Source: Bacteroidales bacterium
GTDB taxonomy: Bacteria; Bacteroidota; Bacteroidia; Bacteroidales; UBA932
Length of the DNA: 64,000 nt
Assembly (NCBI GenBank): GCA_017428325.1
Contig: JAFRRA010000006.1
Span: 186,001 to 250,000, forward strand
Direction of reading: 5' to 3'
Of the stretch, positions 1 through 64,000 are shown in pieces; positions within the stretch are counted from its first letter, which is position 1, and each line of letters begins with the position of its first letter. The translations under genes were made by a program, and so were the position numbers. The notes below the pieces were generated by a model, which had not been told where the DNA came from, did not search any database, and was given only the letters and a program-made list of their open reading frames with translations.

Positions 1-492
1 GGCCTCAAGACCGGAGTCCTCATTGCCTGTGCGGCTTCCATCGGAGCATTGATTGCGGGTGCGGACCATAAACTCGGAAAGCAGTTCTATGATTTTGGAT
101 TCCAGCTTGGCCTTGCGTTCCAGATTCAGGACGATTATCTTGACACTTTCGGGGACGAAAAGGTGTTCGGAAAGAAAATCGGCGGAGACATCCTCAACAA
201 CAAGAAAACCTGGCTGCTGATCAAATGCAGGGAACTTGCCCGGGAAAAGTATGGAATGGACGGTATACGAAAACTGGAAGGACTCCTTGCCATGGGAGAA
301 AATGAAGGCAAGGCCAAAATCGAGGCCGTTAAATCCTTCTACCGAAGCCTCGGAACGGACAATCTGGCAGAAGAAGCCATTGACGTGTATTACAGCCAGG
401 CTTTCAGCGAGTTAGAGAAGACAAGCCTCAGCGATGCCCAAAAGGCACAGTTAGAAATATTCGCTTCCAAGCTCGTTTCACGCAGGTTTTAA
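1..492 (+). CDS. Polyprenyl diphosphate synthase, C-terminal part (5' end outside window)
   Basis: The reading frame is open from base 1, so only the last ~163 residues are present. The visible part carries the second aspartate-rich motif of trans-isoprenyl diphosphate synthases (FQIQDDYLD), followed by KKIGGDILNNKKTWL, which is typical of farnesyl/geranylgeranyl/octaprenyl synthases. The family condenses isopentenyl diphosphate with allylic diphosphates in the cytoplasm, for quinone side chains or as carrier-lipid precursors. Chain length cannot be judged because the first DDxxD region is missing. Its identity as a polyprenyl synthetase is clear; the exact gene is not. Confidence 0.9.
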   Translation, partial: GLKTGVLIACAASIGALIAGADHKLGKQFYDFGFQLGLAFQIQDDYLDTFGDEKVFGKKIGGDILNNKKTWLLIKCRELAREKYGMDGIRKLEGLLAMGENEGKAKIEAVKSFYRSLGTDNLAEEAIDVYYSQAFSELEKTSLSDAQKAQLEIFASKLVSRRF

Positions 493-495
493 TTG

Positions 496-523
496 CTTGA
501 AAAGGTTTTTTTTCATAAATTTG
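496..523 (+). promoter_or_regulatory. Bacteroidales-type promoter before the small membrane protein
   Basis: TAAATTTG at 516-523 fits the TAnnTTTG -7 box of the primary Bacteroidetes sigma factor. A TTG lies at 496-498, about 17 nt upstream, where the -33 element is expected. The start codon at 604 leaves a leader of roughly 75 nt. Confidence 0.55.
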
Positions 524-603
524 CCCAAGTGTGTAGAAAAATCAATTAATTCAATCAAGTATAACCTAAAAGTTGCGCACGACACGCATAAGTGTAATTA
601 ACT

Positions 604-957
604 ATGACTGAAACTACAAAGAAAGGAGCAGGACTCGCAATTACGGGTTTTGTTTTAGGTATCCTTGCACTTGTATTCTGCTGGTGCCCTATCCTTAACT
701 GGGTTCTCGCCATCCTGGGTGTTATCTTTGGTCTGATTGGTCTGTTTATCAACAGGCTTAAGGGACTTGCCCTCATCGGTGTTATTGCAGCTGTTGCAGC
801 TATCTGCATTTGGAAGTTCTACTATGTTCCAAAGATCCAGAACGCTGCTGGCGACCTGTTCAAGGAAGTTATCGAGAACGTTGACAAGGACAAGGTTAAC
901 GAGGCTGTTCAGGAACTCGAGGACGCTGTTAAAGAGGCTGTTCCTGCAGAGGAATAA
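604..957 (+). CDS. Small membrane protein with DUF4190-like hydrophobic hairpin
   Basis: This is a 117-residue protein. A short polar N-terminus is followed by three hydrophobic segments (about residues 8-28, 31-50 and 53-70, the first with a Cys-Trp-Cys-Pro patch), then an acidic, helical, probably coiled-coil tail rich in E, D, K and V (about 75-117). The GxxLGxxG-type packing in the membrane part resembles DUF4190-like small membrane proteins. The function is unknown. It stands alone between its own promoter and a terminator. The call as a real gene rests on the promoter, the terminator and the clear membrane/tail architecture. Confidence 0.75.
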   Translation: MTETTKKGAGLAITGFVLGILALVFCWCPILNWVLAILGVIFGLIGLFINRLKGLALIGVIAAVAAICIWKFYYVPKIQNAAGDLFKEVIENVDKDKVNEAVQELEDAVKEAVPAEE

Positions 958-975
958 TCTAAGCGCATTTATGAT

Positions 976-1012
976 AAAAAAGGCGCAACCTGTCAAGGCT
1001 GCGCTTTTTTTT
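976..1012 (+). terminator. Rho-independent terminator after the small membrane protein
   Basis: GCGCA (983-987) pairs with TGCGC (1000-1004), and A-rich sequence before it pairs with the T-run 1005-1012. This is a hairpin with a T tail, 20-odd bases after the stop codon. Confidence 0.75.
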
Positions 1013-1037
1013 GCATTATCTTTGTCGCTGAGAACAA

Positions 1038-2279
1038 ATGTTTATGGACAAGAAGATTGAGATAATGGCCCCGGCAGGGAACTTCGAGTGCCTGATGGCG
1101 GCTATCCAGGGTGGGGCTGACTCCGTGTATTTCGGGGTTGGCAACCTGAATATGAGAAGCCACTCTGCAAATAACTTCACCAACGAAGACCTTCCGGAAG
1201 TTGTGCGCATATGCAAAGAGCATGGTGTCAAGACTTACCTTACGCTTAACATTGTTGTATATCAGACGGAGATGGAGGACGTGAGGAAGGCTCTTGAAGC
1301 TGCTCGGGATGCCGGGATTTCTGCTGTTATCGCTTCCGATATGGCCGTCATACAGATGGCCCGTTCCATGGGCATAGAGATCCACGCTTCCACGCAGATG
1401 AATATCTCAAACTTCGAGGCGGCAAAATTCTATTCTCAGTTTGCGGACGTGATTGTCCTTGCCAGGGAGCTCACCCTGCCTCAGATTAAGGATATCAGCG
1501 AACGGATTAAAAAGGAAAATGTTTGCGGTCCTAATGGACAATTGCTGAGACTTGAACTGTTCGTTCACGGAGCGCTCTGCATGTCCATATCCGGCAAATG
1601 CTATCTCAGCCTCCAGGAGTACGATGCCTCAGCAAACCGCGGCAGCTGCTACCAGCTGTGCAGAAGAGGCTACCGTGTCACAGACCTTGAAACCGGAAGG
1701 GAACTGGAGATAGACAACAAGTACATAATGAGCCCGAAGGATCTCTGTACAATCGAGTTCATAGACAAGATAATCGATGCCGGCATTACCGTATTCAAGA
1801 TTGAGGGCCGCGCCCGCAGCGCGGAGTACGTGAAGATAGTAACATCCGCCTACCGCCAGGCTGCAGACGCCTGCATTGGAGAAGGCTACACCGACGATAT
1901 GAAACGGCAACTGAAAGAAAGGCTTTCCGGAGTATTCAACCGCGGATTCTGGGACGGATACTATCAGGGTGCAAGACTTGGACAGTGGAGCGAGGTATAT
2001 GGCAACAAAGCCGCCCGCAAGAAAGTCTATGCCGCAAAGATCACGAACTACTTCTCAAAGCTAGGAGTCGCTGAGGTCCTGGTGGAAGCCGGAGAAATCA
2101 AGGTCGGCGACGACATCCTCATCATCGGTCCTTCCACCGGCTGCATAGAACTGAAAATCGCTGAGATAAGGGTAGACCTCAAACCGGTGGAAAAAGCTGT
2201 CAAGGGAGACCTGTGCTCCATCCCTGTTGCCGACAAGCTCCGCCGCTCCGATAAACTCTACCTCTGGCAACCCGCCTGA
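1038..2279 (+). CDS. U32 family protein (RlhA/UbiU-like, annotated as peptidase/hydroxylase)
   Basis: The protein has 413 residues. It opens with IEIMAPAGNFECLMAAIQGG, the standard N-terminus of the U32 family, and carries the family signature around residues 172-191 (LELFVHGALCMSISGKCYLS, with its two cysteines). Further Cys-containing stretches (GSCYQLCRRGYR) fit the iron-sulfur cysteines known in RlhA, UbiU and TrhP. Members were first called collagenases, but characterised ones hydroxylate RNA or ubiquinone precursors using prephenate or O2, so 'peptidase' is doubtful. The start may be ATG 1038 or the in-frame ATG 1044; no Shine-Dalgarno decides between them. Which substrate it acts on cannot be told here. 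Confidence 0.88.
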   Translation: MFMDKKIEIMAPAGNFECLMAAIQGGADSVYFGVGNLNMRSHSANNFTNEDLPEVVRICKEHGVKTYLTLNIVVYQTEMEDVRKALEAARDAGISAVIASDMAVIQMARSMGIEIHASTQMNISNFEAAKFYSQFADVIVLARELTLPQIKDISERIKKENVCGPNGQLLRLELFVHGALCMSISGKCYLSLQEYDASANRGSCYQLCRRGYRVTDLETGRELEIDNKYIMSPKDLCTIEFIDKIIDAGITVFKIEGRARSAEYVKIVTSAYRQAADACIGEGYTDDMKRQLKERLSGVFNRGFWDGYYQGARLGQWSEVYGNKAARKKVYAAKITNYFSKLGVAEVLVEAGEIKVGDDILIIGPSTGCIELKIAEIRVDLKPVEKAVKGDLCSIPVADKLRRSDKLYLWQPA

Positions 2280-2283
2280 CAGG

Positions 2284-2646
2284 TTATAGGAATTCCAATC
2301 GGAGAACTATGCCCAATGCTGCGGCAATTCTGATAAAGGATGAAAGTTGCAAATCGGTTTCACCCTTCTCAATCCTGTTAATGTATGTGCGTTCTCTCCC
2401 GACCTTTTCTGCCAGTTCCTTTTGAGTAAGCCCCAGGTCTTTCCTCCGCTGACGCAGAATCTCCCCATAATACCAGGCCCTTGCCTTTGCGTCAAAAACT
2501 TCACGTTCGAAAGATCCAGACTCTCCCGCTTCCTTGCCCAGTATTTCACCGGCTTCCACAAATCCTTTAAGCTTACTGAAATCTGTCCGGCGAAGTTTTT
2601 CAAGTTCTCCTTTCGTAAAACCGGTTATCTCTTTTTTCTGTTTCAT
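2284..2646 (-). CDS. XRE-family antitoxin (HigA-like)
   Basis: This 120-residue protein has a helix-turn-helix of the Cro/C1 type in its C-terminal half (RRKDLGLTQKELAEKVGRER, then TYINRIEKGETDLQLSSFIRIAAALG). The N-terminal ~60 residues are charged and helical, probably the toxin-binding part. It follows the toxin gene on the minus strand with a 4-nt ATGA overlap, the toxin-first order known from higBA loci. Such antitoxins neutralise the partner and repress the shared promoter. The XRE assignment is firm; the HigA label comes from gene order and fold. Confidence 0.85.
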   Translation of the reverse strand: MKQKKEITGFTKGELEKLRRTDFSKLKGFVEAGEILGKEAGESGSFEREVFDAKARAWYYGEILRQRRKDLGLTQKELAEKVGRERTYINRIEKGETDLQLSSFIRIAAALGIVLRLEFL

Positions 2647-2993
2647 AGTTGCCTTCTCAAAATATTGACAGCCTTTTGTATTTCCTGTCTATAATCCTTT
2701 GTGGATTTCTTTACAAATGCATTCAAGAATACTATCTGGCTCGCCTGGTTTATATTCTCGTTTCCTGTTGCAAACAATATCACCCTCACTTCATTTTCCG
2801 AAGATATCCTAAGCTCATAAAAAACCGTGTTCTTCAGTTTTTTCACAAACTTTGGAGGAATCTGGACTAAGGTTTCCAGAATTGATGTTGCATACAATAG
2901 CTTCTCCCGAGTCCTAGGACTGCTGTTCTTAAAAAAATCCAAATACTCCGCAGAGTAAATCAATTGTCTTCCCTTCATTCCAATACAGCGCAA
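2643..2993 (-). CDS. RelE/HigB-like toxin
   Basis: The frame gives 116 residues. Met6 (MKGRQLIYS, ATG at 2978) is an equally likely start. The pattern 'KFVKKLKNTVFYELRIS...EVRVILFAT...IVFLNAFVKKSTKDYRQEIQKA' is the RelE/HigB fold: a basic helix, then beta strands with L-R-x-x-x-x-x-R-V and the final F-x-K-K-t. These toxins are ribosome-dependent mRNA interferases or related RNases. Partner antitoxin overlaps its 3' end by 4 nt. Confidence 0.85.
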   Translation of the reverse strand: MRCIGMKGRQLIYSAEYLDFFKNSSPRTREKLLYATSILETLVQIPPKFVKKLKNTVFYELRISSENEVRVILFATGNENINQASQIVFLNAFVKKSTKDYRQEIQKAVNILRRQL

Positions 2994-3156
2994 AGTTACT
3001 AATTAGTTTCTTTTTTACAAGTATGCATATAGGGTGGTCTTTCCCTTAGCATTTATTTGGATGCAAGATTGGAAGGTGATTTTTGAATAGCAAACCAAAC
3101 GGTAAATTTTACCGTGTACAATCCTGGGAAAAACAAGAAATGAAGGAAAACTATTG

Positions 3157-4836
3157 TTACCGCCAGGAAGAGAGGGCTTTCCAGAGCTGGGTGTCATAGT
3201 CCAGCATATGGCGGATACGCGTTGCCGTAAGCTTATATTTCTGGATTATTTCATCCTCAAGCAGCGGCTGGATTTCTTCCCTGTTCTGTTCAACAGCCTG
3301 CTCTTTTGTGAGCTTAACCTTTGAGGCAAGGAGGTCGTAGGCTTCCCTGTCCTTGTCATAAAGGCCTTCTTCCTTCGCTTCCTTTACAAGCTGTTCAAAT
3401 ATTATCTCCGATGCGGAACGGTGGTCGAACTTGCGGTTTGCCGCGTATTTCACAAAATCTTCATACTGGGCATCTGTCATCCGGAAACTGTGGTCAACCA
3501 GAGAATCAATTGGATTTTCGCTGTAGAATTTGACGGCATATTCCTCAAGGATGCCGCTGAGAGAAAGTGCCAGTGTCGGACGGCTATAGGATTCTGGCTT
3601 GATTTCTATATCCGGGGTAATGCCTCCGCCGTCATATACGATGCGTCCATTCTTGGTCTGGAATGCCTGCTTGAGCGAGTCCGGAACAGTTCCCACACTG
3701 CCGTCCGAATTGCGGTGGGCGTAGTCCATAATCTGGATGCATCGGCCGCTCGGAGTGTAATACTTGGCGATGGTAAGCTTAAGTTTTCCGTTGTAGCCTA
3801 CAGGGCGGAAACTCTGCACAAGGCCTTTGCCGTATGTGCGGGTTCCAACTATGAGGGCGCGGTCAAGGTCCTGGAGAGCTCCTGCCACAATCTCTGAAGA
3901 AGATGCTGAAGACGAGCTCACGAGAGCCATCAGCGGAATGAGGGTGTCAACCGGAGCCTTGTCCGTGATGCAGTCGAAGTTTGCTCCCTCTCCCCTTCCG
4001 CGGGCCGTTGCCACGAGCGTACCGTTCGGAACAAAAAGGGAAACGATGTCCGTTGCCTCGTCCATCAGTCCTCCGCCATTGCCCCTGAGATCGAGGATTA
4101 TCCGCTGTGCTCCCTGTTCCTTAAGGGAAATCAGGGCCTTGCGCACATCCTCGGATCCGTTGAGCGTAAAGCCGCTAATCTTGATGTAACCCGTAGGGGC
4201 AACCCCGGAAAGACTGTCTGGAACCTGCAGGATTCCGAAGTACGGGACATCGGAAGTGTGAACCTTATCCCTTGTGACTACACGTTCAACGGTCTGGCCT
4301 GTGCGGCCTTTCTTTATAAGGAACTTCACCTGTGTTCCAGGGTTGCCACGCATACGTTTGCTGCACTCGTCAACGGTCAGCTTGCTACAGTCGGCACCGT
4401 CTATCTTCATTATGATATCACCGGGTTCTATGTTGTAGCGTATAGCCGGAGAGCCTTCATAGGTCTGCATTATCATAACACCCAAAGAGTCCTTGCGGAC
4501 GGTTGCCCCGATTCCTCCGTACGACGCGGTCGTCATCATCTCTATGGACTCGGAATCTTCCTCCGGAACATATTCCGTGTAAGGGTCTATGGATTGCAGC
4601 ATGGCGTCTACGCCGTAGTTTATCAGCTTGGCAAAATCCACGGTGTCCACATATTCTGTTGCCAGGGTGCGCAGGATGTTATACTGGATTTCAAGGCCCT
4701 GCGTAAGCTTGAAGTTGCGGCTCTGGGCATTGCCGCCCAGCGGCACAAGCATCAGCAGAACAACGGATAATGCTGTGAAAAAAGCTTTTGAAGTACGCGG
4801 ATGCGCTACTTTGCGCGGATGAATATTTTTGTTCAT
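3157..4836 (-). CDS. S41 family C-terminal processing peptidase (CtpA-like)
   Basis: The start is taken at ATG 4836 (MNKNIHPRK), giving 559 residues; ATG 4842 two codons upstream is the alternative. The frame stays open to 5103, but that extension overlaps the divergent rdgB gene and is not credible. A signal peptide (FFTALSVVLLMLVPLGGNAQ) is followed by an N-terminal helical region, a PDZ domain (YGGIGATV...GDIIMKIDG), and the S41 core. The catalytic pair is visible as Ser312 (SSSSASSSEIVAG) and Lys337 (RTYGKG), 25 residues apart as in known CtpA/D1P proteases. Members act in the periplasm and trim C-termini of envelope proteins. Targets here are unknown. Confidence 0.93.
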   Translation of the reverse strand: MNKNIHPRKVAHPRTSKAFFTALSVVLLMLVPLGGNAQSRNFKLTQGLEIQYNILRTLATEYVDTVDFAKLINYGVDAMLQSIDPYTEYVPEEDSESIEMMTTASYGGIGATVRKDSLGVMIMQTYEGSPAIRYNIEPGDIIMKIDGADCSKLTVDECSKRMRGNPGTQVKFLIKKGRTGQTVERVVTRDKVHTSDVPYFGILQVPDSLSGVAPTGYIKISGFTLNGSEDVRKALISLKEQGAQRIILDLRGNGGGLMDEATDIVSLFVPNGTLVATARGRGEGANFDCITDKAPVDTLIPLMALVSSSSASSSEIVAGALQDLDRALIVGTRTYGKGLVQSFRPVGYNGKLKLTIAKYYTPSGRCIQIMDYAHRNSDGSVGTVPDSLKQAFQTKNGRIVYDGGGITPDIEIKPESYSRPTLALSLSGILEEYAVKFYSENPIDSLVDHSFRMTDAQYEDFVKYAANRKFDHRSASEIIFEQLVKEAKEEGLYDKDREAYDLLASKVKLTKEQAVEQNREEIQPLLEDEIIQKYKLTATRIRHMLDYDTQLWKALSSWR

Positions 4837-4868
4837 AATCATATATTCCAAAAATAGTAAACTTTTGC

Positions 4869-4876
4869 TAACTTTG
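4869..4876 (+). promoter_or_regulatory. -7 promoter box of rdgB
   Basis: TAACTTTG matches TAnnTTTG and lies 21 nt before the rdgB start codon, inside the 61-bp divergent region shared with the S41 protease gene. No clear -33 element is seen. Confidence 0.5.
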
Positions 4877-4897
4877 GTTTGATTAACAACTGCATCT

Positions 4898-5488
4898 ATG
4901 GAACTGATATTTGCAACCGCCAATCCTAACAAGCTAAAGGAAGCGTCAGAAATACTGGGGAAAAGTGTTACACTAATTATGCCAAAGAAGCTAGGTTTCA
5001 GGGGAGACATTCCGGAAACCGGTGCCACCATCGAGGCTAATTCCAAGATGAAGTGCCAGTTTGTGTGGAACAAGTTCAAGAAGACTTGCTTCGCCGATGA
5101 CACCGCCCTGGAGGTGGCGTCTCTGGACGGCGCTCCCGGGGTTCACTCCGCACGCTATGCCGGAGAAGGGCACGACGATGCCGCCAACCGCGCAAAACTC
5201 CTGGAGGCTCTGACCAAGGTGGACAAGCGCAAAAAGAACATCCGCGAGGCAAGGTTCCGTACTGTAGTGACACTGATCCACAAAGGCACGCTTTTCACGT
5301 TCGAGGGAGTGATGAAGGGAACCATCGCCGAGAAAGAAAGTGGAGAGGGAGGTTTCGGATACGACTCTATCTTCATACCTGACGGGTGCAACTGCACGTT
5401 TGCGGAAATGAGTGAAACCCAGAAGAACGCCATTTCTCACAGGGGCATTGCAATGAGGAAACTCTCGAATTTCCTGTCAAGACTCTAA
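4898..5488 (+). CDS. rdgB: dITP/XTP pyrophosphatase (HAM1/RdgB)
   Basis: This is a 196-residue enzyme, the usual length. The N-terminus (MELIFATANPNKLKEASEIL) is the classic HAM1 nucleotide-binding motif; FADDTALEVASLDGAPGVHSARYAG and GGFGYDSIF are the other family blocks. It hydrolyses non-canonical purine triphosphates (dITP, XTP) to monophosphates and keeps them out of DNA. It is followed 30 nt later by recO on the same strand, so the two may be co-transcribed as a genome-maintenance pair. Confidence 0.95.
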   Translation: MELIFATANPNKLKEASEILGKSVTLIMPKKLGFRGDIPETGATIEANSKMKCQFVWNKFKKTCFADDTALEVASLDGAPGVHSARYAGEGHDDAANRAKLLEALTKVDKRKKNIREARFRTVVTLIHKGTLFTFEGVMKGTIAEKESGEGGFGYDSIFIPDGCNCTFAEMSETQKNAISHRGIAMRKLSNFLSRL

Positions 5489-5518
5489 TCCGCAGATTCT
5501 CCTGACACCAGACATCTA

Positions 5519-6232
5519 ATGCTCACAAAAGACAGGATAATAGTGCTCCACACAATCAAGCATTCCGATTCCGGAATGGTGGTCCAGTGTTACTCCGCCT
5601 CGCGTGGCAGAAGCGCCTGCTATTTCTTTGCCAAAAGCAAACATTCCAAGAGTTCCCAGATGTTCCCGCTGAGCATTCTGGATGCCGTGCTTTATTTCAG
5701 GAACAACTCGGCAATGCCGGTGATCAAGGAAATCTCTTCCCCTGTCGCCCTAAACAGCATAAAGACGGACATACGGAAAGGCGCGATTTCCCTTTTCGTG
5801 TGTGAGCTTCTTCTAAAGACCCTCAAAGAGGGGGACACGGATCCCCAGCTTATGGATTTCATCTCGAATTCCGTTATGCTCCTGGATGCGATGGACGAGG
5901 GCGTGGAGAATTTCCATCTGCATTTTGCCGTAAGCCTGTGCAAGAGACTGGGCTATATGCCGGCGGACAACTACTCTGAAAACAGCCCTTACTTTAACTT
6001 CACAAAGGGGGCTTTCTCAAGAGATTACAACGAGGCATTCTGCTTCCTTCCTGACGAGAGCCTGATGCTTCACCGTATATTGTCCACCCCATTGACCGCC
6101 CTTCCTGAAATCAAGTGCAACGGAGCCATGCGCAACCGGTTCCTCGGCAAAATAATTGACTATATCTCCTTCCATACATCCTTCAAGACGGAACTCAAGT
6201 CCCTGGCTGTCCTGAGGGAGCTATTCGGATGA
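5519..6232 (+). CDS. recO: DNA repair protein RecO
   Basis: The protein has 237 residues. The N-terminal OB-fold (MLTKDRIIVLHTIKHSDSGMVVQCYS... then ACYFFAKSKHSKSSQMFPLS) and the helical C-terminal domain with its LxxxLGYxP-type segment (VSLCKRLGYMPADNYS) match Bacteroidetes RecO. RecO loads RecA onto SSB-covered single-stranded DNA together with RecR. The four zinc cysteines found in some RecO proteins are not present, which is normal for this order. Confidence 0.92.
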   Translation: MLTKDRIIVLHTIKHSDSGMVVQCYSASRGRSACYFFAKSKHSKSSQMFPLSILDAVLYFRNNSAMPVIKEISSPVALNSIKTDIRKGAISLFVCELLLKTLKEGDTDPQLMDFISNSVMLLDAMDEGVENFHLHFAVSLCKRLGYMPADNYSENSPYFNFTKGAFSRDYNEAFCFLPDESLMLHRILSTPLTALPEIKCNGAMRNRFLGKIIDYISFHTSFKTELKSLAVLRELFG

Positions 6233-6257
6233 AAAGTATTATCTTGCACACCTGGAT

Positions 6258-7835
6258 ATGGGAAAGAAAACCGCACGGGCAATAAACAAGGCTGTCCTGA
6301 GTTGGGGCAGAGGCTACCTCAGAGAAATTGAAAGGAGCTTCACCTGTGCTGCCGAAATGCAGGACGAAGTGTTCTCCCGTCTTGTCAAATGCGGAAGGGA
6401 AACCGTCTTCGGAAGCGAAAGGGACTTTGCCGGCATACACAGTCTCCGCGATTTTCAAAGCCGCGTAAAGCTTTCCAGATACGACGACATTGCCCCTTAC
6501 ATCACCCGCATACGCCAGGGAGAAAAGAATGTCCTCTGGAACCAGGACGTGAGATGGTTTGCCAAGTCCAGCGGAACATCTTCGGAAAAGAGCAAGTTCA
6601 TACCCATCACCAAAGATTCCCTTTATGGAACCCACTTCAAGGGAATGAAGATGATGCTGATGAATTATGTCCATAACAATCCGGACAGCCGGGTGTTCTC
6701 GTCCTGCGCCCTTACCCTTGGCGGAAGCGTCGCCCCGGACATTCTGGCCAAGGACAATGTCTTTGACGGAGACCTCTCCGCCGTGATGCTGCGTAATTCC
6801 CCAAGGGTGGTGGAGTTTCTCAGGACCCCTTCCCGCAAGACAGCCCTGGTTGCAGACTTCGCCACGAAAGTGGACCTGATATGCAGGGAAAGCACACGCA
6901 AGAATGTTTCCAACTTCTCCGGAGTCCCAAGCTGGAACCTGGTTCTCATGAACAAGATCCTGGAATATACCGGCAAAAGCAATCTTCTGGAAGTTTGGCC
7001 GAACATGGAGCTGTTCATGCATGGGGGCATAAGCTTTGAGCCTTATCGGGAAACCTACCGCAAGCTGATCCCGTCCGACAACATGCACTATCTGGAAAAC
7101 TACAACGCCTCCGAGGGCTATTTTGCTTTCCAGGACACGCTGGAGGGCGGAGGCGGGATGCTGCTGACGGTAAACAACGGCATCTTCTACGAGTTCATTC
7201 CGTTCAGCCATCTGGACGAGGCTCAGGAAGGAGACAACTCCCATATCGTACCTCTTGAAGGAGTACAGACCGGTGTCGATTACGCCATCGTGATTTCCAC
7301 AGTCGGAGGTCTTTGGAGATATATGCCTGAAGACCTTGTACGCTTCACTTCCGTCAACCCGTACCGCCTGGTCGTGACCGGAAGGACAAAGATGTATATC
7401 AACGCCTTCGGAGAGGAACTGATGATAAACAACGCGGAACGGGCAATAGCCACGGCTTCCGCCAAGGCCGGAATCGAAATCACAGACTACACTGCCGCTC
7501 CGGAATTTTTGGAAGTGCAGGGGTGCCATGTGTGGGCAATCGAGTTCTCCGACCCTCTCCGCAACCCGGAAAGCCCGGACTTCAGCGCCCGGGCTGTGGA
7601 GGACTTTGCAGAAATCCTTGACTCTGAAATCCAGAAAGTCAACTCTGATTATGAGGCCAAGCGTTCTCCGGGTTCAACGATGCGGCGCCTGAAGATAGTG
7701 CCGCTTGCTCCGGGCACTTTCTACCGCTGGATGGAATCCCGCGGAAAGACGGGAGGCCAGAACAAGGTCCCGCGCCTGTGGAAAGACCTCAAGTACATAG
7801 ACCAACTCCGGAAAACAGCCGAGGACAAACAATGA
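6258..7835 (+). CDS. GH3 auxin-responsive promoter family protein (acyl-adenylate/amidosynthetase type)
   Basis: The protein has 525 residues. Visible GH3 motifs are the phosphate-binding SSGTSSEKSKFIP near residue 105, the central YNASEGYFAFQ with its acyl-site aromatic residues, and TGRTKMYINAFGEELMINN near the hinge. Plant GH3 enzymes adenylate auxin or jasmonate and join them to amino acids; bacterial members share the fold, but their substrates are mostly unknown. The stop codon overlaps the next gene's start (ATGA), and that gene is another adenylate-forming enzyme (LuxE type), so the two may act on related acyl substrates. The product name is firm; the reaction is inferred from the family. 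Confidence 0.9.
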   Translation: MGKKTARAINKAVLSWGRGYLREIERSFTCAAEMQDEVFSRLVKCGRETVFGSERDFAGIHSLRDFQSRVKLSRYDDIAPYITRIRQGEKNVLWNQDVRWFAKSSGTSSEKSKFIPITKDSLYGTHFKGMKMMLMNYVHNNPDSRVFSSCALTLGGSVAPDILAKDNVFDGDLSAVMLRNSPRVVEFLRTPSRKTALVADFATKVDLICRESTRKNVSNFSGVPSWNLVLMNKILEYTGKSNLLEVWPNMELFMHGGISFEPYRETYRKLIPSDNMHYLENYNASEGYFAFQDTLEGGGGMLLTVNNGIFYEFIPFSHLDEAQEGDNSHIVPLEGVQTGVDYAIVISTVGGLWRYMPEDLVRFTSVNPYRLVVTGRTKMYINAFGEELMINNAERAIATASAKAGIEITDYTAAPEFLEVQGCHVWAIEFSDPLRNPESPDFSARAVEDFAEILDSEIQKVNSDYEAKRSPGSTMRRLKIVPLAPGTFYRWMESRGKTGGQNKVPRLWKDLKYIDQLRKTAEDKQ

Positions 7836-8896
7836 AAAAAGAGTTTCTGAAAAGTATTTTCGCTGTTGGGAGCAAAGAGGAATTCACCCTCCTTGCCCTT
7901 AAGGCATTCGGCTATCAAAGAGAGCATTGCAAGGTCTATCGCGAGTATCTCAGACTCACGGGTAAACTGGACTTTCAACCGAAATCCATCGAGGAGATCA
8001 CTTTCCTTCCGATAAGTCTTTTCAAGTCTCAGGACATACTGTCAACCCCTTCCGCAAAGTGTGGTGAAAACATACCGCTGGTTTTCACTTCAAGCGCCAC
8101 TACGGGAATGACTCCGAGCCATCACATTATCGTTGATCCTGCCGTTTATGAAAGAAGTTTCAGAGAGGGATTCCGGAGGGTTTACGGAGAACCGGGGAGA
8201 TACAATCTTCTGGCAATTCTGCCATCATATCTGGAGCGCAAGGGTTCCTCCCTCGTCTATATGGCCGACCACCTGATCAAAGATGTCCTGGAAACGGGAG
8301 GAGAAGGCGGTTTCTTCCTTTACGACCACGACCGACTGCTGCAAACCCTTAGATCCCTGCACGCAAAGAGGAAGACTATTCTGCTGGGAGTAAGCTTTGC
8401 CCTTCTGGACTTTGCAAAATTTGTCGCCGGGCAGATTCCGGATCCGGAGGAAAGAAAGACTCTCTTCAGCGATGTTATAGTCATTGAAACGGGAGGCATG
8501 AAAGGGCGCGGAGAAGAACTCTCCCGCGAAGAACTCCACGGAAGGCTTAAGGATGGATTTGTCTCCGCCAGGATAGATTCCGAATACGGAATGTGCGAGC
8601 TTCTTTCCCAGGCATATTCAATAGGAAACCTGTCAGAAGGTGTTTTCTTCACCCCTCCTTGGATGAGGGTGCTGGCCAGGGACCTTCAGGATCCTTTCCG
8701 GGTAAAGGATGTAACTGAAGGCGGACTGAACATCATAGACCTTGCAAACATCAATTCCTGCTGCTTCATTGAAACGGAAGACGCTGGAAGGCTGTTCCCC
8801 GTCACAAATGAAAAGAGAAGCGTCCACCCTCCTTTTACGGTTGATGGACGCATCCAAAACTCAGAACTCCGCGGCTGCAATATGCTTCTCGGCTAA
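7832..8896 (+). CDS. LuxE-family acyl-protein synthetase
   Basis: The start is set at ATG 7832 (MKKEFLKSIF), which overlaps the GH3 stop by 4 nt; upstream in-frame codons lie inside the GH3 gene. The protein has 354 residues, with the ATP-binding motif FTSSATTGMTPSHH near residue 85 (LuxE consensus TSGTTG) and ETGGMKGRGEELSREEL further on. LuxE activates fatty acids as acyl-adenylates and transfers them to a cysteine for reduction to aldehyde. There is no luxCD or luciferase nearby, so a role in bioluminescence is not implied. The gene ends 4 nt inside the convergent GT117 gene. Confidence 0.85.
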   Translation: MKKEFLKSIFAVGSKEEFTLLALKAFGYQREHCKVYREYLRLTGKLDFQPKSIEEITFLPISLFKSQDILSTPSAKCGENIPLVFTSSATTGMTPSHHIIVDPAVYERSFREGFRRVYGEPGRYNLLAILPSYLERKGSSLVYMADHLIKDVLETGGEGGFFLYDHDRLLQTLRSLHAKRKTILLGVSFALLDFAKFVAGQIPDPEERKTLFSDVIVIETGGMKGRGEELSREELHGRLKDGFVSARIDSEYGMCELLSQAYSIGNLSEGVFFTPPWMRVLARDLQDPFRVKDVTEGGLNIIDLANINSCCFIETEDAGRLFPVTNEKRSVHPPFTVDGRIQNSELRGCNMLLG

Positions 8897-11800
8897 GCCT
8901 CGTCAAGTGACTTTCCGGTGAAAATCTTAACGTAAGTATTCGCCTGGCTGCGGATCTTCTCGCTCTTTTCCGTAAGGCCGGCAGCCTTGTAGGTGTCTGC
9001 CATCCAAATCAGATAGTAGATATTCTTCTGGATATAATCCCAGGAGAAAAATTCTCCCTTGTAAGGTTTCGAGAAGAGGGTTATGTGCTTGATGGTTTCA
9101 TCCACAAAGCGGTCTCCAAGGCTTTCGCCTTTATCCTTCTCTCCACATGCCAGATAAACGCTTACGGCATCCATTACGGCCATATCGTTTCCGGAAGAAA
9201 TCAGGGATGAATTCAGAGGGAAATTCTTTTCCGGCATAACCTCCTGCATCTTGTCCAGGACCGCGACAGCCTTCTCCGGCTCATCGTTCATGGCGAGGAA
9301 CTTGGCATTGAGGGCCAGAATATCCCTGACAGGAAGCAGAGCGTTGAAGGTCAACAGATTCTGGTAGTCCATATTTACCGGAGCGGCAAGAGACTCGAAA
9401 CGGTAAACGTTCATAATCCTGTTATACATCGTGTCCACATCCACGCTCTGGTCAAAATTCTCGTTGCTCAAGCCGGTCTTGCTCTTTATAGGAACGAATT
9501 TGTATCCGTAGCCGTCATACTGCAGATAATCCTTGATTCCAATATTTATGTCTCCGCCTCTCTGGAGAACATAGAGCGGACGGTCCCACTTGTAGTGTGC
9601 CAGCAGGTCAAGCATCATCATAGAGGTCTTGTCTATGCTGGTCACACCGTCAGGAATATTGAGCTGAATCTCGTCCGGAATCTTGTCGTAATCCTTAGGG
9701 AAGACTATGCCGTATTTCTTCACGTTTTCCTTGTCCACGTCAATTTTGTAATGGCGTCCGACAATAAGGTTGTGATTCTTGTCATCTCCCATTCTGACGG
9801 TAATTGTAGGATCCTTCAGGACGCGTATCAGCTCGCTTCCCTTTACGGTATCCTTGATATAGTCCGTAACTGGAACAAAATCGTTCTTCCCATAATAGTA
9901 ATCCTTCTTCTCAAGGGTGAACGGAACAGGGTCGCTATCGTACTGCTTGCATTTCATCTGGTCTATGTACCAGTCTGTTCCGAGCAGCGAAGTATTCATG
10001 ATACGGACATCGGTCCTTACTCCCTCAACCTCCTGAATGTACCAGAGAGGGAAGGTGTCGTTGTCTCCGTGTGTAACAAGGATGGCGTTCTTGTCCAGGC
10101 CGATGAGATAGTTGTAGGCAAGGTCGCGGCAAGTGTATCTTCCGCTGCGGTCGTGGTCATCCCAGGTCTGGGAAACCATCTGCACCGGAACCAGCAGGCA
10201 AAGCACCGTGGCAATTGTCGCCGATGCGGTTTTCCTGCCCTTGAAAGCTTTCTCAAGCATATCGCCGAGCCACAGGACGGCAAAGCCTATCCAGATCGTG
10301 AAAGCGTAGAAGGATCCGGCATAGGCGTAATCCCTCTCTCTTGGCTGGTAAGGCGGCTGGTTAAGATAAAGCACCACGGCAATACCCGTCAGGAAGAACA
10401 GCAGGAAAGTCACGAGCGCATTCCTCTTGTCATGGACAACCTGATATATGAGGCCTATCAGTCCGAGAATCAGAGGAAGGAAGTAGAAGTGGTTCTTGGC
10501 CCTGCTGTTGACTATGTAGTCCGGACCCTCTGACTGGTCTCCGAGATGAGCACGGTCTATGAAGCCGATACCGCTTTCCCAGTTGCCCTTGTATATATCC
10601 CCCGGAATCGTAGAGTGCAGGTCGTTCTGCCTGCCTACGAAGTTCCAGAAGAAATATCTCCAGTACATGAAGTTCAGCTGGTAGCCGAAGAGGTATTTGA
10701 TATTGGCACCCTGGGTAGGAATGTTATTGGGACCGATTCCCTTGCCATTGGTGTAAAGGCCGTAGAATCTCTCGTACGAGCTGTCCGAGAGAGACCACAT
10801 TCTCGGGAAAAGCATCTTGTCTCCGTATACAGGCTGAGCCGGACCATCCAGGCGGACATATTTGCCGGTTCCATTGTCATAATTGTAATAATCCGGAGTC
10901 TGCACATCTACCATTTTGGACTTGAAGGTCTGGCCATAAATCAGAGGGGCGGATCCGTACTGCTCTCGGGCAAGATATCTTACCAGAGTGTAAGGATTAT
11001 CCGGCTGATACTCGTTGGTAGGAGTGTTCACGGAGGACCTGATCACCGTAACTGCAAACAGCGAGTAACCGATGATGATAGCCAGGGTGCAAAGGAACAC
11101 GTTGTTCCAAAGAGCCTTTCCTGTCCTGTATGAACGGTATGCTCCCCAGAAGCAGAGGACGATAACCAGAAGCACGAAGAATGCCGCGCCACTGTTCTTA
11201 GGCAGATGAAATCCGTTCACGAATATCCTGTCCACAAATGCAGACAGAGACGGCAGATAAGGTATGATTATCCAGTTGATGACAATCAGTATGAAGCAGG
11301 AAACGAAGAAAGCCTTCCATGCCCCGTATTTGGTAATCTTGCACTTGCGGAAGTAATACAGCATTCCCAGTGCCGGGATGGTAAGCAGGTTCAGCAGATG
11401 GACACCTATGGAAAGGCCCATTATGAAGGCTATCAGCACAAGCCAGCGGTTTGCATAAGGCTCATCCGCCTTCTCCTCCCATTTGAGCATAGCCCAGAAC
11501 ACCAGAGCGGTGGCAAGGGAACTCATGGCATATACCTCGCCTTCCACGGCCGAGAACCAGAATGTATCGGACCAGCAGTAAGCCAGCGCTCCGACAATTC
11601 CGCTTCCGAGTATCTTCATCGCAGAGCCGGAATTGATTTCCGTCAAGGCCCCAAGTTCCCCCTTCTTCTCCAGAAGACGGCGGGACAGATGGACAATCGT
11701 GAGATAAAGCAGCATTATGGTAAGGGCTGAGCAGATTGCGCTCATCGCGTTCACCATCATAGCCGCGTGCTCCTTGTCCGCAAAGATTGTAAAGAAGCGC

Positions 11801-11988
11801 GCAAGAACCTGGAATGTCGGGTTTCCAGGAGGGTGTCCCACCTCCAGTTTATATGACGATGCTATGAACTCTCCGCAATCCCAGAAGCTTACAGTCGGCT
11901 CAATCGTGGACAGATAGGTGAATGAGGCTATCGCCAGGACGACCACCGCCACTATATTGTTGAGCCTGTTGAATTTCTTTATTTCCAT
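8893..11988 (-). CDS. DUF2723 / GT117-family polytopic membrane protein (TMEM260-like)
   Basis: The protein has 1031 residues. Residues ~10-90 carry the DUF2723 hallmarks: a first TM segment, then PTVSFWDCGEFIASSY and the GHPPGNP loop, with Asp and Glu in the expected periplasmic position for a GT-C glycosyltransferase. About ten hydrophobic segments follow up to ~620, then a large soluble C-terminal part with TPR-like helices. The human relative TMEM260 is an O-mannosyltransferase, and Bacteroidetes members are classed as GT117 with a suspected role in protein O-glycosylation. The donor and acceptor here are unknown. The gene is monocistronic and convergent with the LuxE gene. Confidence 0.88.
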   Translation of the reverse strand: MEIKKFNRLNNIVAVVVLAIASFTYLSTIEPTVSFWDCGEFIASSYKLEVGHPPGNPTFQVLARFFTIFADKEHAAMMVNAMSAICSALTIMLLYLTIVHLSRRLLEKKGELGALTEINSGSAMKILGSGIVGALAYCWSDTFWFSAVEGEVYAMSSLATALVFWAMLKWEEKADEPYANRWLVLIAFIMGLSIGVHLLNLLTIPALGMLYYFRKCKITKYGAWKAFFVSCFILIVINWIIIPYLPSLSAFVDRIFVNGFHLPKNSGAAFFVLLVIVLCFWGAYRSYRTGKALWNNVFLCTLAIIIGYSLFAVTVIRSSVNTPTNEYQPDNPYTLVRYLAREQYGSAPLIYGQTFKSKMVDVQTPDYYNYDNGTGKYVRLDGPAQPVYGDKMLFPRMWSLSDSSYERFYGLYTNGKGIGPNNIPTQGANIKYLFGYQLNFMYWRYFFWNFVGRQNDLHSTIPGDIYKGNWESGIGFIDRAHLGDQSEGPDYIVNSRAKNHFYFLPLILGLIGLIYQVVHDKRNALVTFLLFFLTGIAVVLYLNQPPYQPRERDYAYAGSFYAFTIWIGFAVLWLGDMLEKAFKGRKTASATIATVLCLLVPVQMVSQTWDDHDRSGRYTCRDLAYNYLIGLDKNAILVTHGDNDTFPLWYIQEVEGVRTDVRIMNTSLLGTDWYIDQMKCKQYDSDPVPFTLEKKDYYYGKNDFVPVTDYIKDTVKGSELIRVLKDPTITVRMGDDKNHNLIVGRHYKIDVDKENVKKYGIVFPKDYDKIPDEIQLNIPDGVTSIDKTSMMMLDLLAHYKWDRPLYVLQRGGDINIGIKDYLQYDGYGYKFVPIKSKTGLSNENFDQSVDVDTMYNRIMNVYRFESLAAPVNMDYQNLLTFNALLPVRDILALNAKFLAMNDEPEKAVAVLDKMQEVMPEKNFPLNSSLISSGNDMAVMDAVSVYLACGEKDKGESLGDRFVDETIKHITLFSKPYKGEFFSWDYIQKNIYYLIWMADTYKAAGLTEKSEKIRSQANTYVKIFTGKSLDEA

Positions 11989-12040
11989 CTGTTGGTTATT
12001 TCTTTCCGTATATCTGGCAAAGATAATGTTTTCTTTGCAC

Positions 12041-12048
12041 TATCTTTG
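12041..12048 (+). promoter_or_regulatory. -7 promoter box of the SUI1 gene
   Basis: TATCTTTG fits TAnnTTTG and lies 24 nt before the start codon at 12073, in the short divergent region behind the GT117 gene. Confidence 0.5.
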
Positions 12049-12072
12049 CATTTGCAAAACAAACCACCAATT

Positions 12073-12420
12073 ATGGCTAAGAACGACTGGAAAAAGAGGG
12101 ACGGAGTGGTGTTCTCAACAAACCCAGACTTCAAATACGACTCCCGGGATTATGAAGAGGAGACTCAGACCCTCGCTCCGGAAAAACAGAAACTGACCGT
12201 ATGCATAGACCGCAGCGGAAGGGCCGGAAAGCAGGTTACCCTCGTCAAGGGTTTCATAGGAAACGATGAAGACCTTACTGCTCTCGGCAAGAAACTCAAG
12301 ACAAAGTGCGGCGTGGGCGGCAGCGTGAAGGACGGGGAAATCATCATCCAGGGAGACCTCAGGGACAAGATCGTGGAACTCCTCACCAGGGACGGATACA
12401 AAGCCAAGAGAGGAAACTGA
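12073..12420 (+). CDS. SUI1/eIF1-family translation factor (YciH-like)
   Basis: The start is set at ATG 12073 (MAKNDWKKRDG), 115 residues; the longer frame upstream runs through the promoter. The C-terminal ~80 residues have the SUI1 fold signature (RSGRAGKQVTLVKGF, KLKTKCGVGGSVKDGEIIIQ GD, then R-D-K-I-V-E-L-L). YciH in E. coli affects start-codon fidelity. Here it is the first gene of a run that continues with DUF4271, hemD and the rnpA-yidD fusion. Confidence 0.92.
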   Translation: MAKNDWKKRDGVVFSTNPDFKYDSRDYEEETQTLAPEKQKLTVCIDRSGRAGKQVTLVKGFIGNDEDLTALGKKLKTKCGVGGSVKDGEIIIQGDLRDKIVELLTRDGYKAKRGN

Positions 12421-12424
12421 CGCA

Positions 12425-12976
12425 ATGATAGACAGGTATGTCGATATGGGCATAGTGATTGTCCTCGTGCTGTTCTTTCTGATAGCGACGGAGAGGATAA
12501 TCGAAGGACTGTGGCGCAGCGTATGGGCCTTCTTCCTGCTCAAAAGGCAGGAGGAGGTGGACGATGAGCTTACCCTCAGTCAGTCCAGGAACATCACGGC
12601 CCTGTTCATATATCCGGCAGCCCTGTTTGCGGTAAGCCCGTCGCAGAGGATTTTTGCCCTGATGCTGATTGGAAGCATCGCGTATCTGGCAGTAAAATAC
12701 GCCATTAGGGCGCTTCTGGATTATGTGAACCGCACAGACTGCTTCAAGTTTATAGGCAGAATGGGCATAAACTATCTTATCCCAGCCTCCGCGATGCTGT
12801 TTTTAGGGCGTATAAACATATGGCTGTCAGCACTGTGCATCGTACCTGCCATTTTGTATCTGGTGATGGAGAGCAAGGTGGTTTTCAAAAACAATTTTTC
12901 TGTTTTTTTCTACATTTTGTACATTTGCACCCTCGAACTGCTACCCGCGGTTCTACTGATTAGATTATTTGTATAA
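12425..12976 (+). CDS. DUF4271 integral membrane protein
   Basis: The 183-residue protein has five to six hydrophobic stretches (VIVLVLFFLIATE; ALFIYPAALFAV; IFALMLIGSIAYLAV; YLIPASAMLFLG; LCIVPAILYLV; FFYILYICTLELLPAVLL). DUF4271 proteins are found in Bacteroidetes next to hemD, as here, where the stop (TAA) and the next start share one base. A link to haem or to membrane assembly is only suggested by that neighbourhood. The function is unknown. Confidence 0.85.
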   Translation: MIDRYVDMGIVIVLVLFFLIATERIIEGLWRSVWAFFLLKRQEEVDDELTLSQSRNITALFIYPAALFAVSPSQRIFALMLIGSIAYLAVKYAIRALLDYVNRTDCFKFIGRMGINYLIPASAMLFLGRINIWLSALCIVPAILYLVMESKVVFKNNFSVFFYILYICTLELLPAVLLIRLFV

Positions 12977-13938
12977 TGAAGATAAGCAAGATACTCATAG
13001 CGCAGCCTGGTGTTGCCAGTGCAAATCCGCATTATGCCAATCTCATAAAGAAATACGGCGTGAAGATAGACTTCCGTCCGTTCTTCAGTATGATTCCTTT
13101 GACTCTCAGGGAGTTCAGGACCCAGAAAGTGAACATTCCGGACTATACCGCCATCGTGTTCACCTCCAAGGGAACAATAGACGCTTTCTTCCAGCTCTGT
13201 GCAGAGCAAAGGATAAAGATTCCGGATTCACAGAAATATTTCTGCACATCCGAGAGCCTGTCATACTATCTGCAGAAGCACATCATCTACCGCAAGAGAA
13301 AGATTTTCTTCGGCGACGGAACCTTTGCTTCCGTTGTAAGGCTGGCCAAGGCGGACAAGCACAAAAACGAGAAGATACTTATTGCATCTCCGGACCATAT
13401 CTATCCAGAGTGGATCCAGATGTTCAAGGAGGCAAATCTGAAGTTCGCCCCGGCCGTTGTGGCCAAGTTCGTGGACAACGACCTCAAGGACCTGAAGATG
13501 GAGGACTACCAGATCGTAGCCTTCTACAACGCCCTGGATATCATGTCCCTGAAGAACAACTTCCCGGACTACAGACAGAAGGACACAAGGTTCATCGCCT
13601 TTGGCGCAGGCATCCGGAAGGCTATGACTGAGGCCGGCCTCAACTACGCTATCGGCGGACCTACTCCGGAGTTCCCTTCCCTGGCGAACGCAATTGAGCA
13701 GCTGATTGTAAATCCGGACTTCAGACAGGCAAATCTCCCTGAAGAGAAGAAGAAAGCCGAACCGGCAAAGAAAGCCACGGCAAAACCGGCAGCCAAAACA
13801 GTCGCCGAGAAAAAGCCTGCAGTAAAGAAGGCTCCAGCCAAGAAGGCTGCCCCGGTCAAGAAAGCAGCCCCGGCGAAGAAGGCCGCTGCCGCAAAAAGCA
13901 CGACAAAGAAACCCGCAGCCAAGAAGGCGGGCAAGTAA
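12976..13938 (+). CDS. hemD: Uroporphyrinogen-III synthase with a histone-H1-like tail
   Basis: The protein has 320 residues. Residues 1-~250 form a HemD-type two-domain enzyme ([70 protein letters not shown]), which would close hydroxymethylbilane to uroporphyrinogen III. Residues ~256-320 are almost only Lys, Ala and Pro ([19 protein letters not shown]), like histone H1 or bacterial KPA-rich tails, and should be disordered and strongly basic. The family is normally ~250 residues, so the tail is an add-on. No other tetrapyrrole genes lie nearby. Confidence 0.88.
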
Positions 13939-13946
13939 TACCACAG

Positions 13947-14624
13947 ATGCCAGACAATGCCCCTAGGACATTCAAGAAGAACGAACGGCTTAAGTCAAGG
14001 AAAGAAATCCTGAGACTTATGTCCAGGGGCTCGCGTTGCGAAAAGTTCCCGATCCTGGCACGTTACTCTTTCAACACATCTTCCGAAGACGGAGCCGTCA
14101 ACAAGATAATGGTTGTGGCTCCCAAGAAGCTATTCAAGAAGGCCGTAGACCGCAACCTCCTCAAACGCAGGATGAGGGAGGCCTATCGTCTTAACAAGGG
14201 CGTACTTGCGGAATGCGGCGCGAGAATCAGTTTCACTTACATAGCAAAGGAGAAACTGGCTTTTTCAAAGATTCAGGAAGCGGTTGTGGATATCCTTAAG
14301 ACCATCGCGGAGAACACTCCGGACACCGCGGCTCCAAAAGCGGAGGACAGCGAGCCGGAAAAAGAATCCTCACAAAAGAAAGGCAACGGTTTTCTGCGCG
14401 TTGTCAAAAACATCCTGAGTTTTCCGTTTGTAATCCTCATCAAGTTCTATCAGGTGTGCATCTCACCCCTGAAGCCGGCTACGTGCAGATTCACTCCCAC
14501 CTGTTCCCAGTATGCCATTATTGCATTCAGGAAATATGGTCCTTTCAAGGGTTTTTACCTTGCTGCAAAACGCATTCTGAGATGCCATCCGTGGGGTGGC
14601 AGCGGATATGATCCTGTTCCTTAA
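13947..14624 (+). CDS. Fusion of RNase P protein component and YidD membrane-insertion factor
   Basis: This is one uninterrupted 225-residue frame with two recognisable parts. Residues ~8-120 are Rnp[14 protein letters not shown] at the front and the RNR motif [19 protein letters not shown] at 66-84, which binds RNase P RNA. Residues ~128-148 are a charged linker. Residues ~150-225 are YidD, with the amphipathic start ([15 protein letters not shown]), the conserved cysteines ([13 protein letters not shown]) and the ending [14 protein letters not shown]. The two genes usually lie side by side as rnpA and yidD; here no stop codon separates them. The gene starts 8 nt after hemD. Both domains look complete. 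Confidence 0.93.
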
Positions 14625-14630
14625 AGGTTT

Positions 14631-16412
14631 CTAGAATTCAGAGCCGTAGAAGCGGCGATAGATAGGATCCCTGTCCTCGAATTCCCTGGAGAGGGAGTCC
14701 AGGTCATCTGTTGGAATATCCTCCAGAGCCAGCATTATCAGACCGTCCACGCAGTAATTGAAATCAGGGTCCACATTGTAGTCGATGATCTTGGAACCCA
14801 TCTTTATGTATTTCTTCAAAAGCGGAGGAAGGCGGTACTGTCCGCTGCTTATTCTGAGAAGATAGCGGTCAAAGGCTTCCAGGTTTCCGGTCTTTCCATA
14901 GAGAAGCGCCTCCGGGTCCACCCTTCCGAAGTCCGGAACAAACGGAGTCTTCGGGCTGGTCATTCCGTCATACAGGGGATTTCTGTGATACTGCCTCAGA
15001 TAATGGATCATTATGCTTCTGTAAAGCATAGGATACCAGGAGCTTATACTGACAGGACCTATGAGGTACTTGTACTCCGGATATTTCATCAGTGTATAGA
15101 AAAGACCCTTGAGCAAAAGCATGAGGGCCAGCGTATCCTTCTGATGGTTGACACACACGAAGCTGCGGCCGAGCTCCACGCATTTTTCCAGAACAGGTGC
15201 AAACTTGTCGGAATAGCGGAACAGGGTGTCTGCATAGAATCCGTGGATTCCTTTCTCCCGGATAATATCTGCTCCCAATCCAAGCCTGTATGCCCCTACA
15301 AGATCCTTGGTAGTATTGTCCCAGAGTACAAGGTGCTTGTAATAAACATCGTAAGGATCCGTATCCGCAGATGTGTTTGTGCCTTCCCCTACAGCGCGGA
15401 AAGCTTCCTCCCTCCTGACGGCGAGCTCCTTCATCATATTCGGGATGCGGTTGTAATCCAGCAGATAGCAGGAAAGCGTACCCACATCAAAGAAGTGGCA
15501 GTCTTCGTTCTCTTTCAGTTCCTTAAGAAGTGTTCTCGTTGGAACGAATTCTCCCAGACTGGTAGTGTAGACACTCTCGTCTTTTTCCACCGTCTCTGCC
15601 TCCAGCATATAGGAGCGGCTTCTGAGGAACTTTGCCACAACCTTGTCTTCAGGGAACTTCTCCAGTTCCGCGTGCTGGATCAAAGAACCTATCCTCACCT
15701 TTATCTCCTTGCCCTTCTTGTCAAATATCTCTCCTGCGAATCGCAGGTCGCTGAGCTTTGTGGATATCCTTCCCAGCCACTGGAAATACTTTGAATTCTT
15801 GCCGTGGAAATACATCGGGATTACCGGGCATTTTGAGCGGCGGACCTGACGGCTGATATAAGTCATCCATTCGGCATCTTCCACAACCTTTCCCTGATTG
15901 TTCCAGGAAGAGACCTCTCCTGCCGGGAATATCACAAGTGCACCCCCTTTCAGCAGATGCTCCTCGGCCTGCCTGAGACCGGAAATCGTTGGAGCTGTAA
16001 ACTTGCCGAAAGCGTATGTCGTATTGATCGGGATATAGTAATCGGAAACGTTAGGAACCTTTGAAAGAATGAAGTTCGTAAGAATCTTCACATCCTTCCG
16101 CACCTTTCCCAGAATGCTCAGGGCGGCCAGTCCGTCCAGCCCGCCGAACGGGTGGTTGGAGGTTATGACCACACCTCCTTCCTTGGGAATGTTTTCAAGG
16201 GCGGAAGCGTTGACGTTCAGGGTTATATCGAGGAATTCGAGCACCTTGTCCGCAAACTCGACTCCTTTGTAGTCGGCCAAGCGATCATAAAGCTCGTTGA
16301 GCTTGTCAAGGCCGGCTATCTTCATTGTCATGGCTGCAAGGAGACTGCCGGGAATGCCAGGAATCTTCAAAGACTTCTTAAGCTCGTTTTTATTGATTAC
16401 TTTTGCACACAT
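14631..16412 (-). CDS. Bifunctional acyltransferase: PlsC-like domain plus GNAT-type N-acyltransferase (OlsF-like)
   Basis: The start is set at ATG 16412 (MCAKVINKNE), 593 residues; the longer frame overlaps uvrC. Residues ~75-270 are a glycerophospholipid O-acyltransferase domain with ITSNHPFGGLDG (His87...Asp93) and LVIFPAGEVSS. Residues ~290-500 look like the GNAT-type N-acyltransferase of GlsB/OlsB (YKHLVLWDNTTKDLVGAYRL). The same two activities in OlsF, or in the GlsB/GlsA pair of Bacteroides, make N-acylated then O-acylated amino-acid lipids (ornithine or glycine lipids). The head group here is not known. The gene is divergent from uvrC with only 10 nt between starts. Confidence 0.82.
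   Translation of the reverse strand: MCAKVINKNELKKSLKIPGIPGSLLAAMTMKIAGLDKLNELYDRLADYKGVEFADKVLEFLDITLNVNASALENIPKEGGVVITSNHPFGGLDGLAALSILGKVRKDVKILTNFILSKVPNVSDYYIPINTTYAFGKFTAPTISGLRQAEEHLLKGGALVIFPAGEVSSWNNQGKVVEDAEWMTYISRQVRRSKCPVIPMYFHGKNSKYFQWLGRISTKLSDLRFAGEIFDKKGKEIKVRIGSLIQHAELEKFPEDKVVAKFLRSRSYMLEAETVEKDESVYTTSLGEFVPTRTLLKELKENEDCHFFDVGTLSCYLLDYNRIPNMMKELAVRREEAFRAVGEGTNTSADTDPYDVYYKHLVLWDNTTKDLVGAYRLGLGADIIREKGIHGFYADTLFRYSDKFAPVLEKCVELGRSFVCVNHQKDTLALMLLLKGLFYTLMKYPEYKYLIGPVSISSWYPMLYRSIMIHYLRQYHRNPLYDGMTSPKTPFVPDFGRVDPEALLYGKTGNLEAFDRYLLRISSGQYRLPPLLKKYIKMGSKIIDYNVDPDFNYCVDGLIMLALEDIPTDDLDSLSREFEDRDPIYRRFYGSEF
16398..16405 (+). promoter_or_regulatory. -7 promoter box of uvrC
   Basis: TACTTTTG fits TAnnTTTG, 17 nt before the uvrC start codon. 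It lies inside the first codons of the divergent acyltransferase gene, so the two transcription units overlap at their 5' ends. Confidence 0.45.
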
Positions 16413-16422
16413 CGCTTGAAAT

Positions 16423-18303
16423 ATGCCTATCAAAGACAAAGATAAGATAAAAAAAGAGATAATATCCATACTTCCCCAGGAGCCCGGGGTTTACAGGTTT
16501 CTGGACAAGGATGGAAAGATTATCTATGTCGGCAAGGCAAAAAATCTCAAGAAAAGGGTCAGTTCCTATTTTGTCTCCCCTAGCAGGCTAAACGCCAAAA
16601 CCCGGGTGCTGGTAGAGAAAATCGCTGATGTTAAATTCACTGTCGTGGAGAACGAGCAGGACGCTTTCCTTCTGGAGAACAACCTGATAAAGGAAAACCA
16701 GCCCCGCTACAACATCCTTCTGAAAGACAGCAAGACCTATCCGTGGATCTGCATAAAGAAAGAGCCTTTCCCCAGGGTCTTCATAACCAGAACCCTGGAA
16801 AGAGACGGATCTTTATACTTTGGCCCTTACAGCTCAGCGATGTATGCCCACAGCCTTGTGGATATGTTCCACTCCATGTTCCGGCTGAGGACCTGCGCCC
16901 TTAAACTCAAAGGGGACGACATTTCAAAGGGCAAATTCAAGGAGTGCCTGAACTTCCATATCGGGAAATGCGACGCCCCTTGCATCGGCAAAATCACGGA
17001 AGAAGCCTATCTTGAGAACATCGACGCCGTCAAGAACATCCTCAAGGGAAATTCGTCGCAGATGATAAGGCTTTTCAAGGAAAGGATGGCAGAGGCGGCC
17101 TCCAGGATGGAGTTTGAGCTGGCTCAGGTTTACAAGGAAAGGATGCAGACCCTGTCCTCCCACTACAACAAATCCCTCATCGTTCAGCCGGACCTCACCA
17201 ATCTGGACGTTTTCTCCATAATCTTTACGGACAGCATAGGCAAAGCCACAGCCAAAGGTTCCGCCTTCGGCAATTTCTTCCGGGTTACAAACGGCTGCAT
17301 CACAAGGGTGCTCAACCTTGAACTCAAGACTCAGGGAGACTTTTCCATAGAAGAAGACGCTCCGGAAGGAAGAAAGGCCATCCTCGCGCAGTTCATGCTG
17401 AGTGTCTACAATATCCTCAGCGATGCACAGGAGAAGCCTAGCCGGGAAATACTGGTTCCTTTCCTCCCTACGGAAGGCATCCTCTCAGAAGACCACAACA
17501 TCCACGTTCCGCTGAGGGGCGACAAGCTTTCCCTTTTGGAACTTTCTACCAAGAACGCAAGGGAGTTCATGCTCCAGGCCCTCAAGCAGGAAGCTCTCAA
17601 GAATCCGGAGGAAAAGAAGAGCATAGGCGTGGAAATGCTAAAAAGGGACCTTCACCTGAAGGACTATCCTGTTCACATCGAGTGCTTCGACAACTCCAAT
17701 ATACAGGGAACCAACCCTGTGGCTTCCTGTGTGGTTTTCCGCAACGGAAAGCCTTCCAAGAAGGATTACCGCAAATTCAACATCAAGACCGTCACCGGCG
17801 CCAACGACTTCGCCTCAATGTACGAGGTTGTCTATCGCCGATACTCAAGGGTGCTCCAGGAAAACAGGGAAGACCTGCCTCAGCTTGTCGTGGTAGACGG
17901 AGGAAGGGGCCAGCTGGACTTCGCATATCAGGCCCTGAAAGACCTGAATCTGGAAAACACCCTCCCGGTCATCGGCATTGCCAAGCGCCTGGAGGAACTT
18001 ATTAAACCAGGCGATCCAAACCCTCTCTTCCTCGACAAGAACTCCCCGAGCCTGAAACTCATAATGCAGCTCAGGGACGAGGCTCACCGCTTCGGCATCA
18101 CCTTCCACCGCAGCCTCCGCAGCAAGCATCAGACTGAAACGGAACTCACCGCCATCAGAGGCATCGGAGAGACAACCGCTCAGAAGCTTCTCCAGCACTT
18201 CAAGAGCGTTGCAAGAATCAGAAAAGCCACGGAAGAAGACCTTTCAAAAGTCATAGGCAATTCTGCCGCAAAAAAGGTGTCCAGCCACTTCTCCGGCAAA
18301 TAG
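16423..18303 (+). CDS. uvrC: Excinuclease ABC subunit C
   Basis: The protein has 626 residues, full length. The N-terminal GIY-YIG nuclease domain reads PGVYRFLDKDGKIIYVGKAK; a four-Cys cluster region follows (CALKL...CLNFHIGKCDAPCIGKI); the UVR motif lies in MEFELAQVYKERMQTL; the RNase H-like second nuclease is at HIECFDNSNIQGTNPVAS and LVVVDGGRGQLDFA; and the C-terminus has two helix-hairpin-helix motifs (LTAIRGIGETTAQKLLQHF). UvrC makes both incisions in nucleotide excision repair. It is followed by a strong terminator. Confidence 0.97.
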   Translation: MPIKDKDKIKKEIISILPQEPGVYRFLDKDGKIIYVGKAKNLKKRVSSYFVSPSRLNAKTRVLVEKIADVKFTVVENEQDAFLLENNLIKENQPRYNILLKDSKTYPWICIKKEPFPRVFITRTLERDGSLYFGPYSSAMYAHSLVDMFHSMFRLRTCALKLKGDDISKGKFKECLNFHIGKCDAPCIGKITEEAYLENIDAVKNILKGNSSQMIRLFKERMAEAASRMEFELAQVYKERMQTLSSHYNKSLIVQPDLTNLDVFSIIFTDSIGKATAKGSAFGNFFRVTNGCITRVLNLELKTQGDFSIEEDAPEGRKAILAQFMLSVYNILSDAQEKPSREILVPFLPTEGILSEDHNIHVPLRGDKLSLLELSTKNAREFMLQALKQEALKNPEEKKSIGVEMLKRDLHLKDYPVHIECFDNSNIQGTNPVASCVVFRNGKPSKKDYRKFNIKTVTGANDFASMYEVVYRRYSRVLQENREDLPQLVVVDGGRGQLDFAYQALKDLNLENTLPVIGIAKRLEELIKPGDPNPLFLDKNSPSLKLIMQLRDEAHRFGITFHRSLRSKHQTETELTAIRGIGETTAQKLLQHFKSVARIRKATEEDLSKVIGNSAAKKVSSHFSGK

Positions 18304-18333
18304 AACCCTCGCGGAACACTTTCTGGGCGTGTT

Positions 18334-18370
18334 TGTCTCAAATCTTTTTACGATTTGAGACACCTTTTTA
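18334..18370 (+). terminator. Rho-independent terminator of uvrC
   Basis: There is a perfect 11-bp stem, TGTCTCAAATC (18334-18344) with GATTTGAGACA (18352-18362), a 7-nt loop and a following CCTTTTTA. Confidence 0.9.
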
Positions 18371-18405
18371 TCTGTATTGTGGCGGACGGGGAATTCGCCC
18401 TCCTC

Positions 18406-18413
18406 TAAATTTG
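18406..18413 (+). promoter_or_regulatory. Promoter box of the mini-protein/fimbrillin-like locus
   Basis: TAAATTTG fits TAnnTTTG and lies 42 nt before the first mini-protein start. It is the only clear promoter seen ahead of the seven-gene run to 26770. Confidence 0.5.
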
Positions 18414-18454
18414 AAAGATGTAACGTTTATTTGGAACAAATAAAAACCCACAAT

Positions 18455-18598
18455 ATGAAGACAAAACGCAAAGTAATTTACAGCGCACCACTGACACAAA
18501 CCCTGAATGTGGTGCAGGAAGGTGTTATCTGCACCAGCGGGGATACGGAAACGTTCACCCCAAGTAGTGACAGTTATGGAGATGGTGATTTCAGTTAA
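18455..18598 (+). CDS. Mini-protein 1 of the 'EGVICTSG' family (47 aa)
   Basis: This is a 47-residue peptide. It shares a pattern with two paralogues at 20529 and 22567: a basic start, Y-x-A-P-x-T-Q-x-L-x-V, the block EGVICTSG with one invariant Cys, T-E-x-F, and an end YGDGDFS. It lies 13 nt before the start of a fimbrillin-like lipoprotein. There is no signal peptide or membrane segment. Small Bacteroidales proteins of this look are frequent, but I know of no assigned function. Conservation across three copies, while the DNA has diverged, argues that it is translated. Confidence 0.75.
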   Translation: MKTKRKVIYSAPLTQTLNVVQEGVICTSGDTETFTPSSDSYGDGDFS

Positions 18599-18611
18599 GG
18601 AGGACAAAGCT

Positions 18612-20513
18612 ATGAAGAGATTTATCGTTATTACAGCATTGGCCGCTATAACCTTAACGGCATGCAATAGAGACCTTAGTCCGGAGCAACCTAAAAAGGG
18701 CGTTGCGTTTACCGCCACGACTGAAAATCCTGCCACAAAAACTGCCCTTAACAAGAACGGCAGCAACTATGAAGTTGTATGGCAGAACGGAGACCAGATT
18801 ACTGTGGTTGATGCCGCATCGCATGTTGGTGTTTACTCAACGACAAGCACTACAACCAAGGCGGATTTCACCTTTGAAAGTGGATCAGAAGCAACCACAG
18901 CTCCTTACAAGGCATACTACCCTGAAACTGTTTACAACTCCGGAACCCCAACCCTTCCTGCAACCCAAAATTATGTGGAGGGCAACATTTCCGGCTCGCC
19001 GATGTATGCAGAAAGTTCTACAGAGAGTCTTGCTTTCAAGAACATCTGCGGCATCATCCGTCTGAATGTCAGCACTACACAAACCGGCAAGAAAGTGCGC
19101 AGAATAATTCTTTCCGCCAATCAAGGTATGAGCGGAGCCATCAGCAATGCCGCCACTCTTGCAGATGACGGTTATGTTGCTGAAGTATCGGGAACAGCTA
19201 GTATAACTCTGGACTGCGGAGAAAGCGGAGTAGATATCGGCAGCACAGCAAAACCGTTCCACTTCGCTGTCCCGGGCAACACTTACACTGGTCTCGGAAT
19301 CACGGTAGAAACCACCGACGGCCTTTCCCAGACACTAACCCTGAAGTCTGACAAAACCGTTGTTGTGGGCCGCAGCAAGATTACCGACATCACGCTAGCC
19401 TTCAACGATTATTTGCTTGTCATCGATTTAACCGAATCTAATGATGAAATAACCATTCCGGCAGGAGTGAACGCCAAACTGATTGGCAGCAATAAGAACA
19501 GGAATGTAATCATAGAGGGTGGTGGTTCTATTATCTATCTGGATAACGCCACTATGAGAAAGTTGAACATCAATGGCGATGCCACAATAGACGTGACAGG
19601 AACAAACGCCATCAATGATCCTGATTATCAAAATCCTATTGACATAAAGGAAGGAAGTACCGTTACTTTCCGCGGAGACGGTACGTTTAACCTGAATTCA
19701 TATTATTGCACCGGAGCCATTATATGTGAAAATGACAATGCCGATATCATCATAGAAGGAGGTACTTTAAATCTGGTTGCCGGAGCTGGAACGGTAAGCG
19801 CCATCAGAGCCGGAAACCTTACCATCACCGGAGGATCGATAAGTGCCTGGTGCGAGAATTATATCGGCATCTATGCTACAAAGGATGTCAAGGTTTCCGG
19901 AGGAAATGTAACTGCATCAGGAGATGCACAGGGAATCTATGTAAATGGCGGAGATCTCCTCATAAGCGGTGGAACCGTTGAAGCGGAACAAAGAAGAAAC
20001 AGCACATTCTGGGGCGGTCCGGAAGCCCTTGTTGCCGGTATTGTGGTAAACACCAAAGACGGAGCCGGTGCTGAAGGCGGCAATCTGACAATTTCCGGCG
20101 GTACTGTCAATGCTATTGGACATATTGGCCCTGGTATCGGCTCGTCCTGGCACCGTGGCGGCTGGTCTTATCCTTCCTGGACCAAGAGCATCGTCATTTC
20201 CGGCGGCACAGTAACGGCCAGCACGGAGCAGTCCGGCTTTGGAGCCATATTCTACTCAGGAGCCTCTGCAACAACAAGATGCGATGTGATTACCATAACG
20301 GAAGGTATTACAAAACTCACTCTGATTCAGGGAGCTACCGCAGAGAAAATGTTCAATTCCGGCGATGTGTCTGCAACTTTTACCGTTGATGGCAAGAACA
20401 TGACCGGATACCTAATCGACCCAACTTCCGCCGACTGGACTTTTGAGCATATCCAACGTACTGTCTCAACGACAATTGCAACAGATGACACCTGGACCTT
20501 TACGAAGAAATAA
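18612..20513 (+). CDS. Fimbrillin-like lipoprotein with beta-helix repeats
   Basis: The start is set at ATG 18612, which follows a good Shine-Dalgarno (aaggaggac), unusual in this order. The protein has 633 residues. It has a lipoprotein signal peptide (LAAITLTACNRD), then a fimbrillin-like domain (FTATTENPATKTALNKNG...GDQITVVD) of ~270 residues. From ~320 on there are regular Gly-rich strands (NLTISGGTVNAIG, DLLISGGTVEAEQ, SIVISGGTVTAST), as in carbohydrate-binding right-handed beta-helix proteins. It is probably surface exposed. The N-terminal domain is nearly the same as in the protein at 22721. Confidence 0.85.
   Translation: MKRFIVITALAAITLTACNRDLSPEQPKKGVAFTATTENPATKTALNKNGSNYEVVWQNGDQITVVDAASHVGVYSTTSTTTKADFTFESGSEATTAPYKAYYPETVYNSGTPTLPATQNYVEGNISGSPMYAESSTESLAFKNICGIIRLNVSTTQTGKKVRRIILSANQGMSGAISNAATLADDGYVAEVSGTASITLDCGESGVDIGSTAKPFHFAVPGNTYTGLGITVETTDGLSQTLTLKSDKTVVVGRSKITDITLAFNDYLLVIDLTESNDEITIPAGVNAKLIGSNKNRNVIIEGGGSIIYLDNATMRKLNINGDATIDVTGTNAINDPDYQNPIDIKEGSTVTFRGDGTFNLNSYYCTGAIICENDNADIIIEGGTLNLVAGAGTVSAIRAGNLTITGGSISAWCENYIGIYATKDVKVSGGNVTASGDAQGIYVNGGDLLISGGTVEAEQRRNSTFWGGPEALVAGIVVNTKDGAGAEGGNLTISGGTVNAIGHIGPGIGSSWHRGGWSYPSWTKSIVISGGTVTASTEQSGFGAIFYSGASATTRCDVITITEGITKLTLIQGATAEKMFNSGDVSATFTVDGKNMTGYLIDPTSADWTFEHIQRTVSTTIATDDTWTFTKK
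18975..19051 (+). repeat. 77-nt exact repeat, copy 1 (in fimbrillin-like gene 1)
   Basis: These bases are identical to 23084-23160 in the third fimbrillin-like gene. They code for the stretch VEGNISGSPMYAESSTES and the residues after it. The surrounding parts of the two genes are similar but clearly diverged at silent sites. Confidence 0.9.
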
Positions 20514-20528
20514 ATAAGCACACATAAT

Positions 20529-20672
20529 ATGAAAGCAAAGATTAAAGAACTGTATGAGGCACCGTGGACACAAGTCCTGAAGGTGGCAAACGAAGGCGTG
20601 ATCTGTACAAGCGGTAATACCGAAGATTTCAGTGAGGGAAATAATTACGGTGATGGTGATTTCAATTCTTAA
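20529..20672 (+). CDS. Mini-protein 2 of the 'EGVICTSG' family (47 aa)
   Basis: This 47-residue paralogue has YEAPWTQVLKVANEGVICTS in the middle and ends YGDGDFNS. It starts 15 nt after the stop of the preceding lipoprotein and ends 16 nt before the next one. The start is clear because no other in-frame ATG gives the conserved N-terminus. As with the other copies, the function is unknown. Confidence 0.75.
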   Translation: MKAKIKELYEAPWTQVLKVANEGVICTSGNTEDFSEGNNYGDGDFNS

Positions 20673-20688
20673 TCATGGAGGAAATGTT

Positions 20689-22542
20689 ATGAAAAAGTTA
20701 TTTGTCATTATTATCGCGATATGTGCAGGCTTGTTCTATTCCTGCGACAAGGAAAACACGGCTTTGACCGAAACTGAAACATCTCCTCAAAACAGAACAG
20801 TTTTTACAGCAACTACTGAACCTTCTACTAAAACTGCTCTGGAAAAGGATGGCGACGCTTATCATGTATTATGGAGCAGCGGAGACCAGATTGCAATTAC
20901 AGATGCGCCTAGCGGCTGGGCCCGAAGGGCCGTCTATTCCACAACCAGCAACTCTACCCACGCTGATTTCACTTATGTCAGCGGTGACGAATGGACGGGG
21001 AGTTCTTATTATACTTTCTATCCTGCCGATTGGTGGACTTCAGGAGCCCCTGCTTATCCAATGACTCAGAACTATGTTCCCGGAAAGATTTCAGAATCCC
21101 CGATGGCTGCGTATAGCACAACCACTAACCTCCAGTTCAGGAACATTGGCGGCCTCGTAAGGATAAACCTCAAGACAACCCTTGCTGGTCAAAAGATCCG
21201 GAAAATTTACCTCTTTTCTGAATCCCATTGCCTGAGTGGGCCTATCACGAATCTGTATCAGCTGATGACGGCAACCGAACCGAAAGCTGCAACTATTGAC
21301 CAGAACAGCCCGGCTCAGCACCCGGTAATTCTCGAATGCGGAGATGATGGAGTGGCCATAGGCTCCGATCCTACACCATTCTATATCGCCGTGCCGGCAA
21401 ACACATATACCAGTTTCCAAGTTTCCGTTATTACTACCGAAGGCATAAAACAAGATTTTAAACTCAATTCAGACAAAAGCATTGTTGTGGGAAGAAGCTC
21501 CATAACCTCTATTACACTCACTTTCACCAAGACAGCCGAGATTACAGACCTGAGCGAAACGGCTACGGCAAACACTTACATCGTTAGTGCGGAAGGCTAC
21601 TACAAGTTCAAGGCAACCGTAAAGGGTAACGGAGGTCTGGATCCTGTAACCGGGACAACGGCCACTGAAATCAACAAAAACGACATCAGCGGAGTGGTTG
21701 CACTCTGGGAGCTCCAGCAAAGAGGTATGGGAGTCAGATGGGATGATAAAATACAGTCATACGAGTTGTGCTATCACGATGGTTACATTTATTTCCACTC
21801 CTTAAACCATGGTGCCGTCTATGTTGCTGTCTTCAAGGACAAGACAGGAGGAACGGCAGGTGTCTATGACAAGGATATCGACGAGATTCTCTGGAGCTGG
21901 CTGATATGGTCAACCAATGCTCCCGGAACAGTTGTTTACAACGGCAAAAAATTCATGGACCGCAACATCGGCTCCCTCTACGAAGGCTGGTGGGAAGGAA
22001 AGGGATACAATGGCGGTTTCAGCTATCAGTGGGGAAGGCCCGCACCATTCGCTACTTCATTAGGGCAAGCCTATACTCCATTCAATTACATCCCTCAAAG
22101 AACTAATGTCTTCTCATTTGAGAACATAGGAAACGGAACTACCGTAGACCACGCCACATCACATCCGGTCACATTCTTCTACCATCCAAGCAGAAGCAAC
22201 TGGATGCCGGATAATGCAACTTGCATGACCCTTTGGTCAGATAACGTCAAAACTATCTATGACCCGTCTCCAATAGGCTGGAAAGTTCCTTCAAAGGCCC
22301 AGCTGACCGGAATTACATCTGCAATGTCTTTCTATGGAACCGGTTTCATCGGCCCTAGCTGCAGTTCAGATTTCGGATATGGAAATCCGGGCTCCGTTTT
22401 GCTGTGGAGCAGCACCTGTGATGATAGTGACGGTTTCATTGGAGCCTGGGCAAATGCCTATGGCTCAATGTATAAAAGATATGGTGACTGGCCGGATGTA
22501 TATATGATGGCAGGAATTCCGGTCCGCCCTGTAGAAGAATAA
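20689..22542 (+). CDS. Fimbrillin-like lipoprotein with C-terminal FISUMP domain
   Basis: The start is set at ATG 20689, behind an aggagg-like Shine-Dalgarno. The protein has 617 residues, with a lipobox (AICAGLFYSCDKE), a fimbrillin-like domain (VFTATTEPSTKTALEKDGD...GDQIAITD) up to ~290, and a linker domain beginning DLSETATANTYIVSAEGYY. The C-terminal FISUMP domain has MDRNIGSLYEG, YQWGRPAPF, TIYDPSPIGWKVPSKAQL and WSSTCDD...GIPVRPVEE. FISUMP domains are common in Fibrobacter and Bacteroidetes surface proteins and resemble sulfatase-modifying/C-type-lectin-like folds. The ligand is unknown. It shares the linker and FISUMP domain with the next lipoprotein. Confidence 0.87.
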   Translation: MKKLFVIIIAICAGLFYSCDKENTALTETETSPQNRTVFTATTEPSTKTALEKDGDAYHVLWSSGDQIAITDAPSGWARRAVYSTTSNSTHADFTYVSGDEWTGSSYYTFYPADWWTSGAPAYPMTQNYVPGKISESPMAAYSTTTNLQFRNIGGLVRINLKTTLAGQKIRKIYLFSESHCLSGPITNLYQLMTATEPKAATIDQNSPAQHPVILECGDDGVAIGSDPTPFYIAVPANTYTSFQVSVITTEGIKQDFKLNSDKSIVVGRSSITSITLTFTKTAEITDLSETATANTYIVSAEGYYKFKATVKGNGGLDPVTGTTATEINKNDISGVVALWELQQRGMGVRWDDKIQSYELCYHDGYIYFHSLNHGAVYVAVFKDKTGGTAGVYDKDIDEILWSWLIWSTNAPGTVVYNGKKFMDRNIGSLYEGWWEGKGYNGGFSYQWGRPAPFATSLGQAYTPFNYIPQRTNVFSFENIGNGTTVDHATSHPVTFFYHPSRSNWMPDNATCMTLWSDNVKTIYDPSPIGWKVPSKAQLTGITSAMSFYGTGFIGPSCSSDFGYGNPGSVLLWSSTCDDSDGFIGAWANAYGSMYKRYGDWPDVYMMAGIPVRPVEE

Positions 22543-22566
22543 ATGTTAATAATAAAGGTCATATCG

Positions 22567-22707
22567 ATGAAAAAGGTTGAAAAACAACAATACGACGCCC
22601 CTTGGACACAAATCCTAACGGTGGCAAATGAAGGTGTTATCTGCACCAGCGGAGAAACGGAAGATTTTGGTGAGGGAAGCAGTTATGGAGAAGGTGATTT
22701 TAGTTAA
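22567..22707 (+). CDS. Mini-protein 3 of the 'EGVICTSG' family (46 aa)
   Basis: This 46-residue paralogue contains YDAPWTQILTVANEGVICTS and ends YGEGDFS. It lies between two lipoprotein genes (24 nt after one, 13 nt before the other). The Cys, the EGVICTSG block and the acidic/aromatic C-terminus are kept in all three copies, while the rest varies. Confidence 0.75.
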   Translation: MKKVEKQQYDAPWTQILTVANEGVICTSGETEDFGEGSSYGEGDFS

Positions 22708-22720
22708 GGAGGATAGAATT

Positions 22721-25045
22721 ATGAAGAGATTTTTCATTTTTGCAGTTTTGACTGCCATCGCCTTAACGGCATGCAACAGAGACCTTAGCCCAGAGCAGCC
22801 TAAAAAGGGCGTTGCTTTTACCGCAACAACTGAAAGTCCTGCCACAAAAACAGCATTAAACAAGAATGGTTCAAACTACGAAGTCGTATGGCAGAGTGGA
22901 GATCAGATAACGGTTGTTGATGATGCTTCAAACGTTGGAGTTTATTCAACGACCAGCACCACAACTAAGGGAGATTTTACTTTTGAAAGCGGAACAGAAG
23001 CAACGACAGCCCCTTACAAGGCATACTATCCTGCTGAGATTTACAATTCCGGAACCCCAACTCTCCCGGCAACCCAGAGTTACGTGGAGGGCAACATTTC
23101 CGGCTCGCCGATGTATGCAGAAAGTTCTACAGAGAGTCTTGCTTTCAAGAACATCTGCGGAATCATCCGCTTGAATGTCAGCACCACTCAAACTGGCAAG
23201 AAAGTGCTGAAGATTGTCCTTAAGGCAACTCAGGGAATGAGCGGAGCTTTCACTCTCTCAAGTAACGTGGCCTCAGTTACCGGAACTGAAGGTGTAACTC
23301 TGGACTGCGGAGCAAGTGGAGTTGAGATTGGCAGCACAGCCAAGCCATTCCATATCGCAGTGCCTCAAAACACATATACATCGCTGAGCATTACTGTTGT
23401 AACTACAGACGGAGAGGTGCAGGCACGTACTTCCAATACAGGTATTGCAGTAAACAGAAGCAGCATAACTGATATCACTCTTGCCTTTAACAACATGGAT
23501 GGCGTTAGCGGCTTGGTTCACCACTGGCCGTTTAATGGCGATGCCAAGGATGTTGTTGGTGGCATAGATGCAACTGTTAGTGGCGCAACTCTAACAACAG
23601 ACCGTTTTGGAAATGCCAACAGGGCTTATTACTTTGATGGTAACGACAAGATGATTGCCCCAGGCGCAGCCGAGTTCGGTACCTCTTCCTTTACTGCAAA
23701 TATCTGGGTAAGCAGCACCCAGACATCCGGCTCAGGTAACCTTATGAGAACAGATGGTGGTTATTATAATGGATGGCTACTTCGTTTCAACGGCGGTAGA
23801 ATTGAAATTTGGGAAGGAAGAAACAGCAATTATGCATATGTTTCAAGCACTTCCTATGCTGATAATGCCTGGCATATGGTAACTTATGTCAGAGATGTGG
23901 AGAACAAAGTCGGTAAACTGTATGTTGATGGTAATTATGTCGGTCGTTATGAAATGACCGGAAGCATAAACAATGTTTCAAACGAATTAAGGTTCGGAAC
24001 TTATGGAGACGGAGAGTACTACACCGGCAAGATGGATGACGCCCGTCTTTATAACAAAGCCCTTACCGAAGCAGAAGTATTGGCATTATATAATGACACC
24101 GACCCTTATCTTGACCTCAGCGAGACGGCAACTGCCAACACTTACATCGTAAGCAGCCCTGGTAAATACAAGTTCAAGGCTACAGTAAAGGGAAACGGAG
24201 GCTTGGATCCAATTACTGGCACAACGGCCACGACAATAGATCCTGCTAGCATAGCCGGAGTCAAGGTTCTCTGGGAAGTAGAGGCTCAGGGTCAGGCTAT
24301 TAAGCATGATGGCACCAACTACGATATCAGCTACTCTGACGGCTATGTGTATTTCTCTACACCCGATACTTTTGTTCCTGGAGATTGTTATGTTGCTGTT
24401 TACGATGCTTCAGACAATATTCTATGGAGTTGGCTGATATGGGCAACAGAGACACCTGTTGTAACTGTATATGACGGCATTTCTATTATGGACAGGAATA
24501 TCGGAGCATTGAGCGTAAACGCAAATACATATGCTGCAGGTTTCCTCTATCAGTGGGGACGCAAAGACCCGTTCCCTGCAGGAACACAATACAACCGCGG
24601 AACACAATACACTTTTGTTCCTGTTGTTGCAACGGCATTCAGCAATGAAGACATTGCAGATGGCACCACAATGGCTTATTCGGTTGAACATCCTACCACT
24701 TTCATTGGCCCTTGGAATTACGAAAGCTGGCTTAATGCAGAACAATTTACAACAACTGTCTGGTATAGTTCTGGAAAAACAATTTATGACCCTTGCCCTG
24801 CCGGATGGAGAATCCCATCTAAAGATGAATTAGGAAAAGTCTTTGGTTCCGGAGTTCACCTACCTGGAGGCGGAGCCCTTAATAACGGCGCATGTTCTGG
24901 TTATTGCAATGGAGGCAGCCCATATTATTGGTCAAGTACAGGAGAAAGCCGGACTTCAGCATGGTGCTATCATGGAGGCTTGACAAACAGCCATTATGAT
25001 CTTCGTTTGACAACAGCTATGTCTATTCGTCCTGTTGGGGAATAA
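22721..25045 (+). CDS. Fimbrillin-like lipoprotein with LamG-like and FISUMP domains
   Basis: The start is set at ATG 22721 behind aaggagga. The protein has 774 residues, with a lipoprotein signal (TAIALTACNRD) and a fimbrillin-like domain nearly the same as in the 18612 protein. A concanavalin/LamG-type module (~residues 265-460) starts GLVHHWPFNGDAKDVVGG, includes NIWVSSTQTSG and WHMVTYVRD, and ends DDARLYNKALTEAEVLALY. Then come the DLSETATANTYIV linker and a FISUMP domain (MDRNIGALSVNANTYAAGFL, IYDPCPAGWRIPSKDEL, YYWSSTGESR, MSIRPVGE). LamG_3 modules often bind glycans. It is probably a cell-surface adhesin or glycan-binding protein. Confidence 0.88.
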   Translation: MKRFFIFAVLTAIALTACNRDLSPEQPKKGVAFTATTESPATKTALNKNGSNYEVVWQSGDQITVVDDASNVGVYSTTSTTTKGDFTFESGTEATTAPYKAYYPAEIYNSGTPTLPATQSYVEGNISGSPMYAESSTESLAFKNICGIIRLNVSTTQTGKKVLKIVLKATQGMSGAFTLSSNVASVTGTEGVTLDCGASGVEIGSTAKPFHIAVPQNTYTSLSITVVTTDGEVQARTSNTGIAVNRSSITDITLAFNNMDGVSGLVHHWPFNGDAKDVVGGIDATVSGATLTTDRFGNANRAYYFDGNDKMIAPGAAEFGTSSFTANIWVSSTQTSGSGNLMRTDGGYYNGWLLRFNGGRIEIWEGRNSNYAYVSSTSYADNAWHMVTYVRDVENKVGKLYVDGNYVGRYEMTGSINNVSNELRFGTYGDGEYYTGKMDDARLYNKALTEAEVLALYNDTDPYLDLSETATANTYIVSSPGKYKFKATVKGNGGLDPITGTTATTIDPASIAGVKVLWEVEAQGQAIKHDGTNYDISYSDGYVYFSTPDTFVPGDCYVAVYDASDNILWSWLIWATETPVVTVYDGISIMDRNIGALSVNANTYAAGFLYQWGRKDPFPAGTQYNRGTQYTFVPVVATAFSNEDIADGTTMAYSVEHPTTFIGPWNYESWLNAEQFTTTVWYSSGKTIYDPCPAGWRIPSKDELGKVFGSGVHLPGGGALNNGACSGYCNGGSPYYWSSTGESRTSAWCYHGGLTNSHYDLRLTTAMSIRPVGE
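23084..23160 (+). repeat. 77-nt exact repeat, copy 2 (in fimbrillin-like gene 3)
   Basis: Partner of 18975-19051, about 4.1 kb downstream in direct orientation. It could allow recombination that deletes the genes between, or could reflect gene conversion. Confidence 0.9.
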
Positions 25046-25081
25046 TTGCTAAATTTGGACTAGGATTATTCCCTGGACAAC

Positions 25082-26770
25082 ATGAGGCTCTGGAAAGCAA
25101 TTGTGATATCACTTCTTGTAGCAGCCTGCTCCTCTGAGAAGGGGAGCGGGCCGGCTACGGTTGAAGTGGATGGCGTTGTTTTCCACAGAATGAGTGTTGA
25201 AAGGCTTCCTGACCTGAACCATAAAAGAGGCGCGCACTTTATGGTGTGCCTGAATGGAGAACCAACCGTATTCGGAGGGCATACAGACGGATTTGTGATG
25301 GAGCAGACGGCAGAATATTACAAAGACGGAAGGTGGGTGGAAATTCCTATGCTATATCCTCACGATTTCGGATTTGCGGTAAAACTGCCGGACGGGAAGG
25401 TAATGCTGGGAGGAGGAGCTGCCGAGAACTTTGGAATAGGTCAAAGCTGGGGAGTGGAAATATATGACCAGGAGACACATTCTTTCAATCCGGCCGGAAT
25501 ACTGGACCGCAAAAGGACCAATGCCACAGCTATGGCTTTTGGTGACGGAAGGGTTGTTGTTTCCGGCAACTGGCATGCAGATGACAACATAGAAGACTAC
25601 CTGCCGGGCAGAATCTTTTCTCCCGTAAAACCGGTAACGGTACAGAGAAACCTTCCTTACATATTTCAGTCAGATTCATCGCAGGCGATAATCTTTTCAT
25701 CTATGGGTGTTCTCGGAGATACCCTGGGCGGAACAGTGGACCGTCTGACAGGAGAACCGTTTGAAGTTCCCCTCATGGAAGAATGGACGTTGAACTGCTG
25801 TACCGGCATAACAAGTTTCAACAACTTCTCTATCGGAGACTATACCTATCTGATTCACGGAAAAAGGAAAGCGGACGGGCAGGATGCGATAATAAAGGTT
25901 GCGGGAGAACATTTTTCCCCTCTAGATATGGAACAGGAACTTCCGGTTCTTGGAATTGACGGAGAGAGTATTTCCTGGGGGCACAAAATAAGGGTGAACA
26001 GGAAAGGACGGACGGCTTTACTCATGGGGTTTGGCAACAAGAACCATTACTACTTTGCCCAGATTAACTACGATGCAACCCTGGACGGGGGAAAGGCCAG
26101 CCTTGAATTGTTCTATGCCGAAGACCAGGCAGAACCCTTTATGGGTGACGAAAGCTGGGATATAATGCCAGACGGCCGCATCATCCTTGCCGGAGGTATT
26201 TCTTTTGAAGAGAATACCGTGTTAATATCAAACAATTTCAAGACAAACAGCATTGTCTATGTTTTCAACACCCAGCCTGTTGAAAGCGGGAGTTCCCCCT
26301 TGTGGTGGTTTATTTCCGGATTCATCGTTGTGGTTGGCGGTATTGTGCTGGCATACAGGTTACTGGTCAGAAAACCGGAAGAAGATGAGGCAAGCGATGT
26401 GTCCGAATCGGCGAAGAAAACGAGACTGGAGCTTCAGGAGGAGATATCCAGGCTCATCGAAGAGAAGGAGCTCTTCAGGAAAAAGGACATACGCATCAGC
26501 GACATCGCCTCTGAACTTGCAACCAACAGGACTTACATAAGCCTGATCGTGAACAGTTCCCTTGGCACAAGCTTCTCAGACCTTATAAATTCTTACAGAA
26601 TAGAATACGCCAAGAAACTGATGACGGAGCATCCGGAGATGTCCCACACGGAAGTGGCGGAAGAATCAGGATTCTCCTCCAGAACTTCGTTCCTGCGCAC
26701 ATTCAAGGCAAAGACGGGCCAGTCCCCTACCGAATGGAAGCAGTCTCTCCGGCAGGACAGCCAGTCTTAA
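25082..26770 (+). CDS. Kelch-like propeller / transmembrane / AraC-HTH regulator
   Basis: The protein has 562 residues. The N-terminus looks like a lipoprotein signal (VISLLVAACSSEK). Residues ~40-395 carry repeated Gly-Gly and aromatic patterns of a kelch-type beta-propeller (GGHTDGFVMEQTAEYY, MLGGGAAENFG, VVVSGNWHAD, IILAGGISFEENT). A single TM lies at ~404-425 (LWWFISGFIVVVGGIVLAY), then a coiled linker, then an AraC-type double helix-turn-helix at ~470-560 (IRISDIASELATNRTYISLI and FSSRTSFLRTFKAKTGQSP). It should sense something outside the inner membrane and bind DNA inside. Its place at the end of the fimbrillin-like run suggests it controls that locus. Its stop overlaps the convergent gene's stop. 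Confidence 0.85.
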   Translation: MRLWKAIVISLLVAACSSEKGSGPATVEVDGVVFHRMSVERLPDLNHKRGAHFMVCLNGEPTVFGGHTDGFVMEQTAEYYKDGRWVEIPMLYPHDFGFAVKLPDGKVMLGGGAAENFGIGQSWGVEIYDQETHSFNPAGILDRKRTNATAMAFGDGRVVVSGNWHADDNIEDYLPGRIFSPVKPVTVQRNLPYIFQSDSSQAIIFSSMGVLGDTLGGTVDRLTGEPFEVPLMEEWTLNCCTGITSFNNFSIGDYTYLIHGKRKADGQDAIIKVAGEHFSPLDMEQELPVLGIDGESISWGHKIRVNRKGRTALLMGFGNKNHYYFAQINYDATLDGGKASLELFYAEDQAEPFMGDESWDIMPDGRIILAGGISFEENTVLISNNFKTNSIVYVFNTQPVESGSSPLWWFISGFIVVVGGIVLAYRLLVRKPEEDEASDVSESAKKTRLELQEEISRLIEEKELFRKKDIRISDIASELATNRTYISLIVNSSLGTSFSDLINSYRIEYAKKLMTEHPEMSHTEVAEESGFSSRTSFLRTFKAKTGQSPTEWKQSLRQDSQS

Positions 26771-29700
26771 TTGAAGCTTATTCCCAGAAGCAGAGTGCAG
26801 TAGTTCTTGCTGCCCTTGCCATAGTATGTGGCAGGAGTGGCGTTGCTGTAGTCGCCAGGCTTGTTGGTTCTTGCATAGCGCACTCCGATGTACATCGGGA
26901 ATCCGATTCTCAAAAGATGACACTGAAGCATCACGTCCGCGCCAAAAGAATAGCGGCTTTCCCACTGGTAATGTGATCCGCTGTAGAAGCCCATCATTCC
27001 GCCCCATCTGCGGTAGAAATCAACCCTGGCATAATCGAAGAACGGGATTATCTGCAACTGCTTGAGATAGGCCAGAGGACCTATGGATACATCGCCGAGA
27101 TAAATCGGAATAGCATAGTCGGCGGTTGCCATTAAATAGTTCCTACCGTAGAAATCCTCGGTATAGCCTCTTGGAAGGTCCAGATGGTTGTCCAGCCAGT
27201 ATCTCTTTCCCTCCACGTTCTGCCTCTGGTATCCGGCAGAAAGCCTCAGGCCCTGGTTGAATGTCAGACCGGGCAGATAACCGTAAGCAATAGCGGAAAA
27301 CTCGGAACCGAATCTGCTGCCACCTTTAGGGCTGACAGAAGAGGCAACCCTTCCGCCTATTCCCCAGCGAGGGAAAACCTGGGACTCGGCAGCCTCCTGC
27401 ATCTTGTAGGCCCCAAGGGAGAAGTTCAGCTGATGCCTGTCTATCTGACGGAGGATATATGTGGTTTCAGGCTCATCCTCATCGTCTCCGGCTGCGGCCG
27501 AAGGTTCCGGCTCATCCATATCCAGAACCAGCTGGTCGTTGCGGAAACTCCATCCGGCCAGAGGCGTGATTCCCGAATTCCATCCCGTTCCTTCCCAGGA
27601 GATAGGAACATATGCATAAAGGGAAGTCCTGAGTGAGAAGCGGTCTTTCTTGTACATTATCCTGTCGTTGAAATGTATGTTTCCTTCAATGACAGGATAC
27701 CATCCGCTCCAGGTGAAGGAAGCGTGTCCGGAATGAAGCCTCTTGGACACTCCCTGGAATCCGTGCCTGTGCTGATAGGCGTATCCGGCCGACGCCCTCA
27801 AAGTACCCAGAGTGTTCTGGGAATAGAGATTCACGCCCGGGAGCGCCTCTTCGTAGAACTCTTCAAAATCCCCTTCTGTCACACCGGAGAACTCCGCATA
27901 TACCGGAGCCCAGGAGTGCAGGCGGAAAAGATGGCCACTCTTGCTGTAATTCTCCTCAGTGAATGATTCCGGAGCAAAATGCTTCACGTTCTTGCCGTAT
28001 TTCTCGTTGTACTGTCTGGAAAGTTCCCCGGCCAGAGGGTTCTTGAACTCCATGCCTTCAGGAACAGGCAAATCGAGAAGCCTGTCGCAGTGCAGGAAAG
28101 CTCCCTTGTCCTTGGAATCCTTGGAAAGGAACAGTTTTCCGGACTCGGCGATGCTGAACGAGCACACGTCTTCAGAGGTGGAAGCCATAGAAACCTCGCC
28201 CGTAGAGGCGTCGAGCCTGCAGATTACAGGGCATCCGAACATATCCGACAGGAAATACACTCCGCCTTCATGGCACTGAAGGTCCTTTACAAGATGGCTT
28301 GTCTGATATACGCCGTATGTCTTGCCGGAAGAAATCTTTCCTATCTCTATCCTGCCCTCGCCTTCAGGCAATTCCTTGAGTGCGGAATACCAGATATCGC
28401 TGCCTGAAGAAGTAATGGAATTGATCTGCCCCTCAACCTTTACCCTGAGACCGTCAAAAGGAGCTTTGTCGTCCAGGAAAGCCAGAGACCTGACGGTGCT
28501 TGAATGATGGTCCGTTCCGTATTCAACCGCGCAAAGAAGAGGTCGGAACTCATAAGTGACTACAAACGGAAGATGGAGCGAATTAGGATCTGCGGTATAT
28601 TCTTCCTCAGCGACTCCGGTGTTCAGGTCATAGCCGTAAATGGAATAGCTGGAGTGCTGTTTCCATCTCGGGTCATAGTTCGACTCGCAGGTCCAGAGCC
28701 TGTTTCCGTAGAAGAAGAACCTTTCGGCCCCTTCGAAATAAGGCCTGAGGTATTTCTCTTTCCATCCGGAGGCGTAAGACTGCTCTCCGGCACCCGGTTC
28801 CCTGGTAAGGAGAACCATCGCTCCAGGGCTTCCGGTACCGCTGACAACGGCTACCAGAGAGTCCTTTCCCACAACGGTCACGTTGGTGTATTCGGTAAAG
28901 TAGCCCCGGGTCTCTCCCGTCCTTTTAATCGGATCGAAGACAAGCCTCTCGGAGGTATTGCCCAAAGAATCTTCCAGCTTTTCGAGATATTCCTCCAGGA
29001 CGTCATTTTCGTTCAGGGTCAGGAAAGCCTGCAGAAGACTGTCCTTGACATACTGGCGGTGAGTCTTGCCGGTAAATTCCTTGAAGGCGGAAGCTACCAC
29101 GTTGGCGCTCATGAAATGACTGGTCTCGTAATTGAGGATCTTGTGTGCCAAATCCACGTCCCCGCTATGATGACGGGCCATTGCGTTTATCATATAGCCC
29201 ACGCTGTAATGGTCTGGAGAATAAGCCTTTACACTGCCGAAGCGGAGACGGTCCCAGCTGCGGTTCTTGCCGTAGAAGTATTCTGATGCGTCTCCGTCTT
29301 CAGGAACTATGCACTTGAGGATTTCGCAAAGGAAGAAACCGCTGCGTCCCCTTCCTCCGCTGCTCATCTGGGTCTCGGCCACCACGGCGTCTCCCTCCAG
29401 GAACCATCTTGAAGGATATATGGCTGAAGCCGCTCCTACAACCTGGTCTCCCAGTCCCCAGGAAAGGACTTTGAAAATTCCCCTGTTGAAATGGGCTATC
29501 TGCCAGGCGTGCCTTCCCTCATGCGTCGCCAGGGACACGTCCCAAGGCTCGGTTGAAATCAGGTTCACCGGCGGCTGGGCGAAGAAATCAATCTGGCGCG
29601 GGGCCCAGACGGTCACGCCGTTGCTCTCGGCATTGTACGGGTGAAGCACCATCGGAAATCTCTTCGGCAAGCCGTAATTATAATTTACAGAATTGGCGAA

Positions 29701-29916
29701 CATCCCATGGAAAGACTCCATATGTTTAAGATATCCCGCGGCATTCACGGCTTCCCCTTCCGGATAGATGATCTCAAAATTCTTGCTCTTCATCTTTTTC
29801 CATTTGACGGAAGTATTTTCAGAGCCTATATCATAATACTGAGCCAGTGCTGTCGCCGAGCAAAAAAGAAAAAGCGTAGCTGCTAAAAACAGAGTCTTTG
29901 TTACGTTTTTGTTCAT
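26767..29916 (-). CDS. Secreted HExxH metallopeptidase-like protein with C-terminal outer-membrane beta-barrel
   Basis: The start is set at ATG 29916 (MNKNVTKTLFL); 1049 residues. A signal peptide ends near ALAQ (26). Residues ~30-300 hold a gluzincin-like site, THEGRHAWQ (His132-Glu133...His136) with WFLEGDAVVAET supplying a possible third ligand, Glu174. Residues ~320-700 look like a beta-propeller (repeated VYFLSDMFGCPVICRLD-type strands). The last ~300 residues are alternating amphipathic strands with aromatic girdles and end in LGISFN, as expected for an outer-membrane barrel. Related Bacteroidetes proteins are usually named only as hypothetical or TolB-like. Peptidase activity is inferred from the motif alone. 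Confidence 0.75.
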   Translation of the reverse strand: MNKNVTKTLFLAATLFLFCSATALAQYYDIGSENTSVKWKKMKSKNFEIIYPEGEAVNAAGYLKHMESFHGMFANSVNYNYGLPKRFPMVLHPYNAESNGVTVWAPRQIDFFAQPPVNLISTEPWDVSLATHEGRHAWQIAHFNRGIFKVLSWGLGDQVVGAASAIYPSRWFLEGDAVVAETQMSSGGRGRSGFFLCEILKCIVPEDGDASEYFYGKNRSWDRLRFGSVKAYSPDHYSVGYMINAMARHHSGDVDLAHKILNYETSHFMSANVVASAFKEFTGKTHRQYVKDSLLQAFLTLNENDVLEEYLEKLEDSLGNTSERLVFDPIKRTGETRGYFTEYTNVTVVGKDSLVAVVSGTGSPGAMVLLTREPGAGEQSYASGWKEKYLRPYFEGAERFFFYGNRLWTCESNYDPRWKQHSSYSIYGYDLNTGVAEEEYTADPNSLHLPFVVTYEFRPLLCAVEYGTDHHSSTVRSLAFLDDKAPFDGLRVKVEGQINSITSSGSDIWYSALKELPEGEGRIEIGKISSGKTYGVYQTSHLVKDLQCHEGGVYFLSDMFGCPVICRLDASTGEVSMASTSEDVCSFSIAESGKLFLSKDSKDKGAFLHCDRLLDLPVPEGMEFKNPLAGELSRQYNEKYGKNVKHFAPESFTEENYSKSGHLFRLHSWAPVYAEFSGVTEGDFEEFYEEALPGVNLYSQNTLGTLRASAGYAYQHRHGFQGVSKRLHSGHASFTWSGWYPVIEGNIHFNDRIMYKKDRFSLRTSLYAYVPISWEGTGWNSGITPLAGWSFRNDQLVLDMDEPEPSAAAGDDEDEPETTYILRQIDRHQLNFSLGAYKMQEAAESQVFPRWGIGGRVASSVSPKGGSRFGSEFSAIAYGYLPGLTFNQGLRLSAGYQRQNVEGKRYWLDNHLDLPRGYTEDFYGRNYLMATADYAIPIYLGDVSIGPLAYLKQLQIIPFFDYARVDFYRRWGGMMGFYSGSHYQWESRYSFGADVMLQCHLLRIGFPMYIGVRYARTNKPGDYSNATPATYYGKGSKNYCTLLLGISFN

Positions 29917-29975
29917 AGGATAATATTTTGCTTCAAATTTAGCGGATTTCATTTTTATAACTCAACGATTAAGAT

Positions 29976-29983
29976 TAAATTTG
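29976..29983 (+). promoter_or_regulatory. -7 promoter box directly before the Na/Pi symporter gene
   Basis: TAAATTTG fits TAnnTTTG and ends only 5 nt before the ATG at 29989. If used, transcription would begin at or next to the start codon, giving a leaderless message. Confidence 0.45.
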
Positions 29984-29988
29984 TTGTG

Positions 29989-31677
29989 ATGAACATTGCA
30001 ATGTCTATATTCAAACTCCTGGGCTCTCTTGCCTTATTCCTGTTCGGAATGAGCATGATGAGTGAAAACCTGCAGAAAGTTGCGGGAGACAAGCTCAGAA
30101 GCTTTCTTGCAATGATGACCTCCAACGCATTCAAGAGGGTGCTGACAGGTCTGACAGTCACAGCCTGCATCCAGTCTTCGGCCGCAACCACACTGATGGT
30201 GGTAAGCTTCGTAAATGCCGGCCTGCTTTCCCTTGCACAGAGTATCGGAGTGATAATGGGAGCCAACATCGGCACCACCGTTTCCGCCTGGCTGTTCGCC
30301 CTGGTGGGGTTTTCCGGCGGAATTGCAACCGTGGCCATTCCTCTGATTGCAGTGGGATTCATCATCACGATGGGCAAGAGCAAGAAGCGCAAGAGCCTGG
30401 GTATGATGATTATGGGTTTTGCAATCATGTTCCTGGGACTGAGCATGGTGCAGACTTCCGTAGACCCGGCCATCCTGGAAAAGGTCAAGGAACTCATCAA
30501 CGGATGGAGCAGGTTCGGATTCTGGAGCGTGCTTATATGTGTTCTCATAGGAACGGTCATTACCATAATGCTCCAGTCTTCAGCGGCCACCATGGCCCTT
30601 ACGCTGATGATGTGTTCCAACGGACTGAACTTTGAACTGGGCGCAGCTCTGGTGCTCGGAGAAAACATAGGAACCACCCTTACCGCAAACATGGCCGCAT
30701 CCGTAGCCAACATCTCGGCGAGGAGGGCCGCCGCCGGACACGCGTTCTTCAACCTGTTCGGAGTGCTGTGGGTGCTGATCCTGTACCATCCGTTCCTGTG
30801 GGTGGTTTCCAGGGTGATTATGGCACTGGGAATGGACAATCCTCTGGTGTCAGGAGCTTCGACATTCTCCATCCTGTGCTCCATCGCGATGGTACATACC
30901 CTGTTCAATGTCAGTAACACCTGCATCCTTGTAGGATTCACAAACAAGATCGTGGCGTTTGTAACAAAACTTCTGCCGGGCAAGCCGGAGGACGAGGGCT
31001 ACAGGCTGCAGTATATTCACGGAGGTCCGCTTTCCACCGCCGAGCTTTCCCTGGGACAGGCCAAGGGAGAGATACTGCACTTCGTGAAGATTTGCCGGGA
31101 ACAGTATGCCCTTGCTCGTGAAAGCATCAACACCACTGATCCGGAGAAATTCGACGAACTGTACCACAAGCTGGAACACTACGAGCAGATAACGGACAAG
31201 ATAGAGTTTGAAATCGCCAAGTACCTGAACGAGATTTCCGAATGGGACCTTTCAGAAGAATCCTCCCGCAGGATACAGGCAATGTTCAAGGTTATCGGAG
31301 AACTGGAAAGCATCGGAGACAGCGGATTCAACTTCGGCCGCATCCTTCAGAGGCGCAACATCCACAACGCTTCCTTCGACGAGAGCATGACCACCAAGCT
31401 CGGCTTCATGATGGATCTGCTGGACAAGGGATTCGACGCCATGCAGAAGAATCTGGAACTCGGCTACGAGAACATCACGGACATTTCCAACGCCCAGGAT
31501 GTGGAGCAGGAAATCAACGAATACCGCAACAACCTCAAGGAAGAGCATCTGCTCAATCTGGAGAACAACACCTACAGTTATCTCACCGGAGTATACTACA
31601 TAGACATGATCAACGAGTGCGAGCACGTGGGAGACTTTATGATCAACATCTCCGAGGCTATTATCGAGATAAAGTAA
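29989..31677 (+). CDS. Na+/phosphate cotransporter (NptA/PhoU-type)
   Basis: The start is set at ATG 29989; a GTG one codon earlier is possible. The protein has 562 residues. Two inverted repeats each carry the QSSA motif of type II Na/Pi symporters (CIQSSAATTLMVV and MLQSSAATMALTLM), with about nine hydrophobic segments up to ~residue 315. The C-terminal ~200 residues are a helical PhoU-like domain (CREQYALARESINT... YEQITDKIEFEIAKYLNEIS). The family takes up phosphate with sodium at the inner membrane, and the PhoU part probably controls flux. It is divergent from the HExxH/barrel gene. Confidence 0.92.
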   Translation: MNIAMSIFKLLGSLALFLFGMSMMSENLQKVAGDKLRSFLAMMTSNAFKRVLTGLTVTACIQSSAATTLMVVSFVNAGLLSLAQSIGVIMGANIGTTVSAWLFALVGFSGGIATVAIPLIAVGFIITMGKSKKRKSLGMMIMGFAIMFLGLSMVQTSVDPAILEKVKELINGWSRFGFWSVLICVLIGTVITIMLQSSAATMALTLMMCSNGLNFELGAALVLGENIGTTLTANMAASVANISARRAAAGHAFFNLFGVLWVLILYHPFLWVVSRVIMALGMDNPLVSGASTFSILCSIAMVHTLFNVSNTCILVGFTNKIVAFVTKLLPGKPEDEGYRLQYIHGGPLSTAELSLGQAKGEILHFVKICREQYALARESINTTDPEKFDELYHKLEHYEQITDKIEFEIAKYLNEISEWDLSEESSRRIQAMFKVIGELESIGDSGFNFGRILQRRNIHNASFDESMTTKLGFMMDLLDKGFDAMQKNLELGYENITDISNAQDVEQEINEYRNNLKEEHLLNLENNTYSYLTGVYYIDMINECEHVGDFMINISEAIIEIK

Positions 31678-31684
31678 CTTTTCC

Positions 31685-31692
31685 TATATTTG
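31685..31692 (+). promoter_or_regulatory. -7 promoter box of the gldE-like gene
   Basis: TATATTTG fits TAnnTTTG, 26 nt before the TTG start at 31719 and 50 nt before the ATG at 31743. Confidence 0.45.
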
Positions 31693-31718
31693 CACCGCTA
31701 ACCAACACTTTTTGATAC

Positions 31719-32807
31719 TTGGAACCTCCCAGTACAATACTAATGCTGCTTGTCAGCTCTACGGATGAGATCCCCCCTTCGGGCAATTTGTGGGAAAACA
31801 TCGTCATCGGATTGATCATTCTGCTGCTGTTGTTCTGCTCTGCGCTTATGAGCGGAAGCGAAGCTGCGTTCTTTTCGCTGAGCCCGAAGGAAACCCAGTC
31901 TATCAAAGACGGGGACGATTCCTCCAGCCGCAGGGTGATGAAGCTTCTCGGACAGCCTAACAGGCTTCTGGGAACCATACTCCAGGCAAACAATATTGTC
32001 AACATACTTCTTGTCCTGCTGTTTTCTCTGCTGATAGACAGGCTGTTCGACTTTACCGGACATCCGGTGCTGGAGTTTGTGGTATGTACCGTGGTGGTTA
32101 CTTTCATACTGGTGCTTTTCGGAGAGGCAATGCCCAAGATCCTGGGAACTCAGTATCCGGTCAGCTTCTCCAAATTCACAAGCCTTCCGCTTTCCATCCT
32201 CAAGCATACCACCATCCCTATAGACAAGGTAATGGACAAGGTTGTGGAGAAAAGGCATCACGGCAAAACCCTCTCTGAGGAAGAGGAAGAAGACGCTTAT
32301 AAGATGCTGAGCGGAGCCGTGGAAATGACTATGACAGAAGACGCACGCCAGAAAAAACTCCTGAAGCAGATCCTTACGCTATCAACCAAAACCGTCTCCC
32401 AGATAATGATGCCGAGAGTTGAGGTAGAGACCATAAGCATGGAGATGGACAACGACGAGGTGATACGGGTGGCCAACGAGTGCGGCTACTCCCGTCTGCC
32501 TGTCTACAAAGACAATACTGAAGACATACGCGGCTTCCTGTACATCAAGGACATGCTGCCATTTATAATGAGCCGTTCAAAGAAGTTCGACTGGCGCAAG
32601 CACATACGTCAGGCTTACTTTGTTCCGGGCTCGATGAAGATCAACGACCTCCTTGAGGAACTCCGCCAGAGGAAACTCCATCTGGCAATTGTGGTGGACG
32701 AGTACGGCGGAATGGACGGCATCGTGACAATGGAAGACATACTTGAAGAAATCGTCGGAGAAATCTCGGACGAGAGCGACGCACAGGAAGAGACATTGAA
32801 TAATTGA
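31719..32807 (+). CDS. GldE-like CNNM/HlyC-CorC family protein, short form
   Basis: The start is taken as TTG 31719 (MEPPSTILM); ATG 31743 is the alternative. The protein has 362 residues. A DUF21 membrane domain (residues ~25-180: [33 protein letters not shown]) is followed by a CBS pair ([20 protein letters not shown] and [20 protein letters not shown]). It ends soon after the second CBS ([15 protein letters not shown]), so the CorC_HlyC domain expected after it in GldE is missing. The next gene begins 22 nt later, leaving no room for a frameshifted remainder. CNNM proteins are linked to Mg2+ or Na+ transport; in gliders GldE works with GldD. Confidence 0.83.
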
Positions 32808-32829
32808 CATAAAAACATAGCAACCGGAA

Positions 32830-33540
32830 ATGGGACTTTATCTTAGAAAAGATCTGAAGGGCGGCGGAACAATAGCCGTATGGGAAATAACCGAAAGCGA
32901 GAAAGAGCTTCTTGACATATTGGCAAGGGACGAGGAGGACCGCGACGAGGAACTCGAGGAGATTTCTCTCTACAAGAGCGAGCAGGCAAGGCGCGAAAGG
33001 CTGTCCGTACTGGCTCTGGTGCAGACTCTGTTCGAGGAGCCTGTTCACATCGGCCATCACGAGAACGGGGCTCCATACATAGAGAACGACAGCACCCGCA
33101 TCAGCATAACCCACACCAACCGCTTCTCCGCTGTCATCATCCATCCGTCAGAGGAAGTGGGCATCGACATCGAGAGCATCAAGCGAGATTTTACCGCTGT
33201 TGAAAAGAGGGCTCTCAGCGATGAGGAAAGAGACGACCTGCTGGACAAAGACGAGGACGATCCTGAAAAGATGGAAGAGCGCAACACCCAGCTTGCAATC
33301 TACTGGTGCGCCAAGGAAGCCCTCTACAAGCGTATGGGCCGCAACAACGTGGACTTCTCCGAAGATATGGAGGTAGACCGCTTCAACGTGCGTGAAGAAG
33401 GCGAGATAGACGTAACCTTCAAATATCCGCAAAGCGAGCACATCGTTGACGAGGATGGAAAAGAGCAGAACGAGGAGGAAGAATTCGAGATGCAGTATGA
33501 AACCTTCGAGGACCACGTCCTTGTATGGATGGTTGGATAG
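32830..33540 (+). CDS. 4'-phosphopantetheinyl transferase superfamily protein
   Basis: The protein has 236 residues. The Mg- and CoA-binding motifs are present: [14 protein letters not shown] near residue 110 and [13 protein letters not shown] near 160. The enzyme transfers phosphopantetheine from CoA to carrier proteins (ACP or peptide/polyketide carriers) in the cytoplasm. Its position behind gldE is common in this order. It contains more acidic residues than usual ([10 protein letters not shown] near the start, [14 protein letters not shown] near the end). Confidence 0.9.
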
Positions 33541-33564
33541 AATAATTGCTCTTCAGGAAAAAGA

Positions 33565-33594
33565 AAAGGCGGGCCAAACGGTCCGCCTTTCTTT
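33565..33594. terminator. Bidirectional terminator between the phosphopantetheinyl transferase gene and groL
   Basis: AAAGGCGGGCC (33565-33575) pairs with GGTCCGCCTTT (33580-33590) with one G-U pair and a 4-nt loop. A-rich sequence on one side and T-rich on the other let it work for both convergent genes. Confidence 0.85.
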
Positions 33595-33608
33595 CTGGTC
33601 TGAATGGT

Positions 33609-35255
<1,647 letters not shown>

Positions 35256-35282
35256 TTAGTATTCTGTGATTTGTTTTATGGA

Positions 35283-35558
35283 TTAGCCTATAACTGCAAG
35301 GACATCGCTCTGACGCATAATCATATAAGTCTTTCCGTCCGGAGCGTTAACCTCTGTGCCAGCATATTTTCCGTAGAGAACTACGTCGCCGGCCTTAAGT
35401 TCCATAGGTTCGTCTTTCTTGCCCGGGCCCGCTGCTATTACGGTTCCTTCCTGTGGTTTTTCCTTTGCGTTGTCAGGGATGATGATTCCGCTGGCAGTCT
35501 TTTTCTCGGCCTCTTTGGGCTCTATAAGGACTCTGTCTGCTAATGGTTTGATATTCAT
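35283..35558 (-). CDS. groS: Co-chaperonin GroES (10 kDa)
   Basis: The protein has 91 residues. The N-terminus ([20 protein letters not shown]), the mobile loop ([15 protein letters not shown]), GTVIAAGPG and the end [11 protein letters not shown] are the standard GroES blocks. First gene of the groES-groEL operon. No CIRCE inverted repeat was seen in the ~170 bp upstream. Confidence 0.98.
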
Positions 35559-35727
35559 AATTGTATGTTTTTAATTTTTAAATTTGAATAATTCTATTTT
35601 TCCCGGCTTTGCGGGCAGGTATTATAACGGCAAAGTATGTGCCACCGCCTTGCTGGGTTGATTTTCTGCCATTTTGTCCGTTTGAGGACCTTTATTTTGT
35701 AACTTGCGGCATCTATTGAGAAAGACT

Positions 35728-36249
35728 ATGGATGTAGAACAGCTGAAGATAGATGTGGATTTTATGATCCAGGCCATGAAAGAAGCCCAGGCGGCAGCCG
35801 AGGAAGGAGAAGTGCCCGTGGGGTGTGTCATCGTCGCCGATGAAGGAGTAGTCAAGGGAAGCGCTTCGGGAAAATCGTCTTCCAAAAAGAAAGCGGCAGC
35901 ATCCGTCGGCAGGATTATAGCCCGGGCGCACAACCTTACGGAAACGCTGAAGGACCCTACCGCCCACGCGGAGATGCAGGCAATCACAAGCGCCTCGGCA
36001 TATCTTGGCGGAAAGTATCTGGACAAGTGCACCCTGTATGTAACAGTCGAGCCTTGCCCGATGTGCGCCGCCGCCCTTAACTGGTCTCAGATCGGACGTG
36101 TGGTTTACGGATGCGCGGACCCGAAGCGCGGCGCTTCCAGGTTCTCCCCCAACCTCTACCATCCGAAAACAGAGATTACCGGCGGCATCCTGGAAAAGGA
36201 ATGCTCTCAGATGATAACGGGGTTCTTCTCCAAAAAGCGGAAGAAATAA
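35728..36249 (+). CDS. tadA: tRNA-adenosine deaminase / nucleoside deaminase (TadA-like)
   Basis: The start is set at ATG 35728 (MDVEQLKID); the frame runs on upstream only with TTG codons. The protein has 173 residues. The zinc site is clear: PTAHAEMQAI (His and catalytic Glu) and VEPCPMCAAAL (two Cys). TadA converts the wobble adenosine of tRNA-Arg(ACG) to inosine. A Lys/Ser-rich insertion (SASGKSSSKKKAAASVGR) lies between the first strands, where TadA usually has a short loop, and makes the protein longer than the usual ~150-160 residues. Guanine deaminase-like activity cannot be excluded. Confidence 0.87.
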   Translation: MDVEQLKIDVDFMIQAMKEAQAAAEEGEVPVGCVIVADEGVVKGSASGKSSSKKKAAASVGRIIARAHNLTETLKDPTAHAEMQAITSASAYLGGKYLDKCTLYVTVEPCPMCAAALNWSQIGRVVYGCADPKRGASRFSPNLYHPKTEITGGILEKECSQMITGFFSKKRKK

Positions 36250-36280
36250 ACTCCACACATGAACGTGTTCCGCAAAGGGG

Positions 36281-36310
36281 CTCCGTTTGTGAGGTTGACG
36301 GAGTTTTATT
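36281..36310 (+). terminator. Terminator after tadA, overlapping the tRNA-Gln promoter
   Basis: CTCCGT (36281-36286) pairs with ACGGAG (36298-36303), followed by TTTTATT. The hairpin sits between the -33 and -7 elements of the tRNA promoter. Confidence 0.6.
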
Positions 36311-36317
36311 ACTTTTG
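36286..36317 (+). promoter_or_regulatory. Promoter of tRNA-Gln
   Basis: TTTG (36286-36289), a 20-nt spacer and TACTTTTG (36310-36317) make a complete Bacteroidales -33/-7 promoter, 12 nt before the mature tRNA 5' end. Confidence 0.7.
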
Positions 36318-36329
36318 CAGCCCAATCAT

Positions 36330-36400
36330 TGAGATATGGTGTAATGGCAGCACAACAGATTTTGGTTCTGTTTGTCCAGGTTCGAATCCTGGTATCTCAA
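36330..36400 (+). tRNA. tRNA-Gln (anticodon TTG)
   Basis: The gene is 71 nt and folds as a full cloverleaf: acceptor TGAGATA/TATCTCA, a D arm starting TGGTGTAATGGCAGC, anticodon stem ACAGA/TCTGT with the 7-nt loop TTTTGGT and anticodon TTG, T arm CCAGG-TTCGAAT-CCTGG, and discriminator A. The CCA end is not encoded. The next gene's ATG is only 2 nt downstream. Confidence 0.95.
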
Positions 36401-36402
36401 CT

Positions 36403-37380
36403 ATGAAGAATCTTTTTGCAGCATTCCTGGCATTGTTTCTCCTGCTGGGCTGCAACAACGGCAGCCGGAAGGAAATGCCGTATCAGACAAACATATTCCC
36501 TCAGGTAAGGGTTCCGGTTTCCCTGGCTCAGGACAAGCGTCTGGGTGCAGAGTACACGGCAAGGCATTACTGGGACGAGTTCCTCAGCGAGGACCGTCTC
36601 CTCAGGCTCAAGCCGGATTCATCAGCAATTCTCGGGGTAAGTCCTCAAATCTTCGAAGAGTCTTTTGCCGGATATGTATCGCTGATAGAGAATGTAGACG
36701 ACACCATTGCCAGGAACTGTATGGTCCGTCTGGTGGACAAGGCAGTCAACATGGCTGAAAACGGATATCCGATGTTTCTCAGCCAAATAATGCAGAACGG
36801 TGAGAAGATACTCTTTGACGCCCACTCCCCGATGCTGGACGACGAGCTTTACCTGCCGATCCTTGATGGCATAGAAAGATGCAGGGTGATTCCGGAAAAC
36901 GTAAAGCAGTCTTTCCTATACCAGCAGGAAATCTGCGGCAAGAACCGCGTGGGAACCGTTGCAAATGATTTCCGCTACGCCACCCAGAGAGGCTCTTCAA
37001 ACATGCATTCCGTCAAATCAGAATATCTGTTGATTTTCTTCAACGATCCGGACTGCCCGAACTGCCGCCAGGCCCTGGAGGTAATGAAGAAAGCCGATGT
37101 CATCCTGAACCTTGTCGGAATGGGAGTGATGAAAGTCCTTGCCGTTTCCCCTGGCGGAAAGACAGAGCTCTGGAGCGAAAGGAAGGCAGACTTCCCTATG
37201 GACTGGATCTACGCATACGATCCTGACGGAAAGCTCAACGAGGGCACAATCTATACGCTCCGCACATCGCCGAGCATCTATCTTCTGGATGAAGAAAAGA
37301 GAGTCATCCTCAAAGACGCTTCCCTGCCTCACTGCCTCAGAGTCCTCACCTCCATCAGCGAACACTACGTCGCCATCTAG
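36403..37380 (+). CDS. Thioredoxin-like lipoprotein (DUF5106/TlpA-type)
   Basis: The start is set at ATG 36403, 2 nt after the tRNA; the frame is open upstream only through the tRNA itself. The protein has 325 residues. A lipoprotein signal (ALFLLLGCNNG) is followed by an N-terminal helical domain, and then, from ~residue 200, a thioredoxin-fold domain with FFNDPDCPNCRQALEVM (a CPNC active site), AVSPGG, and the cis-Pro loop TSPSIYLLD. It should act in the periplasm as a thiol-disulfide protein, like TlpA/ResA-type proteins often joined to DUF4369 or DUF5106. The redox partner is unknown. It is followed by a C69 peptidase. Confidence 0.82.
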   Translation: MKNLFAAFLALFLLLGCNNGSRKEMPYQTNIFPQVRVPVSLAQDKRLGAEYTARHYWDEFLSEDRLLRLKPDSSAILGVSPQIFEESFAGYVSLIENVDDTIARNCMVRLVDKAVNMAENGYPMFLSQIMQNGEKILFDAHSPMLDDELYLPILDGIERCRVIPENVKQSFLYQQEICGKNRVGTVANDFRYATQRGSSNMHSVKSEYLLIFFNDPDCPNCRQALEVMKKADVILNLVGMGVMKVLAVSPGGKTELWSERKADFPMDWIYAYDPDGKLNEGTIYTLRTSPSIYLLDEEKRVILKDASLPHCLRVLTSISEHYVAI

Positions 37381-37442
37381 CAATCCTGTTGCATTATTTT
37401 TTGTAACTTCGCATAGTATCCAATGATTTTACTTTGCGGGTT

Positions 37443-38939
37443 ATGAAAACTATTCTTTTATTCTCAGCGATTTTATTCGGTCTTTCTTTAAGCTCAAATG
37501 TTGCAAGCGGGCAGAAAACTGACAGGCAGGGAGTGGATGTGACTGGAGAGAACTGCTTTGCTATTATTGCGGGAAAGAAAACCACGGTGGATGGCAGCGT
37601 GCTGTTCGCCCACAATGAAGATGACTCCGGAGAACAGATGCTCAACGTCTATATCGTTCCGGCGGGAACACAGCCGGCAATGACAGAAGGCGGGCACAAG
37701 ATTCCGGCTTCCATAGTAAACGCCCAGAAGAAAAACGCTAAATTCTTCTGGATTGAATTTCCGGGAATGAGCGTTGCCGATGCCGCTATGAACCAGTACG
37801 GTGTGGCTATCGCTTCTGACGGATGCAACTCCAGGGAAGACAAGGATGACTTTACGGACGGAGGCATTCTCTATGACGTCAGGATAAACGTGGCAAAATA
37901 CGCTACCAGCGCAAGGGATGCCGTAAGGATAATCGGCGAGGCTGTAGAGCAGTACGGATACTCGGGAAGCGGAAGGACCTATTCTGTCGCCGACCCTAAC
38001 GAGGGATGGATTGTGGCTGTCGTGAAGGGCCGCCACTGGGTAGCCCAGAGAGTTCCGGATGACAAGGTGATGGCTATTCCAAACTATTACACGATCACTA
38101 AGGTTGACCTGGAAGACAAGGAAAACTTCATGGGAAGTCCGGACATCATTGACTATGCCATCAGCCGCGGCTGGTATGACCCGCATTCAAGGCAGGAGTT
38201 CAATTTCCGCCTCGCATACTCTGACCCTAAAAGGATAGATAGCGACGGCAACACCAAGCGTCACAAGGCTGTCATCGATTACATCACCCAGGGCAATTAC
38301 GATTACAATCCGTTTTCCGTTGAGCCTATGTTCACTCCTGCAAAGAAGATCTCCGTCCAGGATATGATCAACATGCTCTCCATCCACTTCGAGCCGGAGA
38401 AGCCAAAGGTTATCCAAGGCGCACCGGAGCAGCCGGCCAGAGGACATCAGGATCCAAGACACATAGACGGTGTCTGCACCCACGTGACAATCGTCTCCAC
38501 CATCTTCCAGCTCAGAAACTGGATGCCTAGGGAAACCGGATGCATTATGTGGATGTGCCCGGGAAGGCCTTGCGTAGAGCAATATGTTCCGTGGTATCTG
38601 GGAATGACAAAGGTTCCTGACGGATGGAGCCGCTATGACGACTGGCAGGAAGCCGAGCAGCACCACTTCTCCGATGCCAAGAATATGGCAAGGGAATATC
38701 CGGATCATCCTTACTGGTTTTTTGTCAAGCGCTGGAACAAGGTGAACCAGAACTACATCTATCATGTTGACGAGATTATAGGAAGAAACCGCAGCCTCCA
38801 GATCCGTATCAATGCAAAGGCTAAGGAACTGGACAGCACCCTTCCTAAGAAACTCAAGAAGAAAAACCGCGCAAAGACAGAAGAGGAACTGAACAAGTTC
38901 ACGGAAGAATTCTACAAGGAAATTATCTTCAAGAAATGA
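37443..38939 (+). CDS. C69 family dipeptidase (PepD-like)
   Basis: The start is set at ATG 37443 (MKTILLFSAIL); the frame begins with TTG at 37434. The protein has 498 residues. A signal peptide is followed by the N-terminal nucleophile Cys38 in GENCFAIIAGKKTTVDGSVL and by FAHNEDD, the pattern of Ntn-hydrolase peptidases of family C69. Later blocks are SDGCNSREDK, GYSGSGRTYSVADPNEGWIV and HIDGVCTHVTIV. Relatives cleave dipeptides outside the cytoplasm. The pro-peptide before Cys38 includes the signal sequence. Its stop overlaps ispE by 4 nt (ATGA). Confidence 0.9.
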   Translation: MKTILLFSAILFGLSLSSNVASGQKTDRQGVDVTGENCFAIIAGKKTTVDGSVLFAHNEDDSGEQMLNVYIVPAGTQPAMTEGGHKIPASIVNAQKKNAKFFWIEFPGMSVADAAMNQYGVAIASDGCNSREDKDDFTDGGILYDVRINVAKYATSARDAVRIIGEAVEQYGYSGSGRTYSVADPNEGWIVAVVKGRHWVAQRVPDDKVMAIPNYYTITKVDLEDKENFMGSPDIIDYAISRGWYDPHSRQEFNFRLAYSDPKRIDSDGNTKRHKAVIDYITQGNYDYNPFSVEPMFTPAKKISVQDMINMLSIHFEPEKPKVIQGAPEQPARGHQDPRHIDGVCTHVTIVSTIFQLRNWMPRETGCIMWMCPGRPCVEQYVPWYLGMTKVPDGWSRYDDWQEAEQHHFSDAKNMAREYPDHPYWFFVKRWNKVNQNYIYHVDEIIGRNRSLQIRINAKAKELDSTLPKKLKKKNRAKTEEELNKFTEEFYKEIIFKK

Positions 38940-39823
38940 AGCAGGTAACACTATATCCTTCCGCCAAGATAAACATCGGTATGTATGTCTTTGAGAAAAG
39001 GGAGGACGGGTTCCACGAAATAGAAAGCATCTTCTTTCCGGTATCCCCGGAAAACAGCAACCTTGAGGCTGACAAGCTGACGGTAAGCGTCTGCTCTTCC
39101 GAGGGCGAGGAAACTCTTTTCTACACGGAAAACTATTCCGAGAAAGTCCGGATGATCGAATGCGGTCTGGAATATCCCGGCAATCCTCAGGACAACATAT
39201 GCGTAAAGGCTTACGAACTTCTGGACGCTGACTTCCAGCTTCCTCCGGCAGTGATTGTCCTGGAAAAGCATATCCCTGTGGGAGCCGGTCTCGGCGGCGG
39301 AAGTAGCGACGGCGTCTGCACCCTGAAGGCTCTCAGCGAGCTGTGCAACCTGAACCTTACACAGGAACAGCTTCTGGACTATGCGGCAAAGCTCGGCAGC
39401 GACTGCCCGTTCTTTGTACACAACACTCCAATGCTGGTAACCGGTCGCGGAGAAATCCTGTCGCCTCTTGAAGAGCCGGCAAAAACGGCTTTAAAAAACA
39501 TCGCTAAGAATTACCGCATCGAGATTGTCTTCTCCCCAGACTGCTTTGTTTCCACAAAGAAGGCCTACTCCATTGTGCCGAAAAGGAAGAAAGAGCAAAG
39601 CCTCAGCGATAAGGAGTGCGAATATCCATATATCCCGATAACGGAACTCGTAACGGAACCCGTAGAGGAGTGGCAGGGAAGAATCATCAACGACTTTGAA
39701 GCACCGGTATTCAAGGAATTCCCTCAACTCCAGAACGTAAAGGATTCCCTCAAAGAAATCGGAGCCACATACGTGTCAATGACAGGCAGCGGCTCCGCTA
39801 TCTACGCCATTTTCAAGAAGTAA
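38936..39823 (+). CDS. ispE: 4-diphosphocytidyl-2-C-methyl-D-erythritol kinase
   Basis: The protein has 295 residues. GHMP-kinase motifs are visible: PSAKINIGMYVFEKREDGFH at the start, the ATP loop PVGAGLGGGSSDG, and the C-terminal YVSMTGSGSAIYAIF. The enzyme phosphorylates CDP-ME in the non-mevalonate isoprenoid pathway. It overlaps the C69 peptidase gene by 4 nt, so the two are probably translated from one message although their roles differ. The first gene of this window (polyprenyl synthase) uses the same pathway's products. Confidence 0.94.
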   Translation: MKQVTLYPSAKINIGMYVFEKREDGFHEIESIFFPVSPENSNLEADKLTVSVCSSEGEETLFYTENYSEKVRMIECGLEYPGNPQDNICVKAYELLDADFQLPPAVIVLEKHIPVGAGLGGGSSDGVCTLKALSELCNLNLTQEQLLDYAAKLGSDCPFFVHNTPMLVTGRGEILSPLEEPAKTALKNIAKNYRIEIVFSPDCFVSTKKAYSIVPKRKKEQSLSDKECEYPYIPITELVTEPVEEWQGRIINDFEAPVFKEFPQLQNVKDSLKEIGATYVSMTGSGSAIYAIFKK

Positions 39824-39828
39824 CTGGT

Positions 39829-40128
39829 TTATTGCATATGCCTTCTGTAATCCATACTTTCATGAAGTATGCGGATTATCCTAACCATTCCGTTCTGAAG
39901 AATCTTAAAAAAGATAATGTGCTTCCCTGAATGGAATCCTCTGTATCCCTTTCGCACAAACTCATAAGATTGGCCTGTTGTTTCTGATTTTGAAGCTATC
40001 TTATTAATAGCATCTATCAATTGTTCCACATATTTGTCTGCCTGTTTTTCAGACCAGACATCAACGGTATAGTTCCAAATATTGTAAAGATCTTTTCGGG
40101 CTTTTTCGGACAGTACAAAATCAGCCAT
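39829..40128 (-). CDS. ParE-family toxin
   Basis: The protein has 99 residues. ADFVLSEKARKDLYNIWNYT, WSEKQADKYVEQLIDAI, and the end GKHIIFFKILQNGMVRIIRI LHESMD are the ParE/RelE-superfamily blocks. ParE toxins poison DNA gyrase. The start overlaps the antitoxin gene's end by 8 nt. Second toxin-antitoxin pair of the window. Confidence 0.92.
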   Translation of the reverse strand: MADFVLSEKARKDLYNIWNYTVDVWSEKQADKYVEQLIDAINKIASKSETTGQSYEFVRKGYRGFHSGKHIIFFKILQNGMVRIIRILHESMDYRRHMQ

Positions 40129-40375
40129 TTTTTAACTTCCTTTCCTCTTTCAAACCCTTCAAAAACGATTTTGGATCAAAATCCTCTACATCTGCACTAG
40201 CCTCTCCTTCATCGAGAGCAGATCTCAATGCTTTCAAGCGGGCTTCATCTTCCTCAAGTCGACGAAGTGCAGCCCGGACTACTTCACTGGCATTATTATA
40301 ACGCCCTGTTTCTATGCTGGATTTTATGAAATCCTCATAGTGCTGTCCTAAAGCAACAGTTACTGTTCTTCCCAT
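40121..40375 (-). CDS. ParD-family antitoxin
   Basis: The start is set at ATG 40375 (MGRTVTVALGQHYEDFIKSS), 84 residues; eight extra codons upstream are not conserved-looking. The ribbon-helix-helix N-terminus and GRYNNASEVVRAALRRLEED are the ParD/CopG signature, with an acidic C-terminal part for toxin binding. Antitoxin-first order, as usual for parDE. The antitoxin should also repress the operon. Confidence 0.93.
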   Translation of the reverse strand: MGRTVTVALGQHYEDFIKSSIETGRYNNASEVVRAALRRLEEDEARLKALRSALDEGEASADVEDFDPKSFLKGLKEERKLKNG

Positions 40376-40428
40376 AACACTTATTTTTATACAGCACAAT
40401 TGTAAGAATATTTCTTACAAATTCCAAA

Positions 40429-41925
40429 TTATTCCCAGCAGTCGACATCCATGTCGGGCATCTGTGAGCGTTTGAAGGAAGGATCCTTTCCTTCCTTTTT
40501 CTGTTTGCGGTAATCTTTCAGCAGGCGGAAGGCATATTTCCCGAGCTGTGCTATCGCGAAAATGTTCACAAGGGTCAGGAACGCCATGCAGATATCCCCT
40601 ACCGTCCACACGGAATCCAGGGAAGCGCAAGCTCCGATAAAAACCACCAATCCTCCGGATAATGCCCTGAATGTCCACAATATCCAGCGGTGCCTGTCTT
40701 TGGTAAGAAATCTTATGTTGGCTTCTCCGTAATAGTAGTTTCCGATTATGCTGGAGAACGCAAACAGGAAGATGGCTGCCGCGATGAAGAACGTTCCGAA
40801 TTTACCGATTTCACTTTCCAGAGCTGCCTGGGTTAGGGCGATTCCGCTCAGGTCTCCCGACGTGTGGGTTCCGCTGAAAAGAATTATGAAGGCGGTGCAG
40901 CTGCAGACCACAAGCGTATCCACGAACACTCCCAGCGCCTGCATAAGGCCCTGCTTTACAGGATGGGACACGTCTGCCGTGGCGGCAACGTTAGGAGCAG
41001 ATCCTTCACCGGCCTCGTTTGAGAAAAGTCCGCGCTTGATTCCTATCATCATAGTGGCTCCGAGTCCTCCGCCGGCTACCTGCCCTATGCCGAAAGCGTT
41101 CTCAAAAATCAGGGAGAACACGGAAGGTATAAGGTCTATGTGACGGATAAGGACAAACAGCGCCAGGGCAAGATATGCAAGAGCCATTACCGGAACCAGA
41201 ACTCCGCTAACCTTGGCGATTCTCTTGATACCGCCGAAAACTACGGTAAACGAGAGTGCCGCCAGAACCGCTCCCACCAGAACTTTTCCGGCCGGAACAG
41301 AAACGCCCAGCACACTGATCTGATAAGGCAAAACATTGTTCAGGTTAAAGGCAACCACCATAGCGTCTCCGATAGTGTTGCTTTGTATGGAGTTGTAGGA
41401 CAGGCCGAAGGTTATTGTCAGAAGAACGGCGAACAGTGCTGCCAGGTAAGGATTCTTCAATCCTCTGCGAATGTAGTATGCCGGTCCGCCGATAAAACCT
41501 CCCTCAGATTTCTGCTTGAAAAGCTGAGCCAGAGTCGCCTCCACAAAAGCCGTAGCAGATCCTATAATCGCGATGACCCACATCCAGAACACAGCCCCAG
41601 GGCCTCCCACGGCAATGGCAATCGCCACTCCGGCAAGGTTTCCCGTTCCCACGCTGGAAGCCAGAGACACGGCAAACGCCTGAAAGGACGAGATTTTTCT
41701 TTTATTGCCTGCAACGGCTCGCTCTCTGTCTATGTCCCGGTATCCGCTCTTGTTGCTTCCACGAAGCAGACGGAACATTTCTCCTAGCATACGGAACTGC
41801 ACCCCTTTGGTCCTAAGTGTAAACCATACGGCGCAGGCCAGCAGTACAACTACCAGCACGTATGTCCAGAGGACATCGTTGAACTTGCCAAGAGCTTCCG
41901 ATAATGTGAGTAAACGGTAAAACAT
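40429..41925 (-). CDS. Alanine or glycine:cation symporter (AGCS family)
   Basis: The protein has 498 residues and about eleven hydrophobic segments. Diagnostic stretches are FQAFAVSLASSVGTGNLAGV, PGAVFWMWVIAIIGSATAFVE, and the nearly invariant GLFSNEAGEGSAPN. The family imports alanine or glycine with Na+. It is followed by a charged cytoplasmic tail (KDYRQKKEGKD). It is the last full gene of a minus-strand run that starts at tyrS, 3 nt after the lipoprotein gene. Confidence 0.95.
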   Translation of the reverse strand: MFYRLLTLSEALGKFNDVLWTYVLVVVLLACAVWFTLRTKGVQFRMLGEMFRLLRGSNKSGYRDIDRERAVAGNKRKISSFQAFAVSLASSVGTGNLAGVAIAIAVGGPGAVFWMWVIAIIGSATAFVEATLAQLFKQKSEGGFIGGPAYYIRRGLKNPYLAALFAVLLTITFGLSYNSIQSNTIGDAMVVAFNLNNVLPYQISVLGVSVPAGKVLVGAVLAALSFTVVFGGIKRIAKVSGVLVPVMALAYLALALFVLIRHIDLIPSVFSLIFENAFGIGQVAGGGLGATMMIGIKRGLFSNEAGEGSAPNVAATADVSHPVKQGLMQALGVFVDTLVVCSCTAFIILFSGTHTSGDLSGIALTQAALESEIGKFGTFFIAAAIFLFAFSSIIGNYYYGEANIRFLTKDRHRWILWTFRALSGGLVVFIGACASLDSVWTVGDICMAFLTLVNIFAIAQLGKYAFRLLKDYRKQKKEGKDPSFKRSQMPDMDVDCWE

Positions 41926-41928
41926 TGC

Positions 41929-42465
41929 CTATTTGGTGGACGCCTCGTGCTCCTTGATAGCCTCCAGATAGGATTCCTTGTAGTTGTTCACGTCATCTAT
42001 GAGCCAATTGCCATCGCGGAGGATCAGTTTTAGCGTGCGGAATTCTGTGCCTTCCATATTATCGCCCATATCCTTGCAGTTAAGAGCTGCTTCTGCTGTT
42101 ATGTGGGCATAGTCCTGAATCTTGAATTCTGACATGTCTGTCAGGCTCACCGATTGAACTACCTGAATGCTGCCCAGTGCCCAAAGAGCATCTCCGTCTG
42201 AAAACTCGCAGAGTTTCTGGCAAGCCTCATAGTAATCCGGAGTGAAAATATCTTTAGACCACAACTGTTCACCAGACAGATCCATCAACCGTCCGTTGAT
42301 ATAATCAAAGAGGGCAAGCGTGTCTATCGTCTTTACCTCAGGCTGCACTTCTGTCTGCTCCGTGACAGCCGAATTGTTTTCAGGTTCCGAGGATTTGTTT
42401 TCGTTGACGTTCTTGCAGCCGAAAGCAAAAGCCGTCACAATCATAAGGGCAAAAATCTTTTTCAT
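41929..42465 (-). CDS. Lipoprotein of unknown function
   Basis: The protein has 178 residues. A lipoprotein signal (LMIVTAFAFGCKNV) is followed by a Glu/Pro/Thr/Ser-rich linker and a compact ~130-residue domain that ends LILRDGNWLIDDVNNYKESYL. That ending resembles the small alpha/beta folds of DUF3828/NTF2-like exported proteins, but I do not recognise the family with certainty. It lies between an FtsX-like permease and an amino-acid symporter in the same orientation. Confidence 0.75.
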   Translation of the reverse strand: MKKIFALMIVTAFAFGCKNVNENKSSEPENNSAVTEQTEVQPEVKTIDTLALFDYINGRLMDLSGEQLWSKDIFTPDYYEACQKLCEFSDGDALWALGSIQVVQSVSLTDMSEFKIQDYAHITAEAALNCKDMGDNMEGTEFRTLKLILRDGNWLIDDVNNYKESYLEAIKEHEASTK

Positions 42466-42481
42466 AATATTGTTTTGTGTT

Positions 42482-43759
42482 TTATCCTTTCTTATTTGCG
42501 CGTATGCTTCTGGCTGGGATATAAGCCATTACAAGGCCTATTGCAGCCACACACAACAGTGTGAGGATTACATCGGAGACCTTTACCACAACCGGGTAAT
42601 AACTGATTACAAAATTCCCCGGAAGAGGAATCAGATGGAACCTGTGCTGAAGCCAGCAGAACACAAGTCCAACCGCCACGCCGATAACCGCCCCCACCAT
42701 ACAGATCAGCCATCCGTGCAGGATAAAGCTCTTCCGGACAGATCCGTTTGTCATACCCAGCGCCTTGTATGTTTCAATGTCTTCCTTCTTCTCGATTATC
42801 AGAATGGAAAGGCTTGCCAGTATGTTCACCGATATGATTATCACCACAAAGAGCAATATCATATAGATGGCGAACTTCTCCGCTTTCATCATCTTGTAGA
42901 TAGTCTCGTTCTGCTGCCATCGGTCTTTAACCACATAGCCCTCCCCGAGCGCCTTTCTGACTTGCTTCATCACAGAGCGCTCCGTTGCCGGAATCTTGCT
43001 CCGCGACAGGGAAACAGTCTTCCCTCCCGTGTAACCCTCAAGATATACTTCCAGACGGGAGTATTTTCCTTCTTCCAGTTCCATAAGCTCCCTTGCAATG
43101 GTATCCCTTAAGTAAACCGTCCCCTTATCGTCCGCTGCCGGAAGAGTAATAATTCCCGCCGGCCTTATCTCCTCGGAAAGAAGACTTTGCTGTGGCATAA
43201 CCAAAGAAATGTCATCTGTGCGTGAAGGCAGATAGATTTCCAGAGGAGTGAAAAACTGCGGCCTGAGCATAAGAGCCGTGGCCAGATTCTCCTCCACCAC
43301 CGCCCTCGGAAAGTCCCCGAATTCCAGGTCAAAGTCTCCTTCCGCCACGCAGTTCTGAAGCCTTTCCAAATCCTCATATCCGGCGGGCACTCCCTTGATC
43401 TTTGCAATGGACTGGACCACGTTGTACTGTACATAGACAGTCTCCTCCAAAACAGGAAAGACCTCCACCTTGCCATATGGCAGAGACGAGGTCTTTATTG
43501 TGTTTATCGCCGATGAAACTTCTGCATCGCCGAGGCTGATTGTCTTGCCCTTGGCAGGGGTTATGACATAGTCGGGAATGTAGCTGTTGTAAGACGATTC
43601 AACGATCTTGTCGAATCCGTTATAGACAGACAGTATGACTATCAGGGCCATGCATCCAATCCCTATAGCCACCGCGCTCACAACGGATATAATGTTTATC
43701 ACATTGCGGTGAGCCTTTGAGAAAAGGTATCTCCGGGCTATGAAGGACGGAAGATGCAT
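42482..43759 (-). CDS. FtsX/LolE-type ABC transporter permease
   Basis: The protein has 425 residues. The N-terminus (LPSFIARRYLFSKAHRNVINI ISVVSAVAIG) has the LolC/E-type first TM. A large periplasmic domain follows (~45-270), then three C-terminal TMs (IYMILLFVVIIISVNILASL; ILHGWLICMVGAVIGVAVG; VILTLLCVAAIGLVMAYIP) with the ALGMTNGSVRKSF coupling helix. Such permeases move lipoproteins or other envelope substrates using a separate ATPase, which is not encoded next to it. It lies 1 nt from rbfA. Confidence 0.88.
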   Translation of the reverse strand: MHLPSFIARRYLFSKAHRNVINIISVVSAVAIGIGCMALIVILSVYNGFDKIVESSYNSYIPDYVITPAKGKTISLGDAEVSSAINTIKTSSLPYGKVEVFPVLEETVYVQYNVVQSIAKIKGVPAGYEDLERLQNCVAEGDFDLEFGDFPRAVVEENLATALMLRPQFFTPLEIYLPSRTDDISLVMPQQSLLSEEIRPAGIITLPAADDKGTVYLRDTIARELMELEEGKYSRLEVYLEGYTGGKTVSLSRSKIPATERSVMKQVRKALGEGYVVKDRWQQNETIYKMMKAEKFAIYMILLFVVIIISVNILASLSILIIEKKEDIETYKALGMTNGSVRKSFILHGWLICMVGAVIGVAVGLVFCWLQHRFHLIPLPGNFVISYYPVVVKVSDVILTLLCVAAIGLVMAYIPARSIRANKKG

Positions 43760-43760
43760 G

Positions 43761-44144
43761 TTATTCTTCCTCTGGTTTTTCCTCTACATCCTTTATGGGA
43801 TCCCTTGCCAGGACATCATCAATGTGCTGGGCATAATCCAGTGTGGTGTCTTCAAAGAATGCAAGTTCAGGCACTATCCTCAGCTGCTTTGCAACCACTC
43901 TTCCCAGGTCTCCGCGGATAGACTTCATCTTCTCCTGAAGGGTTTTCATCACCTGCGGCCTCTTCTCGGACGGGAAGCAGCTTATGAAAACCTTGGCATA
44001 CGAGAGGTCCGGACTCATCCTCACCTCGCTGACAGTAACCAGCGCTCCGCCGAATGTTGCCATTCCCTTGCTGCGGATTATCTCCGCCAGATGCCTCTGC
44101 ACCTCGCGCTGCACTTTCTGCACTCTCTTGCTTACCTCTTCCAT
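43761..44144 (-). CDS. rbfA: 30S ribosome-binding factor RbfA
   Basis: The protein has 127 residues. The KH-like domain blocks are SKRVQKVQREVQRHLAEII, VTVSEVRMSPDLSYAKVFIS and the ending LRIVPELAFFEDTTLDYAQHID. RbfA helps mature the 30S subunit and 16S rRNA 5' end. It lies in an operon between tyrS and the permease gene. Confidence 0.95.
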   Translation of the reverse strand: MEEVSKRVQKVQREVQRHLAEIIRSKGMATFGGALVTVSEVRMSPDLSYAKVFISCFPSEKRPQVMKTLQEKMKSIRGDLGRVVAKQLRIVPELAFFEDTTLDYAQHIDDVLARDPIKDVEEKPEEE

Positions 44145-44165
44145 ACGAAATCTTGTGTTTATAAC

Positions 44166-45455
44166 CTATTCAAATCTAAGGATGTAGTAATTCTTCTTGC
44201 CCTTCTGCACAAGCACATACTTGCCGTTTACAAGAAGATTCTCGGAGAGCGTTCCGTTAATGTCCGTGAACTTCTCCTTGTCTATGCTCAGGCCATTTGC
44301 CTGAATCATCTTCCTTGCCTCTCCCTTTGACGGGAACACCTGGGTGTCCACTGCCAGCAGATCCAGGATCGGAGCGGAGAGCTTGTCCTTCGGCAGGGCA
44401 AACTGCGGCACTCCGTCAAATACCTCCAGGAAGGTCTTCTCGTCCAGGTTCTGGAGCACTTCCCTGGTGGCCTTTCCAAAGAGGATGTTGGATGCGTCCA
44501 CTGCCTTGTTGTATTCTGCCTCTCCGTGTACCATCGTGGTAACTTCCTTTGCCAGTATCTTCTGCAGCACCCTTCTTCCCGGATCTTCTCTCTGCTCGGC
44601 GATGGCGGCATCTATCACCTCCTTAGGCAGCATGGTAAATATCTTCACATACCTTTCAGCATCCTCATCGCTGACATTCAGCCAGAACTGGTAAAATGCG
44701 TAAGGGCTTGTCAGTTCTGCGCTCAGCCACACATTTCCCTTCTCTGTCTTTCCGAACTTTGTTCCGTCTGCCTTCTTTATCAGCGGGCATGTCATTGCAA
44801 AGGCTTCCTTTCCCAGAATCCTGCGGATGAGCTCGCTTCCCGTGGTGATGTTTCCCCACTGGTCGCTTCCTCCAAGCTGCAGCACGCATCCCTTGTGCTC
44901 ATACAGCCACAAGAAGTCATATCCCTGCAGCAGCTGGTAGCTGAACTCTGTAAACGACATTCCTTCCCTGGACTCCGTGCTAAGCCTTTTCTTCACGGAA
45001 TCCTTTGCCATCATATAGTTTACGGTGATATGCTTTCCAATATCGCGGATGAAGTTGATAAACGTGTAGTCCTTCATCCAGTCATAGTTATTCACCAGTT
45101 CCGCCTTGTTCGGCGCATCGCTTTCAAAATCCAGGAACCTTCCCAGTTGTGCCTTTATGCACTCCACGTTATGCCGAAGAGTCTCCTCATCCAGCAGATT
45201 CCTCTCCGCACTCTTCATAGACGGGTCTCCGATCATTCCGGTTGCTCCTCCTACCAGTGCTATCGGCTTATGCCCGCACTGCTGAAAGTGCTTCAGTATC
45301 ATCACACTGACCAGATGACCTATATGCAGCGAATCCGCCGTTGGATCTATTCCCACATAAGCCGCCTGCGGTCCTTCCATCAGTTTTTCTTCTGTCCCGG
45401 GCATAATGTCCTGGATCATTCCTCTCCATTTGAGTTCTTCTACAAAATTCTTCAT
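44166..45455 (-). CDS. tyrS: Tyrosyl-tRNA synthetase
   Basis: The protein has 429 residues. The HIGH motif is in [11 protein letters not shown], the tyrosine-binding part is in [17 protein letters not shown] and [11 protein letters not shown], and the KMSKS loop reads KFGKTEKGN, as in other TyrRS of this type. The C-terminal ~65 residues form an S4 RNA-binding domain ([14 protein letters not shown]...). First gene of the minus-strand run to 40429. Confidence 0.97.
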
Positions 45456-45712
45456 ATCAAAGATTCAGATATATTCACGTAAAACTATAATCGTACAAAA
45501 TTAGGAAAAATAAATAGGATTTCATCCTATAAACCGCTTTCTGAATATTCAAGAAAATAGAAGAGATCTTTGATTACTTGTTTATTATTAGAGGCGTTTA
45601 AGGACGGTCATTCATGATTATTTTGAAAAACTTATCATCATTCCAAAGCCACTTTAATCATTCTTTTTTTCTATTAGATAATTCTCTGTGGATTATTCTT
45701 ACGAGATTTTTG
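45456..45712. other. Intergenic region at the left edge of the accessory island
   Basis: This is AT-rich DNA without a gene. CAAAATTA at 45496-45503 is TAATTTTG on the minus strand and probably the -7 box of tyrS, about 40 nt from its start codon. No insertion sequence, attachment repeat or tRNA fragment was recognised here. Confidence 0.6.
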
Positions 45713-45720
45713 TAAATTTG
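45713..45720 (+). promoter_or_regulatory. -7 promoter box of the island operon or leader RNA
   Basis: TAAATTTG fits TAnnTTTG. It precedes the self-complementary region 45727-45996 and is the last clear promoter box before the VWA gene at 46006, so transcripts should carry a leader of about 280 nt. Confidence 0.5.
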
Positions 45721-45726
45721 AGAGCT

Positions 45727-45996
45727 TATTAGCAAAATCGGCAGTTAACATAGAAAGCGTTTAGCTTTATTCCTTATTGGCGAATCTGGAAATTCGATTG
45801 TATTCGGAATCTATGAAAGACGCTTACGCTTGGTTATTGTTTGGCTCGCCTAGACGATAGCGAGAGAGTGGGCTTTTTTAGTATTCGACACAACCAATTC
45901 CAGCCTTGGTTTGACCGATAAGCGCCAATTGAATATGCTAAGGGGGCTCACACTTTCTATTTTACTAATATTTATTGCCCAAGAGCCTAGGCGTAA
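45727..45996 (+). ncRNA. Putative structured leader RNA or small RNA of unknown class
   Basis: Several perfect helices can be drawn. Domain 1: AAGCGT 45755/ACGCTT 45820, ATTCC 45769/GGAAT 45806, CGAAT 45781/ATTCG 45792, all nested. Domain 2: TGGGC 45869/GCCCA 45977, TTAGTA 45878/TACTAA 45963, AACCAA 45892/TTGGTT 45906, also nested. A hairpin CTCGC 45845/GCGAG 45860 competes or forms a pseudoknot with CGCCTAG 45847/CTAGGCG 45987. The region has no convincing reading frame and lies between a promoter box and the first island gene. I could not match it to 6S RNA, tmRNA, RNase P RNA or a known riboswitch. It could be an independent ncRNA or a cis-acting leader. Confidence 0.5.
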
Positions 45997-46005
45997 GTAG
46001 ATAAA

Positions 46006-47076
46006 ATGAAGCGGGCTTTTCTTTTTGCTCTTGCCCTTACAAGTTTTTATTGGTCATATGCCCAAACCGGCAATGTCAAGGATGTTCGCCAAATTTATTT
46101 GTGGGATGTGACACTATCTATGCAAGGTAAAGCAAAGAACATTGATGGTACGTTAACTCCTAACATCTGGAATCAGGTTAAAAATGCGATTATTGAAGAT
46201 ATTAAATCAATCTCTGATGACCATACAGAGATAGTTGTCATACCATTCCAACATAAGGCTCTTGACAAATGGAGCGCTTTTGCCACTAAAGACGGTAAGG
46301 ACTCGCTTATTAGAAAAATTAGCAATTATGTTTTGCCTTTATTTATAAAGCAAAACGGAAAGATTGTCCCCGCTAATGGCAAAGGTGGAACAACATGGAC
46401 ATGCTTATATGAACCTCTTAAAGAGGTTGTGAATAAGGTTTTATCTCCAGATAAAGTGGATATTCTAAAACTAATGACCGACGGCATTCCAGACGAACAT
46501 CAAGCAGAATACAAGAATCTGTTGCGTCACTGGTGCCAGATTGCGGAAGAAAAGGATGCTTTTGGTTTTTATATAATGCTCACATCTCAAGCTGTCGCTG
46601 GTCAAACTGTACTTGATACAATTAAGCCCTGCAGATTTGACGCTATTAATGTGACTGATTTGGGCGGAACTAATGTTTCTTTGCAGATGCTCACTCCACA
46701 GCATATTCTTGCCTTCAACATCCGTGAGGATTATGGCAAGGAACTCACTATTAAATATGCCCATAGTGGAAGTGGTCGTATTCAACCAGGTTATAAGATA
46801 CATGTTCGGTCATATGAGAACTCTTACATAGAAGTTGACGAAATCGTTGAGCTTAAGGAAGATTATACCGTCAGCGTAAAAGCCAAGTATCTAATGAGTC
46901 AGGCAGAGATGATAAGTAAATTATCCGTTGAAGAGAATGAAAAATTGTTCCTCTACAGCGAGCCTGCAGAAGATATGAATAAACTCCCATATGCCATGAC
47001 GAGAATCTTAGATACACCAACTACGATAGAAATGATTAACAAACCCGAAAAAACTGTGAAGTTCTATGTGCGCTAA
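46006..47076 (+). CDS. Secreted von Willebrand factor A (VWA) domain protein
   Basis: The protein has 356 residues. A signal peptide (AFLFALALTSFYWSYAQ, cut near 20) is followed by a VWA domain with a MIDAS-like metal site: IYLWDVTLSMQG (Asp34, Thr36, Ser38; the second position is Thr where Ser is usual), GGTTWT around 127-132 and LMTDGIPDE with Asp159. A beta-rich C-terminal region (~230-356) follows. VWA proteins bind partners in a metal-dependent way. The stop overlaps the next gene by 11 nt. VWA proteins are known companions of one prokaryotic tubulin-like family, which is encoded two genes on. Confidence 0.85.
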   Translation: MKRAFLFALALTSFYWSYAQTGNVKDVRQIYLWDVTLSMQGKAKNIDGTLTPNIWNQVKNAIIEDIKSISDDHTEIVVIPFQHKALDKWSAFATKDGKDSLIRKISNYVLPLFIKQNGKIVPANGKGGTTWTCLYEPLKEVVNKVLSPDKVDILKLMTDGIPDEHQAEYKNLLRHWCQIAEEKDAFGFYIMLTSQAVAGQTVLDTIKPCRFDAINVTDLGGTNVSLQMLTPQHILAFNIREDYGKELTIKYAHSGSGRIQPGYKIHVRSYENSYIEVDEIVELKEDYTVSVKAKYLMSQAEMISKLSVEENEKLFLYSEPAEDMNKLPYAMTRILDTPTTIEMINKPEKTVKFYVR

Positions 47077-48004
47077 AAGGTTTTGTCTATTGGCCGTACT
47101 ATTTTACTCCCTTTTATTATTGCCTTCTTGTGGAAAACAAAAGGATGATGTTACGGCACCAACTAGATGGGGAAAAGAGAACTGTTACAATAAGTTTCTC
47201 TGGAAAAAACACATACCAGATACATTATATAGAACCGTAGTATTTGACTTCAACGAAGATGCCCAAAACTATATGGGTCGACCGCTTCGTTTGGGTCTCT
47301 ATAAAAAAACTGAAAGCGGTAAAATGTTGCCCGTTACAGAGACTGAGATGGAGGTGTTTGTTGAAAAACAAAAGTGCCCAAACAATGTCATTGATGTTAA
47401 TCCCGGTACTGATCAACTTAACGTTGGAATAGTTTTCAAACCGCAAGCAGATAACAAAGTTCATCATTGGTTTTTTAAACCAGTGGATGATGCCGGATTG
47501 GACCGTATTAATGATCTGGATAATCAAACTTTTAATTCCAGCAATGCTTCACTAATGGAGTTGGAGGTTGAAAAGAATTTAATTATTAATCCATTGCGTC
47601 TTATTGTCCGAATAATTTGGATAACCCTATTGATTCTTTTAGCAATCTGGCTTCTATTCCTTAAAAGAATGGTTTATCCTTATTTTGGGGTAGGAAGAAT
47701 CACTCTGTCGGATCCGGAACCATATATGAAGCAGATAAACCTCAGAAAATACCGGAAATACGTTTTTACAAAAAGAAAGGATGCTAAGCAAAGTTGGTTT
47801 GCTAGATTATTCACGGGGCAGATAGGATATGATATTAATTCATTGTGGGATTCAGACATTGTTTTGGAACCTAGGAATCGTAAAAGTGTAAGAGTGTCTT
47901 TCGACAAGAACGTCTTCTATATAGACGGCAGAACACTCTCAGTTGGCAATGTCTATACTGTCGAAAATCTTAATACAAAGGCAAAAACAAAATTAGAAAT
48001 ATAA
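47066..48004 (+). CDS. Bitopic lipoprotein linking periplasm and cytoplasm, unknown family
   Basis: The protein has 312 residues. It starts with a lipoprotein-type signal (FYSLLLLPSCGK, Cys22), followed by a ~150-residue periplasmic part. A strong TM lies at ~178-202 (RIIWITLLILLAIWLLFLKR), then a ~110-residue basic cytoplasmic domain ending DGRTLSVGNVYTVENLN. The lipid anchor and the TM together would fix it in the inner membrane and let it connect the secreted VWA protein with the cytoplasmic tubulin-like protein encoded next. I do not recognise either domain. It starts inside the VWA gene and ends 4 nt before the tubulin-like gene. Confidence 0.75.
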   Translation: MCAKRFCLLAVLFYSLLLLPSCGKQKDDVTAPTRWGKENCYNKFLWKKHIPDTLYRTVVFDFNEDAQNYMGRPLRLGLYKKTESGKMLPVTETEMEVFVEKQKCPNNVIDVNPGTDQLNVGIVFKPQADNKVHHWFFKPVDDAGLDRINDLDNQTFNSSNASLMELEVEKNLIINPLRLIVRIIWITLLILLAIWLLFLKRMVYPYFGVGRITLSDPEPYMKQINLRKYRKYVFTKRKDAKQSWFARLFTGQIGYDINSLWDSDIVLEPRNRKSVRVSFDKNVFYIDGRTLSVGNVYTVENLNTKAKTKLEI

Positions 48005-48008
48005 GATT

Positions 48009-50747
48009 ATGGCTACAAAAATCAAACGCAGCCTATTTATAGGCCTTGGAGGAACAGGTATGAATTCCATCCTCCATACAAAAAAGATGTTTATCGAGTC
48101 TTACGGAGAAGTGCCACCTATGATCGGCTTCCTTGGAATAGATACAGATGGCGGAGCATACAAGAAATCCTTGACGACTCAGGACGGAAAGGAAGTTGTT
48201 CTTGATCCCAATGAACAGATGCCTATTCAGGTAACCAATCCGGAAGATATCTATAAGGTAAACAAGGAAGATTTTACTTGGCTTCCTGAGAAAAATCTTT
48301 ATGCGTTACAGTCTATGCACCTTGGCGCAGGTCAGGTAAGAAGTAACGGGCGATTTGCTTTTACGGTCAATTATGAGCAGGTTTCAAGGCGTCTGGAAAC
48401 TATTCTTGCTGAAATAGCCGGAGCCCATATTTCTGCAGACAGCCGCTGGGAGCTTATGAGCAACTCGACAGAAATCCATATGGTTTTCTCTGTTTGTGGA
48501 GGAACCGGGTGCGGAACCTTTATCAATATGGCCTATCTTTTAAGGGAGAAGGCTCCAAATTGCAAGCTCATTGGCTATGCCGTCCTTCCTGATGTTTTCA
48601 AGCTGATGTCAAAATCCGGAATGGCGAAAGTTGCTCCGAATGCTTTTGGGGCAATCAAGGATCTTGATTACCTGATGCATCTCGATATGGGCAAAAAGCC
48701 AGTTAAACTTGACTATATCAAAAACTCGATAGAGGCAACAGGACGTCCTTTCAACTCTGTCATTTTTATTGACAACAAGAATAATAACCTGGATACTTAT
48801 ACGGACATCAATGAATTGGCAGAGATGATAAGCCTTGCTCTTGTCACGTCTGCGGGAGAATTGTCTGCTGCATCCGCCAGTGTCGGCGACAACCTCGAGA
48901 AAAATATCCGTGAGGGCAATATGGATATCGAGAACAAGAAAGCCTGGGCAGCAGGAATGGGTGTATGCGAGATTATATACAGGGGAGATGATTTGGGAAA
49001 GATTTACTCACTGAAGGGCGCTATCAACCTCCTGGAACGTTTCTTTAACAGCTGCCACGATGCCAATCTACTTGCAAACAACTGGATAGACAGCTCTGAA
49101 GTCAATATTAGAGAGAACAACGGCAATGACCATGTTATTGATTTCATATGCAAGAAGGAGCCTAAATATGAACTGAACATTAATGACAATTCAAATCCTA
49201 AACCTGAGGCAGACCAGACAGTCCAGATGAATTTGATCAAGGACGAGGTTATTAACGCAAAAGTAAAGGAGCTTACGGGCAGGGTGAACAGTGAACTTGG
49301 CAAGCTGATAGTTGGTTTTGTAAATCATGAGTGCGGTGTTTCCACGGCCTTAAACGTGCTTGATTCTATAGAAGAACAGATTAACATATTCCTGGGAGAA
49401 ATGACTCAGGAAAAGGAAGACTTACTGGAAATGCAACCTAGAATCGAGTCTGAATTGCAGACTTCATGCATAGACCTTAGCGAATATGATAAGAAGTTCT
49501 TAAAGAACTCCAAGAGACTCGCCGAGTATTCGGATGATGTCCAGGCTGCCACGAGAAAACTGTCCATCAACAAGATAGAGATTCAAAGAAGAACAGCAGC
49601 CATTACCGTCTTCAACAATATTCTGGGCAAAATCAATACAGAAAGGACTAATGTCAAGCTGATATCTGATACTTTCAAGGCTATAATAAAGAAATTCTAT
49701 TCAGATTTGGCAAAGATTCAGAATAATGTCGGAAGAACAACTGCCGTATTCCAACTTGACCTGGCCAAGTCATCTGTCAACACTGTTGCGGTTGATGCCA
49801 GTGAAATTAGCATTCCTGACTTTGTAAGGGGTCTGGTTCAGGCAGACAAGGTATATTCGTTCAAGGATCTATCCACGGATCAAGTAGAACAATTGGTTCT
49901 GAAGTATTCAGACAGGCTGCATACGGCAAGGAAATGGAGAGATACTTCTATAGACGAAATTCTCAACAAGATGCCGGAGGAAGAGTTTACTCACCTTCTC
50001 AGGCAGGCTATCAGCAAATCCCTGCCTTTGTTCAGATACGACTACAGGGGACATCGTCCAAAGGAGAATCCACAGGATAGCTTCTTTATCGGGGTTCCTG
50101 ACAAGATGAACAGCCGTCTTTACAAGAACGATGTTTTCAAGTCTATGCTGACAGGATCCCCGGACGTGGACTTCTCCAACATTGCTAATAAGGATAAGGT
50201 TATTATTTACCGGCAGGTAGGTGTTGTGCCGGCTTATGCGATTGCATCAATAGCTGAATACTATAAGGAGTATATTGACTGTAATGCAAACTGTCATTTT
50301 GATGCAAATCTTCTTACCAGGATGGATAGGGAAGAATTCAGTCTAATGCCAAAGAAAACCACCGACGAGGATTTACTTGATCTTTGGGTTAAGGGTTTGA
50401 TTTTCGGCCTTATCAAGAATGAAGATGGCATGTACAAGGTCAAGATTCTTGAAAAAGGTGATGCGTTCGATGATTTCTGGGTCAATCTTAGTGAATTCAG
50501 GGATGAGGCTTTTGATGAGTTTAGGAAGAACAAGACATCTATACGCAAGGAGTTCTACGAGTTTTTGGGGAAGCTTGAAGAAGACAAGGGTAAGGAAGCC
50601 ATCAAGCAAATCATCGATGATGTCAAAGCGAATTACCTGGAAAAGTATTCTCAAATCAATATGCCTAAGGACAAATTGCGCCAGAGGGGATTTGAGAAAA
50701 TTAAAGATTTGCTGTCCTCTGAGTTGCTGCTGGTTCAGAAATATTAG
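48009..50747 (+). CDS. Tubulin/FtsZ-like GTPase (Tubulin_2 type)
   Basis: The protein has 912 residues. The nucleotide-binding fold shows SLFIGLGGTGMNS at 8-20 (tubulin/FtsZ first loop) and the tubulin signature VFSVCGGTGCGTF at 159-171 (consensus GGGTG[ST]G), with LIGYAVLPD and NAFGAIKDLDYLM in the expected order. About residues 430-600 are long charged helices, likely coiled coil. No TM or signal, so it is cytoplasmic. It is much longer than FtsZ (~400 aa). Makarova and Koonin described FtsZ-like families encoded beside VWA proteins and suggested membrane remodelling; this gene fits that setting. Polymer formation is inferred. Confidence 0.85.
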   Translation: MATKIKRSLFIGLGGTGMNSILHTKKMFIESYGEVPPMIGFLGIDTDGGAYKKSLTTQDGKEVVLDPNEQMPIQVTNPEDIYKVNKEDFTWLPEKNLYALQSMHLGAGQVRSNGRFAFTVNYEQVSRRLETILAEIAGAHISADSRWELMSNSTEIHMVFSVCGGTGCGTFINMAYLLREKAPNCKLIGYAVLPDVFKLMSKSGMAKVAPNAFGAIKDLDYLMHLDMGKKPVKLDYIKNSIEATGRPFNSVIFIDNKNNNLDTYTDINELAEMISLALVTSAGELSAASASVGDNLEKNIREGNMDIENKKAWAAGMGVCEIIYRGDDLGKIYSLKGAINLLERFFNSCHDANLLANNWIDSSEVNIRENNGNDHVIDFICKKEPKYELNINDNSNPKPEADQTVQMNLIKDEVINAKVKELTGRVNSELGKLIVGFVNHECGVSTALNVLDSIEEQINIFLGEMTQEKEDLLEMQPRIESELQTSCIDLSEYDKKFLKNSKRLAEYSDDVQAATRKLSINKIEIQRRTAAITVFNNILGKINTERTNVKLISDTFKAIIKKFYSDLAKIQNNVGRTTAVFQLDLAKSSVNTVAVDASEISIPDFVRGLVQADKVYSFKDLSTDQVEQLVLKYSDRLHTARKWRDTSIDEILNKMPEEEFTHLLRQAISKSLPLFRYDYRGHRPKENPQDSFFIGVPDKMNSRLYKNDVFKSMLTGSPDVDFSNIANKDKVIIYRQVGVVPAYAIASIAEYYKEYIDCNANCHFDANLLTRMDREEFSLMPKKTTDEDLLDLWVKGLIFGLIKNEDGMYKVKILEKGDAFDDFWVNLSEFRDEAFDEFRKNKTSIRKEFYEFLGKLEEDKGKEAIKQIIDDVKANYLEKYSQINMPKDKLRQRGFEKIKDLLSSELLLVQKY

Positions 50748-50755
50748 CTTGCCTT

Positions 50756-53700
50756 ATGAGACATACTACACATTTAATGCTGGGCTCTAATGCGTTGCCT
50801 CTGCTTAGTAATTTGAGACAGTACGTCATCAAGTACGGTAGTGTTGAAGTCAAAGATTTCTTGAACACGATACTATATGAATGCGGGGAGGCCGGTGAAG
50901 CTTTTAGCTTTGTAACAGACAAGGAACAGGACGATTCCAAATTTATACCCGGACTAGAGGAATTGTTTGAGTCCTGCATTTCAAAAGAGTGTGTAGTGCC
51001 AACGGAGCAAAGGACCGCATATATCAAGGGGTTCTTCCGCGATTTGTTCAACCGTTGCCTCAACATCAATAACCCCGGAGATACTAATTCCATGAATCTC
51101 TGTGTGTATGTTCCTCTATGGGTTGGGGCTAATGAATTTGAGAATCTATATGAGCTGCTAAAGGACATATCTGGCATAGAGCAGAAATACAATGTAGACC
51201 TGTTTCTTCTTCCATATGATCTTGCGTTTCTGTTCGAAAAGAACGATATGCTGTATACCCGCAGTACGGAATATGCTGAGAATACAGTTAAAAACCTTGA
51301 CAGGTTGCTTGCATGGAAGAAAGAGTTCCGCATTCTTTCCCATTTGCTGATGATGCGGAATTGCAACAGCAAGGGCCTGTCTTTAGGGCTGGATCAGAAT
51401 TCATTGGGAAGAATAATAGGAGAGTTTGCTCTATTAGGCATAACGGATTACGACAACTTGTTCCAGGTCAATGCGCAGGACCCGAACCGTCCTATATCTG
51501 CGTTGGGTATTTCTGTTCTTGGTTTCGACAAGTATTACTTTGTGCAGTATCTTCTGCACAAGGCTTACATAAGCATCTTGGACAGGGAGAAAGTGATGCA
51601 GGAAGAGGTGGATGTAAACAAGGTATCTAATATCGCTCATAAAATATTGAGCCAAAAGGTTTCTCTTTTCACGGATTTCTACAAGAATCATATAGAGCCA
51701 TTGCTGAATGACAATGTTCCGCAGAATCAGATAATTGAGATAATAAAACCGTTTTTGGATCAGACTATCGCACAAATGACGGTAGATTTCCAGTCTTACA
51801 TCGAAGATCCTGCTTTATCTCTTCCTGAAAAGAAAGCGACTTTGGCTCAGCTTCTTGGAGAAGATGACGCACTCTTGTCAGGATATCTATTCAACAAGAA
51901 GCAGCTAGTTCTGGAAGATTGTTCAAGAGAAGTTCTGGACCATTTCACAGATTATAACTCAAAACTTGCTTATTTTGGTCTGTTTGAGGAGTACCCTGAT
52001 ATAGAGGCTAATGAAATTAAAGACTATACTGTTCTTTCATTCGAGGGCGAGCCCCAGACAGAATCTGCCACAAATATGTTGTCGGCTCTTAAACAGACTA
52101 GAATCCAGATTCGTGAATCTACAAACTATATCCGTCAGAAAACAAAGGATCTGAATGATTTAAATGTCCAGAAGGTTGTTCATAGAGATAGTTTCAAGAG
52201 ACTGACAGACAAGGGTTTTGAATTTGACAATCACATATTTAAACTTGATAACGAGGAAGGTGCAGATATTCCTGTTGATGGGTATTATGAGCCGTCAACA
52301 TCTCTTCCAATTGCTTCCTCCATTGATTTGAGAAAGTTCTTCACCCCAGTAAAGAATCAGGGTGATATGGGGGCTTGTTCTGCTTTCGCCTTTGTATCTG
52401 TCTTTGAATCCATAATAAAGAAAAATACAAGCACAGATGTTAATCTCAGCGAGCAGTTCGTTTATTTTAATGCACGCAGGATTCAGGGAAATATAGCTTT
52501 AGACAGTGGATCCTCTGCTTCAAGCGTCCTTAAGACGATGAAGGCAGAAGGTGTCTGCGCAGAGGTTGAATTCCCGTATAATCCAGACCATCCAGATGAA
52601 GAGCCGCCGAAGGAAGCATATGACAGTGCACTTGACAACAAGATTGTTAAGGCATTGGCCGTTAAGCAAGATGACATCAAAGCCGCTATTTCCGAGGGCT
52701 ATCCGGTTGTGATCTCTTTAAGGATTTTTGATTCATTCAATCCAGTTAAGGGCTTAATCTCGAATCCGGAGGACGATGACATTAGATCTGCTAGCGGACT
52801 GCATGCTATGGTTATTTGTGGCTACAACGACGAGTATGGCTATTATGTGGTGAGAAATTCCTGGGGAACGAAATTCGGTGACAATGGATACTGTTATATT
52901 CCATATTCCTATATAGGCAATAAAGAACTGCTTCGCTTTGCGATTATTGTTACGGAAATCAGTAACACAAAGTTCAAGGTAAAGAGTACTGACAGGGATA
53001 CTGTATTTTCCTTCGATACGACAGATTCCTATATCAAGGCACAGATTCTCACTAATCTTATTGGTTTAGAGAAAAAGAAACTGGAAATCCTTAAAGAACG
53101 GGACAGGACAAATAGCAGCAAGTTTGCAAGTTTATTCCAGGCTATGGGGAATAACGCAAACAGAACATCTATTACAAACGGTACAATCAAGAGACTCCGG
53201 CTTGAAAGCGAGACTCTTGACAAGAAGAGAGCCAACCTTGATAATGAGAGGTTAAGAAAACTCAAGATTTTTGACAGGGAGACAAGAAATGCCAAGTGGC
53301 TTTTTGGGATTCTGATTGCTTTGGCATTCTTTGGTCTGGTTATGTCGTGCTATTTCTGCAAATCGTTGTCTCCTCTTACTAACAAATACATCTTGTATAG
53401 TGTTTACATCCCATACGCCCTGGGAACTTTCTATTTTCTTTATTACCTAAGAACCAGAAAAAGGCTTAGGAGAGAACTTGACCGTTACTATAGAAATCGT
53501 ATAGAGGATCTGGCACAAGAGTCTGCTCAAAGAATTCAGGAATCTGAAACGGCTCAGCTTAAGGGTCATCTTGCCGGTATGATCATTGATTCTCTCTATA
53601 AGCTGAATACCAACCTTAGAGTCAAATATGACAGTATGCGTTCGTATATAGGCAATTTAAGAAATTGGCGGGAAGACGAAACTATGGCAAGCAAGATGGA

Positions 53701-54250
53701 CGACATTGTAAAGGATCCTTTCTTATCGGTTTTGACCAATCGCTCGCTTGATGATTATTATAAACAGAAGGAAGAAGAAATCATTGCCGGTGCCTCTTTG
53801 AGCAGCATGTTCCGTGATAAGTATAAAGTCGGTGAGAAAGAAATTGTTGTTTTCCAGAACGATCTTAAGAAAACAATTGTGGCTCTTCTTGAAAAGCAGA
53901 TAAAAGATTTCTCTATTCTAGATTATGTTGCCGGTAATTTTAGATATGATTACCTGAGTACTGATTTAGATGAGATCCATGGATGGCTAAAAGCGATGGA
54001 CAAGAAATCAGAGCCTTTTGTCAGACTTAATTCTGCTCCTGAAACCACTGCCGTAATAAACTCTCACATTAAGCTTCTTTTCCTTCATTTCAGTGATGAC
54101 CAGGCTCGTCGGGATTGGGATGAAAAATGTTCAAAATATTTCACGAACAGGCCATCTATGTGCAATCAAAACTCTGCTGATAGAATCGTTCTTGTTCAGT
54201 TAAAGGGCGTGCCTGTGTCCGATATAAGTTTTACTGGCAATAGTAATTAG
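50756..54250 (+). CDS. Large protein with papain-like (C1) protease domain and two TM segments
   Basis: The protein has 1164 residues, with no signal peptide. Residues 1-~500 are mainly helical and unrecognised. Residues ~520-735 are a papain-fold peptidase with the full set of active residues: Gln535 and Cys541 in VKNQGDMGACSAFAF, His683 in SGLHAMVICGYND and Asn701 in VVRNSWGTKFGDNGY. A coiled-coil part follows (~765-840), two TMs (~848-867 and ~877-897), and a ~265-residue C-terminal helical domain. Both soluble ends are on the same side, probably the cytoplasm. Its place before hxsA makes HxsA or the tubulin-like protein possible substrates, which is inference. Confidence 0.82.
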   Translation: MRHTTHLMLGSNALPLLSNLRQYVIKYGSVEVKDFLNTILYECGEAGEAFSFVTDKEQDDSKFIPGLEELFESCISKECVVPTEQRTAYIKGFFRDLFNRCLNINNPGDTNSMNLCVYVPLWVGANEFENLYELLKDISGIEQKYNVDLFLLPYDLAFLFEKNDMLYTRSTEYAENTVKNLDRLLAWKKEFRILSHLLMMRNCNSKGLSLGLDQNSLGRIIGEFALLGITDYDNLFQVNAQDPNRPISALGISVLGFDKYYFVQYLLHKAYISILDREKVMQEEVDVNKVSNIAHKILSQKVSLFTDFYKNHIEPLLNDNVPQNQIIEIIKPFLDQTIAQMTVDFQSYIEDPALSLPEKKATLAQLLGEDDALLSGYLFNKKQLVLEDCSREVLDHFTDYNSKLAYFGLFEEYPDIEANEIKDYTVLSFEGEPQTESATNMLSALKQTRIQIRESTNYIRQKTKDLNDLNVQKVVHRDSFKRLTDKGFEFDNHIFKLDNEEGADIPVDGYYEPSTSLPIASSIDLRKFFTPVKNQGDMGACSAFAFVSVFESIIKKNTSTDVNLSEQFVYFNARRIQGNIALDSGSSASSVLKTMKAEGVCAEVEFPYNPDHPDEEPPKEAYDSALDNKIVKALAVKQDDIKAAISEGYPVVISLRIFDSFNPVKGLISNPEDDDIRSASGLHAMVICGYNDEYGYYVVRNSWGTKFGDNGYCYIPYSYIGNKELLRFAIIVTEISNTKFKVKSTDRDTVFSFDTTDSYIKAQILTNLIGLEKKKLEILKERDRTNSSKFASLFQAMGNNANRTSITNGTIKRLRLESETLDKKRANLDNERLRKLKIFDRETRNAKWLFGILIALAFFGLVMSCYFCKSLSPLTNKYILYSVYIPYALGTFYFLYYLRTRKRLRRELDRYYRNRIEDLAQESAQRIQESETAQLKGHLAGMIIDSLYKLNTNLRVKYDSMRSYIGNLRNWREDETMASKMDDIVKDPFLSVLTNRSLDDYYKQKEEEIIAGASLSSMFRDKYKVGEKEIVVFQNDLKKTIVALLEKQIKDFSILDYVAGNFRYDYLSTDLDEIHGWLKAMDKKSEPFVRLNSAPETTAVINSHIKLLFLHFSDDQARRDWDEKCSKYFTNRPSMCNQNSADRIVLVQLKGVPVSDISFTGNSN

Positions 54251-54284
54251 ATGATTTATTTTTGATTAAACATAAACTAAGTAT

Positions 54285-55175
54285 ATGAAAAGAAAGTATA
54301 ATAGTTTATTAAAGAAAGTTGTGGCTTCTTCTGTAGCGGCAATTGCTTCTACCTATGGAGCTGATGCTACCCCAGATTACTCTTTCAATGAATCATCAGA
54401 TTGCAATATTAAGGAAACGTCTTTAAAGAGAAATCTTAAGGAAAAACTATTATTGAAGATGACGTCTGATGGGGACTATTATTTGTCCTCTCATAGAAGT
54501 CATAGTTCTCATCGCAGTCACAGTTCCCATCGTTCTGGATCTTCACATTATTCCTCTTCGCATACATCTCATTACTCTTCCTCTGTGACAAACACTTCAC
54601 GAAGTCCCTCAAAATCTACTGGTTCTAAAACGAAAACCACAAATAATCAAACGGGAAAAGTATCTGGTATTTATTCCGGAATATCATCAAGTAAGAGCTC
54701 CATAGGAAGCCGTAGTATCTCATTGGGCATGTCTGGTCCCGATATAAAAGAAGTGTCTGAATGCCTGATTGCTTTGAGGTATTTGAAGGCAAGCCAGCTA
54801 TCAAAAATACCAAGTGGAGATGTTATCTGTGACGAAATTGTTATGACAGGATTGAAGCAATATATGATAGATAAGGGCCTAAATCCAGACAGAGCTTTTT
54901 CTAAAGAAATGGCTTTGGGTTTAAAAATAGACTCAGATAATTATAAGGCTTTAGGAGATCGTTTGCTTTCTCCAGGTAGTGTGGGAACAGATGTTACAGA
55001 GTTAAGAAATTTGTTGATAGACAAAGGATATCTTAAAGGAAAGAAAAAAGGAAAGTTCGAAATATCTGAATTCGACGAAACCTTACTTGAAATACTTGAA
55101 GCATTCTTGTCTGACAATAATAGATCTTGGACAGGATTTGTTGATTCTGCGATTGTTAATCTGTTAAAACAGTAA
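54285..55175 (+). CDS. hxsA: His-Xaa-Ser repeat protein HxsA (target of the Hxs maturases)
   Basis: The protein has 296 residues. The N-terminus is signal-like (KKVVASSVAAIASTYGADA). Residues 70-98 hold eight His-Xaa-Ser triplets (His 70, 73, 76, 79, 82, 88, 93, 96), then a Ser/Thr/Lys-rich spacer. From ~150 on there are two segments with the look of peptidoglycan-binding_1 repeats (SLGMSGPDIKEVSECLIALR and LSPGSVGTDVTELRNLL). Haft and colleagues predicted HxsA to be modified on its HxS repeats by the radical SAM enzymes HxsB and HxsC, which are encoded just downstream. The chemistry is unknown. An exported, wall-linked RiPP-like product is a reasonable inference. Confidence 0.9.
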   Translation: MKRKYNSLLKKVVASSVAAIASTYGADATPDYSFNESSDCNIKETSLKRNLKEKLLLKMTSDGDYYLSSHRSHSSHRSHSSHRSGSSHYSSSHTSHYSSSVTNTSRSPSKSTGSKTKTTNNQTGKVSGIYSGISSSKSSIGSRSISLGMSGPDIKEVSECLIALRYLKASQLSKIPSGDVICDEIVMTGLKQYMIDKGLNPDRAFSKEMALGLKIDSDNYKALGDRLLSPGSVGTDVTELRNLLIDKGYLKGKKKGKFEISEFDETLLEILEAFLSDNNRSWTGFVDSAIVNLLKQ

Positions 55176-55179
55176 TCAA

Positions 55180-55521
55180 ATGACAGATATAAGACTTGTT
55201 AACAATAAAACTATTGTTGTTAAAGTAGATACTTCTATTTATGACAATTGGGTTATTGATAAGGTATTATATTGGTGGTCTCAAGATTATACAATAACCA
55301 GGAAAAATTCTTCAAAGGGAATACAGACAATCTTTCTTTCGCCCAAAAGAACAAATAATACAATTTCTCTAGAAACAATTAAAGAAAGGCTAAGTACAGA
55401 TTTCATCGATTATAAAAACCGCCATACTATTTTTAAAGAAACATCTAATCTAAGGGATATTTTGTTTGCAAAGGCTTTTGCTAATTGTGATGATTTTATA
55501 GAGTTTAAGTTTAAAGAATGA
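55180..55521 (+). CDS. hxsD: His-Xaa-Ser system protein HxsD
   Basis: The protein has 113 residues. It is a small soluble protein with the family pattern of a beta-rich N-terminus (KTIVVKVDTSIYDNWVIDKV) and the C-terminal block FIDYKNRHTIFKETSNLRDI, which corresponds to the family's N-D-Y-x-L-R-E region. HxsD always accompanies hxsABC and may serve as a recognition or partner protein for the maturases. It is placed between hxsA and hxsB with gaps of 4 and 1 nt. Confidence 0.82.
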   Translation: MTDIRLVNNKTIVVKVDTSIYDNWVIDKVLYWWSQDYTITRKNSSKGIQTIFLSPKRTNNTISLETIKERLSTDFIDYKNRHTIFKETSNLRDILFAKAFANCDDFIEFKFKE

Positions 55522-55522
55522 G

Positions 55523-56932
55523 ATGTACTATTTGCTGCCTTTTCATTTTAGGGTTTTACAAGACAAAGAGGTTCTCACCAATGATCTTGGTGATTATCTA
55601 ATAGTTCCCCGGGGTAGCGTAGACCGTATTGTCAATAGAAAAATTTCAGAGGAAGAAGATCTTTTCAAAGACCTTCTTGGTGGTTTTTTTGTTGGAACTC
55701 AACCAATTCCACGCCTTATAGAGAATATGGCAACGAGATTAGCAACTAGGAAAAGTTTCTTAGATGATTTTACCTCGTTACATATTTTTGTGCTGACCTT
55801 AAGGTGTAATCAGAATTGTATTTATTGCCAGGCATCTAGCCATGACCGCCGCGATAGTGGATATGACATGAGTGAAGATGATTTAAGGGCCGCTGTAGAT
55901 TTAATGTTTCAATCTCCTTCAAAACATTTGACGATGGAGTTCCAGGGCGGAGAACCCACGTTAGTTTCTAAGTTGATCCGTTCGGGTATTCTTTATGCAG
56001 AGAAAAAGAATTTGACGGAAAAAAGATCCATTACTTATGTGATTTGCAGTAACTGCGTTTATGTGAGTGATGACTTTTTGTCATTCTGCAGTAAGTTCAA
56101 TGTTGTCTTTTCAACTTCATTAGATGGTCCAGAATTCTTACATAATCACAATCGAGGCAAGGTTAGTAGTTATAAAAGAGTGACTTCTGGAATACAGAAG
56201 GTTCGGAATGTGTTGGGAAATGACAAGATATCTGCTTTAATGACGACTTCCGAAGAATCATTGAAGTATCCAAAAGAAATCGTAGATGCATATTTAGAGA
56301 ATGGGTTCCGAAGTATTTTTCTCCGTGCTCTTAACCCTTATGGATTAGCCAGAACTAATGAGAACTGGCTTGCTTATTATGATTCTTTTGTACATTTCTA
56401 TAAGGAATCTTTGGATTATATACTAGAACTGAATAAGAATGGTGTGTTTTTCGTTGAAGAATTTACCACGCTGATTCTCAAGAAAATTGTGACACCATTT
56501 CCTATAGGCTTTGTTGATTTGCAAACGCCATCCGGCATTATAAATGGTGTCATAGTTTATAATTACGATGGAAAGGTCTACGCATCTGACGAATCACGTA
56601 TGTTAGCCGAGTACAAGGATTATACTTTTTGTTTAGGAAGGGTTACTGATAAATATGAAGACCTATTTTATGGGGAAAGGGCTCAGAAACTGTCTCGAAT
56701 TTGGTCTACTGAATGTATTGCGGGTTGCTCTGAATGTGCTTATCAAAGCATTTGTGGCGCAGATCCTGTTCGCAATTATACAACACAAGGGGATTCTTAC
56801 GGCTTCCGCCCATCTTCAACTATCTGTAGGAAAAATAGATTAATTATTGATCACATTTTCTCTCTTCTATCAAGTCGAGCAGAAGAAGTTCTTCCGATAT
56901 TTTTGAACTGGATAACGGGAACAAGGGCATGA
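55523..56932 (+). CDS. hxsB: Radical SAM/SPASM maturase HxsB
   Basis: The protein has 469 residues. The radical SAM cluster motif is CNQNCIYC (Cys 95, 99, 102), followed by MEFQGGEPTL (the GGE motif) and an auxiliary cluster region near the C-terminus (CIAGCSECAYQSICGADP). The first ~85 residues resemble a peptide-recognition part. SPASM enzymes modify peptides by radical chemistry; this one is predicted to act on HxsA. Its stop overlaps hxsC by 4 nt. Confidence 0.92.
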   Translation: MYYLLPFHFRVLQDKEVLTNDLGDYLIVPRGSVDRIVNRKISEEEDLFKDLLGGFFVGTQPIPRLIENMATRLATRKSFLDDFTSLHIFVLTLRCNQNCIYCQASSHDRRDSGYDMSEDDLRAAVDLMFQSPSKHLTMEFQGGEPTLVSKLIRSGILYAEKKNLTEKRSITYVICSNCVYVSDDFLSFCSKFNVVFSTSLDGPEFLHNHNRGKVSSYKRVTSGIQKVRNVLGNDKISALMTTSEESLKYPKEIVDAYLENGFRSIFLRALNPYGLARTNENWLAYYDSFVHFYKESLDYILELNKNGVFFVEEFTTLILKKIVTPFPIGFVDLQTPSGIINGVIVYNYDGKVYASDESRMLAEYKDYTFCLGRVTDKYEDLFYGERAQKLSRIWSTECIAGCSECAYQSICGADPVRNYTTQGDSYGFRPSSTICRKNRLIIDHIFSLLSSRAEEVLPIFLNWITGTRA

Positions 56933-57801
56933 GGAGTATTATAGATATCAACTCTAATGACAACGCATTGTTTACTACCGCAATGTGTAATAATCGATGT
57001 ATAATGTGTTGCCAACCGCCTCTGGGAGTAGATGATATTGAGAAAAACTGGAAGAACAATCTAAAGCTGATAATAACTGCTCCTAAAAATTTACCTTCTA
57101 TAGGAATTACCGGAGGTGAACCAACGTTGTTAGGAGAAAAATTCTTTGAGTTAATTCAATCTATTAGAGAAAATTTACCGAATACTGAAATACATATTCT
57201 TACTAATGGACGAAAATTCTCTGACAAGAAATTTGCTTCTAGATTAGCCGATCTTGGAACAGATAATATTTTGATTGGAGTTCCCCTACACAGTGATAAT
57301 GAATTAGACCATGATTTGATCGCTGGTGTTAAAGGAGCTTTTTCAGAAACAATGTTGGGACTGTATAATTTGGCTAGATTCTCTTTTGATATTGAGCTTC
57401 GCATTGTATTGATGAAACTCAATTATAAAAGACTTCCCAAAATGGGCTCTTTTATTTTTAAGAATATCCCTTTTGTTAAGTATATTTCGTTAATGGGTCT
57501 TGAAAATACCGGTGATGCCATAAAGAACAAGAGTATAGTCTATGTAGATCCTGTTGATCTCGCTGAGAATTTGAGAAAAGTAGCATTATATCTCTCAGGC
57601 GTGGGTCTAAATGTGTCAATCTTCAACCTAAGCTATTGTCTTCTACCTGAGACATTATGGCCATTTGCCCGCAAGTCCATCTCTGACTGGAAAGTTAGAT
57701 ATGAACCGTTTTGTTCACGTTGCACAATGAAAAAAGAGTGTTGTGGATTGTTCGCTACATCCGCCTTCCAGAGCTCACATTTACATCCTATCAATTATTA
57801 A
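56929..57801 (+). CDS. hxsC: Radical SAM maturase HxsC
   Basis: The protein has 290 residues. The radical SAM motif is CNNRCIMC (Cys 20, 24, 27), followed by GITGGEPTLLGEKF and a Cys-containing C-terminus (CSRCTMKKECCG). In the Hxs system two radical SAM enzymes are encoded together, and both are present and intact here. The gene ends 1 nt before the channel gene. Confidence 0.92.
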   Translation: MRSIIDINSNDNALFTTAMCNNRCIMCCQPPLGVDDIEKNWKNNLKLIITAPKNLPSIGITGGEPTLLGEKFFELIQSIRENLPNTEIHILTNGRKFSDKKFASRLADLGTDNILIGVPLHSDNELDHDLIAGVKGAFSETMLGLYNLARFSFDIELRIVLMKLNYKRLPKMGSFIFKNIPFVKYISLMGLENTGDAIKNKSIVYVDPVDLAENLRKVALYLSGVGLNVSIFNLSYCLLPETLWPFARKSISDWKVRYEPFCSRCTMKKECCGLFATSAFQSSHLHPINY

Positions 57802-57802
57802 C

Positions 57803-58597
57803 ATGAGAAAGTTCATTTATCGTGTAGTTGAAAGAGGACAAACTGAAAATAAGATTAGTTTGTCCTATGATTTAATAATGCTCCTTGCCATAACGGCTAG
57901 TATTATTCCTTTGATGTTTGTAAAAGAATATCCTGTTTTCCGAATTATTGAGATTATAACGGTCATTTTGTTTATTATAGATTATGTTTTACGCTGGATT
58001 ACTGCCGATTACAGATTAGGACGTCGGGGCTGGTCTTTCCTAATATACCCATTTACGGGCTGGGCAATAATAGATTTGTTATCTATTCTTCCTGGGTTAA
58101 GTGTGTTATCCAAAGGATTTAAAATCTTTAGGGTAACACGTATGTTGAGAATTATTAGGCTGTTTAAGTATATACGTTATTTCGATAAAATCCAGATTTT
58201 GGGCAAAGTTCTCCGCAAAGAAAAAGGAGTGTTGATCACTGTTCTTTTTATAGCAGTTTTCTATGTTTTTCTTACAGCCCTAATTATGTTTAATGCAGAG
58301 CCACATATTAACCCTTCAACAGGAGCAGCGACCTTTGAAAGTTTCTTTGACGCACTATATTGGGCCACAGTAACACTAACAACTGTTGGATATGGCGATA
58401 TGATACCGGTAACGGATCTTGGCAGATTCATAAGTATGCTATCTTCTCTATTCGGAGTTGCAATTATAGCCCTCCCTTCTGGTGTAATTACAGCTAGGTA
58501 TCTTGAAGAATTAAGGAATTCTAAAAGAATTAGGACAGATGAGCCCAATAATGATATGGACTCCTTGACAACAACTGATGTAAACAAAAAGAAATGA
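57803..58597 (+). CDS. Voltage-gated-type potassium channel
   Basis: The start is set at ATG 57803 (MRKFIYRVVE), 264 residues; the longer frame overlaps hxsC. It has a six-TM layout with an S4 segment carrying regularly spaced basic residues (FRVTRMLRIIRLFKYIRYF, ~109-127), a pore helix (FFDALYWATVTL) and the K+ filter TTVGYGD at 193-199, then S6 (ISMLSSLFGVAIIALPSGVI) and a short cytoplasmic tail. It should conduct K+ through the inner membrane and open with changes of membrane potential. Gaps of 1 and -4 nt tie it to hxsC and the nuclease gene. Confidence 0.92.
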   Translation: MRKFIYRVVERGQTENKISLSYDLIMLLAITASIIPLMFVKEYPVFRIIEIITVILFIIDYVLRWITADYRLGRRGWSFLIYPFTGWAIIDLLSILPGLSVLSKGFKIFRVTRMLRIIRLFKYIRYFDKIQILGKVLRKEKGVLITVLFIAVFYVFLTALIMFNAEPHINPSTGAATFESFFDALYWATVTLTTVGYGDMIPVTDLGRFISMLSSLFGVAIIALPSGVITARYLEELRNSKRIRTDEPNNDMDSLTTTDVNKKK

Positions 58598-59373
58598 GAA
58601 GATTTATTATTATCGTCATTGTTCTGTTGCTCTTGCCTGTTCATTTGCTGTCTCAAGGACGAATTCTTTCCCCGGAAGAGATAAAAACTGGCCTTAATGA
58701 GCTTCCTAGATTGTCTTCTTCTGACATTCTAATAATGTATTCTGGCTATATAGCAAATTACAATAATAGAATGCTTATTCCTAATTGGGTGGCCTATGAA
58801 TTAACTGAAGATGAAGTGGTAAATAATCCCCCTCCCTTTCGAGGATCTTTTATACCAGACCCGAATGTTTCTTATATGCAAGCAGATGGGTTCGATTATA
58901 GAGGCTCTGGATGGTCTCGAGGGCATATGGCACCTGCTGCTGATTTTAAGTGGAGCAAAAATGCCTATAATGATACCTTTTATTATACAAACTGTTGCCC
59001 TCAGAATCAAGAAATGAATAATGGCAGCTGGAACGTTTTAGAAAATTATGTTCGTAAGTTGGCTGTTCGATATGGGAAAGTATATGTTGTTACTGGTCCT
59101 TATATAGGTTTTAATAAATACGGAAAGATTGGAAATAATGGGGTTGTGGTCCCAGATGGTTTTTTCAAAGCTTTGTTAGTATGTAAAGACGAAACTTATT
59201 ATGGAATAGGTTTCTATATGGAAAACGTTCCTCAGAAACAGTCACTAAAAGATAGTTATGTTAGTATTGCTGATTTGGAATTACTAACGGGGATAGAGTT
59301 TTTCCCTTTTATAGGTAGAGACAAGCGGTTTTCTTCCGTTAAAACAACTATTAATACAATTATTTGGTTTTGA
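58594..59373 (+). CDS. Secreted DNA/RNA non-specific endonuclease (NUC family)
   Basis: The protein has 259 residues. A signal peptide (FIIIVIVLLLLPVHLLSQ) is followed by the NUC domain: SGWSRGHMAPAADFKW with catalytic His111 (consensus DRGHL; here the Asp is Ser108), then the metal-site region TNCCPQNQEMNNGSWNVLE, and VYVVTGPYI. The family cuts DNA and RNA with Mg2+ and works outside the cytoplasm. No immunity protein is seen beside it. It overlaps the channel gene by 4 nt and ends the packed operon. Confidence 0.9.
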   Translation: MRRFIIIVIVLLLLPVHLLSQGRILSPEEIKTGLNELPRLSSSDILIMYSGYIANYNNRMLIPNWVAYELTEDEVVNNPPPFRGSFIPDPNVSYMQADGFDYRGSGWSRGHMAPAADFKWSKNAYNDTFYYTNCCPQNQEMNNGSWNVLENYVRKLAVRYGKVYVVTGPYIGFNKYGKIGNNGVVVPDGFFKALLVCKDETYYGIGFYMENVPQKQSLKDSYVSIADLELLTGIEFFPFIGRDKRFSSVKTTINTIIWF

Positions 59374-59672
59374 TTAACGACTCTATTATAAAAAACGAAC
59401 ACACAACAAGAGCTCCTAATGGAGAAATGAGACCAGAAGACACTCACTTAACTAAGACAAATCACAAAATCCTCCTAATAAATCTAGGATTGTACCAAAA
59501 TTGTGGGCGATTTATGGAATTGTACAAAAATGTGTGACGGGTAAAGCTGTTTTGTTGATTCGCAAAATGAACCATCATTTGGTAAAAGTAAGTAGTCCTA
59601 AAATGCCTTCTTGACAGTAATTGTCAAACCAAAGCTGTACTTTTGCGCTGGAGATACTTAATTCAAGTAGTT
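59374..59672. other. Gap between the nuclease and CoiA-like genes, with a direct repeat
   Basis: No gene is visible in this ~300-nt stretch. It holds an imperfect 21-nt direct repeat at 59489-59509 and 59519-59539 (both start ATTGTAC and end with CG), at an exact 30-nt period. It also holds a short hairpin AATCCT 59468/AGGATT 59486. The repeats might be the remnant of an insertion-sequence end or a protein-binding array. Confidence 0.5.
59611..59645 (+). promoter_or_regulatory. Promoter with overlapping palindromic operator for the CoiA-like gene
   Basis: TTGACA-GTAAT-TGTCAA (59611-59626) is a perfect 6-bp inverted repeat. It overlaps a TTG -33 element (59621-59623), with TACTTTTG (59638-59645) as the -7 box, 27 nt before the ATG at 59673. 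A repressor binding the palindrome would block the promoter. Confidence 0.6.
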
Positions 59673-60578
59673 ATGGGAAAATTGTTGATAGAGATAGCTT
59701 ACGATGAAAATAAGAACATCGTGTTTGTTAACAATGCTGTTAAGGGCAAGATGTATTTCTGTCCAAAATGTGGTGAAGAATTGATATTCAAAAATAGCGG
59801 AAAAACTGGACAGGGTTCACGTTGTCCTCATTTTGCACATAAAGGTTGTGGTGGACACAACTGTGACCCCGAATCGGTTTTACACGCCGCTTTTAAAAAG
59901 GAAACTGCAAAAATATTAAGCAGTCACCTTAAAGAAAGCACGGGCTTTAATATCAAATGGAGGTGTTCAGATTGCGGTTCCCAATATTCTGGAGATTTGT
60001 TATTTCTCGCAAAAACCGTTGAAGTTGAATATGATTTAAAAGTTTGTAGGCCCGATATTGCGTTGTTAGATGATGCCGGGAAAGTCAGAATTGCTATTGA
60101 GATAGTTAACACTCATGCTCCAGAAGAAAAAGTAGAGAAATATTATAATGATAATGGTATTGTTCTCGTTCAGTATAATGTCCATGAAGATGATTTATTA
60201 AATATTGAAGAAAAACTTCTAAAACCAGATATCGTTTCTCTTTGTCTTAATTCTGCCTGTAAAACCTTCGTTGCTAGCTTATTAAGCCGTCGCATAGATA
60301 CAGAAAAAGCTACTTGTAAAAGATGCGGAAAGCAAGTTGATGTGTTTTATGCTGAGTATCAATCACCCCTTGGTCATATTTTATACTATGGAATAAACAA
60401 TAATGACTTGTTAGTATTAGAGAAGAAGGGTATCGCGAGCAATATGCTAATGAAAGCAACATTTACCAAAAACAATATCTCCATCGACACCATAGCAACA
60501 AAGTGTCCATGTGTCAAAAATGTTTATTATACTTTTTCGCGGTCTCCTAGACGGAGAAGAAGATATCCCAGTTTTTAA
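59673..60578 (+). CDS. CoiA-like zinc-finger/nuclease-fold protein
   Basis: The start is set at ATG 59673 (MGKLLIEIAYDENK), 301 residues; upstream only TTG codons are in frame. The N-terminus has a zinc ribbon (MYFCPKCGEELIFK, Cys 30 and 33) and SRCPHFAHKGC, the pattern of CoiA-type proteins. A second Cys pair follows (WRCSDCGSQYSG), then a possible PD-(D/E)xK core (CRPDIALLDDAGKVRIAIEIV) and a third ribbon (CKRCGKQVDVFY). CoiA is needed in natural competence, but many CoiA-like proteins sit in mobile or defence regions. It has its own promoter and operator. Confidence 0.75.
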   Translation: MGKLLIEIAYDENKNIVFVNNAVKGKMYFCPKCGEELIFKNSGKTGQGSRCPHFAHKGCGGHNCDPESVLHAAFKKETAKILSSHLKESTGFNIKWRCSDCGSQYSGDLLFLAKTVEVEYDLKVCRPDIALLDDAGKVRIAIEIVNTHAPEEKVEKYYNDNGIVLVQYNVHEDDLLNIEEKLLKPDIVSLCLNSACKTFVASLLSRRIDTEKATCKRCGKQVDVFYAEYQSPLGHILYYGINNNDLLVLEKKGIASNMLMKATFTKNNISIDTIATKCPCVKNVYYTFSRSPRRRRRYPSF

Positions 60579-60579
60579 T

Positions 60580-60603
60580 CTCCGCCAATCATTAGTCGCG
60601 GAG
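60580..60603. terminator. Short hairpin between convergent genes
   Basis: CTCCGC (60580-60585) pairs with GCGGAG (60598-60603). On the minus strand it is followed by ATTAAAAA. It may end transcription from one or both sides, but the T-run is weak. Confidence 0.35.
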
Positions 60604-60612
60604 TAATGTCAA

Positions 60613-60918
60613 CTACTCGTTAATGACTTCCAGATAAAAGGAGAAGGGGCGGAAGCCATCGTTGCAGCTGATCATGGCGCTCATTGGGTTCTTCATCCAG
60701 CCGTCAAAGAAGTTGCCCTGGCCGTTGGCAAGGGATTCAACGAAGAGTTTCATGGAGTCCCAGGCAGAAGGGCACAAGCCTTTTGGGCACTGGGCGTTTA
60801 CTGAAATCCATTGCTGGCCCTGGCGGATGTCGCAGGCGTGCTGGATGGGGTTTTCATATTGTGCCATCAGGTCCGGATAGGTAGTCTGGCGGAGGGCTGT
60901 GATTCTGACTTTGTTCAT
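60613..60918 (-). CDS. TIGR04076 family protein
   Basis: The start is set at ATG 60918 (MNKVRITALRQTTYPDLMAQ), 101 residues. The block order fits the TIGR04076 family: KVxIxxLRxTxYPDL, HACDIRQGQQWISVNAQCP (Cys-containing), LCPSAWDSMKLFVESLANG, and the ending MISCNDGFRPFSFYLEVI. The function of this family is unknown; its cysteines suggest a metal or redox site. It begins just after a terminator that ends the next minus-strand gene. Confidence 0.8.
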   Translation of the reverse strand: MNKVRITALRQTTYPDLMAQYENPIQHACDIRQGQQWISVNAQCPKGLCPSAWDSMKLFVESLANGQGNFFDGWMKNPMSAMISCNDGFRPFSFYLEVINE

Positions 60919-60945
60919 GGTTGGGATTATAGCGTAAAGATAGAA

Positions 60946-60986
60946 AATACGGCTCAATTCACTAGGAACTGAGCCGTATTGTTTTT
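60946..60986. terminator. Terminator of the outer-membrane beta-barrel gene
   Basis: This is a perfect 11-bp stem, AATACGGCTCA (60946-60956) with TGAGCCGTATT (60970-60980). On the minus strand it lies ~70 nt after the stop of the gene at 61056; on the plus strand it is followed by GTTTTT. Confidence 0.8.
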
Positions 60987-61055
60987 GATTATAGGTTCTT
61001 GATATATCTATATCTTTATCTTTATCTTCTAGATTCTCTTATAGTCTCTTTTATT

Positions 61056-61604
61056 CTAGAAGGCATAAGCCAAGCCAACGGTGAAAGCGTTTCTGTGATT
61101 CTTGATATCTGTATCAGCAGCCTTGAGAACACCCCAGTCGTAGCCTGCTCTAACCTCGAAATGCTTAGCGAACCTTACACCGGCCTTAGCGCCAAGCTGA
61201 AGGTCAAAACGCTTGAAAGCACCATCCTGGAAAGGATCATCCTCTCCACCGGCACCGCAAACTACGGTAGGACCAGCTCCAATGAAGATGTTCATAGCGT
61301 CTGCTACTTCAAAAGAGTAGTTAATGTGAACAGGAACCCTGAAGTAGTAGATTGCAGTGGATAACTCGTGGTATTTGAAATTGATGTAATCGAACAGAAC
61401 GCCTGGTTCAAGAGAAAGGCCGATATCGCTGATTGGAGCCTCATAAAGACCGCCAACATAGAAACCGTTGCCTTTGTAAGAGGCAGAAATACTGCTTTCG
61501 CTGAAAGTAATCTTACTGTTAAGATAACCAGCGGTAATCTTGAACTGAGCAGAAGCACTGTAACCGATAAATAACAGTGCTGCTAATACTAATATTTTCT
61601 TCAT
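61056..61604 (-). CDS. Outer-membrane beta-barrel protein (small porin-like)
   Basis: The protein has 182 residues. A signal peptide (ILVLAALLFIGYSASAQ) is followed by eight or so amphipathic strands with tight turns (FYVGGLYEAPI, LSLEPGVLFDYINF, FRVPVHINYSFEV, FDLQLGAKAGVRF, FEVRAGYDWGVL) and a final strand FTVGLAYAF ending in Phe, the outer-membrane insertion signal. It resembles the PorT/OmpW-like barrel proteins common in this phylum. No specific substrate can be named. Confidence 0.87.
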   Translation of the reverse strand: MKKILVLAALLFIGYSASAQFKITAGYLNSKITFSESSISASYKGNGFYVGGLYEAPISDIGLSLEPGVLFDYINFKYHELSTAIYYFRVPVHINYSFEVADAMNIFIGAGPTVVCGAGGEDDPFQDGAFKRFDLQLGAKAGVRFAKHFEVRAGYDWGVLKAADTDIKNHRNAFTVGLAYAF

Positions 61605-61618
61605 AAACTGTTTTTAGA

Positions 61619-61876
61619 TTATTTAAATGCTTTCTTTACAATATTCCAGATGGCCAGGAGGATTACAGCACCTATAACAGCGCTTACAATCTGTCCATAC
61701 CACTGAGCCCAGAAAGGACTGGTGGCGCCAAGTTTGCCAAGAAGCAATCCACCGACAAAACCGCCGGCAAGACCGATGAGGATGTTCCAGATAAGACCGC
61801 CCTTGTCTTTAACTACGAAGAAGCCGGCAAGCCAGCCTGCAACTGCTCCGATGAGCAATGTGATAATGATGTTCAT
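61619..61876 (-). CDS. GlsB/YeaQ/YmgE family small membrane protein
   Basis: The protein has 85 residues. Three TMs with the Gly-rich family pattern are visible: IITLLIGAVAGWLAGFFV, WNILIGLAGGFVGGLLLG and IVSAVIGAVILLAIWNIV. Members (transglycosylase-associated family) are stress-induced in several bacteria, but the molecular role is unknown. It is encoded 18 nt after the lipoprotein gene on the minus strand and 14 nt before the barrel gene. Confidence 0.93.
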   Translation of the reverse strand: MNIIITLLIGAVAGWLAGFFVVKDKGGLIWNILIGLAGGFVGGLLLGKLGATSPFWAQWYGQIVSAVIGAVILLAIWNIVKKAFK

Positions 61877-61894
61877 GGTACTAGTATTTAAGTG

Positions 61895-63262
61895 TTATTC
61901 GGTAATCACGATTTTGATAACCAGCGGGCATTCAATGGCAGACAACTCCAACAGGGCATCCTTCTCGGAAGGGAAAGTCTTGACATCCCTGACTGCTAAA
62001 TTATAGTGTGTTCCAACAAGGGCTGTCTTAGGAGCATAGGAGCGGAGAATGACCTTCCTGTCGTTTTCGTTACTGTAGGTCATCAGAATCTTGCTGCCTG
62101 AGCCGGTAACGATACCCATAGACACCTTCTTTCTTGGAATGGCCTCAACCTCGGAATCTTTGTATCCAAGCTTTTCAAGCGCTGAGCTAAGGTCAAACTC
62201 ATAGGTCTTTCTGGTAGTGGTTCCGTCCGGGTTTTCCTGGATGAAATCAGAAACCTTCAGATTGAGGGTAACGGTATCCCTATAACGGCTGTACCAAACC
62301 ATCTCTACAGGGAATGTGGACATTCCGCCGTAACGGTCAAATGCGTGGATCTTGCCCTTTACTGTAAGGGAACCGAACTTGGTAGTATCCAGTATAGCCT
62401 TCCATTCAGGCCTGGTGGTGTCCGGAAGGAACTTTACATAAGCTGAATCGCGATGAGGCTCAAAGATAACTATAGAGTCTGCCTTGGTATTACCCTCCCA
62501 AACCAATGAAGAAAGGTATTTGGTGGAGTATGTGCGGGTGTCGTTCTTGTCCTTTTCGTTAACATACAAGCGACGGTCAAAAGAAACGGCGATAGATCCA
62601 AGAGTCACCTCCCAAGTGCTAACTGTTTCCTCTGGGTCGGAGCCAGGAATGACTGTTGTCTTGACGTTCCCGTGGGTAACGTTGGCGCGGATGAAGCTCC
62701 ACTTGGTAAGTCCCTCTTCAGGAGTAGGCATCATCACCAGGCTGAAAGGAGTTGAGCTGACATACTGGATCTTCTCCTCTTTGTCCTTGTAGCCGCCTAC
62801 GAGAGAGAAAATGTCATCCTCGATCATGTTACGGGTCTCAGTGCTCTTCATCCTTACGAAGTACTGGCCCTCCATATCCTCTTTTGCCTCGTTCTGGGTA
62901 ACTCCCATGGAGTCAACCTTGAAGTTGGTGGACTCGGTAATGTAGGAAGCCATTGTCTGCGGAGTATATATGAACCTCTTGGCTGACATGTTGTCAAGAA
63001 CAACCATATCCTGGGTAAAAGGAATTCCGGAAGGATTGACACGGAAAATCACCGCATAAGGAAGTCCCTTTGACACTGTGTCGTGCTGAGCATAGCTCAC
63101 AAAACCGAAAACCTGGTCGCTGATCTTCAGGCCTGTTACGGCATCCTTGAGGTCATCGATATTGTTTTCAATTTCGGTGGTGTCCTTGTCGTAGATTTCT
63201 GTTTTATCGCATCCTGCCATCACGAATAAAGAGATGGCAATAAGCAGAAGATACTTTTTCAT
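61895..63262 (-). CDS. Lipoprotein of unknown function with coiled-coil start
   Basis: The protein has 455 residues. A lipoprotein signal (LLIAISLFVMAGCDKTEIYD) is followed by a short heptad-like helix (EIENNIDDLKDAVTGL), as found in DUF4988-type surface lipoproteins, and then several beta-sandwich-like domains without a motif I recognise. It is probably on the outer-membrane surface. It heads a minus-strand run with the YeaQ-like and barrel genes. Confidence 0.8.
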   Translation of the reverse strand: MKKYLLLIAISLFVMAGCDKTEIYDKDTTEIENNIDDLKDAVTGLKISDQVFGFVSYAQHDTVSKGLPYAVIFRVNPSGIPFTQDMVVLDNMSAKRFIYTPQTMASYITESTNFKVDSMGVTQNEAKEDMEGQYFVRMKSTETRNMIEDDIFSLVGGYKDKEEKIQYVSSTPFSLVMMPTPEEGLTKWSFIRANVTHGNVKTTVIPGSDPEETVSTWEVTLGSIAVSFDRRLYVNEKDKNDTRTYSTKYLSSLVWEGNTKADSIVIFEPHRDSAYVKFLPDTTRPEWKAILDTTKFGSLTVKGKIHAFDRYGGMSTFPVEMVWYSRYRDTVTLNLKVSDFIQENPDGTTTRKTYEFDLSSALEKLGYKDSEVEAIPRKKVSMGIVTGSGSKILMTYSNENDRKVILRSYAPKTALVGTHYNLAVRDVKTFPSEKDALLELSAIECPLVIKIVITE

Positions 63263-63287
63263 AGACTCTGTATTATTTAATTGTTAA

Positions 63288-63752
63288 TTATTCTATTACT
63301 GGCACGCTTCTTCCGGCTTTCTTGAAAAGATCCTTGTAGAAGCTGTTTTCTATCACCTTACGGATGCAGGTGTTGGTTGCCTTGAAACCATTGAACATGG
63401 TAGCGTCGGCTTTTATCTTATCTCCCTTCCAGAGAACATTTGATTCCTTGTCCAGTACAGAAGGAGTCATCCAGGTGCGAGGGCTGTTGAAAACCACCTT
63501 CTTCCTGGTCTCGACGCGAAGAATGAAATCAGCCTCTTCTGCAGTCTCCACTGCTGTCCACTGGCCGGCATTTGAGAATTCACTAATAACGTCAGCCACT
63601 TCGTCTGCAGGAATAGGATACTCATTGTCGTTGACAATCTGCACAAACACTTTGTTGCCGGCGGCAACGGCTTCTGACAGGGAAGTCTGGGCAAAAGCAC
63701 TGGTTCCAGCGAAACCAAGCACTGCCATTAATGAAAGTACGAATTTTCTCAT
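63288..63752 (-). CDS. Exported protein of unknown function
   Basis: The start is set at ATG 63752 (MRKFVLSLMAVLG), 154 residues; the frame is open ten codons further. A signal peptide is cut near SAFAQ. The mature part (VFVQIVNDNEYPIPADEVAD, ADFILRVETRKKV, and the end FYKDLFKKAGRSVPV) looks like a small alpha/beta domain, similar to exported proteins that carry a GxxS/T-type LPS-assembly-like fold, but no family is recognised. It is divergent from the gene at 63916. Confidence 0.75.
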   Translation of the reverse strand: MRKFVLSLMAVLGFAGTSAFAQTSLSEAVAAGNKVFVQIVNDNEYPIPADEVADVISEFSNAGQWTAVETAEEADFILRVETRKKVVFNSPRTWMTPSVLDKESNVLWKGDKIKADATMFNGFKATNTCIRKVIENSFYKDLFKKAGRSVPVIE

Positions 63753-63782
63753 TTTACAGGATTTGTTATTAATAAATGACAA

Positions 63783-63911
63783 AAGTATCGATTCTGACTT
63801 TTGTGCTTGACCAAAAGACGCGACGGTTTCTTGCGGTTATGCGACAAAACGTGTCATTTTGGTCTATTTGTCAAAAAATGACGCCGTTTTGGTCGGGGTT
63901 GAGTAAATTTG
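63783..63911. promoter_or_regulatory. Divergent promoter region with repeated TTTTGGTC boxes
   Basis: GACCAAAA at 63809-63816 and its reverse complement TTTTGGTC at 63857-63864 and 63887-63894 make three related boxes, with further GTCA/TGAC half-sites between them. TAAATTTG at 63904-63911 is the -7 box for the gene at 63916. The spread looks like sites for one regulator serving both directions. Confidence 0.5.
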
Positions 63912-63915
63912 CAAT

Positions 63916-64000
63916 ATGAATCTTCTAAAAGCAATTAGACATATTTTTTTCTTCTCTGGCACCGCTCTGGCTTGCCTTTTCTGCAGCCCTGACAAGGCGG
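63916..64000 (+). CDS. Start of a lipoprotein gene (continues beyond the window)
   Basis: The ATG at 63916 opens a frame that starts MNLLKAIRHIFFFSGTALAC and goes on with LFCSPDKA, a lipoprotein signal with a Cys after the hydrophobic core. Only 28 residues are visible, so the product cannot be named. The TAAATTTG box ends 4 nt before the ATG, so the message may be leaderless. Confidence 0.6.
   Translation, partial: MNLLKAIRHIFFFSGTALACLFCSPDKA

Follow-up and report, generated by a model that had tools for sequence, protein, structure and literature searches.

Hxs (His-Xaa-Ser) radical-SAM systems were reportedly described by Haft and Basu in 2011. Literature searches by Hxs terms returned no account of what Hxs cassettes do in the covered portions of the matching papers. 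Operons combining FtsZ-like-1 (FtsZl1, Tubulin_2) with vWA proteins were proposed by Makarova and Koonin (2010) to act in membrane remodelling, a task that is presented as a prediction for FtsZ-like-1 proteins in the accessible parts of that paper (PMC2875224). Kaur et al. (2020) described conflict systems that centre on GAP1-N2 GTPases and include tubulin and vWA proteins and, elsewhere in the accessible sections, pairs of a peptidase with a nuclease as well as vWA systems coupled to radical-SAM modification of peptides (PMC7159879); a text search of its main text finds no occurrence of His-Xaa-Ser. TerY-P-like modules have been reported as stand-alone antiphage systems, with an OB-fold kinase rather than the zinc-ribbon kind in the accessible part of the source (PMC11090510).

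The operon considered here lies in a 64,000-nucleotide stretch of a Bacteroidales genome, termed the window. It shares a Tubulin_2 GTPase, a VWA-like protein and membrane proteins with the FtsZ-like-1/vWA operons, as covered by the accessible parts of PMC2875224, and differs in that a papain-family protease and a bitopic lipoprotein belong to its fixed block; the P-loop GTPase, kinase and OmpA partners described there have no Pfam match among the ten window proteins. A tubulin homologue, accompanied here by a candidate extracellular vWA protein, is common to the operon and the GAP1-N2 tubulin–vWA systems in the accessible text of PMC7159879, whereas the GAP1/TRAFAC GTPases of those systems are not detected in any of the ten at E 0.1. 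As in Hxs systems, hxsB, hxsC and hxsD exceed curated cut-offs and the substrate carries an HxS array; the departures are a long HxsA with C-terminal repeats that scores below curated cut-offs, the gene order A-D-B-C, an attached channel and a joined NTP-dependent core. Two other loci (L042 and L090) resemble TerY-P triads, as far as PMC11090510 could be consulted, in carrying VWA, kinase, PP2C and zinc-ribbon genes beside a related Hxs–channel–nuclease set, whereas Pfam finds neither a kinase nor a PP2C in the window operon. Against PADLOC-DB 2.0.0, the ten proteins gave no anti-phage system match, and the radical-SAM proteins HxsB and HxsC matched viperin models only.

Gene content and conserved residues

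An open reading frame check confirmed ten genes on the + strand at 46006-59373, spaced as the first-pass annotation had given them, with successive gaps of -11, 4, 8, 34, 4, 1, -4, 1 and -4 nt, including three overlaps. Its gene labels were upheld by Tubulin_2, Peptidase_C1, HxsD/B/C, Ion_trans and Endonuclease_NS profiles, while those of the VWA and lipoprotein genes lack family-library support.

Table 1. Features of the operon and its surroundings in window coordinates.
Feature	Position	Strand	Basis
Variable island beside tyrS	45512..60610		congener comparison
Rod-like structured leader RNA, copy of a dispersed Bacteroidales element	45752..45958	+	models R1/R2; 47 nt upstream of the vwa start
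vwa: VWA-like protein, 356 aa, probably exported, first core gene	46006..47076	+	MIDAS-like residues; N-terminal signal by eye
lipo: bitopic lipoprotein, 312 aa; lipobox, outer part, TM 171-207, C-terminal part	47066..48004	+	lipobox Cys; hydropathy
tub: FtsZ-like-1/Tubulin_2 GTPase, 912 aa	48009..50747	+	PF13809; GLGGTG at residue 12, GGTGCG at residue 164
pap: large papain-family protease, 1164 aa, hydrophobic segment 845-872	50756..54250	+	PF00112, E 5e-23; hydropathy
hxsA: substrate protein, HxS array, C-terminal repeats resembling PG-binding domains	54285..55175	+	H-x-S units; TIGR03979 and PG_binding_1 below cut-off
hxsD	55180..55521	+	TIGR03976 over cut-off
hxsB: radical SAM maturase, CxxxCxxC and C-terminal Cys cluster	55523..56932	+	TIGR03978; cysteines
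hxsC: radical SAM maturase	56929..57801	+	TIGR03977; CNNRCIMC
Ion_trans-family voltage-gated-type K+ channel, TVGYG filter	57803..58597	+	PF00520; PDB matches
NucA-type DNA/RNA nuclease, hydrophobic N-terminus	58594..59373	+	PF01223, E 6e-51; hydropathy; tree
CoiA-like zinc-ribbon protein, same island, ~270 nt past the operon	59643..60578	+	CoiA_N, E 2e-4, below cut-off

The VWA-like protein has no match in Pfam or NCBIfam and a single weak PDB profile match (E 0.0024) to PTMP1, a protein with VWA domains. MIDAS-type residues (D34, T36, S38 and T158-D159-G160) are invariant in 13/13 aligned sequences, comprising the window and 12 of the 16 further core loci, and hhalign pairs the MIDAS segments with those of the Pfam-positive VWA of L042/L090, but at a probability of 0.9%. 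Neither this protein nor HxsA has an N-terminal segment according to the hydropathy scan; inspection by eye nevertheless suggests an N-terminal signal in the former, which is probably exported, and HxsA was likewise judged by eye to be a candidate for export. The lipoprotein also lacks a family match in Pfam and NCBIfam, and its lipobox Cys is invariant in all 15 aligned sequences.

The GTPase matches Tubulin_2 at 159.1 bits (cut-off 27). Its GGTGCG loop varies from the tubulin-type GGGTG(S/T)G, with G164, G165, T166, G167 and G169 invariant in 17/17 sequences. The protease matches Peptidase_C1 at 82.8 bits (cut-off 20.7) and retains Q535, C541, H683 and N701 in all 17 sequences; we take these to be the catalytic positions, after papain. 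The hydropathy scan detected no N-terminal hydrophobic segment in the protease.

HxsB, HxsC and HxsD score 563.4, 330.5 and 71.7 bits against NCBIfam cut-offs of 370, 267.9 and 50, respectively. HxsA falls under all NCBIfam cut-offs (30.6/121.65 bits for the best, TIGR03979, then 25.7/65 and 21.8/48). It holds eight H-x-S, four units of which are invariant in 9/9 sequences, and matches PG_binding_1 weakly (E 0.08).

The channel matches Ion_trans at 109.1 bits (cut-off 25), its best PDB matches are KCNQ/Kv channels, and the TVGYG filter is kept in 5/5 homologues at Hxs loci. The notion of an Hxs-specific channel gene is weakened by close homologues away from Hxs: those above 60% identity occur in 4 of 79 family genomes, namely the source, G306 (contig C31), G325 and G343, the latter three away from Hxs. 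At locus L067, an Na+/Ca2+-type channel gene overlaps pap. The nuclease matches Endonuclease_NS at 173.7 bits (cut-off 23). Its DRGH motif reads SRGH here, in L069 and in L040, and DKGH in L065, L066 and L074; we do not claim a dead enzyme, as the motif varies but the His is kept in 10/10 sequences. The nuclease tree, (L069,(W,(L074,(L065,L066)))) with W the window, is congruent with the core tree, and the nuclease therefore goes with the core half, not with the Hxs insert, in relatives that have one.

Distribution and joining of the core and the Hxs cassette

The first-pass annotation interpreted the ten genes as one system. A co-directional set joining the VWA/tubulin half to the Hxs half, with channel and nuclease, is borne out, whereas a single fixed ten-gene system is not: the operon is real but modular. 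All four genes of the fixed block vwa-lipo-tub-pap are matched in 15 of the 16 further close loci. The remaining one (L065) starts inside the operon at a contig end and lacks vwa only; its genome, G306, has a vwa gene on a separate contig. The second part consists of the hxsA-D-B-C cassette and the K+ channel. Of the other core loci whose downstream sequence extends for 6 kb or more, 13 in all, only 2 have Hxs after the core and 11 are without it, and Hxs cassettes also occur without the core: one (L089) stands alone with a channel, and two on Cytophagales plasmids have none of the compared partner proteins. Among plasmids, four records contain partial Tubulin_2 matches, each spanning less than 80% of the query.

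Fusion of core and Hxs occurs in three genomes, each of a different genus (the source, G306 and G375), with evidence of separate insertions; the single-genome case that the first-pass annotation named as refuting its single-system view therefore does not apply. A single clade of fused cores is rejected by the AU test (12 sequences, delta lnL 126.7, p-AU 4e-13 from 2000 resamplings, a number the program warns is too low), and hxsADBC lies before the nuclease in the window and after it in L065/L066. The joining thus reflects two or more gains, or else a single gain and several losses. L065 and L066, from two genera, keep one arrangement, with the channel absent from L065 at that place. In these loci the nuclease is separated from hxsA by a small gene that looked TerB-like by eye; neither copy has a Pfam match, the L065 copy has no useful PDB match, and that identification was dropped.

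Genome-wide co-occurrence of Tubulin_2 and Hxs fails as support at the level of the order: among 295 genomes, Tubulin_2 is found in 9, HxsB over its cut-off in 14, and both in only one, the source. In the family sample (n=199), the GTPase occurs in 11 genomes (E 1e-3) and HxsB in 3 (E 1e-60), and the GTPase adjoins in all three HxsB genomes (hypergeometric 1.3e-4, uncorrected for ancestry). It adjoins HxsB in 3/5 cases in a 398-genome sample. In a phylum sample searched for HxsB only, HxsB (E 1e-80) appears in 1 of 395 genomes, the source itself, a frequency too low to test co-occurrence.

Related Hxs cassettes with channel and nuclease accompany TerY-P (VWA–kinase–PP2C) operons in two genomes (L042 and L090), the TerY-P genes being assigned by Pfam in L042 and by 50-85% identity to L042 in L090. 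PADLOC did not recognise either VWA as TerY (E 0.0062 and no match).

Genomic surroundings

The leader RNA shows base-pair covariation over six sequences, and the window copy sits in the training set of both models R1 and R2. It is the one copy in the source genome, where its 19-mer (at most one mismatch) also occurs once; the 19-mer is present in 2/21 genomes. Further model matches lie just upstream of tubulin and hxs operons. In a whole-genome control, 27 of 30 chosen genomes had matches, at least 142 in total and up to 24 per genome, with first-look candidates outnumbering those scored in most genomes, and these copies precede genes that appear diverse by eye. Because the leader is a dispersed Bacteroidales element, it is no evidence for a link, and its use as a signature connecting tubulin and Hxs operons is ruled out.

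The operon occupies a variable island. G388 matches on both flanks of the stretch and holds different content between them, and G399 also matches on both flanks, from 61619 onward; for G365 and G297 the view is limited to the tyrS side. Cargo at tyrS comprises an SNF2 helicase cluster with candidate-defence matches in G388, MADS-like genes in G365, and an AlbA_2/HATPase gene with one small ORF in G399, while inspection without profiles recognised no defence-type gene in the G297 slot. The CoiA-like gene is probably outside the operon. Genes of such an island may gather without working together.

Possible role of the operon

Our preferred reading, to which we assign a probability of roughly 45%, treats the locus as a mosaic conflict operon assembled from two exchangeable modules and directed most likely against phage or competitors. 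Module 1 is a conserved gene block and module 2 a separately moving cassette. Since related cassettes adjoin a different machine in other bacteria, these modules are suggested to be exchangeable conflict-system parts. A stepwise mechanism can be outlined, which we consider improbable in its particulars. Module 1 would be a sensor-transducer in which the VWA-like protein, together with the lipoprotein that spans the inner membrane, faces the cytosolic FtsZ-like GTPase and the membrane-bound papain protease. Envelope perturbation might be signalled through the lipoprotein, leading the GTPase to assemble in a GTP-dependent manner and activate the protease. Module 2 would supply the payload: the radical-SAM proteins HxsB and HxsC, with HxsD, may modify the H-x-S array of HxsA, set beside the K+ channel and, in the lineage of the core itself, the nuclease. 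Modified HxsA could then act at the wall, the channel collapse the membrane potential and the nuclease cut incoming DNA.

In a broader and tentative formulation, with slightly worse than even prospects, the hxsADBC–K+ channel unit, which often lies close to a NucA nuclease, serves as a mobile effector module for various VWA-centred signalling cores (FtsZ-like-1/papain, TerY-P) of bacterial conflict systems. If so, the long-enigmatic Hxs modification would gain a function, as an output of immunity or warfare. The locus points to radical-SAM-modified proteins as possible outputs of NTP-dependent conflict systems, in addition to the FxSxx-type peptides in the accessible text of PMC7159879, and the repeated joining of Hxs with FtsZ-like-1, along with channel and nuclease, makes both testable in one operon.

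Two independent accessory systems may instead lie side by side in a hot spot, with Hxs inserted in the 3' part of the tubulin operon and merely co-transcribed. Each half is also found alone, order-wide co-occurrence is absent and the island slot is variable, all of which this explanation accommodates; we nonetheless consider it rather unlikely, given fusion at two different positions with -4 to +34 nt spacing, an arrangement common to two genera (without the channel in L065) and a related payload adjoining another VWA-centred operon. Compared with the conflict-operon reading, a bacteriocin-like operon, in which the papain protease frees an HxsA-derived peptide toxin and the channel and nuclease are auxiliary toxins or immunity proteins, seems very improbable: radical-SAM RiPP-type enzymes do share the operon with a protease, but that protease shows no N-terminal segment in the hydropathy scan and also occurs in cores without adjoining Hxs, and Pfam detects no ABC exporter among the ten genes.

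Finally, a membrane-remodelling, vesicle or surface-structure machine could display modified, wall-bound HxsA in a structural or adhesive role. The membrane remodelling proposed for FtsZ-like-1 and vWA operons in the accessible parts of PMC2875224 would fit, as would the sub-threshold peptidoglycan-binding match of HxsA and the annotation of HxsA in the two plasmid cassettes as peptidoglycan-binding. We regard this as improbable in view of the nuclease and channel parts, the patchy presence in the family (11/199) and the defence-type cargo at tyrS in two congeners.

Gene content and conserved core of the operon

The ten genes at 46006-59373 all lie on the + strand, as the first-pass annotation had described; neighbours are spaced -11 to +34 nt apart, and three of them overlap. 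Family profiles bore out its labels for Tubulin_2, the papain protease, HxsB, HxsC, HxsD, the ion channel and the NucA-type nuclease. For HxsA, the HxS array is present but the score falls under curated cut-offs; for the VWA protein, MIDAS-like residues are invariant in 13/13 aligned sequences, although profile tests gave no confirmation. G+C of the operon genes (27.8-42.5%) is below the 49.3% of window bases 1-44000. Downstream of the operon, still inside the island, lies a gene for a CoiA-like zinc-ribbon protein (59643-60578; CoiA match below cut-off).

A pattern-based GTPase scan of one genome per species (84,980 species), whose reach is close relatives only, returned 16 loci, 15 of which matched all four core genes: vwa, lipo (bitopic lipoprotein), tub (GTPase) and pap (protease). 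In the remaining locus, L065, a contig end cuts into the operon and leaves lipo, tub and pap visible; the same genome (G306) carries vwa with a leader copy on contig C37, which we infer adjoins that end. The pap residues Q535, C541, H683 and N701 are invariant (17/17). Among six more distant family loci with weaker GTPase matches (G482, the eleventh genome of the family sample with a GTPase match, was left out), the core block is looser (table).

Comparison loci referred to in the text
Locus	Coordinates	Feature	Remark
L090	3586-17153 (-)	TerY-P-type operon (VWA, kinase, PP2C, zinc ribbon) + hxsADBC + K+ channel	
L042	4672-16793 (-)	TerY-P-type operon (VWA, kinase, PP2C, zinc ribbon) + hxsADBC + K+ channel	
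L121	2-13916	MADS-like genes + PP2C near tyrS, congener G365	matches to mad2, mad5, mad6, mad7, mad8 models
L125	1785-11511	operon behind same leader	G475, same genus as window genome
L094		vwa, lipo, tub, pap all present	
L097		lipo-tub-pap	
L095		tub-pap	short contig
L096		vwa/lipo fused in one gene + tub	no recognisable pap
L106, L107		tub alone	

Exchange of the Hxs-channel module

Gene content after the core is variable between loci. In 13 loci the sequence extends 6 kb or more past pap; in three further ones (L070, L072 and L078) it stops after about 3 kb at most. Of the 13, two (L065, L066) have Hxs genes after the core and four (L065, L066, L069, L074) a related nuclease. Other genes found in this position include those for a beta-galactosidase in L064 and an M16 peptidase in L068. 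In one of the 13, L067, a Na+/Ca2+-family channel gene overlaps pap (9069-9875; Nav/Cav family, its filter judged by eye to be of the T-x-E-x-W type).

A midpoint-rooted tree of concatenated GTPase and protease from 19 loci places the window as sister to (L067,(L074,((L064,L079),(L065,L066)))), with L069 next outward. A test on 12 sequences rejected a single clade of the three Hxs-bearing cores (delta lnL 126.7). The branching order of the core-linked nucleases matches the core tree (node support 0.83 to 0.999), so the nuclease, absent in L067 and L064/L079, looks ancestral to the window's core lineage. In the window, pap and the nuclease flank hxsADBC-channel; L065 and L066 share the order nuclease, small extra gene, hxsADBC, and in L066, but not in L065, the channel comes next. 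These differing positions, together with the tree, are most simply explained by separate gains of Hxs; one gain followed by at least three losses and one rearrangement is a possible alternative.

The Hxs module also occurs away from the core. HxsB was found in 5/398 family genomes (window protein as query, E 1e-60): three core-fused, one with hxsADBC-channel alone (L089) and one TerY-P-linked (L090). The same-strand run of L090 starts with zinc ribbon, kinase, VWA, PP2C and two genes related to an uncharacterised gene of L042; hxsADBC comes next, then, after one intervening gene, the nuclease and, after one more, the channel. In L042, which belongs to a different family, the TerY-P, Hxs and channel genes are arranged similarly and the nuclease is upstream and divergent; related uncharacterised genes occur in both operons. 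Twenty-one HxsB loci and the window were compared and grouped by us into a long-HxsA type (window, L040-L043, L065, L066, L083, L084, L089, L090; n=11) and another type (L032-L039, L044, L085, L086; n=11). In raw counts, 7/11 long-HxsA loci have a window-type nuclease no farther than about 7 kb from hxsB versus 1/11 of the other type, and 5/11 versus 0/11 have the channel in that range, some other-type loci being cut short. Background frequencies in family genomes are 41/79 for nuclease homologues (E 1e-10) and 10/79 for channel homologues.

Genomic slot and proposed mechanism

The window matches congener G388 up to 45511 and again from 60611. Between these points G388 carries different genes, including an SNF2 helicase (PADLOC ZorD/DpdE models) and two proteins matching the candidate-defence model PDC-M38A, one of which also has a ParB match below cut-off. 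The match to G399 likewise stops at 45511, resuming at 61619, with an AlbA_2/HATPase gene between. For G365 and G297 the comparison covers the tyrS side alone. In G365, about 1.6 kb from tyrS and past one gene, PP2C is followed by genes whose MADS-like PADLOC matches are best or lower-ranking, the mad2 and mad5 genes scoring higher as type II methyltransferase/specificity subunits. Defence-type cargo thus lies beside tyrS in two of the four congeners compared, and in one of these two the slot is proven to be the same.

What the comparisons show directly is which genes the operon contains, how they are spaced and conserved, and that its modules are exchanged. Mechanistically, the VWA-like protein and HxsA (judged by eye) and the nuclease (from its hydrophobic N-terminus) would be exported, and the lipoprotein could link the envelope with the cytosol. 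The GTPase and protease may form a switch, with the channel, the nuclease and modified HxsA as putative output. Kaur et al. 2020 (PMC7159879) offer precedents for vWA systems coupled to radical-SAM-modified peptides and for peptidases coupled to NucA nucleases, and Makarova and Koonin 2010 (PMC2875224) for FtsZ-like-1 with vWA; searches of open-licence papers turned up none that connects Hxs with a core of either the tubulin or the TerY-P kind. As a whole, the reading as a mosaic conflict operon is given slightly less than even odds (about 0.45), lowered because defence cargo occupies the proven same slot in only one congener and because the TerY-P-like modules reported to be antiphage systems in their own right (PMC11090510) have a kinase of the OB-fold type, unlike the zinc-ribbon type.

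The rod-like leader RNA

Upstream of the operon, the predicted rod-like leader (45752-45958) shows base-pair covariation: across six sequences, with the structure taken from the same alignment used for scoring, 96.8% of cells are paired versus 88.4% in shuffles, with 17 double-change cells versus 6.3. Slid structures reach 36-52% paired, and further pair types are no better than shuffles (294/500). The window leader has no Rfam match at gathering score. Specificity for this operon was rejected, with at least 142 matches in 27/30 chosen genomes. These belong to a rod-shaped RNA family (window copy and L127-L156) dispersed in Bacteroidales, mostly about 160-210 nt long and with up to 24 copies per genome, which may have a mobile (MITE-like) origin. 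By raw count, 25/30 copies inspected, eight of the 30 being model training sequences, end 18-88 nt before a same-strand ORF of at least 60 aa.

The L125 operon encodes a lipoprotein, a TM protein, a 465-aa tubulin-like protein (GGTGASG, by eye), an actin/HSP70-like ATPase (Pfam below cut-off), MotA-/MotB-like proteins that match ZorA/ZorB weakly, and a nuclease with 53% identity to that of the window.
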